Shown here one piece after another: positions 1 through 41,427 of a stretch of 41,427 nucleotides of DNA. The notes under the pieces were generated by a model. The model was not told where the DNA came from. It worked only from the letters and a program-made list of their open reading frames with translations, and searched no databases. The stretch is from positions 1 to 41,427 of the IMG/VR virus record IMGVR_UViG_3300007516_000040; one strand, written 5' to 3'. Source of the stretch: a virus. The translations under genes and the position numbers were made by a program. Position 1 is the stretch's first letter. Each line of letters starts with the position of its first letter.

Positions 1-150
1 CCACGCTTTGTTGTTCCCGGCACTGATAGCTACGTCGTGTGTGAGCGTAGACCTACAGTACAGAAGTGTGCAGAACGGCGGACGCAAGAATGGTGCGAAC
101 GTGTGTTACCTCTTGCAATTGCTGAGTGGCGCTCAAAGTGTGGTAAGTAA
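1..150 (+). CDS. C-terminal part of an unrecognised early protein, cut by the window edge
   Basis: Frame 1 is open from the first base to a TAA at 148-150, directly followed by the ATG of the next gene at 151. The 49 visible residues are charged and rich in Arg, Glu, Trp and Cys, ending in ...EWRSKCGK. This tight stop/start junction fits the compact early operon. A competing open frame (8-196) would overlap the HNH gene by 46 bases and has a less protein-like composition. If the window closed on itself, this frame would meet a TAA at 41419-41421 with no ATG before the stop, so the gene either uses GTG at 37 or begins outside the window. I do not recognise the family. Confidence 0.45.
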   Translation, partial: PRFVVPGTDSYVVCERRPTVQKCAERRTQEWCERVLPLAIAEWRSKCGK

Positions 151-699
151 ATGGCTGGACGCAGAAACTCACCAACGGATGTGTTCAAACACTTGAACAT
201 GAATCCTGAGCCGCCGCTACTCTGCTGGTTGTGGACAAGCGGAGTAAATGGTAAAAATCTTCCGTACTTCTCTCTTGCAGGCAAACGTGTCCTCGCATAT
301 CGCGTAGTCTATAAGATCATGAATCCAGAATGGGACATAGACAACTCACGTGAAGTCATGCGTCACATGTGCACAGATATGAATGGTGTACACGTTGACA
401 ATCCTCTCTGTTGCAATCCCTTACATCTAATGCCCGGCACACATGAGCAAAACATGCTAGACATGGTGTTACGTGGTCGTTCAGGCTTGACAATGGCTGC
501 ATTACGTGATATAATCAATCTACATAAGCAGTTCCCAGAGCTAACACAGAAGCAGATTGCAGACCGTGTTAGCTTTAAGCATGAAATCAATGTGTCACGC
601 CAAGCAGTGACGGACTTATTGAGAGGTGCGCGGCACAAAGCATTGAAAGATGAAATGGATAAACTTGACCGTGAACTAGAGGAAAGCGGAAATGGATAA
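151..699 (+). CDS. HNH endonuclease with C-terminal DNA-binding segment
   Basis: A 182-residue protein. The N-terminal part has the CWLWTSGVNGK / YFSLAGKRVLAYR pattern seen ahead of phage HNH domains. The nuclease core carries H72 and C74, then C87-C88-N89-P90-x-H92-L, then G96-T97 and N101, which matches the HNH_3-type metal/catalytic pattern. Residues about 128-160 (LTQKQIADRV...VSRQAVTDLLRG) look like a helix-turn-helix that would contact DNA. It could be a free-standing homing nuclease or a nuclease used in host DNA breakdown or packaging; the sequence does not decide. The start follows the previous stop without a gap and has only a weak ribosome site. The next gene begins within its last codons. 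A consensus promoter lies inside its reading frame. Confidence 0.85.
   Translation: MAGRRNSPTDVFKHLNMNPEPPLLCWLWTSGVNGKNLPYFSLAGKRVLAYRVVYKIMNPEWDIDNSREVMRHMCTDMNGVHVDNPLCCNPLHLMPGTHEQNMLDMVLRGRSGLTMAALRDIINLHKQFPELTQKQIADRVSFKHEINVSRQAVTDLLRGARHKALKDEMDKLDRELEESGNG
487..515 (+). promoter_or_regulatory. Consensus sigma70 promoter inside the HNH gene
   Basis: TTGACA at 487-492 and TATAAT at 510-515, with exactly 17 bases between them: both hexamers are perfect. It points toward the small early genes from 692 onward. The bases TACGTG just before the -10 box are shared with the promoter at 7601. The position inside a coding frame lowers certainty a little. Confidence 0.7.
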
Positions 700-913
700 A
701 TCAATCGACTTGGGCGCGCTGCAGCATAAAGTGATGGCTGCTGAAGCCTACGCTAAGAAATGCAGTACTGCTTTGCGTGCTGCGTATATTAAGGCAGATC
801 GCGCAATCGAAGCTAGAGATAGCGCAAAGATGAAGTCAGAAGATGCACTAAAGGCTATTGACGCAACTAAGCGTACTATGCTAGAAGCTGCTCGCACCAT
901 CGCCAGTAGCTAG
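692..913 (+). CDS. Small helical protein of unknown function
   Basis: 73 residues, overlapping the last codons of the HNH gene (ATG at 692, HNH stop at 697-699), so the two are probably translationally coupled. The sequence is almost entirely Ala/Lys/Glu/Arg-rich helix with heptad-like spacing, suggesting a short coiled coil. A GGAAAG purine stretch just upstream serves as ribosome site. I do not recognise a family. Confidence 0.65.
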   Translation: MDKSIDLGALQHKVMAAEAYAKKCSTALRAAYIKADRAIEARDSAKMKSEDALKAIDATKRTMLEAARTIASS

Positions 914-953
914 TCACTACATATAGACACGAATACACAAGGACACACAACCT

Positions 954-1427
954 ATGGCGAAGGTCGCACTCCCATATTCAGCACGTCTCGGCGATGCAGT
1001 GATGAAGCTCGGTACGCTTAACGGATTGCGTATCCCTGATCCTGACATTGCTGCAATGCCTCGCCTTGATAACACTGAAACAGAAGCATACATGGACAAG
1101 CACGCTGCTGTACGTGAAATGCTGCAGTCCGGCATCATCAAGAAGATCAGTGAGTCACGCTATGAGAAGGCAAAGAAAGCCCTGCTCGCTATCATGCCAG
1201 AAGTCACAAAGGTTCCAGTAGGCACAAACAACTCATGGAATTTTGGCAACGTAGCAATCAATGTACGCACACAATCAGGCGCATCCCGTCTTGATCGACA
1301 GAAAGTCCTAAGCTTTCTTATGGTGAAGCAGAAGATGGCACTCGCTGATGCAGAGGATGCAATCAAAGAGATGTCCACTATTAGTGCTGACGCACTATAC
1401 TTCACCCCCTCCACTGTGTCGGAGTAA
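954..1427 (+). CDS. Unknown early protein, 157 residues
   Basis: The ATG at 954 is preceded by AAGGA at a workable distance. The protein has an acidic middle and a Lys-rich helical stretch (residues about 60-80), followed by a region around SWNFGNVAINV that looks like beta strands. No catalytic motif or membrane segment is visible. It sits between small early genes and is followed one base later by the ATG of the next gene (1429), so it is clearly part of the same operon. I do not recognise it. Confidence 0.75.
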   Translation: MAKVALPYSARLGDAVMKLGTLNGLRIPDPDIAAMPRLDNTETEAYMDKHAAVREMLQSGIIKKISESRYEKAKKALLAIMPEVTKVPVGTNNSWNFGNVAINVRTQSGASRLDRQKVLSFLMVKQKMALADAEDAIKEMSTISADALYFTPSTVSE

Positions 1428-1428
1428 C

Positions 1429-1671
1429 ATGACGCAAAAGAACAACATCATTCACGTTCCGCCGCGCCGTAAATGGGTGCGGTGGAAAGGTCTACATGGA
1501 CTGCTTGAGTACCGCCCTGCTCTTAAAGTGTGGCAATATACACTCAAGCTCATTTATCCTGTCACACATAAGGGTGAATGCTATACCGAAGCAGCCGCAG
1601 AACTAGAACTAAAGAAGCTCATCGAATTAGCACTAGCTAGCAAGAACAAGAACATAACATCGGTAGACTAG
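1429..1671 (+). CDS. Small basic protein of unknown function
   Basis: The ATG at 1429, preceded by GGAG of the upstream gene's last codons, gives an 80-residue protein. A longer frame back to 1348 is open, but it would overlap the upstream gene by 80 bases and lacks a ribosome site. The N-terminus is basic and aromatic (PPRRKWVRWKG). The layout (VRWKGLHGLLEYRPALKVWQ, then YTEAAAELELKKLIELA) resembles AP2-like or integrase arm-type small DNA-binding folds, but only loosely. The stop at 1669-1671 directly abuts the next ATG. Confidence 0.6.
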   Translation: MTQKNNIIHVPPRRKWVRWKGLHGLLEYRPALKVWQYTLKLIYPVTHKGECYTEAAAELELKKLIELALASKNKNITSVD

Positions 1672-2133
1672 ATGGAAACGCACAGTAAAGATTCTCCTAC
1701 GCATCGTATGCACGTGCTGCAAGTTTCACTTAATGACTTTCAGACATGGGTAACGCAGCTTCAGGCGCGACGAAATGCGGTAGTAGAGAAGATCACTCGG
1801 GCAAAGCTTTCCAACACACTCACAATAGCAGCAACCAAACACAAGAACCTCGACCGCGTGATGAAGAAGCTGGACCGCTTGCTTCACTCATTGCAGGAAG
1901 ATACAACTTCAATTGAAGATGAACTAAACAAAGCACGCCTCATGTTCTTTGAACTGTCAGGCGGAGAAGTTCTCATAGCAAACACGGAGATACTAGATGG
2001 CGTTGATGAAAGTGCGCGACGCAGAACAGTTGATGAAGTCCATGCACACAGACCCGCGAATGATCAGCTTGATCTGTGGAATGATGGAACGCTTGCGAAT
2101 ACAGCACGATCAAATGATGCTGTTCGCGTCTGA
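1672..2133 (+). CDS. Unknown helical early protein
   Basis: 153 residues starting immediately after the previous stop. Residues about 18-100 are long amphipathic helices rich in Lys, Leu and Gln (NDFQTWVTQLQARRNAVVEK, then LDRVMKKLDRLLHSLQ), suggestive of a coiled coil. After about residue 108 the character changes to a charged, low-order tail, which coincides with a 137-base overlap with the next gene in another frame. Both starts share the context ACTAGATGG. The real C-terminus could be affected by frameshifting or by a base error. No family recognised. Confidence 0.55.
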   Translation: METHSKDSPTHRMHVLQVSLNDFQTWVTQLQARRNAVVEKITRAKLSNTLTIAATKHKNLDRVMKKLDRLLHSLQEDTTSIEDELNKARLMFFELSGGEVLIANTEILDGVDESARRRTVDEVHAHRPANDQLDLWNDGTLANTARSNDAVRV

Positions 2134-2320
2134 ATTCAACAAGCTCATTGATCTAAGCACGGACATGATGAAGAAGCTTGCAATCCGTGATGGCTATCTC
2201 GACAAGCTTGGCGTCAAAGAAATGATGCAGAAAGCAGACATGGGCGGCATGGTCAATGCAGTTGACGCACAGGATGACGACAGTGATCACACTGCTGGCT
2301 TGTTGAACAAGAAGAATTAA
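1997..2320 (+). CDS. Unknown small Met-rich helical protein
   Basis: 107 residues with ATG at 1997 and a good GGAG ribosome site seven bases upstream. It is Met-rich and helical (ISLICGMMERLRIQ, LSTDMMKKLAIRDGYLDKLG) with an acidic C-terminus (DAQDDDSD). The first 137 bases overlap the preceding gene in a different frame, unusually long for this compact but mostly 1-30-base-overlap genome. The stop abuts the ATG of the nuclease gene at 2321. Function unknown; proximity suggests it is expressed with the recombination module. Confidence 0.55.
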   Translation: MALMKVRDAEQLMKSMHTDPRMISLICGMMERLRIQHDQMMLFASEFNKLIDLSTDMMKKLAIRDGYLDKLGVKEMMQKADMGGMVNAVDAQDDDSDHTAGLLNKKN

Positions 2321-3457
2321 ATGCTTACACTCACAGACATACAAAACAACATCGAGTACCGCATTTCACTTGTTCCAATGGCAGATGCATTCAAGCTATT
2401 GGAACAAGGCCAAGTCTTCTATGACTTTACTAAAATAACAGCCGCTTACACATGCCCAACCTGGGGAGTACTACGCTATGGCAAACACCTTTCTGATCTA
2501 CCCCTCTCTACTGGTGGACGGTCACTTGCCATTGAATGTGGGTCCGCATGTCACGACTTCTTTGCCGCAGTACGGTTATGGACCTTACTTGAACGTTATT
2601 CAAATGGTACGTCCGAACACGCACTTGTCAACGCACACGCAATCAAACTCTTCGGCAAAGACCGATGGGAATCTATGCTGTCCATCCCACAAGACAGCGA
2701 CAGAGTAAACAACTGTCAACTGTTCGCACTCGATGCACTTCACACGTCAGGGTACTACGATGATCCGTCAGACCGCAAGCGCACTCTATCGAATATGGAA
2801 ACCGCATGTATTTCCTACGCTGATCGTTACCTCGCTGCTGATCTACCTGTATTGGTTCGTGGCAATCTCATTGGCGTAGAGATACCGTTTGTTCTCAAGG
2901 TTGAACGCATTGCTACGGTTAACAAAGCTCAATTAACAGAATGGCACGCACTGGCAACAGCCTATTACTGCGGACGCATTGACGGCATTCACGATTACGG
3001 CGGTTCCGCTATGGTAGGTGAAAACAAGACCGCTGCTTCACTCTCTTCTGCATGGAGAACAAGCTTTGCAATCTCACATCAAATCACAGGCTACACCATT
3101 GCAGGAACTTGCCTCCTTAGAGAAGAAGTCTCCAATGCTCAAGTCATGGGAGTACAGATTCCACTTCCACGTGATGCTTTCAACGGCATTGTCTTCCACC
3201 CTGAGACACGCACCGAATCTGATCGCTTACGATGGGCCGAATGGTTTTTCGGCGGTATCGAAACATACGAAGGGTACATGGATCGCCCAACTGAAGCGCC
3301 CCGTTATTCGCATTCTTGCAACCGCTACTTCTCTGCCTGCCAATTTATCCCGTTTTGCAGTCTTACCCGAGAAGAACAAACTGACGCGCTAACAAGTATG
3401 CGACATGATGAATGGTCGCCGCTGGATCACTTGAAAAAGAAAGCTGTAGAGGAATAA
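2321..3457 (+). CDS. Cas4/RecB-type PD-(D/E)XK exonuclease with Fe-S cysteine set
   Basis: 378 residues. The nuclease core is visible as GRID221GI, then E234-N-K236 (the E-x-K element), then Q254-x-x-x-Y258 (QITGY), the order expected for RecB-family nucleases. One N-terminal cysteine (C45, in TCPTWG) and three C-terminal cysteines (C333, C340, C346) match the 4Fe-4S clamp of Cas4/AddB-like enzymes. In phages such a nuclease usually resects DNA ends for recombination. Here it is followed by a Sak4-like ATPase and a DUF669-like ssDNA-binding protein, which supports that role. The ATG directly follows the previous stop. Confidence 0.85.
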   Translation: MLTLTDIQNNIEYRISLVPMADAFKLLEQGQVFYDFTKITAAYTCPTWGVLRYGKHLSDLPLSTGGRSLAIECGSACHDFFAAVRLWTLLERYSNGTSEHALVNAHAIKLFGKDRWESMLSIPQDSDRVNNCQLFALDALHTSGYYDDPSDRKRTLSNMETACISYADRYLAADLPVLVRGNLIGVEIPFVLKVERIATVNKAQLTEWHALATAYYCGRIDGIHDYGGSAMVGENKTAASLSSAWRTSFAISHQITGYTIAGTCLLREEVSNAQVMGVQIPLPRDAFNGIVFHPETRTESDRLRWAEWFFGGIETYEGYMDRPTEAPRYSHSCNRYFSACQFIPFCSLTREEQTDALTSMRHDEWSPLDHLKKKAVEE

Positions 3458-3460
3458 CAC

Positions 3461-3703
3461 ATGGCTAAGTTTGAAGTTGTCAAAGCAAAGCAAGACAATG
3501 GCAAGGACTGGGGACAAATTGAATTAGATAACTTTAATTCGCTAGACCTTGAAGATGATGAAAACGTTATGGACATGGCGGACTGGCCGTGGATGGTGAT
3601 TAACATGCATGAGAGAGAAGATAATAACATCCTTGCATGGTGCTGTACGCAAGAAGATGCAGACATGATCACTACAGCACTCAATAAGCACCATGCCCCC
3701 TAA
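3461..3703 (+). CDS. Small acidic protein of unknown function
   Basis: 80 residues, three bases after the nuclease gene, with its end overlapping the ATPase gene by 11 bases. It is strongly acidic in the middle (SLDLEDDENVMDMADWPWMV) and ends ILAWCCTQEDADMITTALNK. Its place between a nuclease and a recombinase ATPase suggests a role in the same process, but no domain is recognisable. Confidence 0.7.
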   Translation: MAKFEVVKAKQDNGKDWGQIELDNFNSLDLEDDENVMDMADWPWMVINMHEREDNNILAWCCTQEDADMITTALNKHHAP

Positions 3704-4478
3704 CATCATTGTCAACAAGTCTAAGGGCACAATCAAACGTGTATCCATGTTTCTCTGGGGACTGCCCGGTTGCGGTAAGACACACTTTGCAAATACCGCA
3801 CCGGGTAAACGTCTATGGATTAACTTCGATCCAGATGGCACGTCAGCTCTAGCGTACAGTGAAGACACTCTTGTACTAGATTACAGTGCTGAAACACTTG
3901 GATACATGGAACAGTGCAAGACGATGAACCCATTCGATCTTGATAGTATTCTTAAGAACGATCCATCAATTCAAACAGTGGTGATAGATAGTGTCTCACG
4001 ATTTGTGAGTAATGCAGTACAGTTCTCTATTGGCCGCGCGCCAGGAGCTACGTTTGAAAATCCCGGCCCTGCAGGCTACGGTTTTCGAAATCGTTTTACA
4101 ATTGGCCTTGTTAATGGAGTACTTATTGCAACAGGAAAACACAATAAACACGTTATTTTCATTGGTCACGAAGGACAACCACAAACCAACGAATCCGGTG
4201 TAATCCAAGCAATCTCCATCCTTCTTGGCGGCGATCTGCAAGTTACAGTACCTCAACAAATCTCTGAAGTTTGGCGTATGACTGACAACGGTCTAGAACG
4301 TCGTGTTACCGTACGCCAGATTGGCCTTGCTAAACCTATGAAGACACGCATGTTCGACACTACGAGTGGCTATGACTTCATTGCGTCTAACAAGGTCAAT
4401 GCTTCCAAAGTTGACCTTGCCGTTCTATTTAAGGAGTGGCAAGACGGCAACTATGAGAAGCTAAAACTACCTACGTGA
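3693..4478 (+). CDS. Sak4-like / AAA_24 RecA-fold ATPase
   Basis: 261 residues. Walker A is G23-L-P-G-C-G-K29-T30, and Walker B is TVVID99S following an SIQ strand. The pattern of a short N-terminal leader, P-loop, a strand with NFDPDG, and VIDS matches phage nucleotide-binding proteins of the AAA_24 / Sak4 type. These act as single-strand annealing or strand-exchange partners in phage recombination. It sits between an end-resecting nuclease and a candidate ssDNA-binding protein. Bases 3961-3998, which encode the Walker B strand, recur almost exactly at 38712-38749 in an unrelated setting. Confidence 0.8.
   Translation: MPPNIIVNKSKGTIKRVSMFLWGLPGCGKTHFANTAPGKRLWINFDPDGTSALAYSEDTLVLDYSAETLGYMEQCKTMNPFDLDSILKNDPSIQTVVIDSVSRFVSNAVQFSIGRAPGATFENPGPAGYGFRNRFTIGLVNGVLIATGKHNKHVIFIGHEGQPQTNESGVIQAISILLGGDLQVTVPQQISEVWRMTDNGLERRVTVRQIGLAKPMKTRMFDTTSGYDFIASNKVNASKVDLAVLFKEWQDGNYEKLKLPT
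3961..3998 (+). repeat. 38-bp segment shared with 38712-38749
   Basis: The segment matches 38712-38749 at 36 of 38 positions (differences at 3965 and 3980), same orientation. Here it is coding and covers the Walker B strand of the ATPase. The distant copy runs across a stop codon in a different frame, so shared protein function cannot explain it. Confidence 0.85.
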
Positions 4479-4518
4479 TCTAGCTAGATACACACACACA
4501 ACAGAAGAGAGAAGACAA

Positions 4519-4950
4519 ATGGCTGACGAAAACAACGCTCCCGAGCTTGGTTCGATCTTTGAGTTCTCACAGGACATTGCTAACGCGGAAGCCCCGCCGC
4601 CGCTGCCTGCTCGCTCTTATATCGGCACTTGCACAGGCGCGCTTGCTAAGACGAACAAGAACGGTGCTGCTTACGGCGAAATCAAGTTCACGATTGCGCC
4701 TGATCAGTTTCCGCCTGACTTCGCGGCTGTCCAGAAGGATGCGGTGGACCTGTTCTACCGCTTCGTTCCGCTCACCGACGATACGCGCTCGCGCTACCAG
4801 CTTCGCAAATTCTGTGAGAACATGCGTGTCTCGGCTGGCAAGCGTCTTGATCTGAACGACTTCATTGGTAAGACTGCCACACTGGTAGTTGGCACCTCCG
4901 AATATCAGGGCGAGAAGCGCGGAGAAATCAAGTCCGTCGCACTCGCGTAG
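4519..4950 (+). CDS. DUF669-like single-stranded DNA-binding protein
   Basis: 143 residues. The Pro/Ala-rich leader (EAPPPLPARSY) is followed by a compact beta-rich domain (IGTCTGALAKTNKNG, AYGEIKFTI), then RYQLRKFCENM, GKRLDLNDFIGKTATLVVG and GEKRGEIKSV. This arrangement, with the FIGK-x-A-x-LxVG stretch, resembles DUF669-type phage proteins, which are thought to be OB-fold ssDNA-binding proteins. The spacer before it (4479-4518) is a CA-rich run with AGAAGAGAGAAGA as ribosome site. Its codons are somewhat richer in G and C than the neighbours, as is common in highly expressed genes here. Confidence 0.65.
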   Translation: MADENNAPELGSIFEFSQDIANAEAPPPLPARSYIGTCTGALAKTNKNGAAYGEIKFTIAPDQFPPDFAAVQKDAVDLFYRFVPLTDDTRSRYQLRKFCENMRVSAGKRLDLNDFIGKTATLVVGTSEYQGEKRGEIKSVALA

Positions 4951-4952
4951 GC

Positions 4953-4981
4953 TTGACTATATATACAACGTAGCGTAAGAG
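4953..4981 (+). promoter_or_regulatory. Possible weak promoter
   Basis: GGC-TTGACT at 4953 has the same left context as the strong promoters. The hexamer 17 bases downstream is TAAGAG, a poor -10 box. It precedes a hairpin and the gene at 5049. Weak support. Confidence 0.3.
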
Positions 4982-4983
4982 TG

Positions 4984-5016
4984 TGCCTGCGGATCGGCTG
5001 ATCTGGTCCGCAGGCA
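4984..5016 (+). other. Perfect 10-bp hairpin in leader of the 5049 gene
   Basis: TGCCTGCGGA at 4984-4993 pairs perfectly with TCCGCAGGCA at 5007-5016 around a 13-base loop. It is followed by AAGTTTC, not a T run, so it is not a standard terminator. It lies 32 bases before the ATG at 5049 and could protect or process the transcript, or be bound by a protein. Confidence 0.6.
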
Positions 5017-5048
5017 AAGTTTCAATCAACACACTAGGAGAGTTCATT

Positions 5049-5291
5049 ATGGCTTCCCCCACACTGCCGGTCTCCGGCAAGCCCAAGCGCAAGGTCGGCA
5101 ACCGTGTTGCCAAGGACAAGGTTCTATTCCTCATCTACAAGGGTGAGTTTCAGGGTGACGTTGAGGTCGTGACTACGATTGGTCTGGATTTCATTGACAA
5201 GGTGATGGCCGATCCGACGCTCAAGTATAAGAAGGTCGTGATTCCGTCCAAGAAGCGAGCGGCCCAGGTTACGGATGCTCCGGCTGTCTAA
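5049..5291 (+). CDS. Small basic protein, probably abundant
   Basis: The ATG at 5049 has an AGGAG ribosome site and gives 80 residues. The frame is open back to 4983, but that would place the hairpin inside the gene. The protein is Lys-rich with a beta-alpha character (DKVLFLIYKGEFQGDVEVV, FIDKVMADPTLKYKKVVIPSKK). Its G/C-richer codons resemble those of the DUF669-like gene just upstream. It is the last gene before a strong terminator. No family recognised; a nucleic-acid-binding role is a guess from charge only. Confidence 0.75.
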   Translation: MASPTLPVSGKPKRKVGNRVAKDKVLFLIYKGEFQGDVEVVTTIGLDFIDKVMADPTLKYKKVVIPSKKRAAQVTDAPAV

Positions 5292-5312
5292 CCTGTACTA
5301 ACACGTATACGG

Positions 5313-5347
5313 ACGGGCAGAGAGTGGTAGCATTCTCTGCCCGTTTT
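5313..5347 (+). terminator. Strong intrinsic terminator
   Basis: ACGGGCAGAGA (5313-5323) pairs perfectly with TCTCTGCCCGT (5334-5344) around a 10-base loop, followed by TTTA. It closes the operon ending at 5291. The tRNA begins only about eight bases further on. Confidence 0.85.
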
Positions 5348-5355
5348 ATGTCTGG

Positions 5356-5430
5356 GCCGTGGTAGCACAGCGGTAGTGCAGTTGCTTTGTAAGCATCAGG
5401 TCGGGAGTTCAATCCTCTCCCACGGCACCA
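5356..5430 (+). tRNA. tRNA-Thr (anticodon UGU), CCA encoded
   Basis: A full cloverleaf can be folded. The acceptor GCCGTGG (5356-5362) pairs with CCACGGC (5420-5426), followed by A and an encoded CCA. The D arm is GCAC/GTGC. The anticodon stem GTTGC/GCATC has one U-U mismatch, with the loop at 5386-5392 holding TGT at 5388-5390. The T arm GGGAG/CTCTC has one G-U pair and a TTCAATC loop. It would read ACA, a codon used often in these genes, which fits supplementing a host that prefers other Thr codons (inference). Confidence 0.93.
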
Positions 5431-5446
5431 ACAACAAGGAGACAAC

Positions 5447-5704
5447 ATGGAACTAGATAGCGTGCCTGTCATTATACCTATGGCACACGAACTAAACAGA
5501 GGCGTACACGCTGGATCACATAGCACCGCAAGCCGCGTAGTCATTCGCACTAACCTTCAAACACGCACGCTTATCCAAACTTGGGCTGAACATTTACAAA
5601 TCTCAGAGGCAGAGTTCATGCGAGCAGCTAGTTATAACATGGCAAAAGCACTCGAAAAACGCAGCAAAGGAAAAGACAATGACCACCACAGTAATCGAAG
5701 TTGA
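5447..5704 (+). CDS. Unknown small protein, possible DNA binder
   Basis: 85 residues with an AAGGAGACAAC ribosome site directly after the tRNA. The C-terminal half (RVVIRTNLQTRTLIQTWAEHLQISEAEFMRAASYNMAKALEKRSKG) looks like a helical domain with a strand before it, loosely like ribbon-helix-helix proteins: a basic strand, then two helices. Its end overlaps the next gene by 26 bases. Assignment to a family is not possible from sequence alone. Confidence 0.6.
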   Translation: MELDSVPVIIPMAHELNRGVHAGSHSTASRVVIRTNLQTRTLIQTWAEHLQISEAEFMRAASYNMAKALEKRSKGKDNDHHSNRS

Positions 5705-5891
5705 CGAAGACGTATTTCAGATCACAACACAACACTGCGACGGTACAGTGTCCGTCGATCTAATCATGGGTCGTGACACATACGACCAGCACTACCATAT
5801 GAACATAGGAATTAAAAATGACGGAGAACACACAGCCGTTCATTCAGGACGAATTGCAAACACAAGCAATCACTCTTGGATGTGGCACTAA
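5679..5891 (+). CDS. Unknown small protein overlapping the helicase start
   Basis: 70 residues, ATG at 5679 with AAAGGAAAAGACA upstream. The N-terminal half is plausible beta structure (VIEVDEDVFQITTQHCDGTVSVDLIMG). The last 25 residues are read from the same bases as the N-terminus of the helicase in another frame (74-base overlap). It is Thr-, His- and Asp-rich. It is either a genuine coupled small gene or a partly fortuitous frame. Confidence 0.45.
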   Translation: MTTTVIEVDEDVFQITTQHCDGTVSVDLIMGRDTYDQHYHMNIGIKNDGEHTAVHSGRIANTSNHSWMWH

Positions 5892-7092
5892 CGACCGCAT
5901 CGTTTGCGTCACCGGACCTGCAGGTACCGGCAAGACGACTATCATGCTGCAAATCTATAATGCATTCGTAAATGCAGGTCACAAGGTAGCAATTGCTGCA
6001 CCTACAGGCAAAGCAGCCAAGCGTATCTCAGAAGCTACCGGACTTCCCGCTGTTACGCTGCACAGGCTACTCGAATACACACATCCGGGCGATCCTGACC
6101 CTAAGACTGGCAAAGTAACAGGCGTTTCTGTACCGCGGCGTGGTCCCGAGAATCGCCTTGAGTACAGTGTCGTGCTTGTTGATGAATACAGCATGATCAA
6201 TAATGAACTTGACCGCACGTTGCTTGATGCTATCCCTGCTGGTGGACTTGTGCGTTGCTTTGGTGACATTAACCAGCTTCCTCCAATCGAAAACACTGGA
6301 TTCAACGGACCTCCTGCTGGACCTAGCGCATTCACGCGACACTTGAAAAACTTCCCTAGCGTTAAGCTTGAAAAGATTTACCGGCAAGGCGAAGGCAGCG
6401 GAATCGTAACGAACGCAGCACGCATTCTTAAAGGTTGGGTTCCGCAACAGGCTGATGACTTCCAAATGGTGATTGGCAAGAACCCAGTTGAAACTGTTAT
6501 GGACATGATCATGGCGGAAGGGGCGAAATTCCATACACTAGACTGGCAGATCATTACACCGACGCATATGGGATGGACAGGTACACGCGCATTGAACTTG
6601 AATATTCAAGAAATGCTGCAAGGTGAGAAGATGCATGAAGCACATGTCATGCCTCGCACACGTTATGACAAGGTGAAGTCTCTCGTACTCATTCCCGGTG
6701 ATAAGATTCTCTGGACTAAGAATGACTACCACTTAGAAATCTACAACGGTGAAACAGGCATCGTTAAGAAGTTCGAGCACGACCAAGTATTCATTGATTT
6801 CGGTGACAGAGAAGTTGCTATTCCTCCACACGTTGAGTACATCGCAAGTGATGGATCAACTAAGAATTACGATCCACGCACCACTATCAACCTTGCATAC
6901 GCTGTTACGACACATGCTAGCCAAGGAAGTGAATACTCGCAAATCGCGTATATCATGGACAAGTCTAGCAGCATTCTACATGACCGCAGCAACTTCTACA
7001 CTGCAATCACACGGGCACGTTACAAGACTACAGTAGTGACCGATCAGCGTAGCTTACAGAGGGCAGTTTCAACTTTGAAGGTGCGATTCTAA
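5818..7092 (+). CDS. RecD/Dda-like superfamily 1B DNA helicase
   Basis: 424 residues; ATG at 5818 with AGGA upstream. Walker A is G33-P-A-G-T-G-K39-T-T, and motif Ia follows as IAAPTGKAAKRISE. Walker B is VLVD122-E123-Y-S-M. A FGDINQLPPIE segment matches motif III (GD-x-x-QLP). The C-terminal part has TTH366ASQG (motif V-like) and FYTAITRAR (motif VI). This full set and order is typical of RecD-like / Dda 5'-3' helicases. It probably unwinds DNA at the fork or during recombination, alongside the polymerase and DUF3987 protein downstream. Confidence 0.92.
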   Translation: MTENTQPFIQDELQTQAITLGCGTNDRIVCVTGPAGTGKTTIMLQIYNAFVNAGHKVAIAAPTGKAAKRISEATGLPAVTLHRLLEYTHPGDPDPKTGKVTGVSVPRRGPENRLEYSVVLVDEYSMINNELDRTLLDAIPAGGLVRCFGDINQLPPIENTGFNGPPAGPSAFTRHLKNFPSVKLEKIYRQGEGSGIVTNAARILKGWVPQQADDFQMVIGKNPVETVMDMIMAEGAKFHTLDWQIITPTHMGWTGTRALNLNIQEMLQGEKMHEAHVMPRTRYDKVKSLVLIPGDKILWTKNDYHLEIYNGETGIVKKFEHDQVFIDFGDREVAIPPHVEYIASDGSTKNYDPRTTINLAYAVTTHASQGSEYSQIAYIMDKSSSILHDRSNFYTAITRARYKTTVVTDQRSLQRAVSTLKVRF

Positions 7093-7093
7093 C

Positions 7094-7705
7094 ATGACAA
7101 GACTTGTCCTTTTCAATGGCCCTCCCGGCTGCGGCAAGGACACGATCGTACGCGGGTTGACGCAGTACCTCAAGTTCTCACACTTGAAGTTCGCTGCGCC
7201 AATCAAGCGTATGGCGTGTGGATTGCTTGACTGTGACATGTCATGGCTTGAAGCGAACAAAGACACGTTCATCATACCGTTTGGTTACAAGCACGACATC
7301 ACACTCAGACAGTTTTTAATTGAGTTGTCTGAGAAATTCTTCAAGCCTTTATATGGCGATAACGTGTTCGGCAATCTTTTATGGAATGAGGTGAAACGTG
7401 CTCCGAACAAGCTTGTACTTGTTTCTGATTGTGGCTTCCATAGTGAAGTACATCGTGTTGTGGGAAATGCAGGGAAGGCAAACTGTCTCATTGTTCGAAT
7501 TCATCGCAGCGGACACAACTTTGTTGGTGACTCTCGTAGCTATCTCGAAGATGGGATATGTAAAACAGTAGACGTCTACAACACACATACGTCACATTGG
7601 TTGACAATTGCTAGCTTACGTGTTATAATGAATTCATACAAGGGAATAGAGAAAGAATTCCTAAAGGAGCCTGAATGGTTGCGCGATATTCCATCCGCCC
7701 AGTAA
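7094..7705 (+). CDS. Deoxynucleoside monophosphate kinase-like P-loop protein
   Basis: 203 residues, one base after the helicase stop. The N-terminal P-loop is G9-P-P-G-C-G-K15-D16-T. The internal VLVSDCGFHSE resembles the SD-x-R-F-x-x-E segment of phage dNMP kinases, and the length is close to theirs. Such enzymes phosphorylate dNMPs to raise dNTP pools for phage DNA synthesis, which fits the next-door polymerase. Substrate specificity cannot be read. A consensus promoter lies inside the 3' third of the gene. Confidence 0.75.
   Translation: MTRLVLFNGPPGCGKDTIVRGLTQYLKFSHLKFAAPIKRMACGLLDCDMSWLEANKDTFIIPFGYKHDITLRQFLIELSEKFFKPLYGDNVFGNLLWNEVKRAPNKLVLVSDCGFHSEVHRVVGNAGKANCLIVRIHRSGHNFVGDSRSYLEDGICKTVDVYNTHTSHWLTIASLRVIMNSYKGIEKEFLKEPEWLRDIPSAQ
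7601..7629 (+). promoter_or_regulatory. Consensus sigma70 promoter upstream of the polymerase genes
   Basis: TTGACA at 7601-7606 and TATAAT at 7624-7629 with a 17-base spacer. The spacer shares TTACGTG before the -10 box with the promoter at 487. It would start a transcript just ahead of the small gene at 7675 and the polymerase at 7959. Confidence 0.75.
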
Positions 7706-7959
7706 TTGAATGTTGCATTGCTAAGCCATCACAGAGTGACTTAGCTTCTCTGCTGCAATATAAATACAAACTCGATCCATGCAAGCCTAAACCAGACGGT
7801 GAAGATCGCGTATTCACATTCTCATATTACACTACAGAGCTTGCACGTAACATGCCAAAAAACAGCAAAGAACGTAAAGAAATTGCTCGCATTCTACGTG
7901 CTAGGCACTCTTACATCTGGACACTCTTTCACCAAGTGATGACACTTGAGGATTGGTAA
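7675..7959 (+). CDS. Small basic protein ahead of the polymerase
   Basis: 94 residues with an AAAGGAG ribosome site. It overlaps the kinase gene by 31 bases, and its TAA shares a base with the polymerase ATG (TAATG). It is basic with many aromatic residues (YKYKLDPCKPKP, RILRARHSYIWTLFHQV). It could be a polymerase accessory factor by position only; no motif supports a specific job. It is the first gene after the 7601 promoter. Confidence 0.7.
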   Translation: MVARYSIRPVIECCIAKPSQSDLASLLQYKYKLDPCKPKPDGEDRVFTFSYYTTELARNMPKNSKERKEIARILRARHSYIWTLFHQVMTLEDW

Positions 7960-10424
7960 TGACACCTCTGCAAACGAACACATCGCAGCATATCCTGTCT
8001 CTAGGACTTGAATACAAAGTTCTAGGGACAGGATCACCTTCCTCAAAGATCGCTATCATAGCAGAGTATCCCGGCGAAACGGAAATCATGCTAAAGCAAC
8101 CGCTCATTGGACAAAGCGGTCGCTTGTTGTGGGAGAAGCTTGGCTCTATTGGAGTGAAGAGGGAACAATGTTACATCACAAACGTAGTCAAGGACGCAGT
8201 AACAGTAAAGGTCGTGGACGGAACAAGGGAAAGGCAACTAGCGTCAAAAGAGGACATGGCGAAGTGGCAATCCGTCTTGATGCGGGAGTTATCGCAACTC
8301 TCCAACGTCGAATATATCTTGCTCCTAGGGAATGCAGCACTGGAAGCAGTGACAGGACATAAAGGCGTCAATAAGTGGCGTGGTTCTGTTCTAGACTTCT
8401 CTTGTGGTATGGGCTTTGCACGCAATGGTAAGGTGCTCATCAGTTACAATCCTTCGTACATGATGCGTGACCCTACTGTAGAAGTGCACTTCACTATTGA
8501 TATGCAACGATTCAAGCGTCTTCTCAATGGCACGTACAAGCCTCACCCCATCAACGAAATCATCAATCCAACAAAACGTCAGGCCATCGACTACATGCGA
8601 ATGCTTCGTGCAGACAAGAAGCCTGTCTCATTCGACATTGAAACAATTGCTAACGAAACAGCGTGCATTGGCTTTGCTAACCAAGCACATGAAGGCATGT
8701 GCATCAATTTTCGCACGTTTGAAAGCACCTCAAAGCTAGACATGCACGATGAAGTGATCGTGCGTCAAGAAATGGCAGAGTTATTTGCTGACCCATCTCT
8801 CACGTTCGTAGCACAGAATGGCAACTTCGACTCATATTGGTTGCGTTTCAAAGATCGTTTCAAAACAACAGTACACTATGACACGTTGCTGGCACATCAT
8901 ACGCTCTATCCCAACATGCCTCACTCTCTTGCATTCCTCACCACGTACTACACGGAACACCCGTATTATAAAGATGACAAAGATGGATGGAAAGATGTAG
9001 GCGACATCAACAAGTTCTGGCGTTACAATGTCAAAGACTGTTGCATCACACACAAAGTGTACACAGAAAGCAAGAAGGAGCTAATTCAACAAAAGCTCTA
9101 CGACTTCTTTATGTCTCATGTCATGCGGTTGCAACCTCACCTTGTAGAGATGACAAGCAACGGCATTCTTGTTGATACTGCTTTACGTACAACGCTTGAA
9201 AAAGACTTGTCACAACAGCTTGTTGTCCTAGAGAAGAACTTCATAGACAAAGCACAACTTGCTGCAAGTGATCCAACTCTAATTATCAATCCACGTTCTT
9301 CTATGCAGATGAAGAAGTTCTTTTTCGATACACTCAAGCTAGTCGGTCACGGTAAAAAGACTGATATAGACAACCGCAATCGCATTCGCTCGCATCCGAA
9401 CACATCTCAGATTTCGCGTGAAATGCTTAAAGCCTTAGATATTTACAAAGAAGAACACAAATACTACAGTACGTATGTCCAAACAACGCTCGACTACGAT
9501 AATCGGATGCGTTGTGAATGGAAACAATGGGGAACTACTTCTGCCCCGGGTCGTTTGTCATCTTCATCTGTCATGTGGGGAAGCGGGACAAATCTACAGA
9601 ACCAGCCTGAACGAGCGCGAGAGATGTTTATTGCTCCTGCGGGATATGGCTTTGTGTATTTCGACTTGTCCCAAGCTGAAGCACGTTATGTCGCTCTCGC
9701 TTGGGGCATCAAAGGGCTCCTAGAAAACTTCGAGCGTGCGCGTCAAGATCCTGAGAATTATGATATACATCGACTTAATGCATCAAGCATCTTTAATGTC
9801 CCTTATGCAGATGTACCTAAAGAAGACTGGACAGAAGACCACAAACCAACGCTACGCTATCAAGGCAAACGTAGTGTACACGGTTTCAACTATCGACTCA
9901 TGCCTGAAACTGCTGCTGTTAAGTTTCAAACATCACTAGCGGAAGCTACTCGGGCACACAGACTATATCACGCAACATTTCCCGAGATTGGCGTTGCATG
10001 GCGTGAATTACGTGAACGTGTTGCGCGCGACAAAGTCTTATACAATGCCTATGGTAGGCGTTGGATATTACTGTCCAGAATCGACGACACCATTCTCGAT
10101 CCAATCGTTGCGTTCGAGCCTCAATCCTCAATTGGGGATAAAGTTTGCGAGGTTATTTATCTATCGCATGAAGACAAGGAATGGCCTAAGTCCAATAATG
10201 GTCTTGAAGCCGCAATCACTCTCAACATCCACGATGCTCTCATTGCTGTGTGCAGACTTGAAGATATGGACACAGTGGCACGTATCATGCACAGGCACGC
10301 CACAAAGCCGCTTATCGTCCGAGGTCAGGAGCTTGTTATTCCTGCCGATGTGAAGATTAGTGTACCAGACGACAACGGCGTGCATCGCTGGTCAACAATC
10401 ACTAAGAAGTGGAAAGGTCTATGA
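7959..10424 (+). CDS. Fusion of uracil-DNA-glycosylase-like domain, 3'-5' exonuclease and family A DNA polymerase
   Basis: 821 residues from the ATG at 7959. Residues about 20-200 form a family 4-type UDG-like domain: AE36-YPGETE, PLIG51-QSGRLLW, and ISYN164-PSYMM where an HPS motif is expected. Residues about 215-365 form a DEDDy exonuclease: FD226-I-E228-T, NGNF290-D291 and Y356-NVKD360. The polymerase follows: motif A D569-LSQAEAR, motif B R633-YQGK637-RSVHGFNY645, and motif C H758-D759-A760. Catalytic Asp residues of exonuclease and polymerase are present. Two deviations stand out: Asn for His in the UDG motif, and Ala for Glu after the motif C Asp. It is the replicative polymerase of this phage. 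Confidence 0.92.
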   Translation: MTPLQTNTSQHILSLGLEYKVLGTGSPSSKIAIIAEYPGETEIMLKQPLIGQSGRLLWEKLGSIGVKREQCYITNVVKDAVTVKVVDGTRERQLASKEDMAKWQSVLMRELSQLSNVEYILLLGNAALEAVTGHKGVNKWRGSVLDFSCGMGFARNGKVLISYNPSYMMRDPTVEVHFTIDMQRFKRLLNGTYKPHPINEIINPTKRQAIDYMRMLRADKKPVSFDIETIANETACIGFANQAHEGMCINFRTFESTSKLDMHDEVIVRQEMAELFADPSLTFVAQNGNFDSYWLRFKDRFKTTVHYDTLLAHHTLYPNMPHSLAFLTTYYTEHPYYKDDKDGWKDVGDINKFWRYNVKDCCITHKVYTESKKELIQQKLYDFFMSHVMRLQPHLVEMTSNGILVDTALRTTLEKDLSQQLVVLEKNFIDKAQLAASDPTLIINPRSSMQMKKFFFDTLKLVGHGKKTDIDNRNRIRSHPNTSQISREMLKALDIYKEEHKYYSTYVQTTLDYDNRMRCEWKQWGTTSAPGRLSSSSVMWGSGTNLQNQPERAREMFIAPAGYGFVYFDLSQAEARYVALAWGIKGLLENFERARQDPENYDIHRLNASSIFNVPYADVPKEDWTEDHKPTLRYQGKRSVHGFNYRLMPETAAVKFQTSLAEATRAHRLYHATFPEIGVAWRELRERVARDKVLYNAYGRRWILLSRIDDTILDPIVAFEPQSSIGDKVCEVIYLSHEDKEWPKSNNGLEAAITLNIHDALIAVCRLEDMDTVARIMHRHATKPLIVRGQELVIPADVKISVPDDNGVHRWSTITKKWKGL

Positions 10425-11680
10425 GTAGCCCACTTCCTTATTTCCCGCCGGGAACATTCGTTCACAACTACATGGAGGCAATGGCGGAAACAGAAACGCC
10501 ATTGATCTACGATTACATATGTGCATTGTGGGTATTGTCTTCAGCGATGGGGCGCAACGTAATTGTCGCTCGCCCATCTGCCCCTGTACATCTCAACATG
10601 TACATCACACTTGTCTCAGAATCAGGGATATTAAGAAAATCTTCTTCAATTCGAGCGGCGGTAAGCATACTGCGACACTTCATGTCCACCACACAATCAT
10701 CAACTTTGCTGATCGAAAGCAAAGTAACAATGGGAATGCTACTCAATGAACTATCCCGCACTACGAGAGAGCATGGTTCTTCACAAATTGTACTGGTTGC
10801 TTCTGAGCTTGCAGCTATGCTTGGACGCGGCACACAAATTGCTGGTATTCCTGCTCTCCTTACTGACCTTTATGATTGTCCTGACGAGCGGAGTGGTGGT
10901 GGGTCGCTCGCGACTGGAGGCCTTAACTTCAAGAATGTCTACTGTTCATTCTTGGCTGGTAGCACCCCTTCTTGGTTGGCAACTTCGGTGCGCCCTGAAA
11001 TTGTGGCAGGCGGCTTCACGTCTAGATGCTATTTCATCAACGGGCGCAATCGCAAAAGACTTGTAGCATGGGGAGAAGAAGCGAAACCTGATGCTGCTGA
11101 CAGACTTGTGAAACAATTGCAGGAGATACAAAATGAAAGCTGTTCCTACTTTCAAATTGGAATTAATTCTTCGGCAAAACAAACATTTACCAAATGGTAT
11201 GCAAATCGCCCCGTCCATAAAGATGTTTACCGAGAAAGTTTCGAGTCGCGAGAAGATGGGCACATCCTTAGATTTGCAGGACTTATGTGTGTTAATGAAA
11301 GAGCTTGGTCTATCAGCGACGATCACATACGTCGCGCGATTGCGTTTGTAACGGAAATTAAACGCTTTGGAACAGAACTCTTCACAGGTACGAAGGCTCA
11401 ACACACCGACCTTAAACTGGCTAAGAAGGTGCGCAATCTCATTCTTTCTAGTGGTAATGGCGGCATCAGTCACACTGATATTTATAGAAGCAGCAGTGTT
11501 TCTGGTCGTAGCGGTAATGAACTCCGCTCACTTCTTTCGATCATGCACGAACTAGACTTAGTCACGAAGCATGAAATCAAAAATATACGCAGTCGGCCGC
11601 GAACGATGTACGTCGCGACCGAATACTTGAAGAACGAATTGTTCTTAGAAGATGTAGCTAGGAAGCTAGGGATTGATTAG
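10421..11680 (+). CDS. DUF3987-like replication protein (helicase-like)
   Basis: The ATG at 10421 overlaps the polymerase stop (ATGA) and has AAAGG just upstream; a GTG start at 10409 is also possible. The 419 residues include LNMYITLVSESGILRKSS, which sits where DUF3987 proteins have their P-loop but lacks a clean GKS/T. Then come VASELAAMLG, LLTDLYDCPDERSG, a CSFLAGSTPSWL strand and GGFTSRCYFI, all in DUF3987-like order. The last about 80 residues look like a winged helix (GISHTDIYRSSSVSGRSGNELRSLL). Such proteins often take the place of a replicative helicase in phages. It is the last gene of the + strand half. Confidence 0.7.
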   Translation: MSSPLPYFPPGTFVHNYMEAMAETETPLIYDYICALWVLSSAMGRNVIVARPSAPVHLNMYITLVSESGILRKSSSIRAAVSILRHFMSTTQSSTLLIESKVTMGMLLNELSRTTREHGSSQIVLVASELAAMLGRGTQIAGIPALLTDLYDCPDERSGGGSLATGGLNFKNVYCSFLAGSTPSWLATSVRPEIVAGGFTSRCYFINGRNRKRLVAWGEEAKPDAADRLVKQLQEIQNESCSYFQIGINSSAKQTFTKWYANRPVHKDVYRESFESREDGHILRFAGLMCVNERAWSISDDHIRRAIAFVTEIKRFGTELFTGTKAQHTDLKLAKKVRNLILSSGNGGISHTDIYRSSSVSGRSGNELRSLLSIMHELDLVTKHEIKNIRSRPRTMYVATEYLKNELFLEDVARKLGID

Positions 11681-14600
11681 TTACTGTGGCTGTTGCTCCA
11701 TCGTCTTACCAAGCTGCAACTTGTCAAACTTAATGGGACGTTTGAACATTCCAGACAACAGAGCCTCATGCCTTTCAATATCTTGCAGAAGGCTTCTGTT
11801 GTTTTGGATGATCTGAAAAGCATTCTCATTCATCTTCGCACGTTTCATGTTAGGAGACAGCGATGTCGAATTCCGTATGCCTTGTGTGTCCTCATACAAC
11901 ACCTTGTTCATCGCTAGGCTACTGTCTGCGAACTGTTTATAAAGACCAGTTACCATTTCAGCCAACTGCTGAGTCGGCAAGTCCGGAGGTGGAGCAATTC
12001 CACCCGAAACAGTCGGCTCTCGAAATCCGATTTTCTTGTTACCAAGAAGGTCCGAAGGAACCCCGCCTGGAAGTGTAGACTGCTGCAATGCTTGCGCCAA
12101 TTGCTGCATTCCTTTTATCTTTTCTGCAACTAGCGATCCTGCTGCTTCTGTGGACGGCGAAATAGCAAGAAACGAATCAAACAGCGGACCACTACCGAAC
12201 GCACGCAAATTGTCTTTCAAACGCATACCGCGATCTTGGATATGGTTCACCGCAGAATCACTAAGTGCGCCTAACTTGGCGTCTGGATTTGCTCGCACAC
12301 GTGTACTTGCATCCACAAGCGACGTATAAATCATTCCTGCTGCACCAGAGCCAATGCTACGAACAAGTGCTTCCGTCTGTGCAGGCATGTACTGATCCAT
12401 GAACGATGCTTGTGGATTGCGTCCTTCACCGGGAGAGAAACCGCCTCGTGTCTTGTCATCAATCGCACGTGCGTCCATATAGCTGCGAACATCTACACCG
12501 AACAATGCAGCAGGAGCTTTTATAATAGGCGAGACAGGAGGCAGGATCGACTGTTCTCCGATCGCACCCCACACCTTGCCTTGCCTGTGTCCTACCATGT
12601 CCTTCAATCCTTTCAGTATGTCAGCATTCTCAGGCTTCTGATGCGATCCGTCTAATGCACCAATCATTGAACCTGCAATCAATTCACCTGCATACTTAAA
12701 CGGTCGCATAAGTGGATCAAGTGGAATCTCTACACCCATTTCAGGAGGCCTACCGGGAATAGGAATGTAGACGCTGCTCGCAAGCTTGTCAGGTGAACGT
12801 ACATTGAATTGGTAATCGCTGTAGCTGTGCTTTTCTCCTGTATCAGGATCAACGTAGTCATCTAGTGAAGCAGCCCAAATCGTAGCTCCAATTGCAGGAC
12901 CAACAGCAACATTGAAAATACCTGAAGCTACACCTTTAGGGTCCTTTCGAATAGCTTTAGCGAACTGTCCCGCTGTCTGAACAAAGATGTTGCCCCACGG
13001 TGTTGCAGCTACGCCGTGCCCCATAAGATTTGGTCCTGTTCCGCCATTCGCTTTCTTAAATGCGCCTGAACGTGCAGGATCACCTGTCATGTTACGCATC
13101 GCAGCAGATAACTCATTCTCAGGCAGGCGGCCTTTATTCATAGCACGCACTGACATAGCAGGAGCAGAACTAATAGCGTACAGGATGTCATTCACGAATG
13201 AAGCTGTTCCGTGAACTTTTCCCATCAAGCCTGCATTTGTTAATGCTTTCTCGGCTTGTCTAAAAGAATGTGCAGGATCGACAGACATGGCAGACGCAGG
13301 ACCAAGCACGCCTCGCTGTTGTAGGTCATACACAGCACTGCGCTGATACATGTTACGAAGTGTATCTGCAGCTTTCTTTGTTCCTACAGGACCAAACATT
13401 TGAGCCATGTGGCCATTGGTCAACACGCTGTTATGCAATGATTTAGCTACACGCTGCGTCATTACTGCTGCGACATTGGTAGCCATGCGGTATCCTGCAT
13501 CAACGGCAAATGTCGGATCACTGCGCCATCCAAAGCTCTTGTCTTTGCCTAACATCTTAGCCGACGCGTCTTGAATGTAACGATCCAAGTATCCCATCGC
13601 TACGCCCTTTTCACGTATGACAGGAGCAAGCGTGATGTTGTACAATACCGACGTAGGAGCAAAGAGCGTGCTGCCTGTGGCTGCGGCAGCCGCGCCAACG
13701 CTTCCACCTTCATAGAAGCGTGCCGCCTTTGAAGCAAAACCACTAGCAAGCTGCAATGCTGTAGGATTCGTAGCACCTTGCAAAGCATTACGAACAACTG
13801 CATCATTCACACGTGTCCACTTGCTTTCACCGTACTGATTGCGCCAATGCACGTAGTCTTTCTTGTTCGTATTAGGACCTGGACGGTCAATCGTTTCGCC
13901 GATCACTTTCGTTGCGTACGTGTCGCCTCTATCTTTCAAACGCTGCATGTTCGTCAAATAGCCACGTTGAATCTTCTTGCCTTCTGTTGTGCGCACAACT
14001 TCATCCATGTATGCAGGAAGGTGCTTGAATGGGCTACCTAGTTCTTCAAATGTCTTACGGCCAAGCTTATCCTGCAACACTGGACCACTAGTGCTTCCAA
14101 GTGCAGGCTTCTCGGCAATACCACGTGGATTGAGGTAGCTGCTTCCTTCATCCAGTCGTTCTGGAACAAAGTTTGGATTCGCTGCCTTAAAAGCTTTTAC
14201 TTCTTTAACACTGAAACGCTTACCTTCTGCTGTGTAATCAGCAAATGCGTTCGTTGTATTTAAGAAATCTCGAAATGTATGGTTCAATTCTGGATTACTT
14301 GTAACACGTTTCACATGGTTCTCTAATTCCCGTGTTGAAATATCTCCAAGGTTGTGCCAGACACCGCTGATGCGACGTGTATCCATTTCACGCTGAGAGT
14401 GCAATGCGTAGTCGATAGCTTTCTGATCTTCTGTATTTAGTTTTGCACGACGTTCGTACATATCATCAACAGCTGTGAACTTTACTGAACTATCAGGCAG
14501 ACGGCCTTCTTGATAGATAGACTGCATTCGCGTGTTCACAGAAGCGCCAGTACGTGCAGAAGTGAATTCACCAAATGCTGCCGCACGCTTTTCCGCTGTT

Positions 14601-15646
14601 GCTTTATCAAGTCCACTATTCACAAGAGCGGCACGCAAAGATTCTTGTGGTCCTGCCATTCCTGAGAAATTCTGTTGATCAAACTTCGTACCGAAACCTA
14701 GCAACGTTTTGTTTGTAGGGTCTGCTGGATCATATCCTGTAAGATGCTTTTCCATGCCATTACGCAAACCAATCGTAGCATCGTATACAGCTTTACGCTT
14801 CCAGTACAATCCTGCAGCAGCAGCTATAAAAGCGACACCTGCAGCATCGTACGCAGGATCACCTGTAAGTCTAGCTTGCACCATGCGCGGATCACGTTGC
14901 ACTTCAGAGATACCCTCTGCAGCAACGTCACCCATACCTTTCACTTTCTCATCAATCATAGACTTAGCTTGAGCAACTGTTGTTGTCTGTGGGTCCATTA
15001 GATGCTCAAGTCCTGCACCTAATGCACCAGCCACAGCCATGTTTGTTCCAGCGACAAGCTTGCTAGGCTTCGTAGAGATTGTGATAGGCGTAAGGACTTC
15101 CAATACCTTACCTGCACCACCAGTAATTGCACCGACTGTCGCGTTGGCTGCACGAATGCGACTATTCATTGCACCAAGTTTACTTGCTACCTTAGCAGGG
15201 GCAGAGATGCCAGCACCAAGCAACAAGCGTGTCCACGATGCAGCAACTTGCAACGGATCACCGCTCAACAAGTTGTCAGATAGTTCTTCGCCTGCTATTT
15301 TGTTAGAAAAAGCACGTACAGGTTCGGTGATGCTTCGCGTGATCTCATTCGCTCCTTCTGCTCCCCACAAATGCGTGTCACCGAAGCCTAGCTTGTTGCT
15401 TCCGTAGTTTATGCCTGCATCAGCTAGACCATACAAAGCAGTCGGAGCAGATACTATGTTTGCGCCGATCTCAGGCAGTGTCGTCGCAAACACACGTTGC
15501 CAACGAGGCATGATGCCTTGTGTGTCCTCATACAACACCTTGTTCATCGGATTCACGCCCAAAGGATTTGTAGATGCGTCTACTTTTGGCGCTGCTTCAC
15601 CTGCAAACTGTGCACGATTGATAGCATCTGCAAGACGGTCAACCAT
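11681..15646 (-). CDS. Very large virion protein, probable internal/ejection protein
   Basis: 1321 residues, the last gene of the late operon. It is Ala/Gly-rich with several hydrophobic stretches (VGAITGGAGKVLEVL, MAVAGALGAGLEHL, AGVAFIAAAAGLYW; GGSVGAAAAATGSTLF further in). No lysozyme or protease motif is visible. Size, position after other Ala/Gln-rich virion proteins and membrane-friendly segments fit the large internal proteins that podoviruses eject into the host envelope. A 12-residue peptide, MNKVLYEDTQGI, occurs near both the N-terminus (residues about 34-45) and the C-terminus, encoded by identical 37-bp repeats. The stop abuts the convergent DUF3987 stop. Confidence 0.75.
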   Translation of the reverse strand: MVDRLADAINRAQFAGEAAPKVDASTNPLGVNPMNKVLYEDTQGIMPRWQRVFATTLPEIGANIVSAPTALYGLADAGINYGSNKLGFGDTHLWGAEGANEITRSITEPVRAFSNKIAGEELSDNLLSGDPLQVAASWTRLLLGAGISAPAKVASKLGAMNSRIRAANATVGAITGGAGKVLEVLTPITISTKPSKLVAGTNMAVAGALGAGLEHLMDPQTTTVAQAKSMIDEKVKGMGDVAAEGISEVQRDPRMVQARLTGDPAYDAAGVAFIAAAAGLYWKRKAVYDATIGLRNGMEKHLTGYDPADPTNKTLLGFGTKFDQQNFSGMAGPQESLRAALVNSGLDKATAEKRAAAFGEFTSARTGASVNTRMQSIYQEGRLPDSSVKFTAVDDMYERRAKLNTEDQKAIDYALHSQREMDTRRISGVWHNLGDISTRELENHVKRVTSNPELNHTFRDFLNTTNAFADYTAEGKRFSVKEVKAFKAANPNFVPERLDEGSSYLNPRGIAEKPALGSTSGPVLQDKLGRKTFEELGSPFKHLPAYMDEVVRTTEGKKIQRGYLTNMQRLKDRGDTYATKVIGETIDRPGPNTNKKDYVHWRNQYGESKWTRVNDAVVRNALQGATNPTALQLASGFASKAARFYEGGSVGAAAAATGSTLFAPTSVLYNITLAPVIREKGVAMGYLDRYIQDASAKMLGKDKSFGWRSDPTFAVDAGYRMATNVAAVMTQRVAKSLHNSVLTNGHMAQMFGPVGTKKAADTLRNMYQRSAVYDLQQRGVLGPASAMSVDPAHSFRQAEKALTNAGLMGKVHGTASFVNDILYAISSAPAMSVRAMNKGRLPENELSAAMRNMTGDPARSGAFKKANGGTGPNLMGHGVAATPWGNIFVQTAGQFAKAIRKDPKGVASGIFNVAVGPAIGATIWAASLDDYVDPDTGEKHSYSDYQFNVRSPDKLASSVYIPIPGRPPEMGVEIPLDPLMRPFKYAGELIAGSMIGALDGSHQKPENADILKGLKDMVGHRQGKVWGAIGEQSILPPVSPIIKAPAALFGVDVRSYMDARAIDDKTRGGFSPGEGRNPQASFMDQYMPAQTEALVRSIGSGAAGMIYTSLVDASTRVRANPDAKLGALSDSAVNHIQDRGMRLKDNLRAFGSGPLFDSFLAISPSTEAAGSLVAEKIKGMQQLAQALQQSTLPGGVPSDLLGNKKIGFREPTVSGGIAPPPDLPTQQLAEMVTGLYKQFADSSLAMNKVLYEDTQGIRNSTSLSPNMKRAKMNENAFQIIQNNRSLLQDIERHEALLSGMFKRPIKFDKLQLGKTMEQQPQ
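11877..11913 (-). repeat. 37-bp direct repeat, 3' copy in the 1321-residue gene
   Basis: Identical over 37 bases to 15513-15549, same orientation and same reading frame (start-to-start distance 3636 bases, or 1212 codons). It encodes MNKVLYEDTQGI. Confidence 0.95.
15513..15549 (-). repeat. 37-bp direct repeat, 5' copy in the 1321-residue gene
   Basis: Partner of 11877-11913 with no mismatch. The flanking bases differ at once on both sides, so the repeat has sharp edges. Recombination between the copies would delete almost the whole gene but keep the frame. Confidence 0.95.
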
Positions 15647-15651
15647 ATTGT

Positions 15652-16278
15652 TTACCTGTAACGTGCCGGCAATGTATTCGGTGCATTCCTATCAGGCAGA
15701 GCTAAAGGTCCTGCACTACTAGGTGTAAGACCACGTGCTTTTGTACTTGCTAGAGCACGTTCATTCATCATAGCTTCCAGACGTGAAGGATTATTTCCTT
15801 TACCTGTCCAACGTCCTGTAGCAATGCCAGCAGGGCTAATATCTAGATCATATTGCCACTTATCTTGTCCTTCACTTGCGCCCTTTGTATTAGCTGCAGC
15901 CGCTTCTGCAAGCAACTTCGCAAGTGTCGCCTGTGAGAACTGATCATTCGCATTTGGATCATTGAAGATTGCACCAGAAGCTTTCATGCCGCTAGGAGCG
16001 TAACCTTTTTCCATCAAGCCTGTACTAGCTTTGATGATTGCCATTGCATTCTCTTGTGCCATCTGCTGTTGCGTCAAAGCAGCACTCATCTGGTTAGCTT
16101 CGCTCAAACCTTGCTCATAAGATGCAATCTGCTGATCTTGTCGTGTATCTGCAGCATTCTTGAACATGTAAGATAGACCGGACATGTCACGGTCAAGCGT
16201 ACCTTTTGCATAAATCTGCTGCAGAGGATCACTGCTGTACGCTTGAGGATTCGGACTTTTGATATTATTCGTTGCCAT
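15652..16278 (-). CDS. Putative virion/ejection protein, 208 residues
   Basis: It lies one base after the upstream gene and five bases before the 1321-residue gene. It is rich in Ala, Gln, Met and Asn with helical stretches (QQIASYEQGLSEANQMSAALTQQQMAQENAM, quoted in parts: QQIASYEQGL and ALTQQQMAQENAM). This composition matches small internal virion proteins of podoviruses. No enzymatic motif. Function is inferred from composition and position only. Confidence 0.6.
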   Translation of the reverse strand: MATNNIKSPNPQAYSSDPLQQIYAKGTLDRDMSGLSYMFKNAADTRQDQQIASYEQGLSEANQMSAALTQQQMAQENAMAIIKASTGLMEKGYAPSGMKASGAIFNDPNANDQFSQATLAKLLAEAAAANTKGASEGQDKWQYDLDISPAGIATGRWTGKGNNPSRLEAMMNERALASTKARGLTPSSAGPLALPDRNAPNTLPARYR

Positions 16279-16279
16279 G

Positions 16280-17257
16280 TTAGAACACCGATCCGCTGCC
16301 AGCCGCAGTTGATTTATTCAGAATTGTTTCGCTAGGCTTCTTAAAGAAGTTCTTCAGGTTGTCCGTCAATCCTGCAGCAAACGTATCATAGTTTGGACTA
16401 CGTTGAGACATCATTGCACCAAGCAACGGAGTCATCGCAGCATTTATGCCTGCAGCACCGCGTCCGCCAACATTCGCGCCCACACTACTACGCTGCGTGA
16501 GGCCGTTGTCCAATCCTGCACTAATGTTTTCAGGCTGGAAACTACTACCTTCCGCATTGCTTGCACGTGTTGCCAACATGTTGTACGGATTAAGCTTACT
16601 CTCATTAAACTTACCAAGCATTTCATCGTACAGTGGCCCAGCATTCGCATCACCCTGCGCTAGTGCTGTACGAATGCCTGCAGTTGCTCCACGATCAGCC
16701 GACGCTAATGTAGCCTGCAATGGAACCCCGCCCATGTCTGTACGCAATGCTGCACTGTTGAATCCACTTTTCACATTGTCAGCATTCTCTGCTGCTGATG
16801 TAACACCTGCGATCTTGTTTGCGCCCGCAACACCTTCACGTGTAGGTGCGCCGTAACCATTCGCCATAGCAGCAAGCAACGGTGAAGCAGCGTCATTCTC
16901 AGACATGCGACGATTGTAATTACGGCTACGTTCGTCCTGTCCGCGTGTGAGGTCATCTACACCACGATTGCGTGTGATTGCATCTGATTGCTTGATCTGT
17001 GACTGTGATTCAGGCGTTAGATCAACAACCCAACCTTGGCCCGGTACGTATCGTGTCTTGTTTCCGCGTGCGTCCGTCTGTCCTGCAGTGGCAAGTTCAT
17101 ACTGCTGATCAGCCATACGCTTCTGCAGCATGTAGTTCTGCATTGCAAGCTGCAAACTACCAGCACTGTTCGCTGATTGCTGACTTTGCCCAAGAAGATT
17201 CAATCCGCCGCCAATAACAGAACCCGCTGCACCAATACCTGCTGCCCAACCAGACAT
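16280..17257 (-). CDS. Putative internal virion protein with hydrophobic N-terminus
   Basis: 325 residues. The N-terminus GWAAGIGAAGSVIGGGLNLL is a glycine-zipper-like hydrophobic segment followed by a Gln/Ser-rich helix (QSQQSANSAGSLQLAMQNYM). This pattern is typical of small ejection proteins (T7 gp14-like in role, not by detectable homology). The rest is Asn/Ala/Arg-rich and low in hydrophobics. AGGAG lies upstream of the ATG. Likely released into the cell envelope at infection; inference. Confidence 0.6.
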   Translation of the reverse strand: MSGWAAGIGAAGSVIGGGLNLLGQSQQSANSAGSLQLAMQNYMLQKRMADQQYELATAGQTDARGNKTRYVPGQGWVVDLTPESQSQIKQSDAITRNRGVDDLTRGQDERSRNYNRRMSENDAASPLLAAMANGYGAPTREGVAGANKIAGVTSAAENADNVKSGFNSAALRTDMGGVPLQATLASADRGATAGIRTALAQGDANAGPLYDEMLGKFNESKLNPYNMLATRASNAEGSSFQPENISAGLDNGLTQRSSVGANVGGRGAAGINAAMTPLLGAMMSQRSPNYDTFAAGLTDNLKNFFKKPSETILNKSTAAGSGSVF

Positions 17258-17258
17258 G

Positions 17259-17702
17259 CTATTCTCCTGTAATTAGCACGCGATTAGCAACGCTATCACG
17301 GCGTGAACCAAGGCATGAAACTTCATCTGTGAATACTTCTTCTGCATCTTCAATTGACTTAGCATTTGTAACCAATGACATTGTGATACATGCATCAGTA
17401 ATTGCGTACACTGCTTGTTTTCTGTGAGCACTTGCAGCGAACACATTGTATCCTTGCAACATTACAGCTTTACCAGCAATAAATATCCAAACATCACCAG
17501 ACACGATCAACGTTGTAGGCACTTTCACAACAACACCTGTCACTAGTGATCCGGCAGGCACAAAGATTGTCCGTGTATACATACCACCATGCAGCACATG
17601 CTCAGTAGGAATGTCCAACTGAGGCAATGCAAGCATCTTCTTTTCAAGTTCTCGCACCTGTGCAATGGCATGATCTGTCATAGGAGCTACAAGTGCGTGC
17701 AT
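17259..17702 (-). CDS. Cupin-like beta-barrel protein
   Basis: 147 residues. The order of strands and motifs (HGGMYTRTIFVPAGSLVTG, KVPTTLIVSGDVWIFIAG, YNVFAASAHRKQAVYAI, CITMSLVTN, then an acidic EDAEEVF helix) resembles a short RmlC-like cupin found among phage structural genes. Metal-binding His residues are not all present in the usual pattern, so an enzymatic role is doubtful; a structural or stabilising role in the virion is more likely. It starts two bases after the upstream gene's stop. Confidence 0.55.
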   Translation of the reverse strand: MHALVAPMTDHAIAQVRELEKKMLALPQLDIPTEHVLHGGMYTRTIFVPAGSLVTGVVVKVPTTLIVSGDVWIFIAGKAVMLQGYNVFAASAHRKQAVYAITDACITMSLVTNAKSIEDAEEVFTDEVSCLGSRRDSVANRVLITGE

Positions 17703-17703
17703 G

Positions 17704-18633
17704 TTAGAACGCTCCTGAAGAATTCAGTCCACGGCCTCTCTGTGACTTCTTCTGTGCGAACGGAACACCCTGCGCTGTATCAACAGTCGTCAAATTGATT
17801 GGTCCCTGCGCTGTTCCGCCCTTAGCAATAGCTCCTGCAACATCGAATAGATTCGTGCTGCCCAACGCGCTGCGAATGTTGCCATCCAGTCCGCTTTTGA
17901 GTGTATTAGCTTTCTCTGTCGCACGTTGCGAGTACGGATTCACGTCAAAGTCAGGCATTCCTAGTGCATAGCTGCTACCTGCTGTACCTGCTTCACCACG
18001 AATATCATTCAAAGTCTGTCGTCCCTTACCAAGCACGCTGTCTCCAATGCCTGTAAGTGTCGCCATGCCTGCACTGTTCTGCCTACCTAGATCACCGAAT
18101 GCTGTGTTGTAACCACTGTCATTCAAGATGCCCCGCTTGCGATTGAAGTCCAACTGCTGCTCTGCACCTGCACGTTGCGTTCCAAGAATGTTATTCAAGA
18201 TGTCATCATCTGCATTGTCACTAAGCAATGACTTATCAAAGCCAGGAGCAAATGCCGTGTTCACTTTTGATGTGTTGTTGTTTCGCTGCATTGTCTGATA
18301 GTTATCCAGACCACTAGCGAACGTATCATCTGTGAAGTAACTACCCGGATTGCTGTCGAGTTCCGGCACCTTCAACTTCGTATTGCCAATGATGCTGTCG
18401 ATCACACTTCCGTACTTGTCATTCGCAAGACCACGCTGATTCAGGTAGTTCGTTCCTGTATCCTTTGCACCACTTACGGCAGTAGATAGCTTGCCTTGGA
18501 AGTCAAGTTTGTCCTGCGCTTTCTGTGAATCAACACGCGCTTGAGCTTCACGTGCTGCTTGTTGACGCATCATTTCAACTTGCACAGAATTATCCTGTGG
18601 AGGAAGACCCCCACCGCCACCGCCACCGCTCAT
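17704..18633 (-). CDS. Putative virion protein with poly-Gly start
   Basis: 309 residues starting MSGGGGGGGLPPQ, followed by a charged helix (VEMMRQQAAREAQARVDSQKAQDKL). The remainder is Asn/Asp/Gly-rich with repeated short patterns such as NDSGYNTAFG and GLDNYQTM. It ends RGRGLNSSGAF, similar in style to the end of the 325-residue protein upstream of the 1321-residue gene. Probably another internal or tail-associated protein; no family recognised. Confidence 0.55.
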   Translation of the reverse strand: MSGGGGGGGLPPQDNSVQVEMMRQQAAREAQARVDSQKAQDKLDFQGKLSTAVSGAKDTGTNYLNQRGLANDKYGSVIDSIIGNTKLKVPELDSNPGSYFTDDTFASGLDNYQTMQRNNNTSKVNTAFAPGFDKSLLSDNADDDILNNILGTQRAGAEQQLDFNRKRGILNDSGYNTAFGDLGRQNSAGMATLTGIGDSVLGKGRQTLNDIRGEAGTAGSSYALGMPDFDVNPYSQRATEKANTLKSGLDGNIRSALGSTNLFDVAGAIAKGGTAQGPINLTTVDTAQGVPFAQKKSQRGRGLNSSGAF

Positions 18634-19116
18634 TTAAGCCTCCACTATAAAACCATGCATTGCACCGATTCTAGCAAATCCCAACTTCTCTAAGAAGTGT
18701 GATGCCTTGTCGATGTTTAGTCCGGACGATACACCCATCTTCACAACTTTTGCCCCTTGAGCAACCGCCCACACTTTATACAAACGAATGATTTCAACAA
18801 GATGCGTGATGCAATGTCCGCGATGTTCTTTGTCCATCATAATCGTCAAATCGTACGCAACCTTGTCTGTGCTTGTGATCAACTCTTCACATAGACAAAT
18901 GATGCCTCCAACGATTACGTCATTCTCATCTACGATTACACGAATGAAGAAACCTGGACGTCCATGCATTGCATCGTAAAGAAAGTTCATCGTCTTTTTC
19001 TCATCAAACTGCATGTGCTTATACGTAGGACTTTCTTCAAGCACAGCACGCACGATTACTACCATGCGCTGCAAATCAGAGAAATGCTTGTAAGGTTCGC
19101 GAATCTTGTAGGTCAC
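18634..19116 (-). CDS. GNAT-family N-acetyltransferase
   Basis: 160 residues. A GNAT fold is suggested by the strand-helix pattern: FFIRVIVDENDVIVGGIICL (beta hairpin), DLTIMMDKEHRGHCITHLVEII (motif A with R-G-H near the acetyl-CoA pyrophosphate site), and ASHFLEKLGFARIG near the end. It starts with GTG overlapping the endolysin stop (GTGA). It lies between the lysis cassette and the ejection proteins. Substrate unknown; such phage acetyltransferases may modify a host or virion protein. Confidence 0.75.
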   Translation of the reverse strand: MTYKIREPYKHFSDLQRMVVIVRAVLEESPTYKHMQFDEKKTMNFLYDAMHGRPGFFIRVIVDENDVIVGGIICLCEELITSTDKVAYDLTIMMDKEHRGHCITHLVEIIRLYKVWAVAQGAKVVKMGVSSGLNIDKASHFLEKLGFARIGAMHGFIVEA

Positions 19117-19697
19117 GTTGTCACTTCTGTTGCAACGTTCAGCGCATCGAAAAAGGTCTTTCCAATTACGCCAATCTCATATGCTTTGTCTGTGCCGTTG
19201 ATAATGCGTCGAGCGTTCAACCAATCTTCATTCGTATCATTGAAGTACATGTCCAACGATGCACCAGTGAAATCACCGATACCGCTCTCCGCACGCATCA
19301 TACCTTCAAACAACACCTGCGTAGCAATTTCCATGTCCATCGCTTTGTCAGGATAGTTCACAAGGTCTATGCCGAGAAGCTTGGTCATCTTCTCATAGTT
19401 CTGTTTCCATGTCAACTGGACGAAGCCCCGGCCATAGTACGTCTGTCCTGTGATAGGATCAGGTACGCCATAGGAATGTCCGGCACCTTTACCGTACTCT
19501 GCAATCGGCTGCATTGTGTGAGCAGTTTCCCACTTCACAGTTGCAAACATGTACGCAAGCCAACGCAAGTCAGTGAGTCTGCGTTCTTCCCATTCATCGA
19601 GAATAGTATCTATACCGTTAAGCTGACCTTGTGAGAACGTGCGGCCAAACAACGAAGCACGGATTTTATCAAAGAATTTCTTACGATTGATACGCAT
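19113..19697 (-). CDS. Endolysin, GH19 chitinase/lysozyme type
   Basis: 194 residues. The GH19-like core has VKWE57TAHTMQPIAE67YG, with E57 and E67 as likely catalytic pair, followed by TYYGRGFVQLTWKQNY, the classic GH19 signature. It would cut peptidoglycan glycan strands at lysis. There is no signal peptide, so it depends on the holin candidate upstream. It lies directly downstream of Rz/Rz1 and is translationally coupled to the GNAT gene. Confidence 0.9.
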   Translation of the reverse strand: MRINRKKFFDKIRASLFGRTFSQGQLNGIDTILDEWEERRLTDLRWLAYMFATVKWETAHTMQPIAEYGKGAGHSYGVPDPITGQTYYGRGFVQLTWKQNYEKMTKLLGIDLVNYPDKAMDMEIATQVLFEGMMRAESGIGDFTGASLDMYFNDTNEDWLNARRIINGTDKAYEIGVIGKTFFDALNVATEVTT

Positions 19698-19711
19698 GTG
19701 TTCAGTTCTTT

Positions 19712-19912
19712 CTACTTACAAATTACAGTGATCACTGCATTGTTTGCTAGGATCGTTCGTGCTGTCATTTCAGTCAACACATCAATCTCTGCACCTGTAG
19801 GATGTGTCACAAGCAAAGAACTGCATGGCACAACTTTAGTCGTTGGGGCGGGAATAGCGGCGCAGTTCGTCCCTAAAAGAAGGAGAGGTAAGAGCATCAG
19901 TCTGAGCGTCAT
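19712..19912 (-). CDS. Rz1-like outer-membrane spanin candidate
   Basis: 66 residues starting inside the Rz gene in another frame, the classic Rz1 arrangement. It has a hydrophobic leader (LRLMLLPLLLLG) then T-N-C17, followed by a short Pro-containing stretch. The cysteine is placed as in a lipoprotein, but the lipobox GTNC is not canonical (Asn at -1). Together with Rz it would fuse inner and outer membranes at lysis. Confidence 0.6.
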   Translation of the reverse strand: MTLRLMLLPLLLLGTNCAAIPAPTTKVVPCSSLLVTHPTGAEIDVLTEMTARTILANNAVITVICK

Positions 19913-20066
19913 GTGCTTTGTCCTTAATGATGTTCAGCTTTTTCTCTTGTTCAATGTACACTGCTTTCCGACCATCATTGTAAATCTTGTAGTAGATACC
20001 ACCAACAATACCAGAAGCGGCAACTGTTACAACAATCCAAATGATCACTTTAATTTGTAATGTCAT
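19836..20066 (-). CDS. Rz-like inner-membrane spanin
   Basis: 76 residues with an N-terminal membrane segment (VIIWIVVTVAASGIVGGIYY) and a charged helical periplasmic tail (YIEQEKKLNIIKDKAHDAQ). Its ATG overlaps the upstream stop (ATGA). The short tail and the embedded Rz1 frame mark it as a small i-spanin. Confidence 0.7.
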   Translation of the reverse strand: MTLQIKVIIWIVVTVAASGIVGGIYYKIYNDGRKAVYIEQEKKLNIIKDKAHDAQTDALTSPSFRDELRRYSRPND

Positions 20067-20242
20067 TTGCTGTTCACTTCCTCTACAACACGAGTAAGAG
20101 TAGCAGTTGCACGTTCAAGCTTTTTCAATGCTTCATCATGTTCCTGTTCGGCACGTTGAGCAGTGCGGATAAATGGAGCTATAGGACTTTCTGGCTTCGT
20201 CAGTGCCAACACTGCAAGGGCTGTAGCGAATGAACTACTCAT
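20063..20242 (-). CDS. Small lysis-cassette protein of unknown role
   Basis: The ATG at 20242 has a strong GAGGAGGG site and gives 59 residues; the frame extends back to 20317 but that part lies inside the holin candidate. A short hydrophobic start (FATALAVLALT) is followed by an amphipathic helix (RAEQEHDEALKKLERATATL). It overlaps the holin candidate by eight bases and Rz by four. It could be a second holin-like or antiholin peptide; not certain. Confidence 0.6.
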   Translation of the reverse strand: MSSSFATALAVLALTKPESPIAPFIRTAQRAEQEHDEALKKLERATATLTRVVEEVNSK

Positions 20243-20483
20243 CTTTTTTCCCTCCTCTAACCAATGCCACCACCGCATTGACTGTAGTTGTGAGGGCGTT
20301 GATTGCATTTGTGCCATTTACTTTCTCTGAGACTGTCTTATCAAGCATACCAAGAATGAACTGATGTGCTTCTTTGCGTTCTGTGCGTTCCTCTCTCCAC
20401 ACAACGAACTGAATGGCCCAACCAATAGCTGCACCGATGCCAGCACTTTTCATTACAGCATCTAGGAATTCTTTATCGAACAT
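20235..20483 (-). CDS. Holin candidate
   Basis: 82 residues with one clear membrane segment (AGIGAAIGWAIQFVVW), a strongly charged stretch after it (REERTERKEAHQ), a second moderately hydrophobic segment (ALTTTVNAVVALV) and a Lys/Asp/Glu tail. Position at the head of the lysis cassette and size fit a holin. No specific holin family recognised. Confidence 0.6.
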   Translation of the reverse strand: MFDKEFLDAVMKSAGIGAAIGWAIQFVVWREERTERKEAHQFILGMLDKTVSEKVNGTNAINALTTTVNAVVALVRGGKKDE

Positions 20484-20488
20484 GGCTA

Positions 20489-21862
20489 TTATCCGATACG
20501 CATAGCAGTGATTCTACTATCGCAAGAATTGCCGCTTGCATTGTATTTAATGATGCCTTCTGTGCGGGCGACAGGACTTACACTGATGCGCAAGTTTCCT
20601 GCAGGAGAAGTGATTACGCCTGACAAAGTAGCAACTGCGTAGTATGTACCGCTAACAGAAACAAGATGCATTCGACAAGAAGCAATAACAGTTATTCCGT
20701 CCCACAATTTTACATTAACAATGTCACCACCGGAAGCATTTCCGATATTTACATGACCTGTAACGAACCATGTACCACTCGTACCTTGAGCAACAGTAGG
20801 ACCTGTGAAGTATGTAGCAAGCGTTCCTAGAGCAACATCAGCAGCCAATATATTTTCTACAGTAGTGGGAGTGAATCCACCATTCGCTCTAGGAAGAACA
20901 TCACTTACCATAGTTGTAAGAGCAATTAGAGGAATTACTCCTACAGCAAGATCACCACTCCCATCTAGTACGGGTACATTGCCTGAACTTATTCCTGTAT
21001 CTACAATTGCTGCAGTACCTAGACCAAGTGTTGTCCTAGATGCAGCAGCCGTCGCATCATCAAGCAAACTTCTTGCAAAAGTTGTCAAAGACGCCAGTGC
21101 TGCAATGCCTGAACCATTAGTGTATGGCATTGTATTATTCGTAACAGCCAAACCTGAAATAGCTGACAAGAATGTTGCAAGCGGTTGATAACTTCCAGCT
21201 ATTTGTGCTCCAATTGTTGTACGTGCTGCAACTTGGGAGGCAGTCTGTAAAAGCTGCGTCCCAAGTGAAGAAGCACCAAGAAAAGTTAAGACATTTACTG
21301 CAGGAGAAATTGTGTATCCTGTGCCTCCGCTATTAACAGAAACAATCTTTGATGCATCTGCTGCACCTCCCGGTACAGGAAGCACTTGTGCTCCAACAGC
21401 AGAAAGATCAACAAGTATACTCCATCGGCCTCCTAGAACATCAACAGCAAAATTTGTGCCTGATGTGTGAGTAGAAAGAGCTACTGCATACTGTGAACCA
21501 GAAACTACAAAATCATTGATTGCATAATTTGTCACTGGTATCCAAGCACCTCTCGCACCAGCAGGTGAAGAGTACACAGACCAAAACGTAGGATTAGCTG
21601 TACGATATTCAAGAAATGTTGTAGGAATTGTAGGAGATAGATGTGTTTCTTGGCATCTCCATACAGAAGCAGTAGCTCCATCAACTACTGTTTCTCCTAC
21701 TGTGTATGTGTGACTGTTCTCCCAAATACCTTGCATATTTTGAAGTGTGAAGTACGCTCCAATAGCTGCATCAATTAAAGTAAAGTTATCATTGACGCGC
21801 TCTGCCCATGCTTTTGTATTCGCTGGCAGGCGTTCTAGCTTTAGATTGGGAGTATCAGTCAC
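20489..21862 (-). CDS. Tail fibre / appendage protein
   Basis: 457 residues; GTG start with AAGGAG. The N-terminal part (AWAERVNDNFTLIDAAIGAYFTLQ) is a common virion-attachment region of fibres. Two segments with the WxxxxxY...GDxVxxxxxxWxC pattern follow (GIWENSHTYTVGETV, then GAWIPVTNYAINDFV), like carbohydrate-binding-type modules. The middle has short fibre repeats (ARTTIGAQIAG, SRTTLGLGTAA). The C-terminal part is a beta-rich head. Likely receptor binding. Confidence 0.75.
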   Translation of the reverse strand: MTDTPNLKLERLPANTKAWAERVNDNFTLIDAAIGAYFTLQNMQGIWENSHTYTVGETVVDGATASVWRCQETHLSPTIPTTFLEYRTANPTFWSVYSSPAGARGAWIPVTNYAINDFVVSGSQYAVALSTHTSGTNFAVDVLGGRWSILVDLSAVGAQVLPVPGGAADASKIVSVNSGGTGYTISPAVNVLTFLGASSLGTQLLQTASQVAARTTIGAQIAGSYQPLATFLSAISGLAVTNNTMPYTNGSGIAALASLTTFARSLLDDATAAASRTTLGLGTAAIVDTGISSGNVPVLDGSGDLAVGVIPLIALTTMVSDVLPRANGGFTPTTVENILAADVALGTLATYFTGPTVAQGTSGTWFVTGHVNIGNASGGDIVNVKLWDGITVIASCRMHLVSVSGTYYAVATLSGVITSPAGNLRISVSPVARTEGIIKYNASGNSCDSRITAMRIG

Positions 21863-21873
21863 GTTCTTACTCC

Positions 21874-22278
21874 TTACACGCCGTCTAGTTCAACACCGAC
21901 AACCTGAAAGTTTGCCGCCTGTAGTGCAAGTGTGATCACAGTATATTGAATAGTGTCACCGGGATTGAGATAGAAGATCGCATCCGCAGGTGCAACAGAC
22001 AACGCAGTCCCTAGACCTGTAGGAGCAGCAGCTGCACCGCTTGCATAAGCAAACATTCCGCTACTACGAATGGTGTAATTGAAATGCGTCGCCGTCATTG
22101 CAGTGTTGCGTGCAATCTCAATACCATTCACAAGCAACGCTACCTGCGAATTTGTATCACCTTGGAATCGTGCCATGATACGGCACTTTGCACGCTTACC
22201 AGCAGGACACGTATAGATCGTATTTGTGCCTGTAACGGTTGCTGTAGCTTCTCCAAGAACGCCAATCAAATCAGTCAT
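21874..22278 (-). CDS. Small beta-rich tail/fibre-associated protein
   Basis: 134 residues with an AGGAG site. It is made of alternating strands (GVLGEATATVTGTNTIYTC, ALLVNGIEIARNT, DTIQYTVITLALQAANFQVVGVELDGV quoted in part: TVITLALQAANFQVV). The style is that of fibre-tip or tail-associated phage proteins that precede a fibre gene. No catalytic residues seen. Confidence 0.6.
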   Translation of the reverse strand: MTDLIGVLGEATATVTGTNTIYTCPAGKRAKCRIMARFQGDTNSQVALLVNGIEIARNTAMTATHFNYTIRSSGMFAYASGAAAAPTGLGTALSVAPADAIFYLNPGDTIQYTVITLALQAANFQVVGVELDGV

Positions 22279-22287
22279 TTCAATCTC

Positions 22288-22455
22288 CTATAGTGTATCA
22301 AACACAGCGTCATTAAACGCCATGTTACGAATGGGCGAAACCTGCATCTGCAATGCCGTGATTTCATTAGCAATGATCTGCATCTGGGTACGCAAATCAG
22401 ACTTAGCTACCATCTGATTATCCGGGAATACGTTAGGATCAACTTCACTAGCCAT
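22288..22455 (-). CDS. Small 55-residue protein between nozzle and fibre genes
   Basis: Read on the minus strand from an ATG at 22455-22453 that overlaps the upstream stop (TAATG) to a TAG at 22290-22288. It begins MASEVDPNVFPDNQMVAKSD and continues as an amphipathic helix (LRTQMQIIANEITALQMQV). Continuous operon packing on both sides and sensible composition support it as a real gene. It may form a small coiled coil associated with the tail; no family name. Confidence 0.75.
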   Translation of the reverse strand: MASEVDPNVFPDNQMVAKSDLRTQMQIIANEITALQMQVSPIRNMAFNDAVFDTL

Positions 22456-24233
22456 TACAAAAGCCTCCGAATTGTGCCTTCCATGTACAACGGCGTAATG
22501 CTCACGAATCTCAAAGGTCCGTTAGCTCGCCCAGAGAAGCGCAACTTCATTGTGTTGAACTTTGTAGGAGCGTATGTCAATGTACGAATGCCTGTGTTGT
22601 TACCGCCGCCGTACGGACTGTTACCATACTGCTGCAATCCATATCCTCCAGCATCACGCGCAATGAATTCCAATGTCAATGCAGGTGTGATAGGAAGCTG
22701 CGAATATGAATAGAAACCAAAACCATCTGTGAACAATGTGTCATCACTGAATGCTTCACCAACAAGGTTCTGTGCATAATACTGCCCATCAACAAAGACT
22801 TTACATGTGATCGCTTCTGTACCTTCTGTATTAAGTGCAATGTATCGTAACGTCTTGCTTTGTGCAGCAGATTTGAAGTCTGCTTCTGGAAGCTCCCAAG
22901 CCCATTCAATTGGCAATCCGCTATCATTCACATTTGCAACGGGGCCAAAACCTGTGCCGTCTGTGAAGTATGTGCTGTCATCGAATGTCTCTTGTTCTCC
23001 AATGAAGTCTGCCCACAATGGATTGGTAAGTCGATCACCTTGCACGAATATCTTTGTGCAGTTATTTCGTGCATAGAAAACATTGCCTTCACTGCTCCGT
23101 GTTGCAGCGTGCCAATTCCATCCACGGTATACAGACCAAGCACTGATCTTGAGCTTATCTAGATAGCGATAGTTGAAACAAAGACTTTCTGTCTGATACT
23201 TTGCTTCCGCATTAGGCATGAACAGCATATATGCTGCAAGTCTGCGATCATATACGCTAAAAGTATCACGCAACAATGAATCCACAGAGAGCTTATTGAT
23301 AGCAGGCTGCAACAATGGATCAATGAAACGTGACGGACGATCAGGTGAAAGAATCTTCGTGAATGTGCTCAACGAGAATTCGGATACACCTACAATGTCG
23401 CAGTTGTAGATGTTACTTCCTAAGTCTTCAGCTGTACGATACGAGAATGAACCGTAGTTGTTGATGATGCTATCTTGTGAAACATTCAAAGCAAGCTTTG
23501 GTGTAGCTGTCGCATCTTCAACAATCTGAATAGGTACAACGACTTCACGAAAGCATACAAGCAGGAAGTTTTTGAATGGGTGTAAAGCAATAATTTCTGT
23601 ATCACCTGTAGACACGTATGAACGCATGTCGAATGTGTTCGTGAACTGTGTGCTAGGATCACCGTCGTAAGTTCCTGCAGCATTACGTTCACTTACATGC
23701 AATGTGTAGCCATCAGCAATGAACAAATGATTCGCAAACCATTTCATAATCAAGCCAACTGGCACATTGATGTTGCTGCCTGTACCTAGATCAGCAAGGT
23801 AATCAACACGCAATGCAGATGTCATGCTCAGTGGCTTGTCCATGCCATTCGCGATGATTAGCTCACCTTTAGCTTCTTCAAATGCGACTGACTTTGCAGC
23901 GCCCCAAATACCTAGGCCGGGACGTAAAGCATTAGCAATTACTGCATCCCAAATCTTAGCTACAGTACCACGTGCATCTACAGCAAACACTTCACCACGT
24001 GTGTTTACTGCAATGAGATACTGCACAAAGTACCGTACGTTGCTAATAGGATAGTCACTCAAAGCAGCAATGTCCGCGAACAGCTTTGTGCCTTGTCGCA
24101 GCCAGATTGAGCCGTCAATGTCTACGACAAGGTTCGTTAATTCGCGAGCATACTTGCTAGACAAGTTCTGCTCACTGTCAGCTACATTCAAGCCCCCGCT
24201 GAAATCACGGACTGTTGCTTTTGTATTAAGCAT
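22455..24233 (-). CDS. Tail nozzle-type protein (podoviral tail tube protein B role)
   Basis: 592 residues from the ATG at 24233; the frame runs back to 24314, but that part lies inside the upstream gene. The N-terminus (KATVRDFSGGLNVADSEQNL, then VVDIDGSIWLRQGTKLF) is a hallmark of large beta-propeller-like tail proteins downstream of the adaptor. The rest is beta-rich with many aromatic residues. By position (adaptor, nozzle, fibre) it corresponds to T7 gp12 or P22 gp10. Confidence 0.75.
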   Translation of the reverse strand: MLNTKATVRDFSGGLNVADSEQNLSSKYARELTNLVVDIDGSIWLRQGTKLFADIAALSDYPISNVRYFVQYLIAVNTRGEVFAVDARGTVAKIWDAVIANALRPGLGIWGAAKSVAFEEAKGELIIANGMDKPLSMTSALRVDYLADLGTGSNINVPVGLIMKWFANHLFIADGYTLHVSERNAAGTYDGDPSTQFTNTFDMRSYVSTGDTEIIALHPFKNFLLVCFREVVVPIQIVEDATATPKLALNVSQDSIINNYGSFSYRTAEDLGSNIYNCDIVGVSEFSLSTFTKILSPDRPSRFIDPLLQPAINKLSVDSLLRDTFSVYDRRLAAYMLFMPNAEAKYQTESLCFNYRYLDKLKISAWSVYRGWNWHAATRSSEGNVFYARNNCTKIFVQGDRLTNPLWADFIGEQETFDDSTYFTDGTGFGPVANVNDSGLPIEWAWELPEADFKSAAQSKTLRYIALNTEGTEAITCKVFVDGQYYAQNLVGEAFSDDTLFTDGFGFYSYSQLPITPALTLEFIARDAGGYGLQQYGNSPYGGGNNTGIRTLTYAPTKFNTMKLRFSGRANGPLRFVSITPLYMEGTIRRLL

Positions 24234-24915
24234 ACGGAGCGTCCTGCTCCCACCAGTCATTCGGCTGCAACTGATTAGGTTGCTGGAATGACGGACGACT
24301 GTTCTCACGAGCATTGACTTGCATCATGCGCTTATTGAACAGCTTTGTGAATTTAGCTTCTTGTGCCGGCGAAGCACCATCATCTGCAGCCCATTGCATA
24401 CAAGCTCCCCACACATGAAGCCAGAAGTCAATCGGCACAACTGTATCAGGATTACCAAAGTCAAAGTCCTGCTCAATCTGAAACAGCACTTGCCCTGTGT
24501 TTGTTACAGGATAGAATTGTACAAGATATCGTCCAGCAGTAGGAGGTTGCAGGTCTTCACTCACCGGCAATGGGAGATACCCAAGCAGCAGTGTTGATGT
24601 GAGAGGATCAGTGTAAGACGAAAGAACAGGCAGCGGTGTCTGGAAGCTGTCGAGGTAAATACGACGAATGCGTTTCCAGTCCGGCACGCCTTCAATTGTT
24701 TGTGTAATTCTACCCAGCACTCCATCAAGAGTGCGTGTGTACGTAGAGATAAGTTCGCCCCACTCATGCTCATCACGAATGAGAACATGTGTTGAAGCAA
24801 GCAAGGAACCAATGCCTTCATTCGAATACGGCGTCATGCCATTTCCGTTTGTAAGGCTCATGCCTTTAGCTACTTCACGGATGGCATCTTCTACAGTACG
24901 AAACGTCAAAGCCAT
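24226..24915 (-). CDS. Head-to-tail adaptor / gatekeeper-type protein
   Basis: 229 residues. The helical start (VEDAIREVAKGMSLT) and a body with EWGELISTYTRTLDG, IRRIYLDSFQTPLPV and ACMQWAADDGASPAQEAKFTKLFNKRM match the general build of podoviral adaptor proteins that sit between portal and nozzle. It is coupled to the nozzle gene by an eight-base overlap. A hairpin terminator precedes it. Confidence 0.6.
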   Translation of the reverse strand: MALTFRTVEDAIREVAKGMSLTNGNGMTPYSNEGIGSLLASTHVLIRDEHEWGELISTYTRTLDGVLGRITQTIEGVPDWKRIRRIYLDSFQTPLPVLSSYTDPLTSTLLLGYLPLPVSEDLQPPTAGRYLVQFYPVTNTGQVLFQIEQDFDFGNPDTVVPIDFWLHVWGACMQWAADDGASPAQEAKFTKLFNKRMMQVNARENSRPSFQQPNQLQPNDWWEQDAPYA

Positions 24916-24938
24916 TTATATCTCCTGTGAGTAAACTA

Positions 24939-24974
24939 ACGGTGCGAGAGGGAACACACAACCTCTCGCACCGT
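24939..24974 (-). terminator. Perfect 13-bp hairpin, probable partial terminator after capsid genes
   Basis: ACGGTGCGAGAGG pairs with CCTCTCGCACCGT around a 10-base loop. On the minus strand it is followed by TAGTTTA, a weak U tract. Standing between the capsid-side genes and the tail genes, it may reduce downstream transcription, making capsid proteins more abundant. Confidence 0.7.
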
Positions 24975-24991
24975 CAATCCACTCCTAGTGA

Positions 24992-25723
24992 CTACACAGC
25001 GTAAGCAGCGTTGCCATGGAGATTGCCGCGACGAAGCATCATCGCTATTTCAAACGTATTCGTGCCATCAGGGATGACAGTCACAGGCAGATACGTGCCC
25101 TTTGTGTCAGCATTAGTGGCAGTAGCAGCAGTCGCATCAGCAAGTGCGGCGACGAATGTACCCCCGTTAGCAGCAAGGAAACCATTCTTCGTTTCGTTGA
25201 TCATCGAGTTTGCAGCATACGGCAGTCCAAGCCTATTGCCCCAACCAACGTTCACTGTCGTAGTGTCCGCAGCGGTAGCAAACGAAACACTGACAATCCA
25301 AGCAAACGCTTTCAGACCCTGCACGGTTGAAGCACTTGTAAGAGTGATGTTTTCCTGCATCCTCTGTCCAAGGTAATCATATCCTACCACAGACGCAACA
25401 CGTGTGTTAGTCGTGGACGCAATCATACTAACGTTGCGTCCCCAACCATCACGCCTAGTTGTGGAAGTGTACGGCACCATGCCATTGTAACCAATGTTGG
25501 TCGCGTCACCAACATCAGCAACGAATGTGCTTACAGTAACAGCGGAACCGTTAACCATCTGCACTGCAGCGATCAGACCGCTCGCAGACAGTGCAAGCGG
25601 GGCACCGAAATTAGCGACATAGAAAGCCTGACCAAGTTCAATGTCAGCAGCGAATCCACAATTCGGAACGCGCAAGTTAACACCGTACGGGAAGTACTCA
25701 GCATAAGGACGTGCAACAGTCAT
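24992..25723 (-). CDS. Putative capsid decoration or minor head protein
   Basis: 243 residues of beta-rich Ala/Thr/Val/Asn sequence (FVADVGDATNIGYNGMVPY, FAWIVSVSFATAADTTTVNV). It lies two genes downstream of the capsid gene and just before a terminator, with G/C-richer codons like the capsid gene, which suggests strong expression. A decoration or tail-tube-like structural role is likely but not proven. Confidence 0.55.
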   Translation of the reverse strand: MTVARPYAEYFPYGVNLRVPNCGFAADIELGQAFYVANFGAPLALSASGLIAAVQMVNGSAVTVSTFVADVGDATNIGYNGMVPYTSTTRRDGWGRNVSMIASTTNTRVASVVGYDYLGQRMQENITLTSASTVQGLKAFAWIVSVSFATAADTTTVNVGWGNRLGLPYAANSMINETKNGFLAANGGTFVAALADATAATATNADTKGTYLPVTVIPDGTNTFEIAMMLRRGNLHGNAAYAV

Positions 25724-25728
25724 AGTCT

Positions 25729-26178
25729 TTACTCCGATTTAGTAATGGCAGAAGCGACAGCACTTTCAGCGGGGTCCTGTAGGTCCATGAAAAGCTGCTC
25801 ATCGCTGGTGTTTACGTCAATGTCAGTTTCAACTTGTCCACCGGCATTATCGCGATCACCTACCACACTAGCAACAGACAACGGAATACCGTGACTGTTG
25901 CAGACTTCACCCGTCTCTGTATTAACGAGACGCGGTGCCAATGTTACGCCAAGAGCTTCCGCTTGTTCACGAGATTCAAGACGAATGCTATGGCCGGGAT
26001 TGCCGCGTACAACGAGCAACCACCCGCCACGCTTTTCAATCTTCTTCTCTACCATGACACGAACGGCATTGCCCTTCTTGTCAACCTTGTCGCCATCCTG
26101 TTCGTATGCGTGCTCTGTGCACGACGTTACGTAAGACTGCGGAAGTTCTCGAATGTCGTACTCAATACGAACGCCCAT
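25729..26178 (-). CDS. Unknown head-region protein
   Basis: 149 residues, beginning MGVRIEYDIRELPQSYVTSC and with a Lys-rich middle (VDKKGNAVRVMVEKKIEKRG) and an acidic tail (VETDIDVNTSDEQLFMDLQD). An AAGGAG site precedes the ATG. It sits between the capsid gene and the decoration candidate. No family recognised. Confidence 0.65.
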   Translation of the reverse strand: MGVRIEYDIRELPQSYVTSCTEHAYEQDGDKVDKKGNAVRVMVEKKIEKRGGWLLVVRGNPGHSIRLESREQAEALGVTLAPRLVNTETGEVCNSHGIPLSVASVVGDRDNAGGQVETDIDVNTSDEQLFMDLQDPAESAVASAITKSE

Positions 26179-26189
26179 GTGTGTTCTCC

Positions 26190-27167
26190 TTAACCAGCGG
26201 TACCGTTACGAAGAACCGCATGTGTACGATACGCCTTCCACAAGCAGAACTGGCCCTGCCATGTGACACGCGAACCGGACGCATCGAGATTCCACGGCGA
26301 GTTCAGCTTCTTTGTACGCATGTTCACACCCTTGAGCATGTGCAGACGCAGGTACTTATCGTTGATGAAGTACGCACGATTCACACCGCAATCCTCATCA
26401 AAGAGAATCGGAATGTTGTTATGCTGCACACCAGAGAAGCCAAGATCATACATGCGCTGTCCGTTCTTAGTCTCCTGCAGAGCGAACATCGTACGGTCAC
26501 GCGCCGCCTGTCGATAGATACGCATGATGTTACGACCAGCAATGATGATTGACGGCTTTTCACCCTTGAGCGTAAGGTCCATGAGAATGTCGTCAAACGC
26601 TTCTTCGATATTGCTCGCGTCCAGACCACCGGAGAACTGGTACGCACCCGTACGCCACTGAGTCTGTGCCGAACGCGACATGCCACCAAGCGAGCCAGTC
26701 GTCGGGTCATCTGGAATCAGATTACCAAGACCATTCGGCTCAAGGCCAGTACCCACGCCGTACAGGTATGTCGAGAAACGCTCAGTGATGCTCTCTTCAA
26801 GCACCTGCATCTTCGCCTTCATCAGTTTGAAGATAGCAGTGTCACCAGTATTTTCGTCTTCTTCCTGATCCGAAATGATTACAGTACCGACAACACGCGA
26901 CCAACCGTACCGAATTGTATCGAATTCGTTGGTCTGGCCAATCGGAAGCGGAGTGTAATACTGGGTCGCAGAAATGTTGCTGTTGCGACCAACGATGAGC
27001 GGATTGGTGATGTTCGCACCAGTCTCAGTTTCAACACGGTTATTCGCAAAAGCCCACGCGACAAGTACATTCGACTTGATCGCAGCCATGATGAGCTTCT
27101 TACGGCTCTTATCAAGCATAGAGTGGATGATTGTATCCATTGTACCTGAAGCGTACGAACTAAGCAT
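26190..27167 (-). CDS. Major capsid protein
   Basis: 325 residues directly downstream of the scaffold gene. Features typical of a HK97-fold phage capsid protein: N-terminal helical arm (SMLDKSRKKLIMAAIKSN), an E-loop-like stretch (FANNRVETETGANITNPLI), a long spine helix (AIFKLMKAKMQVLEESITER), then GLGNLIPDDPTTGSLGGMSR, an A-domain-like motif often seen in podophage capsid proteins. Codons are G/C-richer than average here, fitting high expression. Confidence 0.85.
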   Translation of the reverse strand: MLSSYASGTMDTIIHSMLDKSRKKLIMAAIKSNVLVAWAFANNRVETETGANITNPLIVGRNSNISATQYYTPLPIGQTNEFDTIRYGWSRVVGTVIISDQEEDENTGDTAIFKLMKAKMQVLEESITERFSTYLYGVGTGLEPNGLGNLIPDDPTTGSLGGMSRSAQTQWRTGAYQFSGGLDASNIEEAFDDILMDLTLKGEKPSIIIAGRNIMRIYRQAARDRTMFALQETKNGQRMYDLGFSGVQHNNIPILFDEDCGVNRAYFINDKYLRLHMLKGVNMRTKKLNSPWNLDASGSRVTWQGQFCLWKAYRTHAVLRNGTAG

Positions 27168-27190
27168 TGACTAACTCCTGTGAATAGAAA

Positions 27191-28330
27191 CTACTGTGAC
27201 TGCTGCCGTCCATGTTGAGCGAATGTTTCTGCAACAATCGAATCCCATGAATCGTCTGCGTTCGCGTACCCACGTTCATTCGCAGGAACACTGCCACGGT
27301 TTGCGCCTCGCCCACCCATGTTAGGTAGAGGCCGGTTGTTTCCATCACCGGAAGGACGTTGTGTCTGGCTGTTCTTAGCCTGTAATGCCTGCACTTGCGG
27401 AACGAGTGAATGGTTCCAGTCGAGCCCGTTCTGAGCTGCAAAGGCATGCAAGATGAAGTATGCTTCGCGTTCGTTTACGTTTTTATCGTTCATCACGTTA
27501 GCAATAGAATCTTCGTGTACCTGTGCATCCGGGAACTGCTGTATGAAAGTCTGATACCGCTGTCCTACTTGTTCCGTTACTGCTTCCTGCTGCTGCTGTG
27601 CTTCACGATCCTTAAACAAGAAATCAAACTTAGACAATCGTGCATCTAGCAACTGCTCCATAGCAGAAGACATGGCAGCCTGATTAAAACCACCGCCACC
27701 TGACACGATCTCATCAGTGTTAATACCACGCTGTTGTGCAATCTGCAACATAGTCTTTAGTGTTTCCAGCGGTGACTTCTTCCACTGCACCATGAGATTA
27801 AGTGCGGCACTATGTTCATCAATGTTCAATCCTGCAGTCTTTGCAAGTGTGTTCGCATTGGTATACGCTTCCACTTGTGTACGCAGTGTAGAGGCTTCAC
27901 GTTCATTACGTTCAATCAGCGGAAACAGCTTCGCAAACACCGAGCGTTCATAGCCAGACTTTGCAACAACTGTACCATTAGAATCTACAATGTCTCCACG
28001 CTGGTTCGTTTGGAAGTGTTCTCCGTACTTACGCGTTTGCGGTGCATTCGGCTGAATTTGCTGAGTCTTATCAGGGATACGTCCACGCTGCTGTGCGTTG
28101 CCTTCTTCACCCGCAGGCTTCTTGTTGTCTTCTTTGATTTGTTCTGTAGCACTTTTGTCAATTTGCGTCTGATCTGTAACGGTCTTTCCGGGTCTATCCA
28201 GGGACGTGTCATTGTCAAAACCTTCAATCTGCTTATCTAGCCAAGCACCTGCACCGTCATTTGTGGACGTATCGTTCTGCTGCTGCTGCGAGTCAATCTG
28301 CTGTGTGTTGTCGTCATTTTCGATACTCAT
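27191..28330 (-). CDS. Scaffold protein
   Basis: 379 residues between portal and capsid genes. The N-terminal 100 residues are Gln/Asn/Asp-rich and disordered (TQQIDSQQQQNDTSTNDG). The middle is helical with RNEREASTLRTQVEAY and DARLSKFDFLFKDREAQQQQ, and the C-terminus is Arg/Gly/Asn-rich. Low complexity, acidity and position are classic for scaffolds. It overlaps the portal stop by four bases. Confidence 0.8.
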   Translation of the reverse strand: MSIENDDNTQQIDSQQQQNDTSTNDGAGAWLDKQIEGFDNDTSLDRPGKTVTDQTQIDKSATEQIKEDNKKPAGEEGNAQQRGRIPDKTQQIQPNAPQTRKYGEHFQTNQRGDIVDSNGTVVAKSGYERSVFAKLFPLIERNEREASTLRTQVEAYTNANTLAKTAGLNIDEHSAALNLMVQWKKSPLETLKTMLQIAQQRGINTDEIVSGGGGFNQAAMSSAMEQLLDARLSKFDFLFKDREAQQQQEAVTEQVGQRYQTFIQQFPDAQVHEDSIANVMNDKNVNEREAYFILHAFAAQNGLDWNHSLVPQVQALQAKNSQTQRPSGDGNNRPLPNMGGRGANRGSVPANERGYANADDSWDSIVAETFAQHGRQQSQ

Positions 28331-30519
28331 TGTGTGTTACCTTTCCTTGCCTGTGATACTTTCTGGCGAGCGATTTCTTCTGGTACGCCCTTCTTAACCA
28401 AATCTGCAATCAACGCTTTGTCTTCGTCTGGACCTTGTTCGGATTCTGTAACTTGATCTGTTTCTCCTTGTTCTTCTGTACCATGTCCCTGCGGTGATGT
28501 TCCACCATTGCCTTGCTGCAACTGCATCATAATGCCTTGACGCAATTCTTTCCAATCTGTTTCAGTTACAACAACACTATCGAAAGCACGCTCAAAGATT
28601 TTTAACAAGAGCAGCACGATTGTTGGAGAACTACTTGCGAACTGTCCAAGAATCTGTCCAACTGCAAGAGCTTCTGACTTCTTCGCCGCACTTGTAGGCT
28701 TCTGTGTGCTGCCGCCTTCGATAGTGCATTGCACCTTGCGACGTATCTGTTTAGGATCGCGCAACTGTTGAATAGCTTGCACTTCGTTTGCATACTGTGA
28801 ACCAACAAGGTCTAGTGTTGTTTCAGGATCACCAAACTGCAGCCACATGAACAGTACATCTGCCATGATTCCGCCAATAAAATCTTCAACTGCGTCACGC
28901 TTTTCATCAAGACGTACACCGCTGATGCTGTTGTAACTAGCAATTGCATCGTTCGTTGTGTTTGTCTTGAACTGCTCACCTTGCATCGCTTCCATGACAC
29001 CACTAACCATGGTGACGCCTTGCATAGCAGTGCTTGTATCCCACAAGTGCTTGTGCTGTAGTGATGGCATAGGCGGACCCATGATCAAGTCTTCAAGCTT
29101 CTGTCCTTCTGGAACCTTAATACCTTTCATCTTCTTGTTAGCGTTCAACAGAATGTCTTCAACGTCTTTCACTGTAAGCACGTTGCTGTTGAACAGTGTA
29201 TTGTCACGTAGCGATACACGTGCACGGTTCAACTCATCCAAGATGGTGTTGATTTCATCCTGTTGATCTAGATAGTGTGAGACTTCTCCACGTGTGCGAT
29301 TGCTCTTAGGGCTGCTATGATACTGCAGACGACGCAACGGATAGAAGTTCGGCAACATGTATGGGTCTTCAAATACCCAAATGGGCCAAGTCCAATCCTT
29401 CTCAGAGTACAGATAGAAACGTCGCTTCACTTTGTCAAAACAGTACCAGCATGACGTACGCTTGCCACGCTCATATGCACGACGGTCATCATAGCCGTAG
29501 TCCTTAGGATTGTCTTTGCTGTTATCGAACAGTTTGAAGTTGTCCAACTCCTGCTGCATAGCATTCGCATCTGTCATTGAAGTAGTAGCATCTACAACAT
29601 GCGATGCTTCGTAAGCACTAGTGTACTGCCCATCTTTATTCTTCTGACGATAGCGTGCATTCAAGTAGTTCGTAGGAAGAAGAACGTTTACCATTTTCCA
29701 GTTAGCATCAGAGAAGTCATCTTCTACAGATGCATCGTCAATCACAACCTGCTTCGCTTGTACTGTCTTGACCCAAGGACCTGCAGGATCAAGCAAGTCA
29801 ATGCTTTCTTCCAGTGCAAGCAACTCACCTTCAAGACGCAGGATTTCATTCTGGTCCTTTGCTTCGGTAAGCTCTGTGCCGATACGCCGAATGTCTTCAC
29901 GTGCACCATCAGCACTGTCTTCTTTCTTAGTCCATCCAATCATCACCCAAGCTTCATTCGTAATTTCACAACGTACGATGCTCTTGCGGACTTTAGGTTT
30001 TAGATTAAGTCCAGGAGTGTACTGTTGATCAGCAAGCCTGTTCAGCAGATGTTCCATCATCACACCGACACGCTCTTGCTGCGGATCAACCATTGTAACT
30101 TCTACGTTGGGATTCTTTGCGTAGATATTCGGAACAACTGCATTCACTGTAGCGTACACGACATTCTGCGTCATGCTGAATGCGTCACGTCTATCCTTGC
30201 CGTAGTTGCGTGTACCTGACTGATCACCTGCAGTCTCTTTTCGATGGTTGTCCTGTGCATTGTCATAGTAGTATTCAGCTTCATCCCATCCACTGATAAG
30301 AGAAGTCAAACGCTTGAGGCCACCTTTCTTGCGTCCTTCCCATACATTGCCTTCAAACTTAGATACCGGAACCTTGGTAGCAGGATCAAGCTTGTACACT
30401 TGCGTAGGCCCCTGCACACCAATAGGCGGCATGAATGTCTGTGCATCTTCAAGGTCTGCATTCTGTGTATCAATTGCAGTTTCGACACCGCTAGGACGAG
30501 GAGGCATTGCCATGTTCAT
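28327..30519 (-). CDS. Portal protein
   Basis: 730 residues, in the size range of P22-type podovirus portals. It has a clip/stem-like central region, a conserved-looking EAEYYYDNAQDNHRKE stretch near residue 80, DRRDAFSMTQNVVYATVNAVV, and a late helical barrel with Gln/Gly-rich tail (QLQQGNGGTSPQGHG). It follows the large terminase gene and precedes the scaffold, the standard order. GAGTG before ATG is a modest ribosome site. Confidence 0.85.
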   Translation of the reverse strand: MNMAMPPRPSGVETAIDTQNADLEDAQTFMPPIGVQGPTQVYKLDPATKVPVSKFEGNVWEGRKKGGLKRLTSLISGWDEAEYYYDNAQDNHRKETAGDQSGTRNYGKDRRDAFSMTQNVVYATVNAVVPNIYAKNPNVEVTMVDPQQERVGVMMEHLLNRLADQQYTPGLNLKPKVRKSIVRCEITNEAWVMIGWTKKEDSADGAREDIRRIGTELTEAKDQNEILRLEGELLALEESIDLLDPAGPWVKTVQAKQVVIDDASVEDDFSDANWKMVNVLLPTNYLNARYRQKNKDGQYTSAYEASHVVDATTSMTDANAMQQELDNFKLFDNSKDNPKDYGYDDRRAYERGKRTSCWYCFDKVKRRFYLYSEKDWTWPIWVFEDPYMLPNFYPLRRLQYHSSPKSNRTRGEVSHYLDQQDEINTILDELNRARVSLRDNTLFNSNVLTVKDVEDILLNANKKMKGIKVPEGQKLEDLIMGPPMPSLQHKHLWDTSTAMQGVTMVSGVMEAMQGEQFKTNTTNDAIASYNSISGVRLDEKRDAVEDFIGGIMADVLFMWLQFGDPETTLDLVGSQYANEVQAIQQLRDPKQIRRKVQCTIEGGSTQKPTSAAKKSEALAVGQILGQFASSSPTIVLLLLKIFERAFDSVVVTETDWKELRQGIMMQLQQGNGGTSPQGHGTEEQGETDQVTESEQGPDEDKALIADLVKKGVPEEIARQKVSQARKGNTQ

Positions 30520-30523
30520 TCAC

Positions 30524-32053
30524 TCACAGATGTCTAGGAAGAGTTTGTCCGCGCTTGTCATCAGCTTGTTCGGACCACTGCATTGCACGTATGTCAAGGA
30601 TGTTGTTGCGTCTACGTAGTTTGCCTACAACACTAGGACGACGTGTCAAGCTGTACTTCCATGCGTTCATTGCATGGTCATTGCGATCCTGTGGTTTGTC
30701 TACATTCTGTCCTAGTACGTTCTTGTTCCAATAGTAGTCTACGATTTCATTTGTGAAGAATTCAACCTTGCTGCTAACGAAGAAACGCGGCGCCCCGAAG
30801 TTACGTGTAATTGGATGGCGGTGCAACTTGTCAATAGCAAGGTATGAGCCGCACTTCTCAAGACCAGTTGCAACATTGTTAGCACCACGTTGAAAGTCAA
30901 TGCCAGCTTCTGAGAACATAGTCGAGACAGGTTCGGCTACTTTGTCTTTCGTGGCGTTCTTAGCACGAAAGATGTCAGGATCAGCGTACGGCCTGTCAAT
31001 CGGCAGCACACCCCATTCACGTCGAATTTCTTTGATGCGTTGTGCTTGTTTGTTAATCTTCATCATTGCTTCGTAGAAACCATCAACTAGAAAGATGTCG
31101 CCTGCGTCATTGTGAAACTGAAAGAGATACGCACTAGCACTGGCCTGCCCATAGTCATAGCCTTCAATGATTCCGAGTGCGTCATTTGCAAGCTGCTCTT
31201 TGATGAACTTCTGCATGATGCTTTCTTCTATAACATGCACAGACTCATCAAACTCAGGAAAGATCAAGCCTTCGTATGCACTCCAATCAGCATCAATGAA
31301 TCGCTTTGCATTACTCCCACGAAACACAGAGCGCATACGGTTGACGTACTGTTCGCCTGTATGCTTCTGATTCGCACGTGACGGAGCATTGAAGATTTTA
31401 ACGATAGGTTTGTTTGTCTCATAATCACGCAAGAGCTTAGAAGAAATAATGCCTGTCTTTTCGTACAAGAAGAATGGTGCTACGACTTCCCGATGCAACC
31501 AATTACGCGTAGGATTTGCCCCGAAACGAAAGAATTGTGGTCCGATCTTTGGCATTGTAGGATCGTCACCGATGTACCGTGCAGTGCCACGCAACCGTCC
31601 AATCAAATCTTCAAAGTCTTTATACGAGAACTCAGGATCATCTAACTGATCAACTAGAATAGCATCGTATGTAGCAGACAACAGATTTGACTGTTGTTCG
31701 CCTTTACCTTTACCTTCTTGTCGAATGTGCCGGAATTCAATCGTACTCCCTGTACCGGCCACAACTAGATTGTTGTGCCGATCTGTGGGCATACGTTCTA
31801 CCCAATCTTCTGGAAACCACTTCAACAACTCAGGCTTTGTGCTATCTTCTAGCTTAGGACGTGTAGCTCTGCCTACAAGCACGCGCGCTTTCTCATACGT
31901 GCGTGCAATTGTAGCTCCAATGATTCCAAGGGATGCAGTCTTACCGTTACCGAATCCACCTGTGTATCCTGCAATTGTGTCTCTACATTCAAAGAATCCA
32001 AGCTGCCATGGATTCTCCGTTTCATCGAACGTGAATGTTTTAATTAGAGGCAT
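30524..32053 (-). CDS. terL: Large terminase subunit
   Basis: 509 residues. ATPase part: Walker A G32-G-F-G-N-G-K38-T39, and Walker B I132-L-V-D135 followed by Q136. Nuclease part: GYDYGQASASAYLF with the first Asp, DRPYADPDIF, and NDHAMNAWKYSL carrying the last acidic residue, in the RNase H-fold order. It packages DNA into proheads through the portal. The gene that normally precedes it (small subunit) is separated here by a fibre gene and two small genes. Confidence 0.92.
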   Translation of the reverse strand: MPLIKTFTFDETENPWQLGFFECRDTIAGYTGGFGNGKTASLGIIGATIARTYEKARVLVGRATRPKLEDSTKPELLKWFPEDWVERMPTDRHNNLVVAGTGSTIEFRHIRQEGKGKGEQQSNLLSATYDAILVDQLDDPEFSYKDFEDLIGRLRGTARYIGDDPTMPKIGPQFFRFGANPTRNWLHREVVAPFFLYEKTGIISSKLLRDYETNKPIVKIFNAPSRANQKHTGEQYVNRMRSVFRGSNAKRFIDADWSAYEGLIFPEFDESVHVIEESIMQKFIKEQLANDALGIIEGYDYGQASASAYLFQFHNDAGDIFLVDGFYEAMMKINKQAQRIKEIRREWGVLPIDRPYADPDIFRAKNATKDKVAEPVSTMFSEAGIDFQRGANNVATGLEKCGSYLAIDKLHRHPITRNFGAPRFFVSSKVEFFTNEIVDYYWNKNVLGQNVDKPQDRNDHAMNAWKYSLTRRPSVVGKLRRRNNILDIRAMQWSEQADDKRGQTLPRHL

Positions 32054-32059
32054 AACTTT

Positions 32060-32389
32060 TTATGCCCATACAACTGATGGATTATCTATATGACGCCGCA
32101 CACCAGATGCTTCGATTGCTGTTAATGTTGCTTGATAACCTATCCAATTTGTATTCAATCGCAGCATTGACCAATATCCTTGTTCCTGAACGCCCGGGGT
32201 AATTTCAATGCCTTCGTCGTCAATGACTGGTGATGTTATCCAAGGGGCAGGCATAGGAGCGTATAATGCATAGTTTTCGTTTCCTGTTGGAACATGTCCA
32301 GAAGACGGAAAGATTACACCCAACGCAGTTGCAGCAGCACGAGCGGCTGTTTCATCAGCATGCTGACAATAAATTACAGGCGACCACAT
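32060..32389 (-). CDS. Small unknown protein between fibre and terminase
   Basis: 109 residues with AGGAGA before the ATG. It begins with a strand-helix unit (SPVIYCQHADETAARAAATAL), has a Pro-rich middle (YALYAPMPAPWITSPVI) and ends with WIGYQATLTAIEASGVRR. Its position after a fibre gene raises the possibility of a fibre chaperone, but it has no recognised motif. Confidence 0.65.
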   Translation of the reverse strand: MWSPVIYCQHADETAARAAATALGVIFPSSGHVPTGNENYALYAPMPAPWITSPVIDDEGIEITPGVQEQGYWSMLRLNTNWIGYQATLTAIEASGVRRHIDNPSVVWA

Positions 32390-32400
32390 ATCTGTTTCTC

Positions 32401-33687
32401 CTAAGCTGCAAGTAGTGGAAGTTCGCCGTCCGTCGCAGTCGGTTGTGTCTTAATCGTGCGAAGCGTGCTGTTCCAATAACTTCCTGCGGCATCTCGACCA
32501 ACTCGCACCGTTGTGAGGCCGAGCGGATTCGATCCGGATACGTCGGTTACGATGGCAGCGCCGTTGAGCGACGCTGCAAAGTTGTTGTCGGCCCAGCGTA
32601 CCGCAATGGCGAAGTCCGTGTTGGCCGCAACCGCGCCCATGTCCAGATCGCACTGATCGACGCCGCCGACCGTTGCAATAAGATGCAGTCGGCTATCCGT
32701 GCCGTAGCGTAGCACGCGGCGATTGTTGTCCAGTCCATCGTCGACCTGAAAGGCAATGTTGATCGCGCCGCTCGCAATTTTGCGCGGTGTGCGGCCCTTT
32801 ACGATCCAACACTGGTCGGCCAGCGCATTACCATTCGTGATGAGGCCCACGTCGGCTGCACGCACGACCGGTGAGGCCCCAACCTGCACATAGGAAGTAA
32901 CGCGATCTTCAGCCCGCATGTTGGCACCCCAGATATGCAGACCGCTGGTTCCATCGCCGGTGTAGTTCGCTACCCCATTGCCGGAGGCTAGGGCGATAAA
33001 GACACTGGCTGCTGCAGAGGCGGTTGCCGTGCAGATGACAACACAGCGATACCAGCCGCCGCCGACGTTGTGGATGAAGGCCGTGCAGCCCGCGCCCGTT
33101 GTTCCGATCGTCCCACTTCCGACATCGAACCATGTCCGCAAGGTCGAGCTAAAGGCAAAGCTGGACAATACTATCTGGATGTAACTTCTGGTGTCGGCCT
33201 TGCCGAACACCGAAAACGCATAGGTCGTACCGCCCACGAACGACGGGGTTTGGTGTATGGTGTGAGTGGTGGTTGCGGCACTGTTCTCAACCAGTGTGTC
33301 CGCCGTGGTTGTACCGTCGGGCGCGACAACGGCGTTGGCTACAATTGTGGTTCGCGTCTTGACCCAGGCAGCGTTATCGAACTGTTCGGAGTAGGTAAAC
33401 AGCCCGGAGCTAGCGTCTTCGATCAGCAGGCCGCGAGCAGTGAGCGTCGACGGCTCATACTGGAAGCGTGCAACGTCTGTCGTCTCCGATACAAGCACGC
33501 CGGAACTGTTGTAGTGCCAGCCTGCTGAAGCACGTGTAAATGTTACACCCGCAGGGACAACTCCAGTAGTGAAATCGTAAAAAGAAGGTGCCCCAACTGC
33601 AGCAGGTGTATAACCAAGAGCAGCAATGATTGATGCAGCAGTTAAAGTTCCGCTTCCGCCAGCACTTCCGAGAGAATAAATAGGCAT
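32401..33687 (-). CDS. Mosaic tail fibre / receptor-binding protein
   Basis: 428 residues from the ATG at 33687. Residues 1-49 (SLGSAGGSGTLTAASIIAAL, then GYTPAAVGAP) are a typical fibre anchor with local phage codons. From about 33540 downward the DNA turns clearly GC-rich (for example 36 of 60 bases at 32521-32580). The protein becomes a beta-rich lectin-like domain: TFTRASAGWHYNSSG, FTYSEQFDNAAWVKTR, then a C-terminal LamG-like module (AFQVDDGLDNNRRVLRYG, RWADNNFAASLNGA, TVRVGRDAAGSYWNST). It probably recognises a host surface glycan. Confidence 0.75.
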   Translation of the reverse strand: MPIYSLGSAGGSGTLTAASIIAALGYTPAAVGAPSFYDFTTGVVPAGVTFTRASAGWHYNSSGVLVSETTDVARFQYEPSTLTARGLLIEDASSGLFTYSEQFDNAAWVKTRTTIVANAVVAPDGTTTADTLVENSAATTTHTIHQTPSFVGGTTYAFSVFGKADTRSYIQIVLSSFAFSSTLRTWFDVGSGTIGTTGAGCTAFIHNVGGGWYRCVVICTATASAAASVFIALASGNGVANYTGDGTSGLHIWGANMRAEDRVTSYVQVGASPVVRAADVGLITNGNALADQCWIVKGRTPRKIASGAINIAFQVDDGLDNNRRVLRYGTDSRLHLIATVGGVDQCDLDMGAVAANTDFAIAVRWADNNFAASLNGAAIVTDVSGSNPLGLTTVRVGRDAAGSYWNSTLRTIKTQPTATDGELPLLAA

Positions 33688-33688
33688 A

Positions 33689-34006
33689 CTAAAATCCCTC
33701 AAAAGCAGAAACGTAATTGAGCGCCGGTCCAATTACAGTCATTGCATTTTTTGGGCAGTCATCTTCAGAAAATACAATGCCTTCATAAGCAAGAAGTGTG
33801 ATTGTTCCCGCACCACCAATTACAGCAGTTCCGCCTGTAAGATTCAATCCAAGTGCTGTCGCACCATTCTTAATAATAATACGCTTACGTCGTGGATTAG
33901 CAGCAAAGAGTGCTTGCGATGCGCCAGTAAGAGATAGAATGCTGCGGTCTACGTTACCAGATAGTGGAGTAGCGAGACCGGTATAGTTCAAGTTTGGATC
34001 AGGCAT
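33689..34006 (-). CDS. Small beta-rich structural protein
   Basis: 105 residues with GGAG upstream, overlapping the small terminase candidate by eight bases and ending one base before the fibre ATG. The sequence is a run of strands (SILSLTGASQALFAANPRRKRIIIKNG quoted in part: RKRIIIKNGATALGLNLTGG, GTITLLAYEGIVF). Small proteins of this kind (with the RRKRIIIKN pattern) often accompany phage fibre genes. Exact role unknown. Confidence 0.65.
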   Translation of the reverse strand: MPDPNLNYTGLATPLSGNVDRSILSLTGASQALFAANPRRKRIIIKNGATALGLNLTGGTAVIGGAGTITLLAYEGIVFSEDDCPKNAMTVIGPALNYVSAFEGF

Positions 34007-34616
34007 TGTTCAACTCCACTGTGATTTCATCGCTTGAATGTTCACCCTTGCGGATGATGCGAATGTTCAAACCGCTAACCGCTCTGTCTGCTTCTGTTGC
34101 AGCACCAACACCCGCAGCTTTCATGACGTCACGTGATGCTACAACTGCAATGTCTTCACGTGCACTTTCAACTGCTTCGATCATGCGCTCTGTTGCACGA
34201 GTAGCTGCTCGAGATAGCATCTTGTTAGCTGCACGTTTGCCACTATCAATGACTGTGCTGTCTAGCATGTCTACAAGTTGCTTGTACGCATCTAGCTCTT
34301 TCAGCATTTCAATGCGTTCAACAGAAGTTTTCAATGCTGCAGCGATGTCTTGATCTGACAAACCTAACGCAGTGTACGTGACGACTGCACCCATTGCATT
34401 CATCTTGTCAGGTGTATCAGGCAAGTCATGCAAGTTACGTGACATCTTCTCTAAGATCACAGCACTTGCACGACCTGACTTGATTTCACGTGACATTGCT
34501 ACAGCAGGTTGCTCAACTTCACGTGGCTTGACGACTCGTCCGTCATTTAAGACAAGCGAGCCGTCAGGAAGTGTGAGCCGCACTTCTGCTACTGTATCAA
34601 CGTCTTCCAAGGGCAC
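33999..34616 (-). CDS. Small terminase subunit candidate
   Basis: 205 residues from a GTG start that overlaps the upstream gene by 20 bases; a later ATG (MSREIKSG) is possible. A helix-turn-helix-like segment (LGLSDQDIAAALKTSVERIEML) is followed by long helices (LDAYKQLVDMLDSTVIDSGK, RATERMIEAVESARED), consistent with a DNA-recognition plus oligomerisation layout. It lies upstream of the large terminase with two small genes and a fibre between. The assignment rests on layout, not on a diagnostic motif. Confidence 0.55.
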   Translation of the reverse strand: MPLEDVDTVAEVRLTLPDGSLVLNDGRVVKPREVEQPAVAMSREIKSGRASAVILEKMSRNLHDLPDTPDKMNAMGAVVTYTALGLSDQDIAAALKTSVERIEMLKELDAYKQLVDMLDSTVIDSGKRAANKMLSRAATRATERMIEAVESAREDIAVVASRDVMKAAGVGAATEADRAVSGLNIRIIRKGEHSSDEITVELNNA

Positions 34617-35403
34617 CCTGAGCTTTCTTTAGTAGTACCTGCTTGCGCATCTGCTCTTGTAGATTTGCAGAACGTGCTAGTGCTTGATTCTCTGCATCAA
34701 TCTCAGGCTGCAGCATCTTAGTGCGTTCTACGTTTAGGCCTTTCTGATCAAGTTCTGGTGCACCGCCCTGCATTTTCGGAGGACTTTGATCAGTAAGCTT
34801 AGGCTCATAGCCAAGCTTAGGCTCATAGCCAAGCTTAGGCTCATATCCAATACGCTTTTGTCCATTAGGATATGGATTCTCGAGCAACACGCCACCTTCA
34901 CCAACTGCACGCGGAACAGCTTTCGGTGCGCGGTTCATTGCAGCAACGCCAGCGACACTTGTAAGACCAAGTAAAGACATTAGAATGTCGCTCCAGTAAC
35001 TTTTACCTTGATCAGGAGATGCATTCGACACCTGCGGATCAAGCGAGTTCACTGCCCCGGGCGGGTCCTGCATACCGTAGTTAGCTTGTCGATTTGGTGC
35101 AGCAACAGGTGCAGCAGGTGCTTGACGCGGTGCAGCCTGTTGCACTGGAGCTTTTTCAATAGGTCCAACTTCCACGTTACCTGCAGGTGCAGGTGCAGGG
35201 CCTGTTGTTTCCTGCACAATCTTCTCAAGCATCGGACCAAGCAAGTCCGTGTTGTCTTCTTGAATGCTTCCACGCATTCCATTCGCACGACGTTCTGCAT
35301 AGTCAGGATTCGATGCGAAGAATTCGCGTGCTTTGTTTGCATTGTTAGCAGTGACAGGGGCACCGTATGTACCCATCAATCTAGCGAGTGTAGCTTCATC
35401 CAT
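34597..35403 (-). CDS. Pro/Ala-rich virion protein with a membrane-like segment
   Basis: 268 residues. N-terminal helical domain (ATLARLMGTYGAPVTANNAN), a Pro/Ala/Gln-rich linker (KAPVQQAAPRQAPAAPVAAP), a hydrophobic segment (SDILMSLLGLTSVAGVAAM), three tandem copies of GYEPKL, and a basic helical tail (LQEQMRKQVLLKKAQGALGRR). It is the second gene of the late operon. The build suggests a virion component that may insert into membrane; no family recognised. Confidence 0.65.
   Translation of the reverse strand: MDEATLARLMGTYGAPVTANNANKAREFFASNPDYAERRANGMRGSIQEDNTDLLGPMLEKIVQETTGPAPAPAGNVEVGPIEKAPVQQAAPRQAPAAPVAAPNRQANYGMQDPPGAVNSLDPQVSNASPDQGKSYWSDILMSLLGLTSVAGVAAMNRAPKAVPRAVGEGGVLLENPYPNGQKRIGYEPKLGYEPKLGYEPKLTDQSPPKMQGGAPELDQKGLNVERTKMLQPEIDAENQALARSANLQEQMRKQVLLKKAQGALGRR
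34795..34848 (-). repeat. Three tandem 18-bp repeats
   Basis: Units at 34795-34812, 34813-34830 and 34831-34848; the third differs at one base. They encode GYEPKL three times in a row in the 268-residue protein. Copy number is likely to vary between relatives by slippage. Confidence 0.95.
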
Positions 35404-35421
35404 AGGTGCACCTATCTATGA

Positions 35422-35883
35422 TTAAAAGCGTGTTACGTTGTTGACCTGTCCGCCACTCTGTGTAGCAGTCAATCCAACTGTCGTAGGATACGTGATACCA
35501 GATGCAAGCAGTGCATTGTTGAACCACTTCTTCAATTCTGTCACGTCCGCTGCCGTCGTTACACGGTTGATGTCTGTGGCTGTATCAATTGTGCGATTAC
35601 CCCCGAGAGCAGTGAGCGCCATTACACCGGGAACAGTATTACTTGGGCCAAGTGGATTCGACACAACCTTATGTGTAGCTGTTGCAGTGCCACCAGCAGT
35701 AGCACCGATCAACGCAGCGATTGCAGCAATTGCATCACGGTTGCCCTGCTTCTTCATAGCACGAGCAATGACACTTGCGGCAGAGTTACGAGGCTGACTA
35801 ACAAGGAAGTTGTAAGGAGTGCGATCACCTGTCAACTGCCAGAACGCACTGTAGCCTGTGATTGTAGGTGCAGTGAGAGACAT
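35422..35883 (-). CDS. First gene of the late operon, unknown structural protein
   Basis: 153 residues, ATG at 35883 with AAGGAG. It contains an Ala-rich helical centre (RDAIAAIAALIGATAGGTATATHKV in part: AIAALIGATAGGTATA) and Thr/Asn-rich ends. Being promoter-proximal in the late operon, it is probably made in quantity. No family recognised. Confidence 0.7.
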   Translation of the reverse strand: MSLTAPTITGYSAFWQLTGDRTPYNFLVSQPRNSAASVIARAMKKQGNRDAIAAIAALIGATAGGTATATHKVVSNPLGPSNTVPGVMALTALGGNRTIDTATDINRVTTAADVTELKKWFNNALLASGITYPTTVGLTATQSGGQVNNVTRF

Positions 35884-35931
35884 GTTTGTGCTCCTTCGAG
35901 CGTTTAGTTGAATGTGTGTGCAGAGTTATAC

Positions 35932-35958
35932 CTTATATATAGCAGTGCGATGTGTCAA
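35932..35958 (-). promoter_or_regulatory. Late-operon promoter candidate
   Basis: On the minus strand, TTGACA (35958-35953) is followed after 15 bases by TATAAG (35937-35932), within a TATATATAAGG run. The spacer is short for sigma70, which might make it factor-dependent. It lies about 50 bases upstream of the first late gene and no other good late promoter was seen. Confidence 0.5.
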
Positions 35959-36223
35959 TTATTTTCAAGAAAAGGCTCCGAAAAGCTTGACGCGATATAG
36001 GAAAATGTGATATTTACTACCCAAGAAAGCAGCGGAAAAGAAAGCAAGAAAGAAAGCAAGAAGCAAGAAAGAAAGTACGTGGTCCGAAGGACACCTCGCG
36101 TGGCTGCCAGGAACATGCGCTTTTTCGAGTTTTTCTCTTATATGTTTTATATAACAATCTCCCGACGTGCGAAGCGCGGCGGGACCTGCATCCGTGCCTT
36201 TTCTATTCTACAGCATAGCAACA

Positions 36224-36267
36224 CTACAACACAGCACTACAACACAACACAGCAATACTACAACACA
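36224..36267 (+). repeat. Imperfect CTACAACACA repeats
   Basis: CTACAACACA occurs at 36224, 36237 and 36258 within an ACAAC-rich stretch. The same bases are complementary to the TGTTG run near 36573-36585 over 13 positions. Confidence 0.8.
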
Positions 36268-36445
36268 GCAGAAATCGCGAACCTGTGCATTGTTTTTACG
36301 TGGGGGAGTATGGGTGCGGTGTTGGTCTACCCCTGTACGGACATGTGTACGTGGCTGACATGCTCTTTACATCAACGCCGTTACAATCTGCCGTGTTTTG
36401 GTTTTGGCGGGGGGAGTAGGGGTGTTGCGCATGTGGGTGCAGGGG

Positions 36446-36490
36446 GATGCCAGCATTCAGATGCCATTATTTATCGATGCCAGCATTCAG
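36446..36490 (+). repeat. Two 15-bp direct repeats (iteron-like)
   Basis: GATGCCAGCATTCAG at 36446-36460 and 36476-36490, exact, start-to-start 30 bases (about three helical turns). A shorter GATGCCA lies between them. Spacing on one DNA face suits a protein-binding site. Confidence 0.85.
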
Positions 36491-36590
36491 CTACCAATGA
36501 TGTGCGGTACAGTAGAAATAGTCATGCAGTCCCTGTTTGTTAAAATAACGCCGCACTCTTCACGTTTCATGTTGTGTTGTGTTGTGTTAG

Positions 36591-36614
36591 TTTAATTGCA
36601 TGTGTACGAACGAT
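36591..36614 (+). repeat. 24-bp near-repeat, left copy
   Basis: Matches 37878-37901 at 22 of 24 positions. Both contain an ATG followed by codons for Cys-Thr-Asn-Asp, with one synonymous difference. The pair brackets the GC-rich gene at 36811-37722. Confidence 0.8.
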
Positions 36615-36666
36615 GTTTGCATCATGCATTTTTGTGTAAGGTCAATTTATGAAAATTGTGGATAAC

Positions 36667-36695
36667 TTGACTTAAGCTGTTGTTTGTAATATAAT
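36667..36695 (+). promoter_or_regulatory. Strong sigma70 promoter of the GC-rich gene
   Basis: TTGACT at 36667-36672, a 17-base spacer, and TATAAT at 36690-36695. It leaves a leader of about 110 bases before the ATG at 36811. Confidence 0.75.
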
Positions 36696-36810
36696 TATGA
36701 GATAGAAAAGACGTTCTACTTCTACTTGTTCTATGCATCGTTTGATCAGTCGCGCCGACTTGCTGGCAATCGCCATGCGGGCGCTACTTCTATGAGAAAG
36801 TGAACACACC

Positions 36811-37722
36811 ATGGCCACCGTTAAGAATCACGATAATGCCAAGTCCTCCGCACTCAGCAAATTTCTCAGCGCCGGAATCAGCGAAATCGATTTGAGGGGG
36901 CGAGGCGAGGGAAAATCGTCGCTCGCGCTCGCGTATGCAGTCCTCGCGAGTGACGATGCGGACACGTTGTCCTCATGGACTACGATGGTCCGCGACTATA
37001 ATTCGACGGACAAAAATTTGAAAGAACTGTCACGGAACCGCTTCAATGATTACATCAACGGCGAAAATGCATTCGTCGAGACGCTCGGCGATAAGGAACG
37101 CCACACGCAGGACTACCGGAATTTGGTGACCAGACAATTCAAGCGCATGCAATTCGCTGTCGATTTGCATGCGCTGGGTTACCGGCCGTTTCTCATCATT
37201 CGTGAAACGGCGAAAGGCGGCGTCATCGCCAATGTCAAGGGCGGCTCGGACTATGCGCTTCGCCTGTGGATCGCGCGCGGATGGAATGACCAGAAGAGCA
37301 TCACGTCGAAGAGGTCTTCGGACATCGACATCATTATCAGCTTGCGTGCTCAGCAAGTTGGATTAGGTGAAATTTCTTGGGCACAACTCGCGGAGGCAAT
37401 GGCCGGATGGTGTCAGCGGAAGCAAACGTCGCACGTCAAGGCCGCAACAATTACGGCAAGTAAGCCACTCGGCGCGATCAGAGCGGTTCAGAGCATCATC
37501 AATAACGATCCGGCTGCAATCGCACAGCATTTCACAACGGCAGAAAGCCAACTGCTTGTGATGGAAACGGTCGAAGACATCGCCGGTGTTGTGATCAGCG
37601 GCGACGATCCCGAAATGATCAAACTAAGGAAGAATTTCACCGCCGCCGTCGACGCCCTCTGCGAACATTTCCGATCCATGATCAATCGGAAAGCAACACT
37701 TCTGGTGGAAGAAGCTTCGTAA
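36811..37722 (+). CDS. Unrecognised GC-rich single-gene unit (moron-like)
   Basis: 303 residues, ATG preceded by GAGAAAG. It has its own promoter (36667) and terminator (37826) and is visibly richer in G and C, with codons unlike its neighbours. The protein is mixed alpha/beta and charged: EIDLRGRGEGKSSLALAYAV (GRGEGKSS recalls a P-loop but lacks the full pattern), then TRQFKRMQFAVDLHALGYRP, FLIIRETAKGGVIAN, SKRSSDIDIIISLRAQQVG, and a helical C-terminus. It could be a regulator, an anti-defence or exclusion factor, or a replication initiator, as it lies beside the repeat-rich region. None of these is shown. Confidence 0.75.
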   Translation: MATVKNHDNAKSSALSKFLSAGISEIDLRGRGEGKSSLALAYAVLASDDADTLSSWTTMVRDYNSTDKNLKELSRNRFNDYINGENAFVETLGDKERHTQDYRNLVTRQFKRMQFAVDLHALGYRPFLIIRETAKGGVIANVKGGSDYALRLWIARGWNDQKSITSKRSSDIDIIISLRAQQVGLGEISWAQLAEAMAGWCQRKQTSHVKAATITASKPLGAIRAVQSIINNDPAAIAQHFTTAESQLLVMETVEDIAGVVISGDDPEMIKLRKNFTAAVDALCEHFRSMINRKATLLVEEAS

Positions 37723-37825
37723 GCAGATCATGACAAGAAACCTTGTAGGGGTTGCAACGTATGCTACCCTTCTATGCTTGATAGTTTTCTGGTTTTCTGG
37801 ATAGGTGCAAGCTAACAAACAAATC

Positions 37826-37855
37826 AACCCGTTGCAGAAATGCAGCGGGTTTTTT
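37826..37855 (+). terminator. Intrinsic terminator after the GC-rich gene
   Basis: AACCCGTTGCA pairs with TGCAGCGGGTT (one G-U pair) around a GAAA loop and is followed by a T run. It is a textbook terminator that isolates the 36811 gene. Confidence 0.9.
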
Positions 37856-37877
37856 GTTGTCTAAAATCCTACGCTAT

Positions 37878-37901
37878 TTTAATTGTATGTGCACGAACGA
37901 T
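37878..37901 (+). repeat. 24-bp near-repeat, right copy
   Basis: Partner of 36591-36614 (22 of 24 identical). It lies just after the terminator, marking the right edge of the unit holding the GC-rich gene. Confidence 0.8.
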
Positions 37902-38127
37902 CTACTGCATACATATGACGCAAAGCCCACACCAAATAACAGTGCACCTTTCTATGTGAGCGCTAAAATAATAACACAAATACCTAACCCAACGCGTAGC
38001 GCGTGGCTTTGCATGATGTGTCAACTAACTCCACAAACCCAACAAAACGCTGCCCACATTGCACTTTACGCATCACACGTAATAGGTAAATGCACCGTTT
38101 GGACATGCTCCAATATGGCTGCCAAGC

Positions 38128-38156
38128 TTGACATGTGTGCCTGGATAAGTTATAAT
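38128..38156 (+). promoter_or_regulatory. Consensus sigma70 promoter for the right-hand operon
   Basis: TTGACA at 38128-38133, a 17-base spacer, and TATAAT at 38151-38156, both perfect. It drives the genes from 38252 onward. Confidence 0.85.
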
Positions 38157-38251
38157 TATAACAAGAAAGGGAGAATACAATACAAGCAACTACGTCGTAA
38201 GCATCGCACGACGCTAACTAGCGATGCACTCTCTAGCTACTGAGGTAGCAA

Positions 38252-38515
38252 ATGCACAAAACGCGGTTAGTCCGCGCCCTCCCATATATCATTGCAATTG
38301 CGTGCATCCTGTTCATGGCATCTAACGTGCTTGGGCAAGATAAAGCACGCATACGCATATGGCGTGTAACGTACTGGTCCACGTATGAATTACGTGATGT
38401 ACGGGGCAAGCCTACATCATTAAGAGACTGCATCGCTCGGCTTGCTGAAATCTACAAGCAAGAGCGCATCAACACCGTGTACTGTACAGCAGATAGGTTC
38501 CCAGATGAAAGCTAA
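38252..38515 (+). CDS. Small exported or membrane-anchored protein
   Basis: 87 residues with GAGG before the ATG. It has a basic N-terminus (MHKTRLVR), a hydrophobic core (ALPYIIAIACILFMASNVLG) and then a charged soluble part of about 58 residues with two cysteines (RDCIARL, NTVYCTA). The leader could be a cleaved signal peptide ending near SNVLG or an anchor; either places the domain in the periplasm. The two cysteines could form a disulfide. First gene of an early operon: candidates are superinfection exclusion or envelope interference, both inference. Confidence 0.7.
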   Translation: MHKTRLVRALPYIIAIACILFMASNVLGQDKARIRIWRVTYWSTYELRDVRGKPTSLRDCIARLAEIYKQERINTVYCTADRFPDES

Positions 38516-38735
38516 CAACAAGAATAAGTCCGTGCCTGATCTAAGTAATCCGTATGGAGCAGTGTATCGCATTGATGCACTAGAAGCAGAAGCAAAGCGT
38601 CTTGGAGCGTTGCCTCATGCTGAATTCAATTGGGAAATCATTAAACGTTGGCGCACGCGTCAAATCTGGTTGATCTCTCAGCGCATCAATGACATCCGTA
38701 TGCCTCCTAGCATCCGTCAATTCAAACAGTTGTGA
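38505..38735 (+). CDS. Small unknown basic protein
   Basis: 76 residues from the ATG at 38505, overlapping the previous gene by 11 bases; the longer frame from 38442 is discounted because it lies inside that gene. The Lys/Asn-rich start (KANNKNKSVPDLSNPYGAVY) leads into a basic Trp-containing helix (FNWEIIKRWRTRQIWLISQRI). Its last eight codons and its stop lie inside the 38-bp segment shared with the ATPase gene, so its C-terminus may have been replaced by recombination. Confidence 0.65.
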   Translation: MKANNKNKSVPDLSNPYGAVYRIDALEAEAKRLGALPHAEFNWEIIKRWRTRQIWLISQRINDIRMPPSIRQFKQL

Positions 38736-38749
38736 TAGATAGTGTCTCA
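38712..38749 (+). repeat. 38-bp segment shared with 3961-3998
   Basis: 36 of 38 bases match the Walker B-coding part of the ATPase gene. Here the segment is read in another frame as the end of the 76-residue gene, passes its stop codon at 38733-38735 and enters the spacer. It also contributes to a hairpin (GTGTCTCA with TGAGGCAC, about 38742-38761). Confidence 0.85.
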
Positions 38750-38780
38750 AAGCTGAGGCACAACACAAAGGCTAAATAAC

Positions 38781-40043
38781 ATGACCATTCTCTCATTCTT
38801 CACACGCACTACCATTGATGAAGCTTTCATCTTCACGATGGGAGCAAGCGTTAAGGTTAGCAACAATCCAATCGGCTTTTTTGGTACAGGATTGAAATAC
38901 GCTATTGCTGTGACACTACGTCTTAATGGCGAATTCACTATCAAGACGCAAGACAAGCGTTACAACTTTTACAAACGCGAAGAAATGCTCCGTGGTTCTC
39001 CTATTGAGATGATCTACTGTGACGTCTATGGAGCTGAAGGTGTCGCATTCACAACGCTCCGCTGCCCTATGACTGCTGACTACGGCAAGACATGGGAACC
39101 TTGGATGGTCCTGCGTGAACTATACAGCAACACAATGGACGAAGATGGAGAAGTCATCGAAGGTGAATACATGCTGCGTAAGCCTGTCCTCACTGGTGCA
39201 GGTGTGGGCTACAGCGAAGTACCAAAAGAGTACACTCTCATCACTGTAGATTGCTGCGAAGTCCACGCTGAGTGGAATGTGCGTAACATGTACTTCTTGA
39301 ACAAGGCACGCACGCCTATCTGGAAGAATGACCAGCTTGAAGTGTACGCTGGCCGTTCAACTGGCGTCTTCTATCGAGGCATTAACGTAACAAGTACGTT
39401 TATGCCTTCAGAACTCACGTATAATCTGATTGGTAGTTGCCATCTTTCAGAAGATCGTACGCTAGACAGTTACTTAGTAGGACGTGTCATCATCAACAAC
39501 ATCACAACCTGCGAAGATGAAGGAGTGTTGTCTACATTCTTTTCTGCTGTATGTAAAAAGAACTCACGTGAAAATTCAATCACGTACTATGCACATGACC
39601 ACGGCAGCGCTGAATACATGACAGCGCTAATTGAGGCATCTAAAACTCACCCAGATGAAATGCCTAACGCTTTGTTCTGTGTTGCACAGGAACATCTGCG
39701 TGATATTGAACCGAAGAAGATGTACAAGGAGTACGAACCTACAACTGAGGAAGGTATACGTCTACGTCATTGCATTAGGACGTTAGAGCGAGCGAACATG
39801 AACTTTAATCGCTATGAAGTCATTCTTTCGAATGACGTAGCAGGTATGGGGATCATCAATTTCCGACATCGCATCATCTTTCTTAATCCTAAGTATACAG
39901 TGCAGCACGCAGATTGGAAGCGTGCTACTATTGAAACATTGATTGAAGAGTACGTGCATAGTGTTGATGAAGCAGCTGATCGTTCGCGTCAGATGCAGGA
40001 GTCGTACAATCGTGTCATCTACAACTTGATCAAGGAAGACTGA
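38781..40043 (+). CDS. GHKL-type ATPase-like protein with motifs in permuted order and a C-terminal EExxH segment
   Basis: 420 residues with AAAGG upstream. NNPIG32FFG35TG37LKYAIAV resembles the G-x-x-G-x-G loop of GHKL ATPases, while RE113LYSN117TMD120E resembles their N-box (E-x-x-x-N-x-x-D). In standard GHKL proteins the N-box comes first; here the order is reversed. Near the C-terminus TLIE389EYVH393 followed by D400RSRQMQ looks like a degenerate metalloprotease-type helix. It could be a phage effector acting on host protein or DNA machinery. The ATPase assignment is moderately sure, the role unknown. Confidence 0.6.
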   Translation: MTILSFFTRTTIDEAFIFTMGASVKVSNNPIGFFGTGLKYAIAVTLRLNGEFTIKTQDKRYNFYKREEMLRGSPIEMIYCDVYGAEGVAFTTLRCPMTADYGKTWEPWMVLRELYSNTMDEDGEVIEGEYMLRKPVLTGAGVGYSEVPKEYTLITVDCCEVHAEWNVRNMYFLNKARTPIWKNDQLEVYAGRSTGVFYRGINVTSTFMPSELTYNLIGSCHLSEDRTLDSYLVGRVIINNITTCEDEGVLSTFFSAVCKKNSRENSITYYAHDHGSAEYMTALIEASKTHPDEMPNALFCVAQEHLRDIEPKKMYKEYEPTTEEGIRLRHCIRTLERANMNFNRYEVILSNDVAGMGIINFRHRIIFLNPKYTVQHADWKRATIETLIEEYVHSVDEAADRSRQMQESYNRVIYNLIKED

Positions 40044-40044
40044 A

Positions 40045-40131
40045 GTGGCGATACCTGATATTATTCAGGTACGTAACTTCAAATCACTTAAAAGGGCTAT
40101 CCCTATAACTAAAGAAGGAACTATTCAATGA
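40045..40131 (+). CDS. Possible 28-residue leader peptide gene
   Basis: A GTG at 40045, one base after the previous stop and preceded by AAGGAAG, opens 28 codons (AIPDIIQVRNFKSLKRAIPI, then TKEGTIQ) ending in a TGA that overlaps the next ATG (ATGA). The exact coupling at both ends suggests translation. A 7-bp hairpin TACCTGA/TCAGGTA lies within. It may be a real micropeptide or only a coupling device. Confidence 0.4.
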   Translation: MAIPDIIQVRNFKSLKRAIPITKEGTIQ

Positions 40132-41108
40132 GTGCAAACGTAGAACACATGGCATACCGCTTTGCTAATCGCAGTGATACGCCTTGGCACGGCGTCGGTA
40201 CGCCTATCGCACGTAACGAAGAACTTTCTACTGAAGAGTTCCAGAAGCGTGCTGGTGCTGAGTGGCTTGCTCTGAAGCGTAAGTTGTACTTCCGTAGCAA
40301 GCCTGCCCTTCTTGTGCCTGATATCGAAGTGCCTAAGGCATTCGCACTAGCACGTGACGACAATCAGTTCGTGCTCAACATCGTTAGTGAACAGTATAAG
40401 ATCGTGCAGAACAAGGAAGTATTCAACTTCTTTCAAGAATTCTGCAACGCTGGCGATATGGATATGGAAACGGGAGGTGTCCTTGACTATGGAAGAACTG
40501 TGTGGGGCCTTGCTAACATCCGCGAGGGCTTTACTCTCTCCGGAGGCGATCACGTTCAAGGCTTCCTTCTCTTCTCGAATTCCCATGGGGGCAGTGCTGG
40601 TAGAATTAAGTTCACGCCAGTGCGAGTTGTATGTGCAAACACGCTGGCTCTTGCCCTTGGAGGAAGCGGAACTGATTTCCGTATACATCATAAGGCCACA
40701 TTCGATCCAGAGATTGCTAAGACTGCTCTCGGATTGGGGCACAAACAGCTTAGTGAATTCAAGGAGCAAGCCGAGTTTCTAACTACTCGTCGTATGTCTT
40801 CTGTTGCATTCACTGAATTTCTTGAGAAGCTTTTCCCGCCACGTGATGTCGTGGATGAAAAAGGGCGAAGCATTGATACAGTCACGTTCCCGCGTATGTA
40901 CCATAAGTCACTTGCCGCGCTTTCCACTCAGAAAGGCGCGCACATGAGCGAAGGAACATGGTGGCAGGGATACAATGCTATCACTTACGCGATTGATCAC
41001 GACATCACACGCTCTGATCGTGCTGCATTGTTTAACAGTAACATGTTCGGCAATGGCTTTAAGGTAAAGCAGCAGGCGTTGCAGACTGCATTGGAGTTTG
41101 CGCGGTAA
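40128..41108 (+). CDS. DUF932 phage/plasmid-like protein
   Basis: 326 residues with AGAAGGA before the ATG. The sequence follows the TIGR03299/DUF932 pattern: an N-terminal WHGVGTPI and Glu-rich segment, ALARDDNQFVLNIVSEQYKI, the central NIREGFTLSGGDHVQGFLLF, then FTPVRVVCANTLALALGG and a C-terminal WQGYNAITYAIDHD. The family is widespread in phages and plasmids but its biochemical role is not known. G/C-richer, biased codons suggest strong expression. Confidence 0.85.
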   Translation: MSANVEHMAYRFANRSDTPWHGVGTPIARNEELSTEEFQKRAGAEWLALKRKLYFRSKPALLVPDIEVPKAFALARDDNQFVLNIVSEQYKIVQNKEVFNFFQEFCNAGDMDMETGGVLDYGRTVWGLANIREGFTLSGGDHVQGFLLFSNSHGGSAGRIKFTPVRVVCANTLALALGGSGTDFRIHHKATFDPEIAKTALGLGHKQLSEFKEQAEFLTTRRMSSVAFTEFLEKLFPPRDVVDEKGRSIDTVTFPRMYHKSLAALSTQKGAHMSEGTWWQGYNAITYAIDHDITRSDRAALFNSNMFGNGFKVKQQALQTALEFAR

Positions 41109-41113
41109 AACGC

Positions 41114-41142
41114 TTGACATTGTAGCACTTTTAGGCTATAAT
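41114..41142 (+). promoter_or_regulatory. Consensus sigma70 promoter near the window end
   Basis: TTGACA at 41114-41119, a 17-base spacer, and TATAAT at 41137-41142, both perfect. The transcript would start about 20 bases before the ATG at 41170. If the map is circular it would continue into the early genes at position 1. Confidence 0.85.
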
Positions 41143-41169
41143 CATACATAAGAAAGAGAGGGACAGAAC

Positions 41170-41403
41170 ATGAAAGCAACAATCCCTGTCCCTCTCCAAT
41201 CGGGGACACGCATTCTACATCTAAGAGCCGACACTTTAAGTAAGTGTTACATTCTATGGCTGCATCATAACCCTGACTACACGCTAGGCACGTATCTAGA
41301 ATGCGTTGGGACGGTAAGATATACAACGTCACGATACGTCCTGATGCAAGTGAGGAGCGTTTCCGTGTTTACTGAAATCTTAATTCTTTTCCTCTTGGTA
41401 TAG
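41170..41403 (+). CDS. Small unknown protein next to a strong promoter
   Basis: 77 residues with AGAGAGGG upstream of the ATG and a perfect promoter just before. It begins MKATIPVPLQSGTRILHLRA and ends with a hydrophobic stretch (FTEILILFLLV) that could be a membrane anchor. Tyr and Cys are frequent (SKCYILWLHHNPDYTLG). Typical of the first small genes expressed on infection; no family recognised. The remaining 24 bases to the window end show no signal. Confidence 0.6.
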   Translation: MKATIPVPLQSGTRILHLRADTLSKCYILWLHHNPDYTLGTYLECVGTVRYTTSRYVLMQVRSVSVFTEILILFLLV

Positions 41404-41427
41404 GCTTGATAGCATTCATAATTATGC

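Follow-up and report, generated by a model that had tools for sequence, protein, structure and literature searches.

The gene at positions 36811-37722 (+ strand) of the window, as we call the whole stretch of 41,427 bases of an IMG/VR virus record that was analyzed, is the first early gene of an uncultured, podovirus-like and apparently lytic phage, and it occupies a place that is kept throughout its lineage. Its 303-residue product (P0001) is evolving fast and has no match in PHROGs, Pfam, NCBIfam or PADLOC. The best explanation, to which we give about an even chance, is that of an insulated immediate-early unit, conserved in the lineage, for an adaptable host-takeover protein. The gene defines a family of slot proteins that is missing from the libraries and cultured-phage records searched and sits at one fixed place in a widespread lineage of uncultured phages; the fixed position provides a simple rule for gathering many variants.

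The rightward gene block of the window (151-11680) codes for an HNH nuclease, an exonuclease, a Sak4-like annealing protein, a single-stranded DNA-binding protein (SSB), a helicase, a nucleotide kinase, a DNA polymerase and a primase-helicase, and the leftward block (35883 to 11681) for the terminase, the portal, a probable capsid protein and the tail. The slot gene is the first rightward gene past the divergent intergenic region, and further rightward genes, one of them a DUF932 gene, follow at its 3' side (38252-41403). These probably run on into the block starting at 151, since in the relative G006 (IMGVR_UViG_3300024323_000011, polymerase 67% and terminase 63% identical to those of the window) the DUF932 and HNH genes are on one strand with only 2.3 kb between them. 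A polymerase-based search retrieved 26 related contigs, and more were found through terminase and DUF932 searches. The nearest relative is G003 (IMGVR_UViG_3300001605_000214), with a polymerase 75% identical to that of the window, and the four nearest genomes are the window, G003, G006 and L138. A search of 84,980 bacterial and archaeal genomes found no close member of the lineage, a result that speaks for a lytic life and makes a role as temperate cargo unlikely.

In the seven comparison genomes and in further contigs, the slot, i.e., the first early position beside the divergent region, holds one gene of 260–450 codons. Positional counterparts were identified in G006, G007, G011, G012, G018, G021, L072/L138 and many terminase-anchored contigs, all of similar size, with the same neighbors and raised GC3. 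Long ORFs in G007, G012 and G018 were rejected as counterparts because they are antisense shadows.

That the gene is an independent expression unit, as the original prediction had it, is upheld by both of its control signals. The sigma-70-type promoter (TTGACT-N17-TATAAT, 36667-36695, + strand) has a comparable promoter-like site in several relatives, and the region 35884-38252 contains two sites scoring at least 11/12 when shuffles give an expectation of 0.07. The intrinsic terminator (37826-37857, + strand), with an 11-bp stem and a T-run, deserves the name of textbook terminator that it had been given: its hairpin (37826-37851) folds with a z of -4.4, equaled by none of 200 shuffles, and it is near-identical in G003. 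Between promoter and gene there is a conserved 5' leader (36703-36810, + strand) whose alignment to G003 scores 53, against 14.6 ± 2.4 for shuffles. In the comparison with G003 the z values were 15.9 for the leader and 27.2 for the terminator, and only 0.7 for the DNA of the gene itself. A structured RNA in the leader is unsupported, its folding being equal to that of shuffles or worse. The leader includes a possible upstream ORF of 20 codons (36733-36795, MHRLISRADLLAIAMRALLL), and the corresponding stretch of G003 has no stop codon in the reading frame of the main gene. Among the counterparts scanned, most had a promoter-like site and/or a terminator close 3' of the gene. The promoter scan also located the consensus promoter of the next early unit (TTGACA-N17-TATAAT, 38128-38156, + strand). 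All five promoters of the window scoring at least 11/12 (487, 7601, 36667, 38128 and 41114) read the early strand and none the late one, a bias found in G003 as well (7 to 0) and absent in G006 and G018.

The unit appears to hold more than one gene, at variance with its first description as a single-gene unit, because a conserved ORF for a 24-residue, single-helix membrane peptide (37730-37804, + strand, MTRNLVGVATYATLLCLIVFWFSG) is located between the slot gene and the terminator and is kept in G003, G006 and L138. In all four nearest genomes an ORF of 20–24 codons with one helix starts between -4 and +13 bases from the end of the stop codon; a similar ORF was present at just 7 of 706 other gene ends.

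Host RNA polymerase would read the slot gene from its near-consensus sigma-70 promoter once the early arm of the genome enters the cell, and its expression would be both early and strong. The conserved leader, the 303-residue protein, the tiny membrane peptide and the terminator would then give an output separate from that of the replication operon. P0001 itself would most likely act in host takeover as a soluble factor, binding a host target that varies and belongs to the transcription, nucleoid or defense machinery, and we propose that it changes fastest among the genes compared because of an arms race with that target. The more specific version of this reading, in which a fixed early slot with conserved promoter-leader, terminator and companion peptide carries a host-directed effector that is diversified or exchanged at extreme speed, we put forward only tentatively. 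Genes of the T7 gene 0.3 type, host-takeover genes of about 120 residues located where the genome of a lytic phage enters first, may be a parallel in their first early position, host-type promoter and fast sequence change. The slot differs in being a single insulated unit with a conserved leader and a protein of about 300 residues. First early genes that change fast are well established as a source of inhibitors directed at the machinery and defense of the host.

The divergence of the slot protein is extreme. G003 has a recognizable homologue of P0001 with 22–24% identity, and this pair is the lowest of all gene pairs between the window and G003 (22% vs. 29–75%). The G003 homologue (L037:7291-8215, - strand) is split into two overlapping frames, owing either to a genuine lesion or to a fault of assembly. 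The slot of G006 has an ORF with a GC3 of 0.66, whose similarity to P0001 was undetectable in spite of the 63% identity of the terminases. The first impression that the protein matches nothing was borne out, there being no recognizable family, for it or for its positional counterparts, in PHROGs, Pfam, NCBIfam, PADLOC, PDB sequences or cultured phages. P0001 had no match among cultured phages and plasmids at either the DNA or the protein level, and none in a direct scan of viral contigs with the protein. PHROGs, Pfam, NCBIfam and PADLOC, searched with P0001 and up to 17 counterparts, gave chance-level rows only, among them Herpes_UL51 (0.06), phrog_5334 (0.0065) and phrog_10345 (0.0021), which were rejected as such. 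The same was true of PDB sequences, for which P0001 as well as the family profile described next served as query.

Twenty-three of the positional counterparts form one significant profile family (seeded from L133/L104/L095), and those of G007, G018 and G012 a separate one. In the comparison of P0001 with the 23-member family, hhalign gave 14.3, against 11.9–13.8 for unrelated proteins of the window, which is not significant. P0001 therefore cannot be assigned to this profile family with significance, and its wider homology is a matter of positional evidence only. In the G012 slot protein (L055:5920-7128, - strand) there is an N-terminal DnaJ-like segment with an intact HPD motif, under the Pfam cut-off. 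AlphaFold modeled P0001 poorly (mean pLDDT 54.5), and a fold search with this model found no match. The core family gave a mostly confident model (pLDDT 72, with the core mostly at 75–95), in which the first half is predicted to be helical and is followed by a small mixed domain and, at the C-terminus, a pair of helices. Against the PDB its best Foldseek E was 1.8, nothing rising above background, so that structure and remote-homology searches, which had been recommended from the start, yielded no PDB or family match for either P0001 or the core family. Part of Cas8f (best VIA-align Z 5.2) was rejected as a common helical arrangement. Against BFVD, the core-family model had one significant match, A0A6J5NVN4, an uncharacterized protein of similar length from an uncultured Caudovirales phage (Foldseek E 1.6e-4, probability 1.00), along with two weaker matches to proteins of uncultured viruses. 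The significant match was obtained with L179, a member of the core family, and not with P0001.

One alternative is that the slot works as a cassette site, where the control signals of a fixed early locus are conserved and unrelated genes are swapped, so that the counterparts are not all homologous. The control DNA is indeed kept where the gene is not, and the failure to detect any likeness of the G006 counterpart to P0001, at that level of terminase identity, points the same way. However, P0001 has a true homologue in G003, the 23 diverse counterparts make up a single family with those of G007, G018 and G012 in another, and size, GC3 and helix order are alike between the groups of slot proteins (for P0001 and the core family, the likeness in helix order is read on the poor P0001 model). 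We consider this explanation unlikely.

Equally improbable in our judgment is a narrower one, namely that P0001 is an anti-defense protein, an inhibitor of restriction, CRISPR or abortive infection first made on entry. The first early position, the own promoter and the very fast change would all fit. However, anti-defense genes are usually accessory, and the slot gene is found in all relatives examined. In addition, the slot proteins are mostly basic (P0001 has a pI of 8.4) and not acidic like DNA mimics, and the sole PADLOC row, Cas11e, was a weak stretch at chance level (E 0.015, with no single stretch passing), from a library whose models are those of defense proteins and whose coverage does not extend to anti-defense.

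The near-identical 24-bp sequences reported to bracket the gene are a real pair, with a chance expectation of 0.00. Copy A (36591-36614, + strand) is 5' of the slot-gene promoter and opens the dyad TGCATG...CATGCA; copy B (37878-37901, + strand) is 5' of the next early promoter and opens TGTATG...CATACA. The dyad arms of the two, as read off the sequence, differ by one compensating change. The repeats were not seen in the flanks of G003 as read, and because of this and of their location upstream of early promoters in both cases, they are better taken as regulatory sites shared by the two promoters than as insertion scars. Such sites raise the possibility that P0001 binds an origin or operator and, by way of the dyads, initiates replication or controls both early promoters. 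Its basic pI and the adjoining conserved divergent region would suit this role. However, the lack of the repeats in the G003 flanks as read, the lack of any helix-turn-helix or initiator match for P0001 and a net charge of only +2 make it quite doubtful. The divergent region contains a conserved non-coding block with a G-rich GGCGGGGGGAGTAGGGG element (36345-36422, no strand assigned), which aligns locally to G003 with a score of 48, against 20.9 ± 2.0 for dinucleotide shuffles. The stretch 36000-36600, which may serve as an origin of replication or for packaging, also has repeats rich in purines, ACAACACAGC repeats whose inverted partners lie at a distance, and two G-rich elements.

Returning to the insulated immediate-early unit, its build was first read as that of a moron. 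A moron is a unit that has come to lie between two genes adjacent to each other in related phages (PMC4378225); further marks are that it is dispensable for the phage cycle and either expressed from a prophage or beneficial to the host. The slot gene resembles morons in having its coding region between a promoter and a terminator of its own and a composition unlike that of its neighbors, and differs in that every relative examined has it at this site and in its conserved companion ORF. A cargo gene recently inserted between two genes adjoining in relatives, as had been proposed on account of these signals, the flanking repeats and the orphan protein, is highly improbable, because the comparison with related phages detected no empty site in any relative covering the locus, all of them having there a comparable raised-GC3 gene with the same neighbors and similar composition, and the leader and terminator are common to the window and G003. 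As a warning, odd GC plus a promoter and a terminator are insufficient on their own to call a moron.

The unusual composition that gave rise to the proposal is genuine. The slot gene has a GC of 0.534 vs. 0.474 for the window, only 3.3% of the 912-bp segments across the whole window are equally GC-rich, its GC3 (0.64) is second among 34 genes and it ranks second as a codon-usage outlier. High GC3 is shared within the window by the SSB gene (0.65), a tail-like gene (0.60) and the probable capsid gene (0.58), and the codon-usage outliers also include the probable capsid and SSB genes. Over seven genomes (window included), the slot gene ranks 2/34, 1/36, 2/22, 1/31, 1/27, 1/31 and 3/35 in GC3 (combined p 9e-5). 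Raised GC3 is a trait of the locus lineage-wide, and therefore it gives no date for an acquisition. In all of the five genomes compared, the codon usage of the slot gene was closer to that of SSB plus capsid than was that of any gene of the comparison set, which favors a resident gene with a bias linked to expression over a foreign origin. This fits the five genomes, but the window only loosely: there, three structural genes outside the comparison set score above the slot gene, which is sixth of 34 on the wider list, and the codon choice of P0001 (few AAC and CGT) departs in detail from that seen in the window's highly expressed genes.
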